From Siphonodentalium dalli (taxonomy: Eukaryota; Mollusca; Scaphopoda; Gadilida; Siphonodentaliidae): DNA of 64,000 bases. This document shows positions 1 to 64,000 of this stretch, one piece after another. The stretch is from NCBI GenBank assembly GCA_032622095.1, contig CP136065.1, forward strand, positions 19,704,134 to 19,768,133. Reading direction: 5' to 3'. Numbering within the stretch: the first letter of the stretch is position 1; each line of letters begins with the position of its first letter. The notes under the pieces were generated by a model. It did not search any database. It saw only the letters and a list, made by a program, of their open reading frames with translations, and was not told the DNA's origin. A program made the position numbers and the translations under genes.

Positions 1-2206
1 CGGAATACGTCGGACATCACCGCTGCATGGGCAGATTACTATGAACAACTATATTCACCTCTACAATCGCCCACTTTCGATTCAGAACATCTGGAGAAGA
101 TACAACTTTTGATTGCAGATATTTCTGAACATAAGTCACCTTCTAAAGTAGACCAATCTCTCATTTATGAGATATCACACAGAGAGCTCAATAACGCTAT
201 TAGTAATGCCAAAAAGGGGAAAGTCCCAGGTCCCGACCGCATATGCTATGAGCATGTGGTACATGGTGGCGATACATTGCTCAACTGCACAGCATACATG
301 CTGTCTATGATGTTGAAACTCAGACATGTTCCAAAAATGGCCAAGACGGGATTAATGATTTCCTTGCATAAGGGTGGAGACAAACCAAAGAACAAGTTCG
401 ATAGCTACACAGCAATTACACTCTTACCCATATTCTATAAGCTCCTGGAAAAGGTTCTGCTCAATCGCTTCGAAATTAATACACCATATCTCGTTAAAGT
501 TCACCCCCTTCAGAACGGGTTCCAGAAAGAAATAAGTTGCTTAATGTCATCATATGTTGTTAGCGAATGCATCAATTACACATCAGAGCAGAATAGTAAG
601 CTGTATGCATGTTTCCTAGATGTCCGTAAAGCCATTGATACTGTGTGGTTAGACGGCCTATTGATCAAACTTTACAATCGTGGTTTCCGTGGACATATAT
701 GGTTCATACTACGGGAGATGTTGTCGGGCTTTTCGTGCTTCGTCAATTATGGTAAATCAATGTCAAGGGAAATCAAAATACTACAAGGGACGCGACAAGG
801 GGGAATTTTATCCCCTCTTTTATACATGTTGTATATAGATGATCTGTTATATGAACTCGAGGCATCGAACTATGGTCTTCGGATTGTCTCCACAAACTGC
901 GCGTCGCCAACTCAAGCGGATGATATGACGCTCTTTTCGCTCACAAACGTGGGCCTACAACGCCTCTGTGATATTTGCACAATGTATAGCCGATTGTGGC
1001 GGTTTACATACAACGCACAGAAATGTAAAACCATTGTATTCAATGAAAAAGTGAAGAATCTGCCTGTGCATCCAAGGAGATGGAAACTTGGTGACGGGTA
1101 TGTAGACGAAACTGATCACATAACCCATCTTGGCATAACGTTGCATAGAAGCGACTTCGCTCGTGAGTTCATCGACTGTATTGTCAACAAAATAAGATCC
1201 ACCTACTTCATGCTGAGCAATGCTGGTATGTATGCAGGTGGAATCACCCCTCAAAGTTGCGAAACTCTTTACAGATCCATAATTATTCCAAAGGGTCTAT
1301 ACGGATCTGAACTATTGTGTGGTCTATCAGAAACCCATTGGTCAACTCTTGAGAAAATTCATCGCTTCTGCCTCAAGCATATCCAGGGACTTCCTGTACG
1401 TGCTCGCACTGATATCGTTTTGGGGATGCTTGGCATCCATCCTATCAAGTCATTTATTGATGCCAGGAAACTCAATTTGTTTGGAAGCCTATGCCGTATG
1501 CCTCCTGGCAAAGCTTGTCACAAGACTTCACATGTACTTCACGGGACAACTGGAAAACCCAAATTCCTTCATCAGCGACATTAACAACACTCTTGTTGAA
1601 TACAACCTATCCGAGCATATGCATCAGTATGCTCATTTCTGCTCATTTCCTCTGAAATCCGAATGGAAACGCATTACAAAAACCGCGATTAACGACAAAT
1701 GCGTACAGAAATGGACAGAGAGAACAAATTGTGACACTTCATTTGCGCGTTTTCGAGAAATTCAACCAAACCCTACTATGTGTCACTTATGGAGAACATG
1801 TCGTAAATACCCTATGCATAAGATTGCATTTATCACAGTCGGTCAGCTCATCGCAGGAAGCGCATTCTCTCAACAAAACACATGCACATTATGCTGTCAG
1901 TCACACTCTGATATTATCGAGCACGCACTTATCTCATGCAGTAGCCCACTTATGCATTCCCACAGAAACGAAATGTGGTACCAGATGATTGATCGTTTCG
2001 GCATACCGCTATTCGTATGGGCCACGAGTCTCAGCAACAGCGACCTCGTATTGCTCCATCTCACACATCTTCCACGTGATATATTCACATTTCTTGAGCA
2101 AGTTGAGGATACATCAAAGTTTACGAGATTCATTGTTCTTCACACAAACTTAATTTGGAGGCGCTATGTCGAACTCTCAGCCACTACGCATGACGGTTTG
2201 TGTTAA
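1..2206 (+). pseudogene. LINE (non-LTR retrotransposon) reverse transcriptase, 5'-truncated by window edge, one frameshift
   Basis: Frame 1 is open from base 1 to 1584, so the gene continues to the left of the window. Reverse-transcriptase motifs appear in order: FLDVRKAIDTVW with the first catalytic Asp at base 619, QGTRQGGILSPLLY from base 784, then QADDM, whose two Asp codons are 919-924 (Gln replaces the usual Tyr of YADD). After about base 1505 the protein continues in frame 2 (RLHMYFTGQLENPNSFISD) to a stop at 2204-2206, so a single frameshift separates the halves. The C-terminal part carries a CxxC..H..C cluster (about 1883-1930), the zinc-knuckle-like end seen in many LINE clades. A presumed 3' UTR runs to about 2330. 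The element is probably dead because of the shift. Relatives lie antisense at 11983-13602, 19072-20699 and 51970-52260. I do not assign a clade. Confidence 0.85.
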
Positions 2207-2383
2207 ACAACCTTTGATCTTTGAAGTTTGAACGTTACGGGTGTTCACCATAAGTCGTACTTAAATGTACCACATTCTGTCCTGTCCATAAAATCCGAAG
2301 ACGACAAATTAAATAAACATGAATAAATTAATAAATCATTATATATATATGTATGCATAGGTATGTGTATATGAGGGTGTGAT

Positions 2384-2385
<2 letters not shown>

Positions 2386-2447
<62 letters not shown>
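2386..2447. repeat. (TG)n microsatellite
   Basis: About 30 uninterrupted TG dinucleotides just downstream of the LINE 3' end, inside a broader TG-rich stretch (2340-2470). Confidence 0.97.
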
Positions 2448-2450
<3 letters not shown>

Positions 2451-2460
2451 GTGTATACGT

Positions 2461-3458
2461 GTGTGTATATGTTTTCTTGCGCTAGCGTTTGCACTGTCGC
2501 AACATCATCCTACATATAGTCTATTCCACTTAATGGGTGCATACATTTATAGGGGAGCTATTGTCGAGCAAGGGCATTGCGTTTGCTGACTCTTTGGGGA
2601 GAGAGATTCTTCTAAGCGAATCCAACTCCAACTAGAGTTCCTTTTGTAATTGTATGCACCTGCTTATGGTGTGCTGTTGTGACAGTGCATCATAACGTAT
2701 GTATGTACGGTTGTGTTTGTGTCTGCGCCATGTGTTAGATTGTATATGCGTACGGGTGTGGTCGAGAGGGTGTGTGTTTTCTGTTGATGTGATATGTAAG
2801 CTCGTGTTCGTGTACATACAATTAGAATGGTATTCTTTTCCTCGGTAGTTTGTTCTCTTGTCTGTCTTTTCATTACTTCTTGATTGCTAAATGTATTTAT
2901 GTTACATTCATGTATACTATGTCTTGTTAAATCTTCAATACTGGAGGCAATAAAGATATATATATAATAGCAGTGCATGTTGAGGGGGTGTGGCGGAGCA
3001 TCTGTCATTTGCAAAGCATACATGTATGTTGGTAGTACGTTCGTCAATTATTTGTTACCTTAGTTGTTATTTGTTAGTGGAACAGACTGCAGATGGAAAA
3101 TTGTATGATTAAAATAGAGACTTGACGCCTATTTTGTCATCTAGCCTGGGGTAGTCACCAAGTGATAGAATACGCTGCTCTTAACACTTCTCTCATGCAT
3201 ATATACACATGTACCGGTGCGCGTGTATCCTGTGGACATGTGGATGCTGTCAAAGCTTAAAAGCGAGATAATTGAGTCCCAACCATTTTGGATCCATCCA
3301 GCCCCCATTCCGCGGTTTAAGTGCTACAGGTCAAAGTTCTGGAGTAGCATTCCATATATGCAGTTTTTAATATTCATGACCACTGCACCCTGGTGGATAA
3401 CATTTAGAAACTCGGGTTCCGAAGTATTTGGTTCCGAGTGATGAGAATGGAGAACCAA
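2461..3458. other. Unassigned stretch
   Basis: No coding region, RNA gene or transposon end recognised. Open frames here are short and lack any family motif. Confidence 0.5.
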
Positions 3459-3690
3459 ACTATGCATTATGAAGAACCAACAGGTTCTTTGTGACGAACC
3501 AAACTATGCATTACGAAGAACCAACATGTCCTTTGCTTGGTTCTTTGTGAAGAACCAAACTTTGGCGCAAAGAACCAACTGGTTGTTTGTTTGGTTCTTC
3601 TTAGGTTTTTCTTGAAGAACCAAATGGTTCTCTGATCCACGAAGAACCAGTTGGTTCTTGATATAATTGTACCCTGGGGACAAGGTGTGA
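3459..3690. repeat. Array of AGAACCA/TGGTTCT palindromes
   Basis: The motif AGAACCA and its complement TGGTTCT recur about ten times in 230 bp, often as head-to-head palindromes such as GAACCAACTGGTT and GAACCAAATGGTTC. The layout matches the palindrome-array element at 11208-11980 but with a different core motif. No clear TIRs or target duplication were identified. Confidence 0.75.
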
Positions 3691-3715
3691 AACCCATGAA
3701 GAACCCACTAGTTAC

Positions 3716-4580
3716 AATTATTTTTTAGCCGGAGTGCATGTGAATGGCTGCGGACACACATACCACAGCAGCGATGACATAGTAGGTGTGACATCTTATT
3801 GAGTTTGGTGACAATTGGTCGTCATAATTAATATGGCAATTACTATGTCGCCCACTGCATTTTCGCACAGTGAGTCTACTGGATCAATTGACCCATTGCG
3901 TTTCACCAAGGTTGGTCTCTATACTCATTACGTATATCTATCTAATATTCTTATCTACGATATATATAGTTCCACGATCGTACAAAATTGTTTGACAGTG
4001 GCAATCTCCCACTCACTCACATGTACGTAGTCCGTTTTATTGGTATGAACTAAATGCATGTTTATCCACTTATACATTAATTTCATGCGTGTCAAGAAAG
4101 GTCCCAATTGCGTTTTTATGTTGCGACGTTTAGTTGTATGCACAATTCCTCTAAAATGTGGACCGATGAAACTGTGACAGAACTGCTGGAGGAAATGCAG
4201 TTCATGGTTTTGTCCAGCACTTATACAATTTATATGTCGTTTTGTTCGTTCCAGTTCTCTCAATCTAGTAACGTGCCCATGTCCACAAGGGCCAACAACG
4301 TATCATAATTCGACCGTACATGTGAACGCGAGATAACAATAACATACACATGATCGCAGGGGTTAAACTTCAACTTTGACTCACTTATATATGCTTAGAC
4401 ATTACACGGGCGATTTGTTCTTTGTAAGAACAATCAAGATTGTTGACAGAAAGGGGGTTATTCATTAAGTTACCAAATGGACCAAAAACAGCCGCAAGCC
4501 ATCCAGGTAGATAAATCATTGAGAGATCGACCTCGACGCGAGTAGAGCTTGGTAGACTCATTATGTCCACCATAATAAGA
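3716..4580. other. Unassigned stretch
   Basis: No gene, RNA or repeat end recognised; the open frames are short and featureless. Confidence 0.45.
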
Positions 4581-4590
4581 CGTGACTTGA

Positions 4591-5028
4591 GGTTACACTG
4601 GTGTAAATAGGGTACGGAGTGACATCTAGCGGATGCGGGAGGAATAGAGGAGAGAATAAAATAGACACTGGGCCCTGATGGTCAATAGCCTTGTGTGCTT
4701 TTCGCATAAAAAAATCATCACACCTCTTTCCCATAAGTAAAATAACCATTGGCACAGGAATTAACCCTTTGTAGTGAAGTTTGAATTTTTTAGTGTGGTC
4801 TAAAATATGACAGTATTTTTTTATGCGGTTCTGACACTAGTTACGAAAACATAAGATTTAAAGGCGAATTCCCTGCTAGACAGACATGATATTTTTGTGT
4901 AAAAAGTTTCCCAAAATGTCAATTTTTCAGATTTAAAGAAAAATTTTGACCCAACATTTATATTGCCAACAGTATACGCTAAAACGTTAGCACTGAGGCA
5001 TGTGGAAAACATTTACACCAGTGTAACC
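4591..5028. mobile_element. Non-autonomous TIR element, GGTTACACTGGTGTAAAT ends
   Basis: The 18-bp sequence GGTTACACTGGTGTAAAT at 4591-4608 is repeated as its exact reverse complement at 5011-5028. The interior (about 400 bp) has no coding capacity. The target duplication is not clear, so the superfamily is unassigned. Confidence 0.7.
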
Positions 5029-5033
5029 TTGAA

Positions 5034-6849
5034 CATACTATGACATCGCTACTGTGGTGCGTGTGTCAGCATCCACTGACTCAATGAAATTACGTTTGTG
5101 TGTTTGTCCTATAATTGAGCATTGGTCAACGCAGAATTAGCATCGCTCGCGACACTCGCGTCGCCGTCTGCATAGTGTGGGGTCTTTCCACACCGAGGGG
5201 GGGGGGCTGTTTTACTACAATCTCCCATCACCCCATTGCATTGATCTCTTATGGATTACCTTTTACTTCACACACACACACACCAACTCCAATTTCTGGC
5301 TTTCGTCGTCTGTGTTCATAATTTCAGCAAGAGCATAATTATTTATACATGTTTCCATTAGGGATCCAATTTTACAACTAACTAGCCCCAGATGGTGTTC
5401 CCGCCCATGTAACCTCAGCTTTGTGTGACCCACATTATGTGAGTAAAGGGGGGATGCCCTATAGCAGAAGAGTCCACAATTAGAGGTACCATGTCTTACC
5501 CACCGGAAGCTGACATAAGCTAATGATAGGTAGAGCACTCTGCTGTATAGGCAGTTTCTGATATAGTCATAAAGAGTAGGAAAATAAAAGATAGCAGAAA
5601 CCCAGAGAACACATACAAATTTCGTGTTATGATTTATATTTCATAATAATATTTAATTTAATCATTGTATGATCAAAGTTATGTGAAAAAGAAATAATCA
5701 AAAAAGCGAGGCCCCCTGGTCATTTCTATAAATTTAGTACCCGTGAGGTCTCCATGTCGTTACTGTACATTTATTAACCACGAGTTTCCCAGTCCGGATC
5801 CCCCGTCTTTGTAAGATAATTGCGCTTAACATGTATATGCATATGTAAACCATAATATTTATATACTTATTAAAAGATACCAACACTGAAATTTTTTTAT
5901 TATCGAATTATCCACACACTATCGTGACAGGTTATTTTGTTTACTTGATCAAGGGAGGTCCCGTTGTTTGATCATCGGCAACCATAATTCCGTATTAAAA
6001 TTAAATAATAGATGCACGGACAAGCTTATGTAACAATCTGAAGTTTAGATCCCCACTCTAAACTGAAACCAGATCAGGACAAACTGTTTGCTGTCCCAGA
6101 TCTGGGCCAAACCATCAGGCATGACCAGTCCAAGCAAATCTGCCCCGGCTTGTGGGCACACTGTTACTATATACATTATAATGGCTGAGAATAGCGGATT
6201 TTTGCTGGAGGTAGTTAATCCGAAAGACGCTACAATTTGCGTTATTCTCTTGAGATGTTGGCCAATATACATGATGACTTTCATGAAAAATCGTCGAAAT
6301 ACTCGCATTTTATTCAGTGTTTTGAAGGCACCCACATACATAATTATATACTCCACCAAGGATCATGAATATAGCATAAGGAGGACAAAACCTCTGCGTG
6401 AGACTCCACTGTCCTGCTGCGTGTATATGTCACGTGAAACCACTATTATATCATTAGAAAAGTCATTACATATTTCCTTATCTCTCACTAGTGACGAATA
6501 GGCGCGTGCATAGCGCCAACAAAATTACTTTATATTGATCAGGTGGATTAATACTATTTCGTAAAGCCGTACACCAGAAAATGCAAAATGATTGATTTGT
6601 TCATTAAAGTTAAATTCTTGTTCAACTTCGTTGCAGTAACGAAAATAGACACAAAAACAAAGAAGCAAATTGGAGGACTATATTTTCCGTCGGCAGCTCG
6701 AGCTCGCAATACTGTCGTATTCGGTCGTGAAGAGTCTCCGACAACAATGTAAATATGTGCATTTTTAAGCTTCTGTTAAGGATTTTATTTGTTAAAAAGG
6801 CATAGAGGTCTAGTGTTTTATGTGATATACAAGATCTTCAACTCGTTAT
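5034..6849. other. Unassigned stretch
   Basis: No gene, RNA or element end recognised. Minor features are a short G run near 5200 and a short CA run near 5267. Confidence 0.45.
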
Positions 6850-6932
6850 GTTGGGATATAAGATTTTACGAAACTCGTTTCATAAATTTGATTCACAACG
6901 AGTCTACACGTTTCATAAAATCTTATATCCCA
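6850..6932. repeat. Hairpin, ~23-bp stem
   Basis: TGGGATATAAGATTTTA followed by GAAAC pairs with GTTTC and TAAAATCTTATATCCCA about 40 bp later. One mismatch interrupts the stem. Confidence 0.8.
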
Positions 6933-7989
6933 GATCATAACTTATTGGAGATCCTCTATATATACATATACAAATCCGGATACCATATCCATTTGTCCGA
7001 AACAACAATCCAAGCTAATGAGCATATAATTAGAACCAGCTTCGCTGTTGCTGAGCGACTGGGCGATATAATTATGTCGACTTGATGTCCGACGCAGCTT
7101 ACCTGCATGTATCATCGACCTTTCCCATACCTGTCGGTGCCTCCTGGCAGATTTTGGATCCAGGTGCATTGGGGATTAATCAACAGGGATTAAACGTTAG
7201 TCTGAGCGTTGAACAGTTGGACATGTCATGCCTCATACTTGTCAATGTCATGATTTAGTTTGGAAATTTCATCCCAACCCAAATATAGGTTGAAATTGTT
7301 CTGATACCTTCGCCTACGTTTGGCCTGAAATTTTCAACTAATGTTGTCGTCATGCAGGCTTGGGATTTCCAACTGTTTAACATTTTGGCCAGTTATCGCC
7401 ACTCCCCCCCCCCCCCCCGCGGCCATTGGCACTAGGTCCCTGTGCGTGTACGTGTGAAGTCCTAGTAATAACGAAAAATAACGAACATTTGCTGTCAATG
7501 CAAAGAGGCTTCGGGGCGCCGCGGATTGAAACCAACAGGGCTTCATGCGAACATAACAAGGATAACATCACAATTCTCTTCGCTAATGAGACATCAAACT
7601 TTGCCCCCTGTCACCCATTCACCCATTGCATGGTGTTTTGTTTTAACTTCAGGCAATACATATATTTAATATTAGCCAAAACTACTTATCTAGCCTGTTC
7701 ATTGGCAATTGACAGGTGGCTTTGGCGTAGTTGTTGTACTTCAGAAATTCGATTCGAAATGTATTCCCGATTGCTCCAGTGCTGGATCTCCTCAGGTCCG
7801 TGTACGTAACTATGGAACAAGGCTATGTACATGGAAGCGTATTATAGTGCCACCTTTTTTTGTATTAGAGATTCTGGGAAAACCCCAGGAGGGTAGGGAA
7901 GGGGCGTCCCCTCACCTACAACCCACTTTGGATATTTTGGATAAATAAACAAAACATGAAAATATACATGGTCAAAACTATTTTTTTCT
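6933..7989. other. Unassigned stretch left of the tandem duplication
   Basis: No gene is supported. A C15 homopolymer lies near 7405. Open frames of up to 127 codons across it show no motif and read through low-complexity sequence. Confidence 0.45.
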
Positions 7990-8436
7990 TTTTCAATCAT
8001 GCATTTGTTGTCGTCTGTTATTGATGCAGTTGTTGTTGAGTCGCAGTCTATGACCTCTATAAATTCAACTGCTCACTGCAGTTGTTTGATGTTAGCTTGT
8101 TGTAGATTTTCGGTTTGTGCTGTTGTTATTGCCATTATTTTTACTTCGGCTAACTCCTTCTGCGCCTCGCGTATGGCTCGTGCGACCTCCGCATTCGTGA
8201 CTGAGGGGCCGCTGTTGTTTTTATTAACGCCACCGGTGTTTACTGTACTTGAAAATATAATATCCACTGGTGTTATGCGGGATTAGGTCGATGTAGAAGC
8301 TGCGAATGCGTCGCTTTAAAATCTGTAGTGTTACTCCGAATGCGGTATCCTCAATAAAATAGCCCGACACAGATTAGCACATGTGCTGATATTGATAATT
8401 ACCACACCCTTTGGAAAGCATGCGATCGTGTGGTAA

Positions 8437-8600
8437 TCAAGGATGGATTTCGACGAAATTTGATACTTAGGGGTACTTTTGTCCGGGGAGTGTTTTGGAC
8501 CGGTCAAATCGTGACCTCGACCTGACCTTGACCTTTAAAACAGTCAATTCAACAGTCAAATTGGGTAAACGGACGGATTTCGATTTCGACCAGCCAGTGT
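8437..8600 (-). repeat. Inverted copy of the dispersed TCAAGGTCA-rich repeat
   Basis: Read on the minus strand this matches the repeat at 15650-15745 and 24240-24360: AAGGTCAAGGTCAGG, CCCCGGACAAAA and AAATTTCGTCGAAATCC in the same order. The same inverted piece is in copy 2 at about 16197-16360. A TACCACAC/GTGTGGTA hairpin precedes it (about 8400-8435). Confidence 0.8.
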
Positions 8601-9203
8601 AATAAAAAGCGAGACAGCTTGAAGAATGTAATGTATAACACCAGAAACGGGAAAACGTGGTATATGGAAGTATCCAAATTTCCCACATGGAATTTGATAG
8701 CTAGTTTATATTATAATTATATTATAATTTATATTTATGGCTAATAATATGATCTTGGTGGCGTTACCATTTCCGACTATGGTTTTCTTGTTGTTGGTGG
8801 AGGTGCTTTTGTTGTTGCTATAGTTGAGATTGAGGACACCGGCTCGTGGCGGTGTTCTGGTGTCCTTGGTCGTAAAATGTCCATCTCCACGTCCCGGTCG
8901 GTGGCAGGGGTGATCGGAGTGACGTCAGTCTCTTCTGGTCCGCCGACTGGTCCGCTGCGACAGCGAGCTGTTGGTCTTGCTCTGGGACAAGTGGTCGGAT
9001 TCCCCGAAAACTTTGTAGCGATCAGGTTTTATGTATCATGTTATAATTTGATCATATCAAATAAACTTATTGAAGTTGAAATTTGAGAATATTTTTGAAT
9101 ATAGGCGGACACCTGAGCCGTGATATGAGGAACATAATTATGTGTTCAAATAAGTGGTGGGATTGGAGAGGTGTCCCAAAATAGATAAAGAGTTTCTATC
9201 ATG

Positions 9204-9854
9204 GGTAACTTTTATTATGTTTGCAAAATATATTAAAAGAATTAATCTTCCCGGAGTAACGAACAATCCCTATATTTGCCTTATACGTTAAGTTTAAATT
9301 TGTTTCACCTTATTATATAATTCATTGGAGCGCTTAATTGTCCCTTGACCTCTTGTGTAACAGTAACAAGCTATTTGATTGGCTACGTACGTTCCGTGCT
9401 TTCTATAAACTTTTACTTCCGGTTTGTCTCACTGCATTCATTTGAAATTAATTCGGCGAGTCGTCAACATCTTTTTCCCCCGCCCACCCTTAATTTCCCT
9501 TAATTTTTGGAATTAGTCCAATTTCTATTTTTTCTACCATATACTAATGGTATAGGGCGTGTTTAGCCAAAAATTTAATAGATCAGTTGAATGGTATACA
9601 TGTACATGTCATACTTTTCGAATTTTCTTCTATTGTATTCTCATATTTTGAATCTTGATACTATCTTGACTCTTGATAATTCAATTAACTATAAAACATC
9701 AATATAATTGAGAATTTGTAAAATGTTATCATAATCATATGTATATAATTATATTGGGGAGCTAGTAGTTACGCTCCCCAATATTTACAGGCAAATAAAT
9801 ATATATAAAATCTATTAATTCCACATGTATTAAGAGTTCTCCATTGGGAAGATT
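9204..9854. other. 651-bp segment present only in duplication copy 1
   Basis: Copy 1 and copy 2 align up to 9203/16938 and again from 9855/16939. The missing block has no TIRs or target duplication, so deletion from copy 2 is more likely than insertion into copy 1. It contains a 9-bp perfect hairpin TTGGGGAGC/GCTCCCCAA near 9755-9783. Confidence 0.85.
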
Positions 9855-10109
9855 CACAACTGTCCTCCATTCGTATATGTAGACCTGTACTCCCATGGAA
9901 CATGTATATATATACATTTATCGGTTTATACGGTAGATGTTGGCCTACATGTCGACCACCGCGGGTTAACTGTCCGCGTGTAGGCCTATAGGCCGATATG
10001 TACTAGCCTATAGGTTTATGTGTAGCATATATAGGCATTTACATGTAGGCTACGTTCTGACGTAATCATATTAGTTTAATGATGCATTCTTCAAATGTTA
10101 TATATCTTT

Positions 10110-11125
10110 AGTGCCTCCATCGTGGACAGTAATCTTAGAACAATATATGTACATGAACTATATATGTACAGTATAAACAGTTTGAATAGCTCCACCGTAT
10201 GCTGTGTCCATCTAATAAATCTACATATATTGATTAAGAACCACCTAAAGCGCATAAGATTGTCCACTTATCAATGGACAATCGGTACCTAAAATGGTCG
10301 TTAATAAATGGACAATCCGACCACGCGTGGCACGCGAGCTTGGGATTGTCCACTAAATCACGACATATACAGATAATCGTGCATGTTAGCTTCATATTAA
10401 ATCTGAAGGGTAATAACTCTATAAAGAATGTACCTTTACTAAATGACGGAGATTTGTGTGAGAAATTTGCAACACCACAACAGATCAACTTTTGTCAAAT
10501 ATAAGTCAAATTCTTCCCTTCAAAAACACTTCTTCTCATTCAAATCACCGTTATTTAGCAAATTAATATTATTTATAGAGTTATTGCCCTTCATATTAAA
10601 TATGAAGCTAACATGCAGGAATAGCAAAACATGTCTTCATTTAGTGGACAATCCCAAGCTCGCGTGCCACACGTGGTTGGATTGGTGTTAAGAACATAGC
10701 TGTGTCGAGAATAATTCCCGTACATAATTGTAGAACATCTGGGTCTATAATGCCAGCTGATGTGAATATGAAGGATATTCGGTGATTTTTTTCAAATTAT
10801 GTACGCCATTTTTTTCAAATTATGTGCGCCATATTGAATTTTTGGGACAAGCAGAAGAGGAGTCCTAGCCCGGTTATCCCCTACATAGATGGATGTATGG
10901 AGTTATAATAACAATAACACCCATTTTTTATATCTGTAATGCCTCCATTGTGATAGAGATATATGAACAATATAGGTACATGAACTATATACAATATAAA
11001 CAGATTGAAGAGCTCCATCGTATGCTATGTCGCTCTAATAAGATTACATACATGTATATGGAATAAGAACATAGCTGTGTCGAGAATAATTCCCGTACAA
11101 ATCTGTAGAACATCTGGGTCTACAC
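10110..11125. repeat. Internal direct repeat (~190 bp) separated by ~640 bp
   Basis: 10110-10241 plus 10688-10752 is one copy, split by an inserted element. 10937-11125 is a second, unsplit copy sharing GCCTCCAT, AGCTCCA, AAGAACATAGCTGTGTCGAG and GTAGAACATCTGGGTCTA in order. The second copy acts as the empty site for the insertion at 10242-10687. Confidence 0.8.
10242..10687. mobile_element. Foldback element with 8-bp target duplication TTAAGAAC (copy 1)
   Basis: TTAAGAAC at 10234-10241 is repeated at 10688-10695. Between them are two long inverted arms: GTGGCACGCGAGCTTGGG and TTAGCTTCATATTAAAT on the left are complementary to the right half. Ends start CACC on both sides. It has no coding capacity. 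The 8-bp duplication suits a hAT-like mechanism, but the termini are too degenerate to name a family. Confidence 0.78.
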
Positions 11126-11207
11126 ATGAAGTCGTGTTTCCTAGTCTGAATGAAACGAGTTGCTCCTCTGACAGTGAACTTAAAAATAGGTAGCTATGGA
11201 CACCATA

Positions 11208-11980
11208 CACTCTTAAAAACCTATGTAGGTACTAAGCTTTGTCCCAGGGGGAGTACCAACTTTTGGTACTCTGGAGTACCAAAAGTTTAGGTACTCTAGA
11301 GTACCAAAATGTTTGGTACTCTGGAGTACCAACTTCTTGGTACTCTAGAGTACCAAATTGTTGGTACTCTGGATTACCTAATAATTATTTAAGTTCTACC
11401 CGGGCATTGTGCATATAATACCCACCCCGCATTTATGTCACCGAAGCCATGACGCTCACGATATGAGGTGCCAAGAAATAGATGCTTTCATGATACGCCC
11501 TATATATTATCTGAAGTACCAAAATATCAAGACAGGTACTCTGAAGTATTTAGGTACTACGCATAGATCCAGCAATTTGATACTCCAGAGAACAAAACAG
11601 CCCTGATACCGGCAAATTTAACAATGTGACATGTTAGATTCCAAATTATGCTGCCGCGTTTAAACATCCAATTAAGTACAAAACCACAAAGACTCCCTTG
11701 CATAGTGCTAAATGAAATAATCCGACAGATTTACGACCGCGAGTCGACGGGCGGCCATTTTTCACTTTAATTTAATCGTTTGCACACGGGACTCGAAATT
11801 GACACACCCACGGTCTCACCCAATCAGCATGGAGCCAACGATTGACCCTCTGTGGAGTACCAACTCATGTGGTTCTATAACGCTAAACAGGTTCTAAAGG
11901 CTTATAGTACCAAACTGTCTGGTACTATCGCGGCTTTTGGTTCCATGGGGTACCTAAATCAATTGCTTTATTTGAGAGTG
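11208..11980. mobile_element. TA-flanked element carrying a GGTACTC/GAGTACC palindrome array (copy 1)
   Basis: Ends CACTCTTAAA and TTTGAGAGTG, flanked by TA on both sides (11206-11207 and 11981-11982). At about 11265-11385 five palindromes GGTACTCTRGAGTACC follow each other at ~26-bp spacing, with centres alternating TGGA/TAGA and the last one imperfect. Looser copies lie at 11515-11585 and 11850-11955. It interrupts the antisense LINE relic that begins at 11983. Confidence 0.75.
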
Positions 11981-11982
11981 TA

Positions 11983-13602
11983 ACGACCGATGATAGATTC
12001 CCAGTGTCTGTCATGAAGGAACACAGAAATTTGTGACTGGCATATGAACATGGCATGCAGGAGTTCATTCTGATAACTGACGCCGCACATCTGGCGCACC
12101 GGATTGTTACAGTACGTTGTTTTGTCTACAAAACAGAACGAGATGCCTGAGTTCACGTTCGCGATGGCGATTGGGTGGACGAAGTTGGCATATCATCCAC
12201 GGGATTCTTGGGTCCGGGTGACTTAAGTAAAAACAAGTTATGTCATTCTCCTATGTAACAATCACAGACATGGACAGCGCTTGGACAATTGATTACCACA
12301 TTTTTTTGATGGGGAATACACCTGAGTCAAAGAAATCCAGTATAGACACTGCATCAACCCACACTTGTTGAGAATCGGAACAATGTCTGCAGTCAATCCA
12401 GTGGCGGTCGTCCGAAGAGAGTGTGCTGAAAAGTCTTATATACACTTATTTTAGAGAGACTTGGTGGTTCGAATGCAGTAGAACAAGGTTTCCGAGAAAG
12501 CATAAAATTTTTTATCGCGATTTCTCTCTCCACAGGTAACAGACCAAAAAATTCGGTAACAACATGTGTTCTTGTATACGCGTCGGGATTAACTGAGTAT
12601 GTTTGACACCAGTTCTTAATGATCTTTCAAATGTACAGATATGCCGCGAATAGATAACAGCTCGCAACCGCATAACGACCTTGGCAAAACAACTGATGAT
12701 AGTTTCGACATTGTAGTAGGGGTGCATGGGTTGGTCATACGTCGCCCGACTAGAGAGAAATATGTTTTCCTCATCTTATCAGAATGATACCAAGGTGGAC
12801 GTACTACTCGGATCTGAGATGGTCGCATTACCGAGAGTCCACGAACAGTTGGCTACTTTGTGCTGCTGAGGAGATTCGTTGAAAACAACTACTTGACTCT
12901 TTATGCTAGAGAAATTGAAACGCTATCTAATGCTGTATTCGTGACACATATGTTAATTCCTGTTTTAGTTATGGAAATTATCGCGATATCGTCGGCTGTG
13001 TTCGGACATGAACATTGTATATTGGAGATGTTTGCACCATGCACATGTTGGGTAAGGTGGAGTAGAAGATCATTGATGTACACAAAGTATAAGAAATGGG
13101 ACGTAACGGCCCCTGCATGACGAGTTCCCTGCGAGATTACAAGAGAGTCAGACATATAGCAATTCGCGATCACTCTATTAGTACAGTCCTGGAGCATCTT
13201 GGGTATTATGCGAAGAATTTGTTCATGGAAGCCAGTGTCGTGTAGCTTGACTAGCAGCCCAGAATGTCAAAACTTTATCAAAAGCTTTCTGGTTATTCAG
13301 AAAACAGACGTATGCTCATGGCCCCATGTCGGTCGCGTAGCTTATCGTTTCTTGAAGAACATAGGAAGTCATAGAGCAACTGATACCAGTTTGGAAGCCA
13401 TTTTGTAGAGGAATTGGAGACTGGAGATAATCGAGCTTTTGATGAATCTTTTGTGCAGTACACTTTCGAAAATCTTGTAGATAACGTATATAATAGTTAC
13501 ATCACGGTAGCTATTTTGATTCTGTTCGGGTTCGTTATTTATCAATTTGCCGTCTTCCGTATATGTACTCCTTCGATTCCACACACAATGCACAACTTTC
13601 AT
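11983..13602 (-). pseudogene. Degenerate LINE reverse transcriptase, antisense (copy 1)
   Basis: Minus-strand fragments in several frames follow the LINE at 1-2206 in order: NSYRDVTIIYVIYKIFESVL (about 13500), QGTRHAGAVTSHFLYFVYIN and NTADDIAI (about 13000-13150), CGCELLS (about 12660), then VRQMCGVSYQNELLHAMFIC (about 12050-12110). Frameshifts and stops break it throughout. It is truncated at the C-terminus by the palindrome-array element. Confidence 0.82.
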
Positions 13603-13734
13603 AACAAAGATTTCGGCGTGAAATTTTGTGAGTCACTTTTCACGACACAATATAGGCCGTGGTCCAAATTTGGTCTACATTGCACGAATGGTTGAAAAGT
13701 ATTAAGCGCGCCAAAAGCGTGACCGAGTTATACA

Positions 13735-13778
13735 CAGATACACACACAGATACACACACACAGATACACAGACAGACG
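13735..13778. repeat. ACAGATACAC-type microsatellite (copy 1)
   Basis: Short tandem array of ACACAGATAC-like units, also present in copy 2 at about 20832-20872. Confidence 0.85.
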
Positions 13779-13986
13779 ACGGGTTTTATATATATAGATG
13801 ACGTTGACGCGAACGGTCGCAACGAAAACTGCTCCGAGTTCCGCTTCCGTTCAAATAATGGAGTAAAATTCTATTTGGATTACCGAGGTCAGTAGACATA
13901 TGGGATAGAGGATGCTAGCCGAGGTACGAGTATCCTATACAGCTAATTTGAAAGGACATATATGCAACAGTTATCTAAATCAAAAG

Positions 13987-14402
13987 ATGAGTTCTCAAAA
14001 TACAGATATTGATATTCCTCCCTCAAGTAATGTTCTGAAATATATTCGACCGTATGAACTGAATGTTGAGAAAATTTTAAAGAAAAAGATTAGAAGCTTC
14101 AATGATATAGAGAAATCTGATACGAAAGATGGAGGCAAGTGTTTAACCATTAACTTAGATACCATGATATTTGAGAAATACAACTGCGGTTTCGTCAGCA
14201 GATATTGGAATTCTGTGAAATGTGTTGAAAAAATGGCGCCTTGTGGAAAATAGTAACTGACCAGAACAATGTTGTTGTTGGAGATTTAATTACTGTGTGT
14301 CGCAAAAAGCCAAAACGGAAGGTAACGATTCATATTTACAAGACCAATAATAGTTTATGTTACAAGGTTCAAAGAACAGTATTGATTGGTGGTTACAGGT
14401 AG
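13987..14402 (+). pseudogene. Unrecognised ORF broken by a frameshift at an A6 run (copy 1)
   Basis: From ATG 13987 the frame reads MSSQNTDIDIPPSSNVLKYI and on to about 14229, where it stops shortly after the A6 in GTTGAAAAAATGG. One frame over, the sequence stays open (ALWKIVTDQNNVVVGDLITV) to a stop at 14400-14402. Read together it looks like one lysine-rich protein of about 138 residues. The same shift is in copy 2, so it predates the duplication. No family recognised; an intron or programmed shift cannot be excluded. Confidence 0.4.
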
Positions 14403-14499
14403 AGTTGCCACATGTCTACCAGTTTGCCATTAAGAAGCAAATATCTGCGAAATCGAAACAGGATACGGCACTGAGCAGCGATTTCATTGTGCCGTGTAT

Positions 14500-14544
14500 A
14501 GCAGCAGTAAAGCCGGCGAAAAGCTGGCTACATTTGTGATCGAT
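14500..14544 (+). repeat. AGCTGGCTAC repeat motif left of the TTAA insertion
   Basis: AGCTGGCTACATTTGTGATC here and AGCTGGCTACGAATGTGACC at 14946-14970 were adjacent before the 392-bp element inserted between them. The same pair is part of the terminal repeats of the element at 36273-36747. Confidence 0.75.
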
Positions 14545-14548
14545 TTAA

Positions 14549-14940
14549 CCCTTTACCCAACAAACCGGCCAAAACCGGCCAAATAAAGCTTCAACAGCCT
14601 AAAATATCTTCGGTCTGTCTCAATAGAACCATACAAATATGGATATCATTGGAACCGGCTCCTTGACCACATTGTGATAGTTACAGTTATGCCCTGTGCC
14701 AATGCATTCTCTTATATATGCGAGTCGACCATAGGTCGCCTCGCATATATAAGAGAATGCATTGGCCTAAAAAAAATCTTTTTTTAACACTTTTTACCAT
14801 TTTTTCTTACATTCTTTAACAATTTTATAATTTTTAATGTGTTAAGCCAATGCATTCTCTTATATATGCGAGGCGACCTATGGTCGACTCGCATATATAA
14901 GAGAATGCATTGGCACAGGGCCCTTCTGTTGGGTAAAGGG
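14549..14940 (-). mobile_element. 392-bp piggyBac-like MITE, TTAA target (copy I)
   Basis: TIRs CCCTTTACCCAACA/TGTTGGGTAAAGGG flanked by TTAA at 14545-14548 and 14941-14944. TTAA duplication and a CCC start are typical of piggyBac-superfamily elements. It contains two long AT-rich hairpins built on CCAATGCATTCTC and a CCGGCCAAAACCGGCC palindrome near one end. The unoccupied site is at 21645-21648 in duplication copy 2, so it inserted after the duplication or was absent from that copy. Orientation is opposite to the other two full copies (29464-30958 and 38337-38728). Confidence 0.92.
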
Positions 14941-14980
14941 TTAAAAAGCTGGCTACGAATGTGACCGGAGCCTTGTGACA

Positions 14981-15475
14981 ATGACCCCATCGGCAGCAGT
15001 AGCAGCAGATACTAACCAGAATGTCACACCACAAGAAAGAAGTTCTCACACATTACGCTCGTGTTCTGTCGCGTTAGTCACACCCAAACTTCGAGTAAAT
15101 TTGCATAAGAAGAAGTTGAATTACAGTCAGGTGTCTTCTTCAAATATGAGGAATAAGAAAAATCCATGCACCGTGACGCTCATCACACCTAAACCTAAAA
15201 AGAACATGCAGCACAGAAAACTTGTCTTCAGTGAGTCATCTGCATCTAACAGGATGAAAATAACATTATCCGAACTTCAATCTTTAATCGAAGAAATGAT
15301 AATCGACAGGGCAAAAACGGAACGCGAGTTTAACACAAGGATTGCTAAATTGGAAGACAATATTAATGATCTCCAAAAGCAAAACGTGTTGTTGCAGAAT
15401 AGGCAGTCTAAGCCTCTTTGGAAAGAAATGGATATGGTTTTGATCGAAGATCCCAGCAGTAGCAACTATATGTAG
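14981..15475 (+). CDS. Unrecognised 164-residue lysine-rich coiled-coil protein (copy 1)
   Basis: ATG at 14981 is preferred to the in-frame GTG at 14975. The protein has two related ~35-residue repeats, CSVALVTPK.. (residues 28-60) and CTVTLITPK.. (63-91), both ending in a KL.[YF]S..S[SA]SN pattern. A heptad-like charged helix (about 94-141: LSELQSLIEEMIIDRAKTER) follows, then an acidic tail. It is basic in the first half, with no signal peptide or membrane segment. The frame is intact in both duplicates with only two residue changes seen (S/L at position 4, N/T at 90). The leader and start codon match the end of the TIR element at 36273-36747. No family recognised; it may belong to a transposon. 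Confidence 0.5.
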   Translation: MTPSAAVAADTNQNVTPQERSSHTLRSCSVALVTPKLRVNLHKKKLNYSQVSSSNMRNKKNPCTVTLITPKPKKNMQHRKLVFSESSASNRMKITLSELQSLIEEMIIDRAKTEREFNTRIAKLEDNINDLQKQNVLLQNRQSKPLWKEMDMVLIEDPSSSNYM

Positions 15476-15595
15476 AGTAATATTCAACCAAACTACATGG
15501 TTGCATCCTATACATGTATATAAATGTATATAAGGTAGTTTTCATTTTAAAGTATTAAGAGGCAATTATATATATATATATATTATACTAGCAGA

Positions 15596-15749
15596 TCTAG
15601 CAGGTGACCCGACTTCGTCCGGGCTTTGACCTTGAATTGACCATTTTGAAGGTCAAGGTCAGGTCGGAGTGACGATTTGACCCGTCCAAAAATACTCCCC
15701 GGACAAAATCACCCGTAGGTATCAAATTTCGTCGAAATCCGTCCAGCAG
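15596..15749 (+). repeat. Dispersed TCAAGGTCA-rich repeat at the junction of the two copies
   Basis: Starts ACTAGCAGATCTAGCAGGTG and matches 24195-24362 almost base for base. It sits between duplication copies 1 and 2 and is missing left of copy 1. Confidence 0.88.
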
Positions 15750-17322
15750 TTTTCAATCATGCATTTGTTGTCGTCTGTTGTTGATGCAGTTGTTGTTGAG
15801 TCGCAGTCTATGACCTCTATAAATTCAACTGCTCACTGCAGTTGTTTGATGTCAGCTTGTTGTAGATTTTCGGTTTGTGCTGTTGTTATTGCCATTATTT
15901 TTACTTCGGCTAACTCCTTCTGCGCCTCGCGTATGGCTCGTGCGACCTCCGCATTCGTGACTGCGGGGCCGCTGTTGTTTTTATTAACGCCACCGGTGTT
16001 TACTGTACTTGAAAATATAATATCCACTGGTGTTATGCGGGATTAGGTCGATGTAGAAGCTGCGAATGCGTCGCTTTAAAATCTGTAGTGTTACTCCGAA
16101 TGCGGTATCCTCAATAAAATAGCCCGACACAGATTAGCACATGTGCTGATATTGATAATTACCACACCCTTTGGAAAGCATGCGATCGTGTGGTAATCAA
16201 GGATGGATTTCGACGAAATTTGATACTTAGGGATACTTTTGTCCGGGGAGTGTTTTGGACCGGTCAAATCGTGACCCCGACCTGACCTTGACCTTTAAAA
16301 CAGTCAATTCAACAGTCAAATTGGGTAAACGGACGGATTTCGATTTCGACCAGCCAGTGTAATAAAAAGCGAGACAGCTTGAAGAATGTAATGTATAACA
16401 CCAGAAACGGGAAAACGTGGTATATGGAAGTATCCAAATTTCCCACATGGAATTTGATAGCTAGTTTATATTATAATTATATTATAATTTATATTTATGG
16501 CTAATAATATGATCTTGGTGGCGTTACCATTTCCGACTATGGTTTTCTTGTTGTTGGTGGAGGTGCTTTTGTTGTTGCTATAGTTGAGATTGAGGACACC
16601 GGCTCGTGGCGGTGTTCTGGTGTCCTTGGTCGTAAAATGTCCATCTCCACGTCCCGGTCGGTGGCAGGGGTGATCGGAGTGACGTCAGTCTCTTCTGGTC
16701 CGCCGACTGGTGGCGCTGCGACAAGTGGTCGGATTCCCCGAAAACTTTTTAGCGATCAGGTTTTATGTATCATGTTATAATTTGATCATATCAAATAAAC
16801 TTATTGAAGTTGAAATTTGAGAATATTTTTTTAATATAGGCGGACACCTGAGCCGTGATATGAGGAACATAATTATGTGTTCAAATAAGTGGTGGGATTG
16901 GAGAGGTGTCCCAAAATAGATAAAGAGTTTCTATCATGCACAACTGTCCTCCATTCGTATATGTAGACCTGTACTCCCATGGAACATGTATATATATACA
17001 TTTATCGGTTTATACGGTAGATGTTGGCCTACATGTCGACCACCGCGGGTTAACTGTCCGCGTGTAGGCCTATAGGCCGATATGTAGCCTATAGGTTTAA
17101 GTGTAGCATATATAGGCATTTACATGTAGGCTACGTTCTGACGTAATCATATTAGTTTAATGATGCATTCTTCAAATGTTATATATCTTTAGTGCCTCCA
17201 TCGTGGACAGTAATCTTAGAACAATATATGTACATGAACTATATATGTACAGTATAAACAGTTTGAATAGCTCCACCGTATGCTGTGTTCATCTAATAAA
17301 TCTACATATATTGATTAAGAAC

Positions 17323-17768
17323 CACCTAATGCGCATAAGATTGTCCACTTATCAATGGACAATCGGTACCTAAAATGGTCGTTAATAAATGGACAATCCG
17401 ACCACGCGTGGCACGCGAGCTTGGGATTGTCCACTAAATCACGACATATACAGATAATCGTGCATGTTAGCTTCATATTAAATCTGAAGGGTAATAACTC
17501 TATAAAGAATGTACCTTTACTAAATGACGGAGATTTGTGTGAGAAATTTGCAACACCACAACAGATCAACTTTTGTCAAATATAAGTCAAATTCTTCCCT
17601 TCAAAAACACTTCTTCTCATTCAAATCACCGTTATTTAGCAAATTAATATTATTTATAGAGTTATTGCCCTTCATATTAAATATGAAGCTAACATGCAGG
17701 AATAGCAAAACATGTCTTCATTTAGTGGACAATCCCAAGCTCGCGTGCCACACGTGGTTGGATTGGTG
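17323..17768. mobile_element. Foldback element with target duplication TTAAGAAC (copy 2)
   Basis: Counterpart of 10242-10687: TTAAGAAC at 17315-17322 and 17769-17776, with the same inverted arms. It was present before the large duplication. Confidence 0.78.
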
Positions 17769-18289
17769 TTAAGAACATAGCTGTGTCGAGAATAATTCCC
17801 GTACATAATTGTAGAACATCTGGGTCTATAATGCCAGCTGATGTGAATATGAAGGATATTCGGTGATTTTTTTCAAATTTTGTACGCCATTTTTTCAAAT
17901 TATGTGCGCCATATTGAATTTTTGGGACAAGCAGAAGAGGAGTCCTATAGCCCGGTTATCCCCTACATAGATGGATGTATGGAGTTATAATAACAATAAC
18001 ACCCATTTTTTATATCTGTAATGCCTCCATTGTGATAGAGATATATGAACAATATAGGTACATGAACTATATACAATATAAACAGATTGAAGAGCTCCAT
18101 CGTATGCTATGTCGCTCTAATAAGTTTACATACATGTATATGGAATAAGAACATAGCTGTGTCGAGAATAATTCCCGTACAAATCTGTAGAACATCTGGG
18201 TCTACACATGAAGTCGTGTTTCCTAGTCTGAATGAAACGAGTTGCTCCTCTGACAGTGAACTTAAAAATAGGTAGCTATGGACACCATA

Positions 18290-19069
18290 CACTCTTAAAA
18301 ACCTATGTAGGTACTAAGCTTTGTCCCAGGGGGAGTACCAACTTTTTGGTACTCTGGAGTACCAAAAGTTTAGGTACTCTAGAGTACCAAAATGTTTGGT
18401 ACTCTGGAGTACCAACTTCTTGGTACTCTAGAGTACCAAATTGTTGGTACTCTGGATTACCTAATAATTATTTAAGTTCTACCCGGGCATTGTGCATATA
18501 ATACCCACCCCACATTTATGTCACCGAAGCCATGACGCTCACGATATGAGGTGCCAAGAAATAGATGCTTTCATGATACGCCCTATATATTATCTGAAGT
18601 ACCAAAATATCAAGACAGGTACTCTGAAGTATTTAGGTACTACGCATAGATCCAGCAATTTGATACTCCAGAGAACAAAACAGCCCTGATACCGGCAAAT
18701 TTAACAATGTGACATGTTAGATTCCAAATTATGCTGCCGCGTTTAAACATCCAATTAAGTACAAAACCACAAAGACTCCCTTGCATAGTGCTAAATGAAA
18801 TAATCCGACAGATCTACGACCGCGAGTCGACGGGCGGCCATTTTTCACTTTAATTTAATCGTTTGCACACGGGACACGATATTGACACACCCACGGTCTC
18901 ACCTAATCAGCATGGAGCCAATTAACGATTGACCCTCTGTGTAGTACCGACTCATGTGGTTCTATAACGCTAAACAGGTTCTAAAGGCTTATAGTACCAA
19001 ACTGTCTGGTATACTATCGCGGCTTTTGGTTCCATGGGGTACCTAAATCAATTGCTTTATTTGAGAGTG
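18290..19069. mobile_element. TA-flanked GGTACTC/GAGTACC palindrome-array element (copy 2)
   Basis: Counterpart of 11208-11980, with the five-palindrome array at about 18346-18466 and TA on both sides (18288-18289 and 19070-19071). Confidence 0.75.
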
Positions 19070-19071
19070 TA

Positions 19072-20699
19072 ACGACCGATGATAGATTCCCAGTGTCTGT
19101 CATGAAGGAACACAGAAATTTGTGACTGGCATATGAACATGGCATGCAGGAGTTCATTCTGATAACTGACGCCGCACATCTGGCGCACCGGATTGTTACA
19201 GTACGTTGTTTTGTCTACAAAACAGAACGAGATGCCTGAGTTCACGTTCGCGATGGCGATTGGGTGGACGAAGTTGGCATATCATCCACGGGATTCTTGG
19301 GTCCGGGTGTCTTAAGTAAAAACAAGTTATGTCATTCTCCGATGTAACAATCACAGACATGGACAGCGCTTGGACAATTGATTACCACATTTTTTTGATG
19401 GGGAATACACCTGAGTCAAAGAAATCCAGTATAGACACTGCATCAACCCACACTTGTTGAGAATCGGAACAATGTCTGCAGTCAATCCAGTGGCGGTCGT
19501 CCGAAGAGAGTGTGCTGAAAAGTCTTATATACACTTATTTTAGAGAGACTTGGTGGTTCGAATGCAGTAGAACAAGGTTTCCGAGAAAGCATAATTTTTT
19601 TTATCGCGATTTCTCTCTCCACAGGTAACAGACCAAGAAATTCGGTAGCAACATGTGTTCTTGTATATATACGCGTCGGGATTAACTGAGTATGTTTGAC
19701 ACCAGTTCTGAATGATCTTTCAAATGTACAGATATGCCGCGAATATATAGATAACAGCTCGCAACCGCATAACGACCTTGGCAAAACAACTGATGATAGT
19801 TTCGACATTGTAGTAGGGGTGCATGGGTTGGTCATACGTCGCCCGACTAGAGAGAAATGTGTTTTCCTCATCTTATCAGAATGATACCAAGGTGGACGTA
19901 CTACTCGGATCTGAGATGGTCGCATTACCGAGAGTCCACGAACAGTTGGCTACTTTGTGCTGCTGGGGAGATTCGTTGAAAACAACTACTTGACTCTTTA
20001 TGCTAGAGAAATTGAAACGCTATCTAATGCTGTATTCGTGACACATATGTTAATTCCTGTTTTAGTTATGGAAATTATCGCGATATCGTCGGCTGTGTTC
20101 GGACATGAACATTGTATATTGGAGATGTTTGCACCATGCACATGTTGGGTAAGGTGGAGTAGAAGATCATTGATGTACACCAAGTATAAGAAATGGGACG
20201 TAACGGCCCCTGCATGACGAGTTCCCTGCGAGATTACAAGAGAGTCAGACATATAGCATTTCGCGATCACTCTATTAGTACAGTCCTGGAGCATCTTGGG
20301 TATTATGCGAAGAATTTGTTCATGGAAGCCAGTGTCGTGTAGCTTGACTAGCAACCCAGAATGTCAAAACTTTATCAAAAGCTTTCTGGCTATTCAGAAA
20401 ACAGACGTAAGCGCATGGGCCCATGTCGGTCGCGTAGCTTACCGTTTCTTGAAGAACATAGGAAGTCATAGAGCAACTGATACCAGTTTGGAAGCCATTT
20501 TGTAGAGGAATTGGAGACTGGAGATAATCGAGCTTTTGATGAATCTTGTATGCAGTACACTTTTGAAAATCTTGTAGATAACGTATATAATAGTTACATC
20601 ACGGTAGCTATTTTGATTCTGTTCGGGTTCGTTATTTATCAATTTGCCGTCTTCCGTATATGTACTCCTTCGATTCCACACACAATGCACAACTTTCAT
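19072..20699 (-). pseudogene. Degenerate LINE reverse transcriptase, antisense (copy 2)
   Basis: Counterpart of 11983-13602. The longest intact minus-strand piece (about 20354-19998) runs MLVKLHDTGFHEQILRIIPK, QGTRHAGAVTSHFLYLVYIN and NTADDIAI. Stops and shifts elsewhere show it is a relic. Confidence 0.82.
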
Positions 20700-21081
20700 A
20701 ACAAAGATTTCGGCGTGAAATTTTGTGAGTCACTTTTCACGACACAATATAGGCCGTGGTCCAAATTTGGTCTACATTGCACGAATGGTTGAAAAGTATT
20801 AAGCGCGCCAAAAGCGTGACCGAGTTATACACAGATACACACACAGATACACACACACAGATACACAGACAGACGACGGGTTATATATATATAGATGACG
20901 TTGACGCGAACGGTCGCAACGAAAACTGCTCCGAGTTCCGCTTCCGTTCAAATAATGGAGTAAAATTCTATTTGGATTACCGAGGTCAGTAGACATACGG
21001 GATAGAGGATGCTAGCCGAGGTACGAGTATCCTATACAGCTAATTTGAAAGGACATATGCAACAGTTATCTAAATCAAATG

Positions 21082-21497
21082 ATGAGTTATCAAAATACAG
21101 ATATTGATATTCCTCCCTCAAGTAATGTTCTGAAATATATTCGACCGTATGAACTGAATGTTGAGAAAATTTTAAAGAAAAAGATTAGACTTAGCTTCAA
21201 TGATATAGAGAAATCTGATACGAAAGATGGAGGGAAGTCTTTAACCATTAACTTAGATACCATCATATTTGAGAAATACAACTGCGGTTTCGTCAGCAGA
21301 TATTGGAATTCTGTGAAATGTGTTGAAAAAATGGCGCCTTGTGGAAAATAGTAACTGACCAGAACAATGTTGTTGTTGGAGATTTAATTACTGTGTGTCG
21401 CAAAAAGCCAAAACGGAAGGTAACGATTCATATTTATACAAGACCAATAATAGTTTATGTTACAAGGTTCAAAGAACAGTATTGATTGGTGGTTACA
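21082..21497 (+). pseudogene. Unrecognised frameshifted ORF (copy 2)
   Basis: Counterpart of 13987-14402. It shares the A6 frameshift and has a three-base in-frame insertion (KKIRLSFND against KKIRSFND). An extra two bases near 21435 break the downstream frame again. Confidence 0.4.
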
Positions 21498-21644
21498 GGT
21501 AGAGTTGCCACATGTCTACCAGTTTGCCTTTAAGAAGCAAATATCTGCGAAATGGAAACAGGATACGGCACTGAGCAGCGATTTCATTGTGCCGTGTATA
21601 GCAGCAGTAAAGCCGGCGAAAAGCTGGCTACATTTGTGATCGAT

Positions 21645-21648
21645 TTAA
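21645..21648. other. Unoccupied TTAA target site (paralogue of the MITE site at 14545)
   Basis: GTGATCGAT-TTAA-AAAGCTGG here is uninterrupted; in copy 1 the same sequence is split at TTAA by the 392-bp element. Confidence 0.93.
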
Positions 21649-21684
21649 AAAGCTGGCTACGAATGTGACCGGAGCCTTGTGACA

Positions 21685-22179
21685 ATGACCCCATTGGCAG
21701 CAGTAGCAGCAGATACTAACCAGAATGTCACACCACAAGAAAGAAGTTCTCATACATTACGCTCGTGTTCTGTCGCGTTAGTCACACCCAAACTTCGAGT
21801 AAATTTGCATAAGAAGAAGTTGAATTACAGTCAGGTGTCTTCTTCAAATATGAGGAATAAGAAAAATCCATGCACCGTGACGCTCATCACACCTAAACCT
21901 AAAAAGAACATGCAGCACAGAAAACTTGTCTTCAGTGAGTCATCTGCATCTACCAGGATGAAAATAACATTATCCGAACTTCAATCTTTAATCGAAGAAA
22001 TGATAATCGACAGGGCAAAAACGGAACGCGAGTTTAACACAAGGATTGCTAAATTGGAAGACAATATTAATGATCTCCAAAAGCAAAACGTGTTGTTGCA
22101 GAATAGGCAGTCTAAGCCTCTTTGGAAAGAAATGGATATGGTTTTGATCGAAGATCCCAGCAGTAGCAACTATATGTAG
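21685..22179 (+). CDS. Unrecognised 164-residue coiled-coil protein (copy 2)
   Basis: Counterpart of 14981-15475: same length, intact frame, Leu instead of Ser at residue 4 and Thr instead of Asn at residue 90. The upstream leader (GAATGTGACCGGAGCCTTGT) is not interrupted here, so this copy preserves the ancestral 5' flank. Confidence 0.5.
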   Translation: MTPLAAVAADTNQNVTPQERSSHTLRSCSVALVTPKLRVNLHKKKLNYSQVSSSNMRNKKNPCTVTLITPKPKKNMQHRKLVFSESSASTRMKITLSELQSLIEEMIIDRAKTEREFNTRIAKLEDNINDLQKQNVLLQNRQSKPLWKEMDMVLIEDPSSSNYM

Positions 22180-22289
22180 AGTAATATTCAACCAAACTGC
22201 ATGGTTGCATCCTATACATGTATATAAATGTATATAAGGTGGTTTTCATTTTAAAGTATTAAGAGGCAATTATATATATATACTAGAAG

Positions 22290-24420
22290 GTGAACCGACT
22301 TCGTCCGGGCTATTCAAAAACCAAATTTCAAGTCGATAGCTCCACCGTTTCCGAGATCTGGTCTGCGCATGCGCGAAGCTGGTGTCGCATGGGCTCGGCG
22401 ACCAGATAAAATTCGTATCCGGGGCAAGATACATTCACATACCAAATTTCAAGTCGATAGCTCCACCCGTTTTCGAGATATATAGCCCAATGTCATTTGC
22501 GGATACCTCGGCCGGTGATGAGTTAACGCGACATCGGCCGGTTAAGAGTTAACGCGATCACGTCACGATATGTTGATGGCGTAATATATTTACGCAATGT
22601 TTTTCGATGAGCGAAGCATGGTCCTGCGTTCTTCCCGATAATTAAGGTAGAAACTTTAAACGTACACAGGCGTGTGATACATCATTGGAAAGATGAAGCG
22701 CCACAGATTCTAACCGTGCAAATTATATGACTGGCAATTTAGTATTCGCGCTATATCGAATCGATTTGTGAGCACCGAACTGAAATATATTAGCGCAAAA
22801 CGGCGTAAAAACAGATTTGACCTCGGCACGTGAAAAGTTGACGTCGGATCTGAAAATCAATAGGCCTATGTTACTCCTGACCCGAAAATACCCCCACATA
22901 CCAAGTTTCATCGAAATCGGGTCGGCCGTTTTCGAGTTCATCGATTACACACACACACACACACAGATACACACACACACACACACAGATCTTTCAAAAT
23001 ATATAATAGACTAGAAGGTGACCCGACTTCGTCCGGGCTTTGACCTTGAATTGGCCATTTTGAAGGTCAAGGTCAAGTGGGGTCACGATTTGACCAGTCC
23101 AAAAACACTGCCCGGACAAAAGTACCCGAAAAACGTGCCCGTCGAAATCCATCCGGTTTTACTCGATTTGACCTTGAATTGATCATTTTGAAGGTCAAGG
23201 TCTGGTCGGGGTCACGATTGGACCCGTCCAAAACAATCAGTGGACAAAGGTAACCCCACGTATGAAATTTCGTCGAAATCCCATCAAAATTGGCGATTTG
23301 ACCTTGAAGTTACCCGATTTCAAGGTCACGTCGCACGGGCAAATGAATATACTTATGAGATTCGTCATAAGAAAGTACCCCCACATACCAAGTTTCATCG
23401 AAATCCCGTGATATTCGGGCGTTTGACCTTGAAATGACCCGATTTCAAGGTCAAGGTGACGTCGCACGGACAAATTAATATGCCTATGTTCGTCCCCGGC
23501 CGAAAATACCCCCACATACCAAGTTTCATCGAAATCGGGTCGGCCGTTTTCGAGTTCATCGCGAACACACAGACACACACACACACACAGATCTTCCAAA
23601 ATATATAATAGATAATTCCTGAACCAGTACGTCTATCCGGGCTTTGACCTTGAATTGGCCATTTTGAAGGTCAAGGTCAATTGGGGTCACGATTTGACCA
23701 GTCCAAAAACACTGCCCGGACAAAAGTACCCGACAAACGTGCCCGTCGAAATCCATCCGTTTTTACCCGATTTGACCTTGAATTGATCATTTTGAAGGTC
23801 AAGGTCTGGTCGGGGTCACGATTGGACCCGTCCAAAACAATCAGTGGATAAAAGTAACCCCACGTATCAAATTTCGTCGAAATCCCATCAAAATTGGCGA
23901 TTTGACCTTGAAGTTACCCGATTGCAAGGTCAAGGTCACGTCGCACGGCAAATGAATATGCTTAAGAGACTCGCCATAAGAAAGTACCCCCCACATACCA
24001 AGTTTCATCGAAATCCCGTGATATTCGGGCGTTCACGTCGCACGGACAAATTAATATGCCTATGTTCGTCCCCGGCCGAAAATACCCCCACATACCAAGT
24101 TTTATCGAAATCGGCTGGGCCATTTTCGAGTCCATCGATTACACACACACACACAGACAGATACACACACAGATCTTTCAAAATATATAATAGATTATAC
24201 TAGCAGATCTAGCAGGTGACCCGACTTCGTCCGGGCTTTGACCTTGAATTTACCATTTTGAAGGTCAAGGTCAGGTCGGAGTGACGATTTGACCCGTCCA
24301 AAATACTCCCCGGACAAAATCAGCCGTAGGTATCAAATTTCGTCGAAATCCGTCCAGCAGTTTTCCCGGCCATATAGCTAACAGACAGAAGTCCCAAACT
24401 ATATATTAGATCATTTGTGG
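22290..24420 (+). repeat. Array of ~590-bp dispersed repeats ending in (AC)n AGATCTTTCAAAATAT
   Basis: Two nearly full units (about 23010-23613 and 23614-24193) are flanked by partial ones. Each unit starts near CGACTTCGTCCGGGCT and contains TGACCTTGAA/TCAAGGTCA pairs. Phrases such as CATACCAAGTTTCATCGAAA follow, and the unit ends in an AC microsatellite and AAAATATATAATAGA. The ending resembles 3' tails of some invertebrate retrotransposons, but no coding part is present, so the parent is unassigned. Confidence 0.85.
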
Positions 24421-25257
24421 GTACCCGTTTCAATGTGAAGGTCACCTCGGGCGGAAAAACTCACCCAATGTAAATCTCCCCCATTCCCAGGAACCCCTAA
24501 ATACGAACACAGAATCACACAACACGCTCATGTCTGTACACAGACACAACACGCTCATGTCTGGGCACATACTCGCTCTTTATCAACAACGACACTGCGG
24601 ATACGAACGCTCTTTAACTATCACGCGATTAACCCATGAACTACCCATTTAGGTGGCGGGGGATTGGAGAATGAGTGCTCTGACGTTCTCATATTGTATA
24701 TGAAATACTAAATAACTAATTATAAATCCAATGAAATAAATACATCACTTGTTGTAGCCTATATTACTTGTTGTATTTATTTAAATAATATTGTTATTGT
24801 GTGAATACTGCCTTACATGGTGTTTTATGCTAATAAATGTTATGTTATGTTATGGCGTTCCACGTGACTCCCAGGAATATGGTTTAAATTATCAGATTTC
24901 AAATGTTATGTGCATTAAATTCACACATAACGACGACCGGATGCACTGCGATTTGTCTGTCATTAATTATGTAAGTGAAATAAGCGCATAAAAAATATAA
25001 TGTAGACCTAGGGCCTATTCAAATAATGTAATTTAGAATGTCGAGAACTCAATTACTTAACAGTTATAATTAACGCTCTTTATTATATAGGCCCATATTG
25101 AGCCTCTGATTGAAATTTAGACTGTACGCTCTATGGTGTAAGTGTATAAACATAAATTGTGAATGTTACATACATGTACAACTATCGTACAAATGGCAAA
25201 TTTGTCAGTAATAGCTTAATCGGCTTTCCGTGCCGGTCCATAGACCACACAATCATG
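24421..25257. other. Unassigned stretch
   Basis: Contains only a short direct duplication of CACAACACGCTCATGTCTG (about 24516-24562) and AT-rich sequence; no gene seen. Confidence 0.5.
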
Positions 25258-25265
25258 ATTGTACC

Positions 25266-25639
25266 CAGGGGCGCCGGAAGCATCCAAGGGCGGGGGGGGG
25301 GGGGCAGAGCCTACAAAAAGTGCACTTTTCCGCAAAAAAGGGCATTTTCTCCGCAAACTCGGGAAAATAACCATAAATTAATTGTGGCAAAAATCCCTAT
25401 TTTAATGGTATTTGTCGGTTTTTATGGCTGTTTTGTGATAAAATTGACAAAAAATATTCCTTGTGAAATTGGTGGTATTTGGACCAAAAAAGTCACATTT
25501 TGCTATAAAAACTCGAGATTAAACACACAAAAAGCATTTTCTGTCTCCAGAAAAAGGGCAAGTCCTGCCCCCGCTCGCCCCCCTTGGTCAAGGGCAGGGG
25601 GTCAGCTGCCCCCTCTGCCCCCCTCTTCCGGCGCCCCTG
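25266..25639. mobile_element. 374-bp hAT-like MITE, 8-bp target ATTGTACC
   Basis: Ends CAGGGGCGCCGGAAG and CTTCCGGCGCCCCTG are exact inverse repeats. ATTGTACC occurs immediately left (25258-25265) and right (25640-25647). An 8-bp duplication with CAGGGGCG termini fits hAT. It contains a G12 run and no coding capacity. Confidence 0.92.
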
Positions 25640-25647
25640 ATTGTACC

Positions 25648-26519
25648 GCGAGCTACCGCTACGCTAATTATTCGACTGACAATCAAACTTACGTACAGTG
25701 CGGGAAGTGCATTATCGACCGATGGTTACTTCCGCGTACAGAGCAATGTAAACAGAAAAGTCGCCCACTTTCGGTTAAAGTTTCGACTTCTTGTAACAAA
25801 GTTGCTGTCAAGTATGATTATTAGTATGAAGCGTATCATAGATTGCCCAAATCTAATGTACAAATTATTCACCTTTATGAGAAATAAAAATCTGCAGTTT
25901 TCTGGCGTATCCTATTTTCGATGGACATGTGGGGGGGGGGGGGGGAGTCCAAAGTTTCACTCGTCTGGTGACTCTGGTCTAGTTTCGGCAGACCTGTCGT
26001 CATATACCAAACGGTCTGTGCTAGCTCAATCGAGCTATAAAAAAGTGTAAACAATTCACTACATTTTGGGAGGTCGATAATAATTTTGCAGAGTTGCTCC
26101 TGTGTAAAACTAAAAGAGCGAGAGTAAGAGCCACTGATCAGCTGATGCATTGATGGTGTCGTTACATTTTATACATAAATTTTTGTTGTATTCATTTGTT
26201 TATACAGAAATTATACAGAAATGCACACCTGAGTCTCAGTCGGCGACTCGGCGCGAGATTGAAATGTTGCTGTAAATAAATTGACATCTGTTTAAATTTT
26301 TTCTTCTGATACAGACATACATGTAAATTTCTTTGATCACATATTTGCAATGATGGAATTGCAATAAAATTTATCATTGATCACATATCGATCTTAGTAT
26401 TATTAACGGGTACCAAAACTTGCAAAAGAACTGCATGTTTTTTTTTACCGAAACTGAAAAAATTATCAACACATGTGCATTTTATGTAGAAAACACTACG
26501 ACAATGACCCCTGTCACGT
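25648..26519. other. Unassigned stretch with a G run
   Basis: A G15 run near 25931-25945; nothing else recognised. Confidence 0.45.
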
Positions 26520-26539
26520 AACACTATGCGAGACTGGTG

Positions 26540-26760
26540 TGCATTTATGGTCAGAGTGGTCCCTGGCGGGGAGCTCGATCATATAGGGTGGTCCCTGTCG
26601 GGGAGCTCGATGGTCTAGGGTGGTCCTGGACTAGACACTGGCTCTTTGAAGCTCTGCTCTGTTCGCTGTCATGACGGCGTGCATATAAGTGTAACGACGT
26701 AGCCTCATAGAGCCAGCGTCTAGTCCAGGGTGGTTCCTGCTGGGGAGATCGATGGTCCAG
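26540..26760. repeat. Three ~35-bp direct repeats, the third split by a small TIR element
   Basis: The unit GTGGTCCCTGxCGGGGAGCTCGAT recurs at about 26547, 26590 and 26620-26750. The third copy is split by an element at about 26627-26730 with ends TGGACTAGAC/GTCTAGTCCA and internal GGCTCT/AGAGCC extensions. Confidence 0.75.
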
Positions 26761-27372
26761 TGATTGGCTTGTAGCACTCTCAACACAATGATATTAGTTC
26801 GCTGCCCACCGGTGGACTATTGTATTTCCACACAACAGTGGCTTGGTTGGATTATTAAACGACATGTGATTGTCGAGTCATGTATGTATACACTGTTCAA
26901 ATCTTGCACCAAGTTGGCGACCATTGACCAAGGTCATTCGTACTGCGCTCATCATACATACATGTAGGCATGAGATAGGAACCTGTAAACATGTTGAGTA
27001 AGTGACATAAGCCGCTCTATTGAAGCGCCTGTAAAATGGCAGCATGCTGTAGATTTGGAATTGCTCAACAACTGGGGAAATAATGTGATTGTTACAAAAC
27101 TTAGAGCTTTGGATATGCACTATTTATAAAATTCTCCATATTATTATTTATTTACTGCAGTCTTGTTCTTCTAGGAATGTTGTTTGCTTGTTTCTGATGA
27201 AGAATGAGTGAGGTTCCATTGCTGGGCCTCCTTGATGACAGCTCAGGCTCCATGAATGTCAAACACCATGTGAGGAGATACTGTTCGTCAATCTTCTCAG
27301 TCGCAACCATCAAACAGAAAGTCCCAATAGTAGCATGGTTGCCGAAATACAAGTGAGTACCGGTATAGCTGT
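26761..27372. other. Unassigned stretch
   Basis: Only short open frames without motifs; no element ends found. Confidence 0.45.
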
Positions 27373-27380
27373 CATATAAC

Positions 27381-27832
27381 CAAACCTGAAAATAGCGTGT
27401 CTGTCATTTGCAGAATGAGGTCCCCAGAGGGTGAATTTAGTGACGCTATCCCGCTAAGCGGGCTAGCATCACTAAATTCACCCTCTGGGGACCTCATTCT
27501 GCTTAGGCCATCAACTGCTATGGTAGACCTAGAATCAGAATGAAGTTCCCAGTTGAAGTTGGTGATGTTCATTGTTCACCCATTGGACACCTCGATTATG
27601 TATTTTATTTTCTGCAAATTAGGGGATATTGAAAGTTCCCAGAAGGGAAAAAGTAACTAAAACCAATGTTAATTTGATACAATAGATACTTCCCAGAAGA
27701 TGAGGCCTAAGCAGAATGAGGTCTCCAGAGGGTGAATTTGGTGATGCTAGCCCGCTTAGCGGAATAGCATCACTAAATTCACCCTCTGGGGACCTCATTC
27801 TGCAAATGACAGACATGCTATTTGCAGGCTTG
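27381..27832. mobile_element. 452-bp 8-bp-TSD element with two subterminal hairpins (family H, copy 1)
   Basis: Termini CAAACCTGAAAATAG and CTATTTGCAGGCTTG are inverse repeats. Flanks CATATAAC (27373-27380) and CATATAGC (27833-27840) form a 7/8 target duplication. Each end carries a foldback of ~35-40 bp per arm built on GAATGAGGTCCCCAGAGGGT. Non-coding; hAT-like by target length. Confidence 0.82.
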
Positions 27833-28277
27833 CATATAGCAAGTTTTATATAGTTTTCTGGGTATAGAATAACAAATATGAATCGAAGACCCCTGTCTGC
27901 AAACACTTCTGTCAATTAATATTAGTTTTATTTATAATTTTCTGGTTTAATATACAGACAATAAATTTGGGACATTTTACGGCTTGCATTCATTTGGAGC
28001 GTATCATGCTGGATAACTCTAAAAATAGTAATGAAAAACTGTCCCAATTGATTATTGCATTATATAAGAAAATATCAATATATTAAATCAATATTAATGG
28101 ATAGAAGTGTTTCCAGACAGGTGTCCTTGACTCATAGATATTATTTTATACCCCGGAAACTATATAAAACATATTTGGGTAGAGATAGACCATCGTTAAC
28201 CCTTTATTTACTTATAAATCAATTCTCCCATCGGTTATAAAAGTGTACATTGGAAGTGTATATCATCTGGATGGCTG

Positions 28278-28441
28278 TTCAGATAATATAAGCAGACTAC
28301 AGAATGACAAACAGGTAATAAAAGTTTACAAGGATTCTATTCATTGTTAGGAAATGCTCAGATAATAAGTTCAACAAAACGGCCATTTGTAAACTTTTAT
28401 TACCTGTTTGTCATTCTGTAGTCTGCTTATATTATCTGAGC
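28278..28441. repeat. Long hairpin, ~52-bp near-perfect stem
   Basis: CAGATAATATAAGCAGACTA through TAAAAGTTTACAA on the left pairs with TTGTAAACTTTTATTACCTG through ATTATCTG on the right around a ~55-nt loop. A weaker relative of its right flank occurs at 54970-55050. Confidence 0.88.
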
Positions 28442-28501
28442 ATTTCCTCAGGGAACAACTTGTCAATGAGTATTTACTGGTAGTAAATAAATATATATAT
28501 A

Positions 28502-28981
28502 CAAGGCTCAAAATAAGTGACCGGTCACGGTCATTGTCCGACTAAAAATAGCTTATGGCCAGTGCACTTCTGTATCTGTTGGACATTTTGTCCAATGCAT
28601 ATTTTTAAACAATCTGTATCTGTTTGGGTATGTCCAAGGAGCCACTACTGGCAAAATAGGACATTGAAAGTAAAAATAGTTCTTTTTTAATTTCAGATCA
28701 ATTTAGAGTGAATATAATTATGTCGTTTGTGAATTGAATGTGTATTTATTAATTGAAATAAAGTTTTTGAACTTTTGAAAGCAAAAATAGCATGGGTTTT
28801 TCCCAAGTGCCGATTGGACGCTAACTAAAATGTGCGCATCATTGACGAATAATATGTCAATTGGAAATTTAAATACTGTCTCATACAGTAATCAGTATAT
28901 CTGATAAATGACAGGCACCATTTTGAAATGACCAACACCTATCATTTTGACAGGCAGTAAAATAAATTATTTTGAGCCTTG
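28502..28981. mobile_element. 480-bp TIR element, CAAGGCTCAAAATAA ends
   Basis: CAAGGCTCAAAATAA at the left and TTATTTTGAGCCTTG at the right are exact inverse repeats. Flanks TATATATA and AATATATA fit an 8-bp duplication but are low complexity. Non-coding. Confidence 0.82.
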
Positions 28982-28989
28982 AATATATA

Positions 28990-29307
28990 GATGCAAAATT
29001 TATTTTAGAATTACTAATAATATGAATTTGTTTATTAGCTCATAATAATAATAATTATATTTAGCTATATATAGTTGATTAGATGAGAATGAGAAACAAA
29101 CACAAGTGACAGTGAAGAATGAGTATAGATGGGTTAGAGAATTTTTATAAAAGGTTGGAAAATGGAAAGGATAAGTATTAGCAGCTTACTAATAGAGTAT
29201 TGTGTGCATCAATAATTAGTATTATATGACTTATATAATAAGGTATGGTCAGAAGAAGATATCAAATATTTGTCACATATGAAGTACATGTATTATGGCT
29301 AAATCAA
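28990..29307. other. AT-rich unassigned stretch
   Basis: No recognisable feature. Confidence 0.45.
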
Positions 29308-29460
29308 CTTAAATAATTAAATAGCAAAAAGCAGGTTCATAGAAATTCATTAATGATTGAATATTTTTTGCACTGGATTTCAGTTAAATAGTTATTGAGA
29401 GGAAATGGCTACATTAAATTCAATAATTGAATAGCAAAAAGCAGGTGCATAGAAATGCAT
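29308..29460. repeat. ~110-bp tandem duplication; left unit holds the empty TTAA site
   Basis: ATAGCAAAAAGCAGG, CATAGAAATTCATTAATGA, TTTCAGTT and GGAAA occur in the left unit. The right unit repeats them but is split at CATTAA by the element at 29464-30958 and resumes at 30959 with TTAATGAATGAATATT. The unsplit TTAA is 29350-29353. Confidence 0.85.
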
Positions 29461-29463
29461 TAA

Positions 29464-30958
29464 CCCTTTACCCAACAGAAGGGCCCTGTGCCAATGCATT
29501 CTCTTATATATGCGAGTCGACCATAGGTCGCCTCGCATATATAAGAGAATGCATTGGCTTAAAACATTAAAAATTATAAAATTGTTAAAGAATGTAAGAA
29601 AAAATGGTAAAAAGTGTTAAAAAAAGATTTTTTTTTAGGCCAATGCATTCTCTTATATATGCGAGGACACCTATGGTCGACTCGCATATATAAGAGAATG
29701 CATTGGCACAGGGCATAACTAGTGTTGAAACGATTAATCGATTAGTCGAAATCGACGCGATTATTAAATTAGTCGATCCCGAAATATGCTAGTCGACTAG
29801 TCGAGAAAAAGCACTACCTAAGTGCTATCATGACAGCAGTGCCATTGCATGGCAATATTATCACGTAATCTGTAACAGTTAATACATATTAACTTCTTAG
29901 AGCTTATCGCATTGTTCCTTTAACCCAATATACGTAAACATAACACTGTATCATTATACAAGCATAAGGGCCCTGCCCTTGCAAGTTAAACTTTTTGTGG
30001 GGTCCTGTTGATATATATATATTATAATTATATTGAATACGAAATAAATCTTATTATTGAATCTTAACGATGCCACTGCCAGTCATGCACGAGCGGTGAA
30101 CTCCATGACCTGAACTGAACCCAATGTATGCACATGTACCGTTATGCGCGTTTTTTTTTATGTTGATCGTCAAAGACACAAAGTGTCGCTGCCGACCGAA
30201 CACTGTCTAGTTCAATGGGAACAATTGACCAGTGATAACTTCTAGAGTAATGATGCAACAAAATGGCTTCAATGATATACAAAACATAATTCGCAACATG
30301 TCAAGCTGGTAAAGTCAACTCAGTAACTGAATAGATCCTAGATCATTCTAATACCCATACCCCCCCCCCCCCCCCACCGCGACATGAGGCGCCAATTCAG
30401 AGAGACAATAGAACACACCAGACATCTCGTTAGCGAGACTTACTAACGAGACTTGCCTATTTATTTCCTGGTTACCAGCGACAATTTTGTTTATATAAAA
30501 TGTTTTATTACCTGCATTCCCCAAACCATGAGATTATATGGAGGTTGCAGGAGAGCCTGGTTTAAGACATCAAATTGGGAGACTTACGGGCAAAACGGGA
30601 GATTATATAGTTCACGTGCTTTCTGTTTTAACGTTCTGAAACGAAGAGTTGGATACTCAAAACATCAATGCCACATCATGGCACATGGCCCTTTTTATAC
30701 GTCATATGGGCATAGAAACGGGAACTCTTAGAAGGGGTCCGACTAGTTGACTAGTAGTCGATTACCTCTGGCGACTAGTCGATTCCTTAAAAACGCTAAT
30801 CGTTTCAACACTAGGCATAACTGTAACTATCACAATGTGGTCAAGGAGCCGGTTCCAATGATATCCATATTTGTATGGTTCTATTGAGACAGACCGAAGA
30901 TATTTTAGGCTGTTGAAGCTTTATTTGGCCGGTTTTGGCCGGTTTGTTGGGTAAAGGG
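29464..30958 (+). mobile_element. piggyBac-like MITE (copy II) interrupted by a hAT-like element
   Basis: CCCTTTACCCAACA and TGTTGGGTAAAGGG ends flanked by TTAA (29460-29463 and 30959-30962). Removing the nested element and one 8-bp duplication leaves 393 bp, matching the 392-bp copies at 14549 and 38337. Both hairpins and the CCGGTTTTGGCCGG palindrome are present. Confidence 0.92.
29720..30813. mobile_element. 1094-bp hAT-like element nested in the piggyBac-like MITE, target GGCATAAC
   Basis: Ends TAGTGTTGAAACGATTA and TAATCGTTTCAACACTA are inverse repeats except for one position. GGCATAAC flanks both sides (29712-29719 and 30814-30821). The sister MITE at 38337-38728 shows the unoccupied sequence GGGCATAACTGTAAC. 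A C15 run lies near 30361. No transposase remains are recognisable. Confidence 0.93.
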
Positions 30959-30962
30959 TTAA

Positions 30963-31230
30963 TGAATGAATATTATTTTGTACTAAATTTCAGTTCAATA
31001 GTAATTAAAAGGAAAGTGAGAGTGGAAATGTTCTTACCTCAAAATGATGCTGCTAATGAAGTTGGTATGATCTGGTTTAATGGTAGTGATGGGTCAAATG
31101 GAACGATGAAATTTGATGAATGAATCATGTCAGCAGCACCTGGAAAAATATAATTATGTAGGAATGATAATGAACAATGCACAACTGAGAACAACATAAT
31201 CAGTAAATACATGCTTGTGTATATTACCAC
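30963..31230. other. Unassigned stretch with an open frame to 31123
   Basis: After TTTCAG at about 30992 the + frame reads VEMFLPQNDAANEVGMIWFN and stops at 31121-31123. It could be a terminal exon, but no family is recognised and no partner exon is seen. Confidence 0.3.
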
Positions 31231-31239
31231 TTTCAGAAC

Positions 31240-32254
31240 CTATATTTGACCTCTGTCCTTTAATATTGCATCTAGAAACTTAGTTACAACTGTGCATATA
31301 TCATTCTCATTACAACTTAGAATTATCTTAAGTTTCTCTTTTTCCGGTAAAAAATAGAATCTATCAATAAAACTATTTAGAACATCAAACATAACTGTTC
31401 TTGGTGAACTATACTTCTTACAATACAATATGAGGTGGGCCTCATCTTCAATGTTGTTACAAATGTTACATTTTCTGTCATTAATGTCAGTTTTTTTTTC
31501 GGACGAGTATGTCTGCCGGTTTCAATGTGCAGAGAGTGAGCACTTATCCTCAATCTACAAAGTGTTTTCCTGTACTTATAGGTTTTTTGATGAAATAGGT
31601 AGTTCTCATAACCAAAATTATCTTTAATAGTTATGCAAGTCCTAAGTTTTTCAGAGTGAAGGCTTTGTAGTTCCCATTGTTTTATATATTTGGACCTTAG
31701 ATTACTCATTATACTCTTTTCAAACCTCTTGGGATATTTTACGTATTTGTTATCCCATACATCTTTATATGTAGAAATGTCAAGAATTGTTTTAATGGAG
31801 TTAAGCCATGTTACTTGACCCTTATAATGTGTATTCAAATTACACAAATAAGCATCATGTAGTAGTGAACTGTCGTTAAGTTTGATAATTCGAACAAAAT
31901 TACGTATAACTTGCTGGGTTACTTTAAAGCCCAGTGGAAATCTTCCCAGTTCACCACGAGTCGCCAAATTAGTAGCCTTAGAGTTAACTCCTAGCATTTG
32001 TTTATAAAAACTTAAGGCCAATTTTTCAAATGGGTCTTTGTCAAAGTGATTAGTAAGCGTTGATGGGCTTAGGCGAGCAGGTAAGTTATTTAGATAACCT
32101 CCCCACACCTCACATCCATAGGTTAGAATAGGAACTATTGTTTTGTCAAAAAGATCCAATGATACAGATAATGGTAATTCATTGTTGAAAATACATTGTT
32201 TTAGACTAAAAAGTGCTCGACTGGCCTTATTTTTTAGGTTTAATACCGCTTTTT
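31240..32254 (-). pseudogene. LINE C-terminal fragment, antisense
   Basis: The minus-strand frame from 32254 reads LFSLKQCIFNNELP, IVPILTYGCEVWGG and GELGRFPLGFKV, typical of the region after the reverse transcriptase in several LINE groups, then CRLRISAHSLHIETGRHTRP. A shift in the A/T run at about 31492-31500 precedes CNICNNIEDEAHLILYC, a CxxC..H..C cluster. The upstream end is cut by a CCGT-rich repeat at 32255. The reverse-transcriptase fragment at 35167-35445 may be its lost half. Confidence 0.8.
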
Positions 32255-32830
32255 AGCTCACCTGAGACGAAGTCTCCGGTGGAGCTATAGTCATCACTCC
32301 TCGTCCGTCGTCCGTCCGTCCGTCCGTCTGACCGTCCGTCCGTCTGTCCGTCCGTCCGTCAACAATCATCTTCTTCTCCAGTATCATAAGGCCAAATGAG
32401 TTCATATTTGGTGTGGATGTTCCCTGCTTGACTCAGACTCAGATTTGTTAAAATAAGGTCACTGAGTCAAATAGTTGCGAAGCTAGGGCCATAACTCTTT
32501 CCCCCCATAGTAATTCTTAAAACAACTTCTTTTCAAGAACAATCAGGCCTATTTAGCTTATATTTGGTATGGAAGGTCCTTGAGTGATTTGTTCAAATGG
32601 GGTCACTGGGTCAAATAGGGGCAGAATCAGGGACATAACTCTATTCTCCCTAGTAATTATTAGAATGACTTCTTCTCCAGAATCATCAGGCCGATTTAGC
32701 TAATATTTTGTATGGTGGGTCCTTGTGTGACTGGGGTTCAGATTTGTTCAAATGGGGTCAGTGTGTCAAATAGGGGCCGTGTCAGGAACATAACTTTAAA
32801 TTTTTTTTTTTTAATTTAAAAAAAAAATAT
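32255..32830 (+). repeat. AGCTCACCTGAG-type repeat with (CCGT)n and ~150-bp internal units
   Basis: Starts TTTTAGCTCACCTGAGACGA, continues GGTGGAGCTATAGTCATCAC and a CCGT/CCGTCTG array. Diverged units containing CAGATTTGTTMAAATGGGGTCACTG and AGGGACATAACTC follow. Two relatives lie at 48659-49045 and 49797-50170. Family name not assigned. Confidence 0.85.
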
Positions 32831-33235
32831 TGTTAAATTTAAATCCTTGCTCAATTCAAAAAACAAATCACAATTCAAAATGAACCAATACAAAAATATT
32901 TTTTTCATTTTAACCCCTGATGTTTTGTATTTTTTTAGACACAAAACACCCCATTCCACCCCTTTCCCTCCTCACCCCTCTACACCCCTGTCCCCACTAC
33001 CACCCCCCCCCCCCCAATCTGCGCCGCCCTGCACCCACTGCAGTCAAGAAAAAATTAATTAGAAAAACTGACACCTTGTAACATCCATAAAGTATGGTAT
33101 TAGCCCCAGACAGAAAGAGTTAATAACAGTCATCAATTCAGATGTTATCTAGCTGGCTGACAGCTAGGTGTAAACAGTCATGCTCTGTGTGTATCATTAA
33201 CATATCATATCAAAACAAAATGCTGTATGTCTGAC

Positions 33236-33655
33236 ATTTGCAGAATGAGGTCCCCAGAGGGTGAATTTAGTGATGCTACTCTGCACAGTAGGCTAGCATC
33301 ACCAAATAAACTCTCCAGGGACCTCATTCTGCTTAGGCCTCATCTTCAGGGAAGTATACAGGTCTTAAATTGACATTTCTACTTACTTTTTCCCTTCTAT
33401 TCAGTTTCTATATTCCCTAATTTGCTGTCAGAAGATAAAATTGATAATTGAAGTGCCCAATGGGTGCACATCACATCACCAATTAACTGGACAACTTCAA
33501 TCTGTTCCTATGTCTCCCATGGCAGTTGAGGCCTAAGCATAATGAGGTCCACAGAGGGTGAATTTGGTGATGCTAGCCCACCTTACAGGCATTGCAGCAC
33601 TAAATTCACCCTTTAGTGACCTCATTCTGCAAAAGTCAGACACTATATTCAGGCT
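33236..33655. mobile_element. Family H element (copy 2), diverged
   Basis: Same two subterminal hairpins (GAATGAGGTCCCCAGAGGGT; AATGAGGTCCACAGAGGG) and middle segment as 27381-27832, ending GTCAGACACTATATTCAGG. The right arm is more diverged and the left terminus is unclear. Confidence 0.75.
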
Positions 33656-34979
33656 TGGCTGTTCCACTATTATATTCTTAACCACCACCTATCCAGTTGT
33701 ACTCATTATACCCTGATTTGCAAAGAAAACTTGGGGGGGGGGTATATTGGATTGAATTTGTCTGTCAGTATGTCCTCCCGTTTATCCCTCTGTTGGGATG
33801 TTTCCATCCGTCCATCAATTTTGTTCTTCTCCACATACATATTAAAGACCGAAATGGTTTATATATTTTGACTCACATTCAGATTTGTTCAAATGAGTTC
33901 ATCAGGTCATATAGGTGAGAAGCCAGGGCCATAACTCTTTCCCTCCATAGTAATTCTTCAGAAACCATCAGGCCTATTTAGCTTTTGGTATGGAGGGTCC
34001 TTTGGTGAGTGGGGTTCAGATTTGTACACGTGAGGTCATTTTTAGGAAACTTTTGAGGAAAATCAGTTTTCTTCAACTCTTAAAATCTACCGTTTGAAAT
34101 TTCTAGATGAATAGATCTCATAGATGGGGATTCACATTTGTTCAAATAAGGGCAGAGATAAGAGATTTAACTCTCAACCACCCACCCTACCTGTATGTAT
34201 GCTGTTTGATACTGGTATAATAATATATAGATTCCTATTGATTTCTAAGCTGCCTGGGTGGAGGCAATGAGGCTGTAGATTTGATTTTTCAACCAGTAAC
34301 AGTCCACATTTTCCTACTTCGGGTTAAACTGTTTGACCGAAATCGCCACAAATGTTAACAGGTCTATTTTGCTGATATTTAGTATGAAGGGTTCTTTGGT
34401 GTCTGGTATTGAAATTTATTCAGATGTGGTCACCAGGTTAAATAGGGTGGGACCAGGGACATAACTGTATGTCTCTATAGTCATTCTTAAATTGTCTTCT
34501 CAAGAGAGGTTGGACTATTTAGCTTACATATAGTATGGATGATCCTTTAGTGACTGATATTCAGATTTGTTAACATCAGGTCAACCTGTTAAGAAATGAC
34601 GGGGGCTATGGGGAGTTAACAATTTTGTGTTAAAAAAATCATTGAAATACCAAATTCATTAAAACATCTTCCTTGGAACTACCTAACTGATTAATCTGAC
34701 ATACATGTATGGTGTTTTGGGTCCATGGATAAATGGGCTTCAAACATGTCTAAATGGTTTTATAAAAAGGTGCTTGTGAGATTGGAAATTTCCAAAAATT
34801 GAGAAAGTTTGAGATGTCGGTTGTGAAATTCCAACCCAAGACTTGGGAGTCTGGAGCCCGGTCGGGAGGGGACTTGTTGAGCTGGAGGAGGGGGGTGATC
34901 AGTAGTGAACAGTGGGCAATTTCATGGTGGATATTCACCTTGAAATTACCCACTGTACACTACTGAAGCCTCTCTAGCC
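33656..34979. other. Diverged remnants of CCGT-type repeats
   Basis: A G10 run followed by TATATTGGATTGAATTTGTC resembles the start of the repeat at 62945. Further phrases (AGATTTGTTCAAATGAGTTC, GGGCCATAACTCTTTCCCTC) match the AGCTCACCTGAG repeat family. No gene seen. Confidence 0.55.
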
Positions 34980-35009
34980 ACATATCGTGTTTAGATCTAC
35001 TTTTTTCAA

Positions 35010-35110
35010 AGTGCTTATGAAAAGTTCTGACTATTGTGGTCTCCAGAGTCCCAGTCTCATCAGTCTTTGCAGTCTGGTGAGCGACCCCACAGTCTTTGAC
35101 TGTCTTGTTT
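35010..35110. repeat. Repeat shared with 50325-50415
   Basis: CTGACTATTGTGGTCTCCAG, GTCTGGTGAGCGACCCCACA and TTGACTGTCTTGTT match in order the segment at 50336-50415, which follows another AGCTCACCTGAG repeat. It is probably that family's distal end. Confidence 0.8.
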
Positions 35111-35166
35111 AAAATCACCTTTAGATGAAATTGTAATCCCTCAATAATTATAATCCGATGCACAAT

Positions 35167-35445
35167 CTATCTTTTTATTATTGATGAAAAAGAGTCAGTG
35201 CATGTAGTGCCACCTTTTGTTATTTTTATTATTCTAGATTTATTTGGATTGATACATAATCTCCATTTTAGGCAATATTCTTCAAATGAATTAAGACAAT
35301 TTTGTAAACCTTTCTTTGACCTACTGATCAAAACTAGGTCATCAGCATAAAGTAGACAATTAACATTTTTAGCATATAGGCTTGGTGGGTCAAAATCCTT
35401 GTATGTATGTTTCACAATGACCAAACTTTGCTGAGATGGCATAAA
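35167..35445 (-). pseudogene. LINE reverse-transcriptase fragment, antisense
   Basis: Minus-strand frame reads NVNCLLYADDLVLISRSKKG then LNSFEEYCLKWRLCINPNKS. This is the YADD catalytic box and following helix of a LINE reverse transcriptase. Both ends are truncated. It is separated from the C-terminal LINE fragment at 31240-32254 by ~2.9 kb of other repeats. Confidence 0.85.
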
Positions 35446-35449
35446 GTGT

Positions 35450-36264
35450 GCTAATATAGTATAACTTTATCCATTTCATTTTCTATTATTATTATGCTGC
35501 CATTGGTTTCTAAAATGCTAATATGTTTAAGTAGTATAATTATTTTGGGGGAGAAGTGAATGCAGCAACGTCACTATAAAGTTCCCAAGATTAAATGATA
35601 CAGTCAATTGCATATCACTTAATGTAATTGCATATTTTAGGTATTTGTATAAAAATAGCCTACAGAACCAAGGGCGGATCAAGGGAAAGACTCGCCCCCC
35701 CCCCCCCCCCCTTAAGGCACATTGTGTAACGGAGCACACATGTTGGCACATGCAGACTGCTCTGTATGGTTGTCTATGCGGTTGACAGATACTCCAAATA
35801 GTTTTCCGCTGAATCTAGCTCAAGTCAAGTAGGCAAATAAAACGACAAAAAAAAATGCATAGTTTAAATGAAGTCATGTCTGGAAGTACCACATTTGAAG
35901 TCTGGCACCTGTAGAGAATGTCCCAGGGGCGCACTATTTGGTCGTTAAACATTAAAGAAAACTGCATGAGATTGAGTTTTAGTCCGACCAAAATGACCAT
36001 AAAAGGCTGATGCAATGAAGGAGCTAAACATCCTGGGTGTACGCTAAATGTATGTCCTAAAAGCTGGGCACTATATACATTCACATTTCATTTATTCAAA
36101 ATGGTTGAAAGTGGATAACAGTGATGTTTTTCTTTAGTTCATATGTATAGTGTGTGTAATTTAAAAAAAAACAAAAGAAAATAATTATCACTAAAACCTA
36201 TCTCTCTGGCAAGGCGGGAGGGTGGTTATGTTTATATATATTTCAAACTAGCATACACAATGAT
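35450..36264. other. Unassigned stretch
   Basis: A C16 run near 35694-35710; no gene or element recognised. Confidence 0.45.
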
Positions 36265-36272
36265 ATAGTAAT

Positions 36273-36747
36273 ACCGATGGTGTCATTCTCACAAGGCTTC
36301 GGTCACATTCGTAGCCAGCTTTTTAAATCGATCACAAATGTAGCCAGCTTTTCGCTGCCGATCACATCTGTAGCCAGCTTTTCTAATTTCATGCTTTATA
36401 TGGCGCGAAATATAACATCACTGCGTTCGTGACTAAAATATCGACGTCATGCTCCAAAACTGACTTCGTTCATCAACTTATATTGGAATATAATTCGAGC
36501 ATCTAACGATATTGATCGGAAACCTCAAGTTATTAGATGAACTAATATCAAATTAAAATTTATATTGTTTTTCATTCATCAACTCAGAAAAAATGAGACT
36601 AACCTAATCTTGTTCATTGAGGCTCGCATGAATATTAAAAGCTGGCTACAAATGTGATCGCCGTAGAAAAGCTGGCTACATTTGTGATCGATTTATAAAG
36701 CTGGCTACGAATGTGACCGGAGCCTTGTGACAATGACCCCATCGGCT
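36273..36747. mobile_element. 475-bp TIR element with GGCTACxAATGTGA repeats, target ATAGTAAT
   Basis: ATAGTAAT lies immediately left (36265-36272) and right (36748-36755). The ends are inverse repeats of ~85 bp: ACCGATGGTGTCATTCTCAC at the left and GTGACAATGACCCCATCGGC at the right. Each contains tandem AGCTGGCTACxAATGTGAYCG motifs. The right end is the same sequence as the leader and first codons of the ORFs at 14981 and 21685. Confidence 0.87.
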
Positions 36748-36914
36748 ATAGTAATTGATCCAATATTCAAGAGACTGGTCTTCTGGCTAAGTATGCTGAC
36801 CATCCAATGTATAATGTGGAAGTATATATGTAGAAATAACCCAAACTTATTACTGATTACATGAGGTGGATTAACTGAGGTAATTGCCCACATATACAGT
36901 AATGCTCCAATATA

Positions 36915-37042
36915 CAGTAATGCTCTAAATAATCGACTCCTTAACCACAGCAGAATTATGGGTAACTTTTCAGGATTTAGTCGGAAATATGGCTTGTTGC
37001 CATTCATCGGAAAGCTCTCGCCGATTATTTAGAGCATTACTG
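36915..37042. mobile_element. Short TA-flanked foldback (family P), deletion derivative
   Basis: CAGTAATGCTCTAAATAATC at the left, GATTATTTAGAGCATTACTG at the right, TA on both sides. It lacks most of the second arm found in the copies at 44412 and 56907. TA plus CAGT termini suggest a Tc1/mariner-pogo-type origin. Confidence 0.75.
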
Positions 37043-37470
37043 TATATTGGAGCTTTCGTTTATGTTAGGTTGGCCAACTGGGCTACTCCCAATCAGCAAA
37101 TGATCATATGCCAGCCCACTTCATATAATCGTGAAATTATTTTATGATAGTTTATCAATCTGTGCATGTGGTACCGTCCTACATTTTTCAGACCTGAGCA
37201 TATAAAGCATATAGTCCCGCTATCGGCAAGAGAATGTGTGTTTTGGGTTATTTAACATTGTAAGTTTCTTGCATTTGAAAAATGCAAAAAAAAACAGGTG
37301 TATGCCAGAATTTGCAATTGGACCCGTTAAATATTAAAAAAAATTCCCAGTGGAAATCCCACGGACCCTCACCAGAGGGAGGGCGATAATTCCCTCTCGC
37401 ACTCTACCCCAATTCATTGCTATGCAGCTCAGATGATGCTTCGCATAGTTACATACCCACATCGTATATA

Positions 37471-37661
37471 CAGTAATGCTCTAAGTAATTGACTTCTTAA
37501 CCATAGCAGAATTATGGGTAACTTTTCAGGATTTAGTCCGAAATATGGCTTGTTGCCATTCATCGGAAAGCTCTCGGGGCAACAGCCATATTTCCGACTA
37601 AGTCCTGAAAAGTTACCCATAATTCTGCTGTGGTTAAGAAGTCGAATACTTAGAGCATTAA
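37471..37661. mobile_element. Family P foldback, right end eroded
   Basis: CAGTAATGCTCTAAGTAATT through GGAAAGCTCTC, then a near-complete inverse arm ending TTAGAGCATTA. The terminal CTGTA is lost. Confidence 0.8.
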
Positions 37662-37674
37662 GGCCCTCATACCT

Positions 37675-38091
37675 GTCATTTGCAGAATGAGGTCCCCAGA
37701 GGGTGAATTTAGTGATGCTATCCCGCATAGTAGGCTAACATCACTAAATCCACCCTCTGGGAACCTCATTCTGCATGGCCTCATCAGCTATGGGAGACAT
37801 AAACTCAGTTTGAAGTTCCCAAATGGTGAATATTGTGATGTACACCCATTGGGAACCTTGATTATGCAATGTTTCATCTGCCAATTTTGGGATATAGAGA
37901 AACAAAACTAAATAAGAAATAGAATCTATGTGAAGAATAACGAAACTTTCGAGAGAAGATGAGGCATAAGCAGAATGAGGTCTCCAGAGGGTGAATTCAG
38001 TGATGCTGGCCCGCTATGTGGGATAGCATCACTAAATTCACTCTCTGGGGACCTCATTCTGCAAATGACAGGCACAATAAACTCAGACTTG
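37675..38091. mobile_element. Family H element (copy 3)
   Basis: CTGTCATTTGCAGAATGAGG at the left and CTGCAAATGACAGG at the right, each with its subterminal hairpin. The right terminus is CAGACTTG at 38084-38091. The left terminus abuts the eroded family P element. Confidence 0.78.
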
Positions 38092-38336
38092 ATACATCCC
38101 CACAACAATGTCAGGGTGTATAACCGCCTGACCCTGGTTTACTGACCAATCAAATCCATGCTCATTCCACCCAGAGTATAATAGGACAGGCACAATCCAA
38201 AACTACCTAAGCCATCCCTGACGAAGATAAACAATTATCGAAACTGCTAGACCACTTATAGGATATATCTGTGATTGAGATCCTCCCTGGAGGACTATCC
38301 TCGTTTTATTTCACCTACATATTATACCCCCTTTAA

Positions 38337-38728
38337 CCCTTTACCCAACAGAACGGCCCTGTGCCAATGCATTCTCTTATATATGCGAGTCGACCATAGG
38401 TCGCCTCGCATATATAAGAGAATGCATTGGCTTAACACATTAAAAATTATAAAATTGTTAAAGAATGTAAGAAAAAATGGTAAAAAGTGTTAAAAAAAGA
38501 TTTTTTTTAGGCCAATGCATTCTCTTATGTATGCGAGGCGACCTATGGTCGACTCGCATATATAAGAGAATGCATTGGCACAGGGCATAACTGTAACCAT
38601 CACAATGTGGTCGATGAACCGGTTCCAATGATATCCATATTTGTATGGTGTTATTGAGACAGACCGAAGATATTTTAGGCTGTTGAAGCTTTATTTGGGC
38701 GTTTTTGGCCGGTTTGTTGGGTAAAGGG
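38337..38728 (+). mobile_element. 392-bp piggyBac-like MITE, TTAA target (copy III)
   Basis: Complete and uninterrupted: CCCTTTACCCAACA/TGTTGGGTAAAGGG ends, TTAA at 38333-38336 and 38729-38732. It supplies the unoccupied sequence for the hAT insertion at 29720. It lies 66 bp upstream of the first visible transporter exon. Confidence 0.93.
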
Positions 38729-38794
38729 TTAATATCTCTCACCTACAGGCATTCACTCCACGCAACTCATGTAATTTAATTTCTTGATTGACAG

Positions 38795-38897
38795 GTTGCG
38801 ATATCTTCAGAATGACGTCATCGCTGGTCTAACAGTGGGTCTCACAGTGATTCCACAAGGCTTGGCATATGCTAAGATTGCCAACCTCCCACCTGAG
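38795..38897 (+). CDS. SLC26A11: SLC26A11-like exon A
   Basis: Acceptor TTGATTGACAG, donor GAG|GTAAAT. Starts with the last base of a split codon and ends on a codon boundary. Encodes LRYLQNDVIAGLTVGLTVIP and QGLAYAKIANLPPE, the SLC26 signature region. Its upstream partner exon was not found. Confidence 0.92.
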
Positions 38898-41800
38898 GTA
38901 AATATTACATGTATCCTTCTATAACGCTGTATTTTAAGTGAAATATTTTTTGGTGAATTCACTGTAATATGGTGTGACATTGACAGCTCGTTTGAACATG
39001 GGGTCCGAGCCATCAATGTCACACCATGTAACTGTTAATCAACCACAACGTATACCCCACTGGACAAAACAAGTGTCCATTGGCACCGCGGTGTATTTGC
39101 CATTCGGCCGCGGTGTCAAGAGTTTGTAACTGCAGTTGAGCACTGCGGCCGAACGGCAAGTACTCCGCGGCCGAACAGCAAGTACACTGCGACCGAAAGG
39201 CAACTACACCGCGGCTGAACGGCATGTACACCGTGGTTAGATTTCTGGTTTGTATCGTCTTTTTTCAGTTTAATGAACGTACACCGCGGCAACTACACCA
39301 TGGCCGATCAGCAAGTACACCGCGGCCCAACTGTAGTTAGCCGGTGGAGCCGCGGTGTAGTTGCATTTAAGCCACGGTGGCAATGCTAACCGCACCGCGG
39401 TTAAGTGGACACTTGTTTTGTCCAGCAGGGTATGTTTTGCCGAAAGTCCTGGTCATTCATAGCAATTTGAGATATACTCTGCCAAAATGATCAGCACAAT
39501 ATGTTGAAATCCGTCTCTCCCAAACATTCAACATAAATGACATCATGAAGAAACAGTCCTGCAAAGCAGGATGGAATGATTGTCTTGGTTTCCCTTATCC
39601 CTTCTCGAATTGTGCCCATGTTGGAGTTTGAATAGATCATGCCATGAATCTTAACTCTGGCTAATACCTGTAGAGATCATATTCCACCAGTACAAAACCT
39701 GGGAACTTTTTGTAGTTTTGACATGGAATCTTATCAAGTTGACAAAGTATCGCTGGGAATATATTTCTCAGTTATTTCCTGTTCCTTAGTGATGTAATTC
39801 ACTGTCGATGAAGGTCCCAATTTGAAATTGCACGATTAAAGTGACTTTGTGAGTGATTTTGCTTTGTGTAGCTTACAATTATGGAATTTCTCCTGGGTAA
39901 TTAATTTAATGTTTGTTGCGATATCGGCTCACAAAAGACACATAAAAGCATGAAATCTTGAGCTGGGACCACAACCTAATGTGAAGTAGAATATTGAGGA
40001 ACACGTATTAACAAACAAATATATTCCCTGCCTTGTTTGTTCATTGTTATAAAGTTCCCTGTCAGAACATCAAAAAGTTCCAGGTTTTGTACTGATGGAA
40101 TACGATCTCTACAGGCGTTAGCCTGAGTAGAGATTCATGGCATGATCTTGAGTTTAAAGTGTGACACAAAGCAGATATATTGTCAATACTGTACATTGAA
40201 GTTCCTCCGAAATAATTTTATGCGACCATTGGATTACAATTACAATCACCATGCCACTGTCACATAGGTGTTGTAAGTATAATTTCCATGTGTCCATCAA
40301 CAATTTCCTTTAGCACACCCTACAGGCAGCATCCATCTTTTTATCCATCACCAAACTTGATATGTATCTTTGGGGTGACCTCGAGATATGGGAGCCATCA
40401 AATTTAGGATTTTTCCGAAATTTGTTGGAAAACAACGCCACAAGCAGCCATTTTGAATTTCACATTTGAATTCATCTGTACACCCTGCAGTCCATATTTA
40501 TTGGAGACATTTTTAAATGAAAACAATTTCATCTACACGTACAATACAATGCCTCTGCTAAAACATTTTGACTTTCTTTATACTTAATCATTCTATTGAC
40601 TATTCAGCATAAAATTAACTCCTCTCCAAGTTGAGCTACAGTTTTATTGATGTTTTTATTTTTTACAGTATGGACTCTACAGTGCCTTTATGGGATGTTT
40701 TGTATACTGCTTCCTTGGAACAGCTAAAGATATTACCCTCGGACCAACAGCCATCATGTCTCTCATGACGGCAGCGTTTGCTACTTCACCAGTGAATGAT
40801 GATCCGACGTATGCCATCCTTCTTACCCTGTTTACAGGGTGTATTCAGTTTCTCATGGGAATTCTAAATTTAGGTGAGCTCACACCTATAATTAATGAAA
40901 AATAAACGCATAAATTTGTATGGCATAGACATTGTTAAAATACACAAAAACATCCTTCAATATTAAAGATGCATAATCGGATTAAGGGCCCCTCAATTAC
41001 TATTTATTTGGGTTTGGGGTAGTGATGGGCGGTTAACCGAGAAAACAACTCGGTTTCGGTTTTTAACAATAAACCGAAAACCGACCGACGCAATTCTGCT
41101 CAAACCGACATTACGTTTTTTTTTTATATGTTTATTTTTCACTTAAATCGACTTATTATACCTCCCCAGGTACTTATTAGTTGATATTGTTATCAAATTA
41201 TCGTCCTCTCTGATCAATATTATATCGGAATGTGTCCATTTCGTCTCAGATATGTGTTGTTATAATATCGTAGGCGACTGTTTTTGTACTTTTTCAAAAC
41301 ATGGCCGAACAAAATAACGAACAGGGTTCAACAAAAAGCCTTGTTTGGAGTTATTTTACGCATCTAACTGGAGACGACTCCAAAAAATGTCGCTGCTTAA
41401 TGTCATAAAAACGTCGTATCAGAGCATGCAAATACCAGCAACCTGGCCCAACAGTCGAAAACTAAACCAAGTAAATGGTATGAACACTTTGATCGTCTGG
41501 ACATTCCGATGTGACGTAATCTGGGCAAACCATGTGCAGCTTGTAAACTATGTCGCAACATCAATCACAGACATCAAAGCGATCACACCGCAGTCATTGA
41601 ATGTGGGTCAATCATGCACGTGTCAAGAATTGTTACACAGTCAGGTCAAGGACGCCCACTGTTTGTGAATTTGCTGTTTGCGGTTGAATTCTCAGATACT
41701 ATAATGCATATAATATGATAAATATGTTTTAAACATGTCAGAAAGGGATGAACATTGAACAGTGAAGATGGGGGTGTTTATTTTTTTAAATACCGAATTG

Positions 41801-44800
41801 TATCATCTTTATGATCTTATCGCATTGGATTCATTTTGCGTCGGCATTTTGTCCCGTTGTTTACCGGTGATCGCAGTTCCTTCCTCAAATATTCAACGTT
41901 ATTGGGACATTATTGACTCTAATTACAGTTATTTTGAAAGTATATACTCAAATTGTATGTATTTCAGTATAATTTCACTAAAAAAACGAAAACCGAACCG
42001 AAACCGAGGTTTTTTCTCCCAAAAAAAACGAAACCTAACGTAAAAAATCAAAACCGCCCATCTCTAGTTTGGGGGTAAAAATTTGATTCGAGGTACCCAC
42101 CAATCATAGCTCAGAGTTATTAGATTTCGATTTTTGAAATCTATATTTTTCACCATCGAGACTTATTAGTGGCCCAGTAAAAAGTCGACGAGCCAAATGT
42201 CTCAGACAAAATTGCGGATGAAGATGGATAACTCTAAAATCAAGAGGTTTGTGTGTTGATAATAAGGCAAAATTTCGTTGAACAACATGTACATAAATTA
42301 CACGTTTCGGGCAATTTTATACTGTAGTTTACAGTGGTTAGCATTATTTTTGGGCAATTAATCGATTCTGATAACTGAAGCGGCATTTCTAAAAAATGTT
42401 GTTGTTGGAATCGGATTATATGGGGACCATCGAATCGGATTGAGTATCTTTAAAATGAGTACAAAGTACCATAATAGAGACCCATACCGCTTATGGGAAA
42501 TGGAGACATGGACACACTCTATCAGAGACGATCATTGGAATTTTTGCTCGCCGAACGTATTAAAACTCCCTCTTTTGAATGTTAATATATGACTAGTAAA
42601 ACCTTCTATTATTGGGCTCATGTGTATAATCTTAATTATTTTCTGGTATTGAAAATGTACCAATGATGGTTTTATGATGTAAAATTGGATAGAACATCTT
42701 TATACTGTGATATATAATTTCCACAAGGGTATTCATGGTTTCTGCAGAATATCTACACCTAAATGGGCAGGTCTCGTTTGGTTTATGGTTTCTGCGTAGT
42801 TTCAGCTGCTAGGCCAAATCACACTGTTGCCTGTTTTACAGTGGAGGAAAGTCCGTACAGATGATTAATTTCACTGGAAAGTCACTACACGTAAAAACTA
42901 CCGACCCCCAGAAAACAACTGACGAACTTGCCCACAGATCTGGTTACATTTCCTGTGCATGGATAACAAATCTGTGCTTCGCCATTGCTGCATGTTTTTA
43001 GGCTTATGTTGGCCTAATGTACTTTGCACCTCACCAACTGAACCACCTGTGGCCCCCCGGACAGGCCTGGTATAAACATCTGAGAGATCAATATTTGTAT
43101 TACACATCATTGGAAAACATATTCGGACACATTCCATATATCAAAGTATCTAGGTGGGTAGAATATAGGTTGCGTGATGAAAAGATTACTTTCTATGAAT
43201 ATCCATATCTTTAATTTAATTATTTAAGTAGACGTATAGGTTCGAATATCGTATAGATGGTGGTTTGTAGTCAACACCTTTATCACCTATATATTAATAT
43301 TCAAAAAGCTTTCGGCTTTTACTTTCCTTGATTTCATTAATGGTGTCATTTGATATGAATTGTTCTGACTGTTTTCTACGTTGACTCGGTCCCATGTGAT
43401 TTCTTATTCAGGTATTATTGTCGACTTTATATCATATCCTGTTATCAACGCATTCACGTCTGCTGCAGCTATCACCATAGCATTCGGTCAAGTTAAGGTA
43501 CGTAGTTACTCAACGCTAATCACCATTTTTTATTTGATGAAGTCAGTTCAAGTGACATACTTCTTCAAACCTTGCTCAAACATTGGACTGGGCAGTACAG
43601 AGATGAATAAATAATCTTTTAGCCTCAAATTAAGCCTGGTTATTGCTCACTGTTGTCATGTTCCAGGAAAGGTAATAGGTTGATATATGTGACCCGCCAT
43701 ATCAAATCCAGTCGGAAGTCGGAATGTTTTTTACCCTATGCCAATGCATTCTCTTATATATGCGAGTCGACCATAGGTCGCGCATATATAAGAGAATGCA
43801 TTGGCCTAACAATTTTTTACAATTTTAATAATTGTTTCTTGTATTCTTTAACAATTTTATAATTTCACCCATACAGAGCCCCAGTCAAACATGAGCAGAC
43901 GACACTCTTCTATATGCTTCTATATATGTGTGGGGCTCCCTGCAGGGTAATGGATGTTTTTTATTTTATGTCCTAAAAATTGTCAGAAACATTTATTTAA
44001 AAAAAATGATAAAAAATTGTTAGGCCAATGCATTCTCTTATATATCTGAGGCGACCTATGGTCGACTCGCATATATAAGAAAATGCATTGGCACAGGGTA
44101 AAAAAATCCCGACTTCCGACTGGGTTTGATATGGCGGGTCACATATACTATTTGTATATTCCTTGAAAAGACTGTTCGAAGTCAAGAAGTGATATAAAAC
44201 TATTAACAATAGAGAGACAAATGCTCTTTATTTTGAGACATCACAACCATTTCGGAAATGATCATTTTCCTATAGGTGACAATTCAATGTATTCTCTTAT
44301 ATATGAGAGGCATCCTATGGGAGACTCGCATATATAAGAGAATGCATTGGCACAGGGTTTTCCTACAATTTCAGGAAGCTCCTGTCATGAAAGGGTTAAT
44401 GCCCATCTCTACAGATACAATAATGATTTAATTAATCGACTCCTTAACCACAGCAGAATTATGGTTAACTTTTCAGGATTTAGTCGGAAATATGGCTTGT
44501 TGCCATTCATTGGAAAGCTCTCGCCGAGAGCTTTCCGATGAATGGCAACAAGCCATATTTCCGACTAAATCCTGAAAAGTTACCCATAATTCTGCTGTGG
44601 TTAAGGAGTCGATTAATTAGAGCATTACTGTAGCTAGTGACAGGTACATTGTTGGTGGACATTGGACACCTTTCACATAATGAACTACTACTGATAAGAA
44701 TTACGAATTGGGTACTACATCACTAGAATTTTTTTTATTTCTATCAGTTATTGTTTTGTCATATCCGTAGTTACAATTACGGCGTCCGGTTTTCAACAAA

Positions 44801-47800
44801 ACTCACAAATACATCATAAAGTGATAAGTTTGACATTGTTTCTCTCTGCTCTGTCCTCAATGTGGGAGTTGATTCTGATATTGTGTCCTTAAATAGTATC
44901 ACCACATGGCCTTAATTTCTATCTCTCTCTTTGTAAAAAAGAAACGGACAATCATTAATATATATAGGTCTAGTTTATATGTCGCATTGGTTTTCAACAT
45001 TTTTCCGTGGAACAACGAAAAAACTGTTATGTTAGATTTTATATATTGCTGTTGTAACTGGAGGTCTGGAACCCTGAATATATCTTTGATAATGTTATTT
45101 TTCAGCATATATTAGGTGTCAGTAACATTCCACGAGATTTCCTCAACGCTGTTTATTATACCTTTGCTGCCATTCCAGACACAAAGTAAGACATGAATAA
45201 TATATGAGCATCAAGTCGCTTCCCAGATCCCAATGGTGAATTCACAATGTACACTCCCAATGATGTATTCACAGGGCAAGGATGGATTCACTTAAGGATT
45301 ATATATTTTTCATATAAATGTAATTACACAGATGCATTATCCAATTAAGTGCCCCTCAATTACTATTTGGGTCTTAGATATTTGACAATCTGACCAAATT
45401 CCGTTGAACAAATGTTGATAAATAAAACGTTCAGGCAATTTTATACTATAGTTGACAGTGGTTTGCATTATTTTTGGACTATTAATCGATTCTGACAACT
45501 GAAGCAGCATTTCGAAAAATGTTGTTGTTGTTGGAGTCTGATTATATGGGGACCATCGAATCGGATTGAGTACCTTTAAATGTAATTATACAATTTATAA
45601 AGGCACACAAACTTATAAATGCTAAATATGAAAGATATCAACTTGAAAATGCATTTTGAATTGAAAATATTGTTTGTATTGGGAACTTTATAATAACGCT
45701 GTGTGTTGAGCAAAATTCCTATACTCGACGTTCACTTCCGCCCTAATGTGATTATCCTGTTTAAATAGAATTTCGGAAAACATTGGTCAAATATCACAAA
45801 AGAAAATAAAGTGCATGTAATTAGGGCTGCAATGATTCACCGCTGTTTCGGTGAATCGCGGTGCGATACATGGTTGTTCCGGTACTTTTTCGTACTGTAT
45901 TTTTGTAGTCTGAACACTTTTCATTGGCTGTAACCACAATAACTCCATAGTTTCCTGTTCTGCTAACCAATCAAAATTCTTGTTCTTCCGTTTTATTGAG
46001 GGTCGATGTCTTGATGACCTTTGAAATTTAATATCAATAACATGTCGGAACTATCAGACCATGATAAAATTGCAAGTTTTGAACCGACCATAGGTGAGGC
46101 AACCGCAAAAATTGTTGTGCCACCGACGAAATTTAAATCGCCTGTATGGATACACTTCAGTTTTCGTGTCTTTGAGAAAGACTGTGTGGAAAATCGACAA
46201 CACCAAAACAAATTGCAAATTATGCAAAGATTGTAAACTGGTCCAATTTTAAGTCTGCAATGTATTGCAATACATATCGTATCATTGCAAAAAATTGTGA
46301 TACGTATCGAATCGTGAAGTGGGCGTATCGTTACAGCCCTACATGTAATTATATGGCAATGTTGCACACACATTAATGTATATGAATTCTCAGTAACATT
46401 TGTGAATTTTTCACTTGCAAAGTTAAAGAATCTTCTGATGTTCACCTATTTTTTTTCTACAAGAATATATTATGTCAATCAATATAACAACAGAGATGTT
46501 GATTTATGATGTTACATCTGAAATGTCATTATAATTTAACTTCGATCACATGTTTTAGCGTCCATCTTCAGCCCATGGGGTTTCGGTACCATAGACACAG
46601 GCCTGAGAAACAAGTAATTTACTTTACATGGCCTTATGACTAAACTGTAATTAAGAACAATGATTGTTATGGTATTCCATTAATCAGAACTGCGAGTATA
46701 AAAATATCATTTACAATTTTTCCTGAAAAACGTTTTGCCTTTTCTTCATTTCAGTGTCTGGGATCTCATCCTGGGGCTTTCAAGTTTGATTCTTCTCCAT
46801 TTCTTAAAGGTATGCATACCACCCAGATTGTCAGATAATGAACACATAGTAGTGATATTGTGTGTAAACTATGTTCTTAAAGGTATGTATACCCAGATTG
46901 TTAGATAATAAATATATAGTAGTGATATTATATGTAACTATGTTCACAGTGTATTTTCCTAACACATTTGCACCATTATCTTTATTGTCAATTCAAATGC
47001 TCCTTCATGAGTTTAACCCTTCCAAAACTAGATACATGCTGATAAGCAGATACTTGATTCATGTCCAGTTCCTTGTTAGATCAACTTGACGATGTAAAGT
47101 TTGAGCTGTAACCATGGGTTGGTGTTATTTTTTCATTGACTGTTCTGCATAACATAAACCAATTTAAGCTAAAGTGTCATTGACACTCATCTTTTGTGTT
47201 GAAATGATTTCAAAATTTACATTCCGGAGTTATTCCACTCTGTTGATCTTGAAATTGTGGTTATACTATAGACTTACTATATTTCATTTCATATAACACC
47301 ACATGGGTTTCCAAAATATTATTCATATCTGAATTAAACTTGTGCATCCCATCCAATTTGGCGCAAATGGAAGTGGTCATAACACCATTTAGTCTTACCT
47401 TTTTGCTGCATATTATTAGAATTCATAGGAAACTTGAAATGAACTATCATATAAGAACAGGTGATATTATATATGGAATTTATCACCTACTTTACAGAAA
47501 ATGAGAACATATGATTGGAGGGATCCTCCTGGTTACCATGTGACTGGTGTTCAGAAAGCTGCCAGAAAAATCATCTGGTTTGTGGGAACAGGTATGTATA
47601 TCAAGTTTGTACCATCAGCCTTACACCATCAGTATGGGCCTGCTTCATCCCTGATTTAATGGATCATTCTACAGCTGTCAATCAAATAATTATTAATTAA
47701 TTCACTGTATGTTATACAGTTTAGAAGAATACACAATACAAGTGCGACCCCTTATGATGTAACGTTGGATCAGAAGCAATGTCAGATTCCCAACCAGTGC

Positions 47801-50800
47801 ATAATCTCACACAACAGATTAACCACACTCATCAAAATCCCCTATACTGCTCCACACTCATCAAAATCCCCTATACTGCCAACACGATATATCATAATCT
47901 CACTCCTCACTTCCCTTTATCATATCCGACAACCACCTTAGGCCAAATAAAAAAAAGGGTTTTGGTTCTCAGACCCCGCTGCATTGAATAAAAAGGGCCG
48001 CATTAGGGATTTTTATTGCAATGCCTGATGTTATGGCAAAAAAACTTACGAAAAAATAAATTTGAAAAAAATTTATCAACATGTCCATAGCAGATATGTG
48101 TTGAATATTAGTGTGCATTGAGCTCTAACATGTAATGTGTTAAAAAGTGACTTGCAGGCTTACAACATGAAGTAGATGACTACAATTAAGAAAATGATTA
48201 GCTGATCCTCATGCTCTTCTTACAATTAGTCATTGTGAACAACTTACACTAATTGTAACTTTATACAATTGAAAGGCACAGGACTAAATTCAGGATCACA
48301 TATTAGAATGGGCAGGTATCAGTTTTTAGACAACAATAACAGTAGTTAATGTCAGGGGCATTATATATTGTTAGGTAATCCCAGTCATACACTGGTAGTA
48401 CAATGTCATTTTTATATAAGACTAAATGAGTTTATATGCATATAACAGTTCCCTCTACCTTTCTGGTTATTACTAGACAGAGGAAGGTATCTTTGTCCAT
48501 GCTTACTATGCGCAGAAAAAAATATTATTCCCCAGTTGAAGTTGGTGATGTTCACCAGACCTGTTCAGTTTTTAAAATGTCAATCCGGGAGATTTTTGTC
48601 ATAGATATGCCCAAATATGTTCTTGTTTCAAAAATCATTTTTATGAAGATTTATACAGTTTTTAGCTCACCTGAGACGAAGTCTCCGGTGGAGCTATAGT
48701 CATCACTTCTCGTCCATTGTCCGTCCATCCGTCCATCCATCCATCAACAATTCTTTGAACATCTTCTCCAGATCCATAGGACCGAATGGGTTAATATTTG
48801 GTGTGGATGTTCCCTAAATGACTCACATTCAGATTTGTTCAAATGAAGTCACCAGGTCAAATAGTTGCGAAGCTAGGACCATAACTCTTTCCCACAATAT
48901 TAGTTCTTAAAATGACTTCTTCTCAAATTCCATTGGGCCGAATGGGTTCATATTTGGTATGAATGGTCCTTGGGTGACTGGGGTTCAGATTTGTTCAAAT
49001 GAGGTCACTGGGTCAAATGTGGGCGGAGCCAGGGACATAACTAAAAAAGAAAAAGAAAATTCAGATTAAACCCATTGCTTAATTAAAAAATATATATATT
49101 CAGATTGAACTCCTTGCTCAATTTAAAAAAAAAATTACATTTTAAATTAATTTTTTTTTTTATTTATATCAATAATATATTTTTTTTTAGTTAATTATTA
49201 AAGACACAAATATACAAAGAAGCCCATCACCCTTGCCCATTGGTGCTTCTAGCATCCCTGTTATCAAACACTTGTTTTAAATTTATTTCACAGTCACAAT
49301 ACAATACACCATGTGCATATGCTAGAATGCTATCTCTTACAATGAAAGTCAGTAAGGCCAGTCTGCTCTGTTGATAATTATCCACATGTCAAATCTGACA
49401 GCGCAGTATCAACAAGCAGACAGCTCTCTCTAGCCAGAACAGAGAGGTTTTGTTTTGGTAATTAATTTTGAAGTTGAATGTCTAATGTATTCCCAGGAGC
49501 CTTCAGTCTCTACTCATATGAACTATTACTGGTTACAGGTAAAGGAATTTGTTCAAATGGTGGGTCTGTTGAAATAGGTCATTTATACAGTTTTAACACT
49601 TCCTTTCAGTGAATTAATTTCTATCCTATGAATGGTTCTGTAGTTCTGTGTGTACCACCTTTTGTTGATTGAGACTGTTTCTAATGGAGACAGCTTTATA
49701 AGTTTAAGAATCAGCCACTCACTCCAAAAACTTTAACCCCCTCCATAAGACAAACTAATTAATTTGTTGAGTTCAAGTTTGGTACTGATTATAGTTTTAA
49801 GCTCACTTGAGGCCAAGTCTCCGGTGGAGCTACCAGGTATAGTCATCACTCATCGTCCATCCTTCCATCAAAAATTGTTTAAACATCTTCTCCAGACCCA
49901 TAAAACCGAATGGATTCATATTTGGCATGGGTGTTCCCTAGGTGACTCATATTCAGATTTGTTAAAATGAGATCACCAAGTCAAATAGTTGCGAAGCCAG
50001 GGCCATAACTCTTTCCCTCCATAATAATTCTTAGAACAACTTCTTTTCAAGAACCATTGGGCCTATTAAGCTTATATTTGGTATGGAGGGTCCCTGGTTT
50101 ACTGAGGTTCAGATTTATTTAAATTGTGTCACTGTGGCAAACATGAGCAGAGCCAGTGTCAATATCTTTAAAAAAAAAAAATTATTTAGATTTTTAGATT
50201 TAACTCCTTTCTCAATTTAACAAAAAAATATTTTGAAATGAACAAAAAAACATTTAGATTTTACTCCTTGCTCAATTGTTTCAGAATTTTTTTTTTCTTA
50301 TTAAAAAGATAATTTATTACGTTATAACAACGTGCTGACTATTGTAGTCTTCAGAGTCCCAGTCTTCTCTGTCTTTACAGTCTGGTGAGTGACCCCACAT
50401 CATTGACTGTCTTGTTATGTTTATATTTATGTTTATTTTATATATATATAGATCTAAATCAAATGGTAATGAATGTCCTGTTGGAAACTGTAAAAGATCT
50501 GCTGTAATTAAGTGGAAGATACCACCATTTATTGAAGAGAAAGAAGCAGACACTTCGTATAAACTAAGTGAAAATTCTCAGAATTCCACCGGATACAGCT
50601 GGATATGCATGAAATCGAAAGTACAAAATCGGAATAAATTACAAAATGGACTCGTCTTACTGTTTAACACCCAAAAAGAAATGCACACATTCCACAATTT
50701 ATTAACAAAATTTTAAGAAGCAGAAACTTTGTTTAAATAATTGAAAACGAACCCGAGTTACAAAGGTTACAACCGGACATCTATGGGGGAAAACAAAGTA

Positions 50801-53800
50801 CAACATGACCCGTCTTACAGTTTTACCCGCAATGCATACCACTAATCTGTTACTAAGAAATGTTCATCAATGAGGCCTAACAATACAGCTGCACACTTGT
50901 GATTATATGTATTGCATACTATAACAACGCCCTTTATGAGTGGCTTCACTAGGGTGTGAAAATCAATTAATTAATATCAGTCACAGTTCACCACTAATAA
51001 GAGTCTTCAATCAGAGGGAACATCAAAAGTAAATGTTGATGTGTGGGTATTTACGGTACCGGAAATAAGGAAATCCCTGTCATTTGGCGAATCCCCGCAA
51101 TTACTATTATTATTATTATTATATCTTTATTTCCTCCAAAACGATGAAGATTTTTATAAAGAATATAACATATAACACATATTATCTCAAGTTGACAAAA
51201 TACAATAACAATAAAGAACTAACTACATGTATGTACAATTGTGGATATACAATATGCTGATGAAAATGATTATGATGATGTTGACGATGATGGTGATGAT
51301 GATGACAACGATGATGGTGGTGATGTTGAAAATGATGACGAACATGAAGTTCGGTGATAATGACGATGATGATTATGATGATAATGGTGATGATGATGAC
51401 GATGATGATGTTGATGAAGATAATGACGATAATAATGGTGATGATAATGAGGAAGAGGAAGAAGAAGAAGAGGATGATGATGATGACGACGACGATGATG
51501 GTGGTGATGTTGAAAATGATGACGATCATGAAGTTCGGTGACGATGATGATTAAGATGATAATGGTGATGGCGTCGACATCGAAGATAATGTTGGTGATC
51601 ATGATGACGATTATGATGATTGTGCTGGTGACAATTATGAAGATTGTGATGGTGATGATGATAATGATGGCGATGATTATGATGGTGGTGGTGATGCTAA
51701 TGGTGACGGTGGTGATGATGATGTTGATGATGATGGTGGTGACGGTGGTGATGATGATAAACGGCATGATGAGGTAAGTATAGGTGTGTTAATACACCAA
51801 ACATGACATGTAATATATACATATACTTGACGCTCACACAATGACAACGGAAGTGCTCAGAAGCTGCAATATGAGACGTGTCGTACATGTACATTGATGC
51901 ATATATTTCATAAGAAATGTCGACTTTCAAGTGTGCACCCACTTGATAGATTTTGTTTTTCTTTACTTGGCGGTTTCAATGCTTCTTGAAATTAGCTTGG
52001 GGTGTCGTCAGGTTGAATAGTTCTCATTCCGCTCGCATTTGAGAGGGCGTTGAATGATAACCACAGTTGTGCCGTGTAGCTGACTATGTAGTTAAGCAAG
52101 CAATCGATATCATCAACATCATACTGTACTTGGCCAGTAACATTCGTAAGATGAAGGGATATTATATCATCGTCAGTTAGTTCGTCAACGGCAATGAAGC
52201 AAGGTATACCGTATTTGTCGAGTAAGCCAAAGTTTACGGACAATGCATGAAATTTAACAGCTTTGATGTTCACCCATTAGTCACCTCGATTATGCATTTT
52301 ATCTTCTGCAAATTAGGTGATATAGAAACTTCCCAGGAAAAGTAACAAAAAAAAACAATGTTTATTTGATACTATAGATACTTTCCAGAAGATGAGGCCT
52401 AAGCAGAATGAGGTCTCCAGATGGTTAATTTGGTGATGCTAGCCTACTGTGGGATAGCATCACTAAATTCACCCTCTGGGGACCTCATTCTGCAAATGAC
52501 AGACACGCTATTTGCAGGCATGATGGGGGCTCTCAGAGAATATCCAATGAGTTATTTCTCTTTGTTTATAAAGAAATTACTTTTCATCCTTCTGAGCAGA
52601 TGTCTTATCAGATCTCGATGAAATTTGGTAAGGAAGTTGGTCATGCTACCGTTGATGCCAACGTGCCATGTACAGCTATGATTTAATTAATCGACCCTCC
52701 TTAACGATGTTGACGACTGGTATTACCGCGGTACTCAACCACTTTCATGCGATCAACTGCAGTCAATTATACCGCCGCCGACCGCAGTACCACCTCACTA
52801 TCCTGGTTTGACAGTATTCTTCATGCAATGTTTATATGAATTTAAATTTTTTTTTAAGTGGGCATTGTAACCACACCAGAGAATGTGTTTATATCTGGTG
52901 TGTTGTGAGCTGCATTGTAACCACACCAGAGAATGTGTTTATATCTGGTGTGTTGTGAGCTGCATTGTAACCACACCAGAGAATGTGTTTATATCTGGTG
53001 TGGTGTGAGCTGCATTGTAACCACACCAGAGAATGTGTTTATATCTGGTGTGTTGTGAGCTGCATTGTAACCACACCAGAGAATGTGTTTATATCTGGTG
53101 TGTTGTGAGCTGCATTGTAACCACACCAGAGAATGTGTTTATATCTGGTGTGTTGTGAGCTGCATTGTAACCACACCAGAGAATGTGTTTATATCTGGTG
53201 TGGTGTGAGCTGCATTGTAACCACACCAGAGAATGTGTTTATATCTGGTGTGTTGTGAGCTGCATTGTAACCACACCAGAGAATGTGTTTATATCTGGTG
53301 TGGTGTGAGCTGCATTGTAACCACACCAGAGAATGTGTTTATATCTGGTGTGTTGTGAGCTGCATTGTAACCACACCAGAGAATGTGTTTATATCTGGTG
53401 TGTTGTGAGCTGCATTGTAACCACACCAGAGAATGTGTTTATATCTGGTGTGTTGTGAGCTGCATTGTAACCACACCAGAGAATGTGTTTATATCTGGTG
53501 TGGTGTGAGCTGCATTGTAACCACACCAGAGAATGTGTTTATATCTGGTGTGTTGTGAGCTGCATTGTAACCACACCAGAGAATGTGTTTATATCTGGTG
53601 TGGTGTGAGCTGCATTGTAACCACACCAGAGAATGTGTTTATATCTGGTGTGGTGTGAGCTGCATTGTTGATGCAATTGCAATGATGGTCCATGACCAAC
53701 TTTGTATTTTGAATAAACTGTAAACAATTTATTAATTGAAATATGTGCTTAGTTAACATGAAAATAAAGATGCCCCTGATAGTTTAGATATGGTATTTGT

Positions 53801-56800
53801 GAATTAAAAACTTAGTGATTGAAAATGGCGCCGGTCAAATGCTGACATGTTTCAAAATTTCTAGATTTAATTTGCTGTTATTGCGGTCACAAAAATATTA
53901 ATACAGCGGTTACTTACTTGGTCCCCCAGTTAAAAATTATTACCGCAGTAAGACTACTGATGGATTCCGCATTTCAACTGCTATTGTTTGAAGTGATACC
54001 ACATGAATGTGGTTGACTTGCGGTTCGACCATGGTCATTACCGGCCTACAACTGTATTAAAGGGGTCGATTAATTAGAGCATAGCTGTATTTATTTCTTA
54101 AATTAACACATTCCTAACGTGTTGTCAGGAGGTTATGTCATGCTTGTTGTTGAACCTGTCTTCCTTGTTTTTAGGTGCTAATGCTGTGATAGTGCTCTCA
54201 TCTGCTGGGCTTGCCGCTTCGCTCATAGCGATGAACATAAACGATACCTTCACCCTTACTGGGGACATCAAAAAAGGTCTTCCACCATTCCGAGCTCCAT
54301 CATTCAGTCTCACGACATCAAATGTCACCAAATCTGCTGGTCAGATGCTGCAGGTACGGTTACTATGCCGAAAGCATACATGCTTCGCACTGCCTCATAG
54401 CATGTAAATAATTTATATTTGGAAAAACTTAGTTTTCATTTGGCAAAATATTTGGCAAGCACGATCTACATTCCACCATTTCTCATGTACCATGTATTAT
54501 AATGGCTGAGAATAAAGCATTACTTACTTACCACAAAGTTGAAATTGTCAATCAAAGCAAACATGTCATGAAAGCCCAACACAACAGTTCCATATCAGCG
54601 ACTTATGCAAGTTATTATAAGTTAACACCTCTACCAACATGTAGTTAAACCTACTGCACATGCAATTGGAATGGGTATTGTGTATGATGGTGATGTTTAT
54701 ACAACTAATCCCCTTTGGTTATTTGTGGCCATGAGATGTATAGCCCTTCTGTAATTATAGTGGGAGTGACTTGTTTATCGTTTTATGATAATCTACTGGA
54801 GGGACATTGATTATTAACCCTTTCATTATGGGAGCTGTGCTGGAGCATCACTAAAGATCCTGTGGCAGTGCATTCTCTTATATGCGAGTCTTCCATAGGG
54901 AGGATATATAAGCAGACAACAGACTTGACGAAAGATAACACAACTGCTGGAGGACTCAAATTCACTTGTTGGAAATGTTCAGATAACAAGTCATTGGTTG
55001 ATCTTATTATCTGAACATTTCCTGAGGAACTACTCATCAATGAATATTTAGTATAACAAAGGTTAAAATAACTTTGATTATATTTATTATAACTTTGTTA
55101 TATGTTTATAACTTTGATATATATTTATAACTTTGTTATCTATTTGTAAGTTTGATATATATTTATAACTTTGTTATATATTTATAACTTTGTTATATAT
55201 TTATAACTTTGATATATATTTATAACGTTGATATATATTTTCTCATTCCTCAGGAGATCGGAGCTGGCTTCGCTGTTGTTCCCGTACTTGGCTTGGTTGA
55301 ACTCATAGCTATCGGTAATGCATTTGGTGAGTGTCTCCATTCAAAACATGTTTTAGCATTTGCTTGTAATTACATAATTTGAATGGTATTTTTGGTCTAG
55401 TCTGTATATTCTAGACGTAAGGCAATGCAAAGTCAATTTCCCATTTCTCAGGCCAAAAATCTTTGAAAACCATGTACGCGCATTGTATTTAGTTATACTT
55501 TTTATTTCTGGGGCAGTCCCCAATAAGCATTCCACCTCCACATCGGCTATATCTGGGTTTAATTATAAAACTAATGTCAGTAGCCCATGGACATTCATGC
55601 CCAAACAGATGTTCATAAAAATCAGTCTCTTTAAATAGACGACTATAATCCTAATGGATGTACGTCTCTAGAAGTGTCCACTGCACTTCATTTCTACAAC
55701 GACTCGGCATTCCCAACATGATGTAATAAACTGCTTCCAAATATGGAGTGCATTCCTGGCGTAATAAATGTTTGTGAGAATCGTAGTATTTAGAAAAAGT
55801 TATAAATACAACAAGATGCGAAAGAATAATCAGTCACGAATATCGTTGACTGATAAAAACTCGAAGATGATGTGTCCTATATTGCGATGAGTAAAATGAG
55901 TTATGGATATATTGCATGTATTCAGTTTTCCAACAATAGTTGAGTTTGATAATGCGTGGGAAACTTGTCAACACGTCTCTGATCTGTGAAGTGATCCGTT
56001 ATGCCATAAACCAATGAAATCATGCGCGTGCTTCCCCACTCTCCAATGATATGGAGGGAATCCCATCAATTCAGTAGCTGATTATGAATGAGATTTCCAG
56101 AGACAAAAACTTTTGGTCGGCTTTTTAAAGAGACTGCATAAAAGTTATATTATAGATTCTGTGTGTTTATTTCATAAAAAATTACCCAATAAAGTATCAT
56201 TGATCTTCGTTACCAAATACAGTATAAATCAATCATCATTTTGAATTGGGAAATGGGTCTGTTTGATTTCAGTTGTATAAAACCACAAATATCTCATACT
56301 GATTGATAATTTTCCTGTCAGTGTGAACTCGAATAGAAAATTTGCATGCTCAGTGTTTCGGGACCATGCACACGGCCCTGGGGAACGGGAATTTTACTTT
56401 GCGTGGCCCAACACTGAATAATTGTCACCTGAGAAAGGTAATCATATCACTGAATACTTTTATATTTAAAACTGACATCTATATCCTATTATATAATATA
56501 CAGTAATAAACAATGTAACATTATCTACAATTGAAAAGAGGAAGCTATATGTTGAAGATCTATAAAAGTTATCCAGTTGAAAAAATTTCAATATTGTTAC
56601 AATCCTTTGTGACAACTCGTTTTTCAAAACAATCCTATGGCATATATTAAATTTTCATTTTAATTGCTTAGCCATTTTGTGCATAATGTAGTAAATAATA
56701 TATGTATTCTAAATAATGAAATTCATGATATGAGGATGTTTCATCCAAATTTACTATTTCCTATATTTAAGCAAGAAGAAATAATTATAAAATTGATGCG

Positions 56801-59800
56801 ACACAGGAGCTCATAGCTATAGGTCAGTATTCCATCAGCCGTTTTATTTCACTAATATCAGGTAATATTAATAGAAGTCATTAAAGGTCTTATGTGATTG
56901 CATATACAGTAATGCTCTAAATAATCGACTCCTAAACCACAGCAGAATTATGGGTAACTTTTCAGGATTTAGTCGGAAATATGGCTTGTTGCCATTCGTC
57001 GGAAAGCTCTCATTGAGAGCTTTCCGATGAATGGCAACAAGCCATATTTCCGACTAAATCCTGAAAAGTTACCCATAATTCTGCTGTGGTTAAGGAGTCG
57101 ATCACTTAGAGCATTACTGTACATCGGCAAGTGACTTTTATAATCATGTACCATTAGCAATGTTGATCATCAAGTCTGCATATAGTGTGTCTGACTTTTG
57201 CTGAATGAGGTCCCCAGAGGGTGAATTTAGTGACGTTATCCCGTACAGTGGGCTAGCATCACCATATTCACCCCAGACACCTCATACTGCTTAGGCCTCA
57301 ACTGATATGGGAGAACTAGGATCAGATTGAAGTTCCCCAGTTGCAGTTGGTGATGTTCACCCATTAGACACCCCGATTATGCAATTTATTTTCTGAAAAT
57401 TAGGGGATATAGAAACTGAACAGAAGGAAAAGTAACTAAACCAATGTTAATTTGAGACTACAGATACTTCCCAGAAGATGAGGCCTAAGCAGAATGAGGT
57501 TCCCAGAGGATGAATTTGGTGATGCTAGCCCTCTGTGTGGGATAGCATCACTAAATTCACCCTCTGGGGACCTTATTCTGAACATGTCAGACACTATATC
57601 CAGACTTGTTGATCATAACTTGTCAAATGTGAATTAAACAGCTGTTACCATGTCCCTTTCATGACTGGAGCTGCACTGGTGCAGCATTAAAGATCCTGTG
57701 CGATTGCATTCTCTCATATATGCGAGTCTCCCATAGATATTGTTTGGCCAATGTGTTCTCTTATATATGCGAGTCTCCCTATATATAAGAGAATGTATTG
57801 GCACAGAGTTTTCGCAAGAATTCAGGAAGCTTCAGTCATGGAAGGGTTAAAACACATTGCTCCTGTAAGCTTTGTATATAAATATCAAAAGAGTATCAAA
57901 ACATAGCTACAATATTCAAACCGATGTTATCAATACTTTGCACAAAATGATTTTTTTAAATTTATAATTACGATGCATTTGAATTTTTCCAGCCTGTCAT
58001 TATATAAAATATCTGGATTTTTACCAGTTGATTTGAATTAGGTAATAATTCAATTTTCTTAATGGTGATTGCCCATTTCTCTTGTAGGTGCAGCAAACAT
58101 TATTAGTTCATTCGTCTCATCATATCCAGTTACGGGTAGCTTCTCGCGGTAAGCATTTAACCATAACTGATTACTTACTTATATATAGTTCTGTTCATCC
58201 ATGAAAGGGATAACAGAAGTAAGAAAGGGCAGAGGTGTAGGGCTGCAATGATACGGTTTTCCATGATACAATACGTATCATGATATGTTCCACTGCAGAA
58301 ATTTAGAAAGGCAAGATACAAATGGCAACATATAAATGTAAGGACCGATTGGAATATTCAATAGAGAAATTGTTTATGTGGTCTCTGCAGTCTTATATTA
58401 TACTGGTAGTACAGAAATTAAAATTGATCCCTTAAATGTTATGCCCATAGCTGCATCAATATTGAAATCACCCAATTAATTCCCTGAAATATAATGACCT
58501 ATATATATGGCCTTGAATATCTATGCGTATTGCAGAAACAGGTCAGTTCTTGTTAAAATACAAATTAATAGATTGCCAGAAATGTTGAGCTGTACAAAAT
58601 AGAAATCTATGCAATGTTTGACTTTCACCTTCAAAATTCCACATTGTTAGTTTCGTTACTGTATCGCGATACACATCACTTGATACGATATGGTGTATCG
58701 TGTATAAGTGTATCGCAATGCATTGAATTCACTATGAATCGTTGCAGTTCTAAAGAGGGGTGAACTATTTTTGGAGGGCACATAAAAATATATACTCAAT
58801 ATAACATGATGAAAAGTATAGAATAGCATAATATTGATAGCTGAGACTTGCCATTATATTAGGAAATAATTTCTCTGTATGATCAGTAAAAATTAAGGAA
58901 ATTGTAAATTTAACTAACCATGCAATGTAGTTCTTGATTCATAAGTTACCAGACATTCAATGACAAAGGTGCCAGATCCCGCAGCAGATAGGTTTCAGCC
59001 CATTGGGATTTCCGAACAAAAACGGGGGAGGAATTTTAAAGAAAATAATATAGTTGATAGGTAAATACCATAATTGATTAGGTAGTACATGTACATATGT
59101 ACTTCAATGTACTGTGCTAGCATTCTGTGTTCTTTTTGTGCTGTGGATGCGAGTATATTTACCCTATATGTCACTGGATAAGTCATCTAGTATTGTAATA
59201 TTGAGTGATATTCAGTTCAGAGAATGGAATAATTGACCAAGGTGACTTGACTTTGAATTTGTCGAAGGGCAACTACACCTCCGTTGCAACCTCCTGTATG
59301 AGAAAAAGGGGAGCAACTGCCCCTGCATGCATCCCTGCTCCGGTGTCCCAGTCCATACATAGGGTTGTCTTGCTTAACTGTTCAGCAATCAGCATTTTGC
59401 TGATGTCAACCACACTCTCATAGCAGTGTCAAAATTATTTTTTTCAAAATGGATCTAGTAATTGTAATATCTGATTTTGGATTATATAAAATGTACCTCT
59501 TTCACCGAATTCATGGAATAGAAATATTATTGAACTCAGATTGTACCGGCCATAGCTTTGAGAATTGGTTAGCAACACTTGCTTCATATTCACACAATAC
59601 TAAGGACACATGGTAAAGCCATAATTACAAACTACTGATTTGCAAACTTGATTTCTTAATACATCTTTAGTACTTTTTTTATTTTCAGAACTGCTGTTAA
59701 CTCACAAAGTGAAGTTAAAACACCAGCATCAGGAATATTCACAGGTATTTTTGTGCACAGACAGAATGTATTTCACTAATAAAGTGTCATTAAACCCTTC

Positions 59801-62544
59801 GAATTAGATTCTCGCTGATGGGTAGTTACTTCATACCCATTCTTTTATTTAAGGGGGTAATTTGGGTAATATGGGTAATTAGCTCAATAAACCAACTCAG
59901 GCTTTTTGTTGATAAAATGAAGAATGAGATTCCATAGATTGTTTCTGTGTATGTCGTCTGCTTTCATGTGACCATTCCAATGTATTCTTTCATAACTGAA
60001 TCCTAGATGACACACTAATGGCTGAGAATTATATCACTATGTGCTGATACCACATACTTTATACTGATACCACATACTTTATACTGATACCACATACTTT
60101 ATACTGATACCACATACTTTATACTGATACCACATACTTTATACTGATACCACATACTTTATACTCATACCACATACTTTATACTCATACCACATACTTT
60201 ATACTCATACCACATACTTTATACTGATACCACATACTTTATACTGATACCACATACTTTATACTCATACCACATACGTTATACTCATACCACATACTTT
60301 ATACTGATACCACATACTTTATACTGATACCACATACTTTATACTCATACCACATACTTTATACTCATACCACATACTTTATACTCATACCACATACTTT
60401 ATACTCATACCACATACTTTATACTCATACCACATACTTTATACTGATACCACATACTTTATACTGGTACCACATACCACATACTTTATACTGATACCAC
60501 ATACTTTATACTGATACCACATACTTTATACTGATACCACATACTTTATACTGATACCACATACTTTATACTGATACCACATACTTTATACTGGTATTGC
60601 TCCTTTAAATCAACCATACTGTATTTCTTTGTAAACTTCATATGTGACCCGCCATATCAAATCCAGTCGTAAGTCGGGATTTTTTTACCCTGTGCCAATG
60701 CATTCTCTTATATATGCAAGTCGACCATAGGTCGCCTCGCATATATAAGAGATTGTAATACGACCCTGCCTAACTATGCTTAAAAGCCATGTCCTGATTG
60801 GCCAGTGGCCCGAGTTACCATGGCTATCTCGTTCCAGTTTTGTGGTACAATTCTACTTTTTCCAATTGTACCACGAAAAATATCGGTTTATTCAGATCGA
60901 CGCACGCGACTTTTCCCGTCTTTTCTAACTCCGCGCAAACGGGGCATCAACGGAGTACACCCGCACCTGTAACCCTTTGAATTTTGCTACATCTTGACAA
61001 TCTTGCGAATTTTCTAGCGATTTGTCGCTTGAAACCAGTTTGGTTGCCAATGAATATGGTCCAAATGATGTTATGGTATATTGATATATGTTACGACCAA
61101 AGAAAGTTACTTAATAAGTATATTAAATGACAAAATAAATCCATGGGGCCGGGCTGTGCATTCGTCGATTCGAATCTCGATCATATTCGTCGATTCGATA
61201 TTTCGGAATCAAGTTGAAAATGAAAGCGTTTGTTCACCAGTACAGAAGGGGGATAAGATCATTTAGATCGCTTTGTGTAAGGAAAATGGTCCATAGTCGA
61301 TGATCATATTCATGTTGTCCCAACAACGTTCAACACAGAAATGACCGCAATTCGTATTTCCTGTACAATTTAAATGAAAGGCACGGGCGCCGCTGAAAAC
61401 ACATCGTTTTTTAGCCAATCACAACGATTATTTTCTAGAAGAGGTGCCTCGAAAAGTCAATGGGGGAATTTCATAACAAGACAAGATTACCGGAGTATTC
61501 CATGCAAATAAATCGAGTACGCCCAATACGAATTACACCACGAAATGTTTTCTCACCTGAGACCGAAAAAGCGCAGTATTTCGTTGACTATTCAGTCGAA
61601 TTGTGACCATAAACTTTCAGTCGTATTACAAAAGAAATAAATACACGGTGTATCGGTGTGTATGGTCAAGTTGTACCACAAAAAACTTATTGTAGGACTC
61701 CGCTACGCGTCGTCCTACAATCAGTTTTTTGTGGTACAACTTGACCATACACACCTCTACACCGTGTATTTATTTCTTAAATGCATTAGCCCAACAATTT
61801 TTTATCATTTTTTTTAAATAAATGTTTCTTACAATTTTTAGGACATAAAATAAAAAACATCCATTACCCTGCAGGGAGCCCCACACATATATAGAAGCAT
61901 ATAGAAGAGTGTCATCTGCTCATGTTTGTCTGGGGCTCTGTATGGGTGAAATTATAAAATTGTTAAAGAATACAAGAAAAAATTATTAAAATTGTAAAAA
62001 ATTGTTAGGCCAATGCATTCTCTTATACATGTATATGCGAGGTATATATAAGAGAATGCATTGGCACAGGGTAAAAATATCCCGACTTACGACTGGATTT
62101 GATATGGCGGGTCACATATAGTGTATCTTGAGCATCATAATTTAAGTTTTGGTTCTGTTATTTAGTTTGTTGCAAGATTGACGATGTCTAGAAAGTAGTT
62201 CTTTGTATAATGATTATACTGAGATTATCTTCAAGGGAGTGTTTTTTTTGCTGTGTTAAAACCATTGTTTTGCTACTTTTTTTCAAGGTGCCTAGTGAAG
62301 TTGGCCATAGCTATGTTATCACAATGGTTGTACTACTTTTTAGAGGTGCCTAATGATGTTGGCCTTAGCTATATTATCATCCTGATTTCACCACTTGTTT
62401 CAGGTTGCCTTGTCATGTTGGCCCTTGCTGTGTTAACACCGGTGTTTTACTACATTCCTCAATCAGCTCTTGGTGCTGTTATTATATCTGCTGTTATGCC
62501 GATGTTTGATTGGAAAATACTCAGGAAAATATGGAGGGTAAACA
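38795..62544 (+). CDS. SLC26A11: SLC26 anion transporter gene, SLC26A11-like, 12 internal exons (both ends missing)
   Basis: Exons at 38795-38897, 40669-40873, 43412-43497, 45106-45185, 46755-46809, 47498-47591, 54175-54353, 55254-55326, 56772-56822, 58088-58148, 59689-59744 and 62404-62544 total 1184 nt. They join with compatible phases and GT/AG borders into one open frame. The protein has the SLC26 signature (GLTVGLTVIPQGLAYA then PPEYGLYSAFMG), TLGPTAIMSL, FISYPVINAFTSAAAITIAF, SSYPVTGSFSRTAVNSQS and FYYIPQSALGAVIISAV, in the order of the family's membrane domain. The family moves sulfate, chloride and other anions across membranes; SLC26A11 is described as a sodium-independent sulfate/anion transporter. 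The first exon(s) and the C-terminal STAS domain are not in view. Family call is strong, subfamily by eye. Confidence 0.9.
38969..39027. repeat. Hairpin, 22-bp stem
   Basis: ATGGTGTGACATTGACAGCTCG pairs with its inverse 15 bp later, with two mismatches. Confidence 0.85.
39055..39430. mobile_element. 376-bp TA-flanked MITE rich in CCGCGG with ~22-bp internal repeats
   Basis: Ends CTGGACAAAACAAGTGTCCA and TGGACACTTGTTTTGTCCAG are inverse repeats, flanked by TA (39053-39054 and 39431-39432). Inside, a ~22-bp unit of type CRCYGCGGCCGAACGGCAAGTA repeats about five times (39140-39240) and recurs further on. GC- and CpG-rich in an AT-rich setting; no coding capacity. Confidence 0.85.
39640..40155. 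mobile_element. ~515-bp long-armed foldback element
   Basis: GATCATGCCATGAATCT, CTGTAGAGATCATATTCCA and AGTACAAAACCTGGGAACTT in the left arm match the inverse of AAGTTCCAGGTTTTGTACTG through TTCATGGCATGATC at 40080-40151. Weaker pairing continues inward (GGGAATATATTTC), giving ~150-190-bp arms. Target duplication not identified. Confidence 0.82.
40669..40873 (+). CDS. SLC26A11: SLC26A11-like exon B
   Basis: Acceptor TTTTTTACAG, donor TTAG|GTGAGC. 205 nt, ends one base into a codon. Encodes YGLYSAFMGCFVYCFLGTAK, DITLGPTAIMSLMTAAFA and ILLTLFTGCIQFLMGILNL: hydrophobic segments of the transporter core with the anion-site helix TLGPTAIMSL. Confidence 0.95.
41020..42066 (+). mobile_element. 1047-bp hAT-like element, target GTTTGGGG
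   Basis: Ends TAGTGATGGGCGGTT and AACCGCCCATCTCTA, flanked by GTTTGGGG at 41012-41019 and 42067-42074. Inner subterminal sequence repeats AACCGA/TCGGTT motifs at both ends. It contains the start of a BED-finger ORF at 41301, so it is a deletion derivative of a coding hAT. Confidence 0.93.
41301..41408 (+). pseudogene. hAT transposase N-terminal remnant (BED zinc finger start)
   Basis: ATG at 41301 reads MAEQNNEQGSTKSLVWSYF then THLTGDDSKKCRCLMS and stops. The VW.YF...KC..C spacing is how a BED zinc finger of a hAT transposase begins. Everything downstream is lost. Confidence 0.7.
43412..43497 (+). CDS. SLC26A11: SLC26A11-like exon C
   Basis: Acceptor TTCTTATTCAG, donor AAG|GTACGT. The first two bases complete a Gly codon. 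Encodes GIIVDFISYPVINAFTSAAA then ITIAFGQVK, a conserved SLC26 membrane segment. Confidence 0.95.
43688..44143. mobile_element. 456-bp TIR element TGTGACCCGCCATATCAAAT (family V, copy 1)
   Basis: TGTGACCCGCCATATCAAAT and its inverse close the element, flanked by TATA or TA on both sides (43684-43687 and 44144-44147). Inside are two CCAATGCATTCTC hairpins like those of the piggyBac-like MITEs and a GGGGCTC-type inverted pair between them. Confidence 0.82.
44280..44397. repeat. CCAATGCATTCTC-type hairpin with TTAACCCTTTCAT-like end
   Basis: ATGTATTCTCTTATATATGA pairs with TATATAAGAGAATGCATTGG. The right end AGCTCCTGTCATGAAAGGGTTAA matches the end of the element at about 57655-57847. Confidence 0.72.
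44412..44630. mobile_element. 219-bp near-perfect foldback, TA-flanked (family P)
   Basis: Arms of ~95-105 bp (TTAATTAATCGACTCCTTAA through GGAAAGCTCTCG and the inverse) are almost identical, leaving hardly any loop. TA at 44410-44411 and 44631-44632. Same family as 36915, 37471 and 56907. Confidence 0.87.
44633..45105 (+). other. Rest of intron C-D
   Basis: No recognisable element or coding sequence. Confidence 0.5.
45106..45185 (+). CDS. SLC26A11: SLC26A11-like exon D
   Basis: Acceptor TTATTTTTCAG, donor ACAAA|GTAAGA. 80 nt ending two bases into a codon. Encodes HILGVSNIPRDFLNAVYYTF then AAIPDT. Confidence 0.92.
45320..45590 (+). repeat. Second copy of the repeat at 40965-42462
   Basis: CCCCTCAATTACTATTTGGG through GGGGACCATCGAATCGGATT, without the hAT insertion. 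A middle block present in the first copy is absent. Confidence 0.78.
45822..46341 (+). mobile_element. 520-bp hAT-like element, target CATGTAAT, with BED-finger remnant
   Basis: Ends TAGGGCTGCAATGATTC and GTATCGTTACAGCCCTA, flanked by CATGTAAT at 45814-45821 and 46342-46349. Interior ATG at 46042 reads MSELSDHDKIASFEPTIG and KFKSPVWIHFSF. One frame over follows NTKTNCKLCK, giving W..F...C..C of a BED finger across a frameshift. Confidence 0.93.
46755..46809 (+). CDS. SLC26A11: SLC26A11-like exon E
   Basis: Acceptor CTTCATTTCAG, donor AAAG|GTATGC. First base completes the split codon from exon D. Encodes VWDLILGLSSLILLHFLK, a membrane helix. Its 3' end and donor are duplicated 73 bp downstream. 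Confidence 0.93.
46801..46946 (+). repeat. 73-bp tandem duplication of an exon end and splice donor
   Basis: TTCTTAAAGGTATGCATACC at 46801 recurs as TTCTTAAAGGTATGTATACC at 46874. CAGATTGT, AGTAGTGATATT and TAACTATGTT follow in both units. Confidence 0.9.
46947..47497 (+). other. Rest of intron E-F
   Basis: Nothing recognised. Confidence 0.5.
47498..47591 (+). CDS. SLC26A11: SLC26A11-like exon F
   Basis: Acceptor CCTACTTTACAG, donor AACAG|GTATGT. 94 nt. Encodes KMRTYDWRDPPGYHVTGVQK then AARKIIWFVGT, a loop leading into the next helix. Confidence 0.93.
47592..48658 (+). other. Start of intron F-G
   Basis: Contains a short direct duplication of CCACACTCATCAAAATCCCC (about 47823-47877). No gene or element otherwise. 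Confidence 0.5.
48659..49045 (+). repeat. AGCTCACCTGAG-type repeat (copy 2)
   Basis: TTTTTAGCTCACCTGAGACG, GGTGGAGCTATAGTCATCAC, CCATCCGTCCATCC, then the CAGATTTGTTCAAATG and AGGGACATAACT phrases as at 32255. Confidence 0.85.
49046..49796 (+). other. AT-rich unassigned intronic sequence
   Basis: A/T runs at 49070-49210; nothing else recognised. Confidence 0.5.
49797..50170 (+). repeat. AGCTCACTTGAG-type repeat (copy 3)
   Basis: Same order of phrases as 48659-49045, more diverged. Followed at 50336-50415 by the segment shared with 35010-35110. Confidence 0.82.
50452..50716 (+). other. Protein-like open frame of unknown origin
   Basis: After TATATATATAG the frame reads SNGNECPVGNCKRSAVIKWK then WICMKSKVQNRNKLQNGLVL to a stop at 50714-50716. 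Composition looks coding and an acceptor-like AG precedes it, but there is no family match by eye and no partner exon. It may be an old transposon ORF fragment. Confidence 0.25.
50717..51239 (+). other. Unassigned intronic sequence
   Basis: Only a short ATT run at about 51103-51122 (ATTATTATTATT). Confidence 0.5.
51240..51762. repeat. Imperfect (GAT)n / (GATGAY)n tract, ~520 bp
   Basis: Purine-rich GATGATGAC-type triplets with interspersed GGT and GAA. A ~90-bp segment containing GGTGATGTTGAAAATGATGA recurs (51318 and 51499), so part of it is a larger duplication. Confidence 0.92.
51970..52260 (-). pseudogene. LINE C-terminal fragment, antisense
   Basis: Minus frame reads VNFGLLDKYGIPCFIAVDEL then DDIISLHLTNVTGQ. 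It aligns by eye with the last ~70 residues of the LINE at 1-2206 (MIDRFGIPLFVW..LVLLHLTHL). Its upstream side is cut by a family H fragment. Confidence 0.7.
52261..52526. mobile_element. Family H element, right half only (copy 4)
   Basis: TTCACCCATTAGTCACCTCG through the right hairpin (AATGAGGTCTCCAGATGG and inverse), ending GACAGACACGCTATTTGCAGG. The left half is missing. Confidence 0.75.
52673..54087. mobile_element. ~1.4-kb TA-flanked TIR element containing the 50-bp satellite
   Basis: CAGCTATGATTTAATTAATC at the left and GATTAATTAGAGCATAGCTG at the right, TA on both sides. The TIR resembles family P (ATTAATCGAC.CC). Sequence on both sides of the satellite is rich in ACCGCGGTA/TACCGCAGTA. 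Confidence 0.68.
52860..53670. repeat. 50-bp satellite, ~16 units, each a hairpin
   Basis: Unit: GCATTGTAACCACACCAGAG followed by AATGTGTTTATATCTGGTGT and GTTGTGAGCT. CCACACCAGA pairs with TCTGGTGTGG within every unit. Units differ almost only at one base (TGTTGTG or TGGTGTG). The order is TTG TTTGTG TTTGTG G, so a six-unit (300-bp) block is repeated. Confidence 0.97.
54175..54353 (+). CDS. SLC26A11: SLC26A11-like exon G
   Basis: Acceptor TTGTTTTTAG, donor CAG|GTACGG. 179 nt. First two bases complete Gly. Encodes ANAVIVLSSAGLAASLIAMN, FTLTGDIKKGLPPFRAPSFS and NVTKSAGQMLQ: a helix, then the loop TG.I..GLPP.. typical of SLC26A11-type proteins. Confidence 0.95.
54815..55055. repeat. Degenerate TTAACCCTTTCAT element and hairpin remnant
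   Basis: TTAACCCTTTCATTATGGGAGC at 54815 with a CATTCTCTTATATGCGAGTC piece, then GAAATGTTCAGATAA pairing with TTATCTGAACATTTC (54976-55022). The latter resembles the flank of the hairpin at 28278-28441. Confidence 0.65.
55055..55240. repeat. AT-rich ~19-bp tandem repeat abutting a splice acceptor
   Basis: Units of type TATAACTTTGATATATATT repeated about nine times, ending 14 bp before the exon H acceptor at 55253. Confidence 0.88.
55254..55326 (+). CDS. SLC26A11: SLC26A11-like exon H
   Basis: Acceptor CATTCCTCAG, donor TTTG|GTGAGT. Encodes EIGAGFAVVPVLGLVELIAI then GNAF, the conserved helix before the second repeat's anion-site region. Confidence 0.95.
55327..56771 (+). other. Intron H-I
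   Basis: No element or exon recognised across ~1.4 kb. Confidence 0.5.
56772..56822 (+). CDS. SLC26A11: SLC26A11-like exon I (51 nt)
   Basis: Acceptor CTATATTTAAG, donor ATAG|GTCAGT. Begins and ends inside codons. Encodes ARRNNYKIDATQELIAI. Small, but the NNY.ID..QEL.AIG motif is highly characteristic. Confidence 0.92.
56907..57119. mobile_element. 213-bp near-perfect foldback, TA-flanked (family P)
   Basis: CAGTAATGCTCTAAATAATC through GGAAAGCTCTC, then the inverse arm to GAGCATTACTG. TA at 56905-56906 and 57120-57121. Confidence 0.88.
57171..57608. mobile_element. 438-bp family H element (copy 5), target TTGATCAT
   Basis: CAAGTCTGCATATAGTG and CACTATATCCAGACTTG-like ends, flanked by TTGATCAT at 57163-57170 and 57609-57616. 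Two subterminal hairpins as in 27381-27832. Confidence 0.88.
57650..57848. mobile_element. TTAACCCTTTCAT-type element with CCAATG hairpin core
   Basis: CCCTTTCATGACTGGAGCTGC at the left and AAGCTTCAGTCATGGAAGGG-TTAA at the right are inverse repeats. Inside are CATTCTCTCATATATGCGAG hairpin arms. TTAA is clear on the right side only. Confidence 0.7.
58088..58148 (+). CDS. SLC26A11: SLC26A11-like exon J
   Basis: Acceptor TTTCTCTTGTAG, donor CGCG|GTAAGC. Encodes AANIISSFVSSYPVTGSFS, the strongly conserved SLC26 motif. Confidence 0.95.
58238..58752. mobile_element. 515-bp hAT-like element, diverged 8-bp target
   Basis: Ends TAGGGCTGCAATGAT and ATCGTTGCAGTTCTA. Flanks CAGAGGTG and AAGAGGGG agree at 6 of 8 bases. 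Related to 45822-46341 at the termini but with no BED remnant. Confidence 0.78.
58753..59688 (+). other. Rest of intron J-K
   Basis: No recognised feature. Confidence 0.5.
59689..59744 (+). CDS. SLC26A11: SLC26A11-like exon K
   Basis: Acceptor TTATTTTCAG, donor ACAG|GTATTT. Encodes TAVNSQSEVKTPASGIFT, the segment following the GSF(S/G)R motif in this family. Confidence 0.94.
60041..60595. repeat. 20-bp satellite, ~27 units
   Basis: Unit CTGATACCACATACTTTATA. One base varies (CTGATAC or CTCATAC): G-type units at both ends, C-type clustered at about 60161-60430. One 10-bp irregularity (CTGGTACCACATACCACATA) near 60470. Confidence 0.97.
60754..61631. mobile_element. Insertion with TGTAATACGAC/GTCGTATTACA ends
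   Basis: TTGTAATACGAC at about 60754 and GTCGTATTACAA at about 61620-61631 are inverse. The block contains a TGTGGTACAATT/AATTGTACCAC pair near 60840. No coding family seen; the exact boundary with the following hairpin is unclear. Confidence 0.6.
61633..61777. repeat. 145-bp near-perfect hairpin
   Basis: AGAAATAAATACACGGTGTA through GTACCACAAAAAAC pairs with GTTTTTTGTGGTACAACTTG through TATTTATTTCT. An inner TGTAGGAC/GTCCTACA stem lies at the centre. Confidence 0.9.
62229..62460 (+). repeat. 58-bp tandem array, last unit is the 5' edge of exon L
   Basis: Unit starts at about 62229, 62287, 62345 and 62403, exactly 58 bp apart. Shared elements are a T-rich tract plus AG, GGTGCC/GGTTGCC, ATGTTGGCC, GCTRTRTTA and TACTAC. 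Only the last unit has the frame used by the transporter. Confidence 0.88.
62404..62544 (+). CDS. SLC26A11: SLC26A11-like exon L
   Basis: Acceptor CTTGTTTCAG, donor AACA|GTAAGT. 141 nt. Encodes CLVMLALAVLTPVFYYIPQS, ALGAVIISAVMPMFDWKILR and KIWRVN. FYYIP.SALGAVII is the last membrane part before the STAS domain in SLC26 proteins. The open frame continues past the donor, but that part is intron-like. Confidence 0.95.
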
Positions 62545-62940
62545 GTAAGTGTACTGTCAAAAATATGTTTTTGCTAGATTTTCATTGCGACCTTCACCTC
62601 CATTTAAAAAAACGGAAATCCCCGAAGTCATTCAATCGACAAAAATATACAGTTATCACTCCTGGAACAAAGCCGGATGGGTTGGGTTTAAATGAAAAAG
62701 ATTGCCTTTCTCAGAATTCATGTTCAGAAATAAACTATATTATAAATACTTTGAGTACTGAAGTTTAAGATCGACAGATCCCCTGAATATACTTGTTATT
62801 TTTTCATATGCGTCGACAGAACTATCAGATGGTTACTTTCATCAGTTCCAGAGTAGATTGTTTCTATAGGTCTAACATTCAAATTGATGACAATGCGGAG
62901 CAACTACAATCATGTTCTGTTTTGTTCAAATAAAATATTC
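62545..62940 (+). other. Start of the last visible intron
   Basis: The frame stays open to 62768, but after the donor the sequence (KKRKSPKSFNRQKYT) has no similarity to the expected transporter continuation. Confidence 0.6.
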
Positions 62941-62947
62941 GAAGAAA

Positions 62948-63730
62948 ATGGGGGGTATACTGGATTGACTGCGTCCGTCCGTCGTACCGTCCGTCCGTCA
63001 TGCTTTCTCAGTCCGTGTGTCCGTCCGTCCGTCCATCCGACCTCATAACTCGGAACAACTATGAACCGATTTCAATCATTTTTTATATGCAATCTCCTTG
63101 GGACTGCCTCTCCGCATAATGCTAATTGCGGTTCGGTCTGACTTTATTTTTTTAAGTTACACCTCATTTTCGACTTATTTTGACTTAGAAAATTCTGTCC
63201 GACTTAATAACTTTAACAAATATGAACCGATTTCAATACTTTTTGGTATACATGCTTCTCACAATACCCTCTCTACATGATGCGGCTAGGGATTGGCTCA
63301 GACTGTTTTTCGTAATATTACACTTCATTTTCGACTTATTTTGACTTTGGATGATAATTCAAGTTAGGATGTCCCGATCACCACCAAACATGATATATGT
63401 CTGAATTGGCTTAAAATACAAACCTAGTGCGAATCTGGCTTAGAATTAATTTGTTTTTTTTTGTTTCTTCGAATATGGGTTCAAAAGCCATCTTAGATGT
63501 TAAGGTTACGTATCATTTTCTACCCTTTTTTGGGGTTTCTGCAATCATTCGAACAAATATGAACCAATTTGAATAATTTTTTCTGTACAAGCTTCTTGTG
63601 ACACCATATCGATATTATTAGTCCGAATTTTTCTTTAAAGTTAAAAATCTTTTTTGTTGGGTTTACGGATAATGCGGGTTGAATTTGCCACGGTGGGGGT
63701 ATGCTAGCACACGAGTGCACACCTCTTGTT
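62948..63730 (+). repeat. CCGTCCGT-type repeat with ~190-bp internal units
   Basis: Starts GGGGGGTATACTGGATTGAC, then (CCGT)n. Diverged units each contain AACAAATATGAACCGATTTC and TTCGACTTATTTTGACTT, ending CACGGTGGGGGTATGCTAGC. Distinct from the AGCTCACCTGAG family but similar in layout. Confidence 0.8.
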
Positions 63731-64000
63731 AATTTTGTGTTGTTGGTGCAAAATAGTGGATTATGTGTTGGTGCTTGTGCTCTCGTTCACTCATTTCGAC
63801 GAAATGACTCTTTGAATTTGTTCCGAGCGAAATCGATTCAGTCAACTTCACAATTAATGTTGATCAGTATGAAGTCAGGTTGTTTGATGTGTGAATTTTG
63901 CCGACAGACCTATCATTGAATACACAATATCAGTTTCAACCTTTGAAGTGATGTATTTTTAGCATCGGTGAAGTGGTGATCGGAAAATCAAAGACAACCT
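63731..64000. other. Unassigned right edge
   Basis: No exon of the transporter recognised before the window ends. Confidence 0.5.

Follow-up and report, generated by a model that had tools for sequence, protein, structure and literature searches.

Exons in general may be preceded by several AGs that serve as alternative 3' splice sites, some of them in frame. In a known case of intron gain from 24-nt units, the end of the intron consists of several tandem exonic copies, every unit bearing its own proto-splice site; the intron position was new and the case was documented with ESTs. In the potato RdRp gene, tandem genomic duplication changed an intron, giving rise to a new intron plus a short piece of new exon; the copies there are nearly identical (PMC4974935).

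The locus considered here lies in a 64,000-nt stretch of Siphonodentalium dalli contig CP136065.1 (hereafter the window), at the 3' end of a 2.66 kb intron separating two exons, K and L, of a transporter gene. As with alternative 3' splice sites in general, exon L is preceded by several AGs, some in frame, of which one is judged to be in use. It resembles the 24-nt-unit case in that the intron ends in several tandem exonic copies with a proto-splice site per unit, and differs from it in that the units are ~58-60 nt, lie at the edge of an existing intron and are read from the DNA rather than from transcripts. Like the potato duplication, the duplication spans an existing intron-exon border and the copies inherit a T-rich tract and a 3' splice site; unlike it, the end of an existing intron would have moved or grown, with no new intron seen, and the copies are ~72-74% alike. 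The exon L array is a fresh example of a known process, tandem duplication at an intron-exon border.

The host gene looks like an SLC26A11-like animal sulfate/anion transporter. Its best match among solved structures was 9iar_B, an SLC26A11 (E 1.1e-60, against 4.9e-30 for the next), with the binding-site region aligned in the six-exon part that was compared. When exons G to L were joined with splicing at 62403 the product was 186 residues long, of which 182 aligned to 9iar_B without gaps (207.7 bits), whereas the same exons carrying a 20-residue extension from 62343 scored 179.8 bits and aligned with a 20-residue gap, a bare insertion at a cost of 28 bits. In the hydropathy profile the K-L junction marks where the most hydrophobic segment begins. 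We infer that the acceptor at 62403 is the one used and that it makes the normal protein.

Table 1. Exons, tandem units and acceptor-like sites at the K-L border (positions in the window; slash, splice junction)
Feature	Position	Strand	Description
Exon K	59689..59744	+	56 nt; ends in phase 1, ..ACAG/gtattt; joined reading gap-free against 9iar_B
Unit 1	62236..62287	+	Oldest-looking, partly eroded; 27/32-column match to exon L
Unit 2	62288..62345	+	Exon-edge copy; strong acceptor-like AG at 62287 in front
Unit 3	62346..62403	+	Exon-edge copy; contains a putative branch motif, CTGAT (A at 62385), and the AG of the presumed working acceptor
Exon L	62404..62544	+	141 nt; donor AACA/gtaagt; first ~50 bases the putative surviving functional copy (unit 4)
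Acceptor 62403	62403	+	Score 6.39, rank 3/92; CTGAT 18 nt upstream
Acceptor-like AG 62287	62287	+	Score 5.65, rank 5/92; adds 116 nt, immediate stop
AG 62343	62342..62343	+	Score 3.03, rank 11/92; adds 60 nt, open
AG 62235	62235	+	Score 0.29, rank 27/92; adds 168 nt, in phase, open; precedes unit 1

Over its last ~170 bases the intron is made up of tandem copies, now diverged, of the ~50 bases that open exon L, and each copy ends in a T-rich AG. Comparison of the window with itself matched 62250-62379 to 62310-62438 (74.0% over 131 columns, E 1.8e-16), alignment of 62151-62600 against itself gave 105/146 identities with 3 gap columns, and Tandem Repeats Finder reported 62281-62423 with a period of 58 and 2.4 copies. 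When the 240 nt preceding exon L were aligned to the exon, the score was 25; none of 2000 shuffles reached it, nor did any other 240-nt piece of the window (258 compared). Four further exons put through the same upstream test (the 51-nt exon at 56772 set aside) scored 7-9, within the range of their own shuffles. The duplication of the exon edge proposed in the initial annotation is thereby borne out, although its layout of four units in a strict 58-bp register stands only for units 2 and 3, which agree at 44/58 positions in that register; unit 1 agrees with the others at 18-20/58 and unit 4 with units 2 and 3 at 14-15/58. When taken from the alignments, the spacings are ~60, 58 and 59, and clear homology in unit 1 begins near 62248-62250. 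A search of viral contigs found no relative.

Each unit holds ~50 nt of exon, and AG/G occurs at the copy borders 62287, 62345 and 62403 (and at 62235). The T-rich linkers of 9-11 bases match the intron tail before unit 1 at 9/11, 5/9 and 5/9 positions, against 4/11, 3/9 and 4/9 for the exon bases beyond the 50-base match, so that they appear to fit the intron tail slightly better. The explanation that we consider probable is an old tandem duplication across the intron-exon border, with the last acceptor in use and the upstream copies decaying. A segment of ~58-60 bp straddling the border, probably made up of ~10 T-rich bases from the end of the intron, AG included, and ~50 bases of exon, would have gone through at least two rounds of tandem duplication. 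Splicing before the last copy would now yield the normal protein, and the copies upstream would have turned intronic and drifted, leaving decoy acceptors behind: a fairly strong one at 62287 that leads straight into a stop, and some weak in-frame ones (62343 and 62235). The copies are probably neutral and without function, and the order of events is put forward with the same reserve.

Could the spare acceptors be working sites? All 92 AGs were ranked with a generic splice matrix, whose scores are no proof either way, since it placed an unrelated AG at 61874 highest. The initial annotation had proposed that duplication created a 20-residue isoform through the AG at 62342-62343, and the arithmetic of that proposal is correct: the site adds 60 nt without a stop, encoding EVPNDVGLSYIIILISPLVS, keeps phase with exon K and rejoins exon L in frame. 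The TAG there does not correspond to the exon-edge AG; the homologue of that AG lies instead in the GAG at 62345, where splicing would shift the frame and run into a stop. The open frame is also wider than the one first given: it extends from 62223 across exon L, with five AGs in phase and open (62223, 62235, 62295, 62310 and 62343). Twenty open codons were obtained in 1900/5000 shuffles of the 60 nt, and an equal in-frame open site lay upstream of 1633/20000 random anchors (8%); the 62343 site is neither stronger nor rarer than chance. An isoform in which 20 residues are added where the helix after the substrate-binding half helix begins is possible in principle, and the T-rich tract before this AG speaks for it, as does the likeness of the last inserted residues, PLVSG, to the start of the native stretch (human GLVTG), with which the helix might survive behind a longer loop. 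The score of the site is middling, however, no strict YTNAY motif occurs in 62181-62343, a better competitor 56 nt upstream leads to a stop, and no insertion is present at the K-L junction in the three alignments printed (9iar_B, 7lhv_A and 7v73_A), and we regard a working acceptor here as unlikely. The peptide is not a copied membrane segment, because it is unit 3 translated out of register with exon L's frame; the insert would probably make the loop longer and re-register the helix, without clearly adding another one.

The competitor at 62287 scores 5.65 against 6.39 at the site judged in use, and its predicted reading meets a stop at once (GA, then the stop), as the initial annotation had it. 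The upstream copies might act as a regulatory poison, with part of the transcripts spliced there and sent to decay, but an acceptor copy in decay would be expected to look the same and the matrix is generic; we think this improbable.

It is also conceivable, at long odds, that the first copy kept the original acceptor at 62235 and that a longer, 56-residue in-frame version is or was made. All 56 codons from this AG to exon L are open in the frame of the gene, as in only 169/5000 shuffles, although 11-21% of neutral-decay simulations from an open start remain open over that length, and the acceptor itself scores poorly (Table 1). Second-codon-position changes relative to exon L are few in unit 3 (2/22 mismatches; unit 2, 4/20), and counts as low arose in 0.1% of neutral simulations for unit 3 and 10% for unit 2, a deficit that hints at past constraint, the only such hint. 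Against this, units 2 and 3 compared in the exon frame show no synonymous excess (~12.5 nonsynonymous and 0.5 synonymous changes), the pattern expected without coding constraint. When unit 3 is read in the frame homologous to exon L it meets a stop, in keeping with decay of the copies.

The exonic copies at the 3' end of the intron, with AG/G at each border, would also suit birth of the whole intron from a duplicated exonic segment, not of its tail alone. The Rogers model, in which both intron ends derive from an AGGT exonic segment, did not fit: exon L finds no likeness at the 5' end of this intron (8/24 anchored matches, a count reached at 1893/3884 of the window's GT sites, and a local score reached by 405/500 shuffles), and we give such an origin hardly any credence.

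The decay of old border duplicates remains our preferred reading, and on it the array shows legibly how splicing to the final copy can neutralise a border-crossing duplication while decoys remain. It also carries a caution, that an in-frame AG in such remnants need not mean an isoform. There is a slim chance that the duplicated edge is instead a live splicing switch, in which the poison site at 62287 would compete with the productive site at 62403 while 62343 and 62235 would give longer transporters; if so, a tandem duplication would have been co-opted to control the dosage and isoforms of an anion transporter.

The 50001-64000 region was compared frame by frame with solved structures, which gave three SLC26A11-like protein pieces, including one from exon L, the last exon considered here, and no SLC26 match in the other two frames. 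The small exons between these pieces were placed by eye and by motif search, yielding a gene model from 54175 to 62544 in which six exons were compared (Table); the letters K and L for the last two follow the initial annotation. Joined, they form a single open frame of 186 residues which matched the sodium-independent sulfate anion transporter 9iar_B at 1.1e-60 over 182 residues gap-free, the runner-up chain being a plant sulfate transporter (4.9e-30).

Coordinates of the gene, the array units and the candidate acceptor sites, with matrix scores and ranks among the 92 AGs of the intron between exons K and L
Feature	Position	Score	Rank
Exons of the SLC26A11-like gene, all with AG/GT borders (last two, K and L)	54175-54353, 55254-55326, 56772-56822, 58088-58148, 59689-59744, 62404-62544		
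Array unit 1	62236-62287		
Array unit 2	62288-62345		
Array unit 3	62346-62403		
Acceptor (AG end)	62403	6.39	3/92
Acceptor (AG end)	62287	5.65	5/92
Acceptor (AG end)	62343	3.03	11/92
Acceptor (AG end)	62345	1.64	21/92
Acceptor (AG end)	62235	0.29	27/92

The intron before exon L ends in diverged tandem copies of the 5' edge of that exon. When the whole window was compared with itself, the top match of this array covered 131 columns at 74.0% identity (E 1.8e-16), and local comparison gave 105 identities in 146 positions. The 240 nt upstream of exon L matched the exon with a score of 25, a value reached by none of 2000 shuffles and none of 258 other pieces of the window; nothing comparable was found upstream of four other exons of the gene. 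Within the window no second copy of exon L was detected outside the array at E<=1e-3, and 15 pattern matches among viral contigs yielded no confirmed relative. The initial annotation had described a 58-bp repeat. In a strict 58-base register units 2 and 3 do agree at 44 of 58 positions, whereas all other pairs agree at only 14-20 of 58 and need single-base shifts, the spacing being about 60, 58 and 59. The first part of unit 1 is eroded; the 32-base match to exon L that this unit retains has 27 identities.

Several other repeats were observed in the window, and the repeat style might point to a mollusc. The same intron holds a tandem array of 27 copies of a 20-base unit (60044-60593) and, ending about 110 bases before the exon-edge array, a reverse-orientation copy (61780-62120) of 43684-44034, 92.6% identical over 351 columns and probably a mobile element. 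Two near-perfect 223-base palindromes (56902-57124 and 44413-44635; mutual match 93.7-94.0%) resemble foldback elements. A minisatellite at 52862-53668 (50-base unit, 16.1 copies, 98% matches) has three frames open over long stretches, and 7990-15625 and 15750-22311 form a large tandem segmental duplication, aligned in one piece of 4719 columns with 98.5% identity, one of 1215 with 97.0% and one of 685 with 96.4%.

Only the acceptor at 62403 gives an uninterrupted family alignment; the version starting from 62343 scored 28 bits lower against the solved relative, with a 20-residue gap. Acceptors were also scored with a generic matrix. It gave 9.57 and 8.44 for the acceptors in front of exons J and K, and its top score in the intron (10.7) went to an unrelated AG at 61874, so on its own it decides nothing. 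Between 62181 and 62403 there are only three strict YTNAY motifs, with their A at 62353, 62385 (18 nt ahead of 62403) and 62390.

The 60 nt following 62343, proposed earlier as an alternative exon start, are indeed open and in phase with exons K and L. The frame has no stop from 62223 onward, and hence four AGs further upstream are likewise in phase and open. Runs of 20 open codons occurred in 1900 of 5000 shuffles and runs of 56 in 169 of 5000; in simulated neutral decay of three open copies 11-21% stayed open. An equally good in-frame open AG 20-200 nt upstream was found for 1633 of 20000 random window anchors. The AG at 62343 is not the duplicated border AG; the latter is the one at 62345, from which the reading frame runs into a stop.

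In each unit about 50 clearly exon-like bases precede a T-rich linker of 9-11 bases with AG at its end. The linkers matched the intron tail before unit 1 at 9/11, 5/9 and 5/9 positions, slightly better than the 4/11, 3/9 and 4/9 for the next exon bases. On this small sample the simplest reading would be that a segment spanning the intron-exon border was copied along with its acceptor. The duplicated unit could also have been wholly exonic. Intron gain through duplication of exonic sequence was rejected on account of the intron's 5' end, which is unlike exon L.

Between units 2 and 3 there are about 12.5 nonsynonymous changes in the exon frame but only about 0.5 synonymous ones; with no synonymous excess, this is the reverse of the pattern under coding constraint. 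Such constraint on the copies was rejected. Against exon L, pN/pS was 0.67 for unit 2 and 0.75 for unit 3, and 19% and 27% of neutral simulations, respectively, gave a value no higher. Changes by codon position against exon L were 8/4/8 (unit 2) and 11/2/9 (unit 3), a second-position count as low arising in 10% and 0.1% of neutral simulations, respectively, and thus significant for unit 3 only. Amino-acid identities were 9/20 for unit 2 and 10/20 for unit 3, levels that 45% and 8.7% of the simulations attained. The low second-position counts could be a trace of former translation or of shared T-rich composition. They form, along with the 56 codons that are all open, the chief finding against a purely neutral reading.

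In the normal sequence the hydropathy peak, taken in steps of three, is the 19-residue window IFTGCLVMLALAVLTPVFY (2.17), which begins three residues ahead of the junction. With the 20 extra residues it shifts to ILISPLVSGCLVMLALAVL (2.57), and from this hydropathy the insert would give a longer loop and a renewed helix start without clearly adding a helix. The half helix TM10 precedes the junction; in the SLC26 fold it contributes to substrate binding, according to passages of PMC13408680 and PMC8298490. The passages of PMC13408680, PMC6656431 and PMC8298490 make no mention of tm11, nor those of PMC8298490 of helix 11, so the junction was placed with respect to the helix by hydropathy.

Literature listings on duplicated acceptors, or on SLC26A11 together with bivalves, contained no direct precedent; listings alone do not establish that none exists. 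Passages of PMC4974935 and PMC3629103 describe tandem duplication building or shifting intron ends in potato RdRp, vertebrate ATP2A1 and fission yeast. Here, in contrast to those cases as described, the 3' end of an existing intron has been extended. The process as such is already known, and we rate the Siphonodentalium array as a further example of tandem duplication at an intron end.
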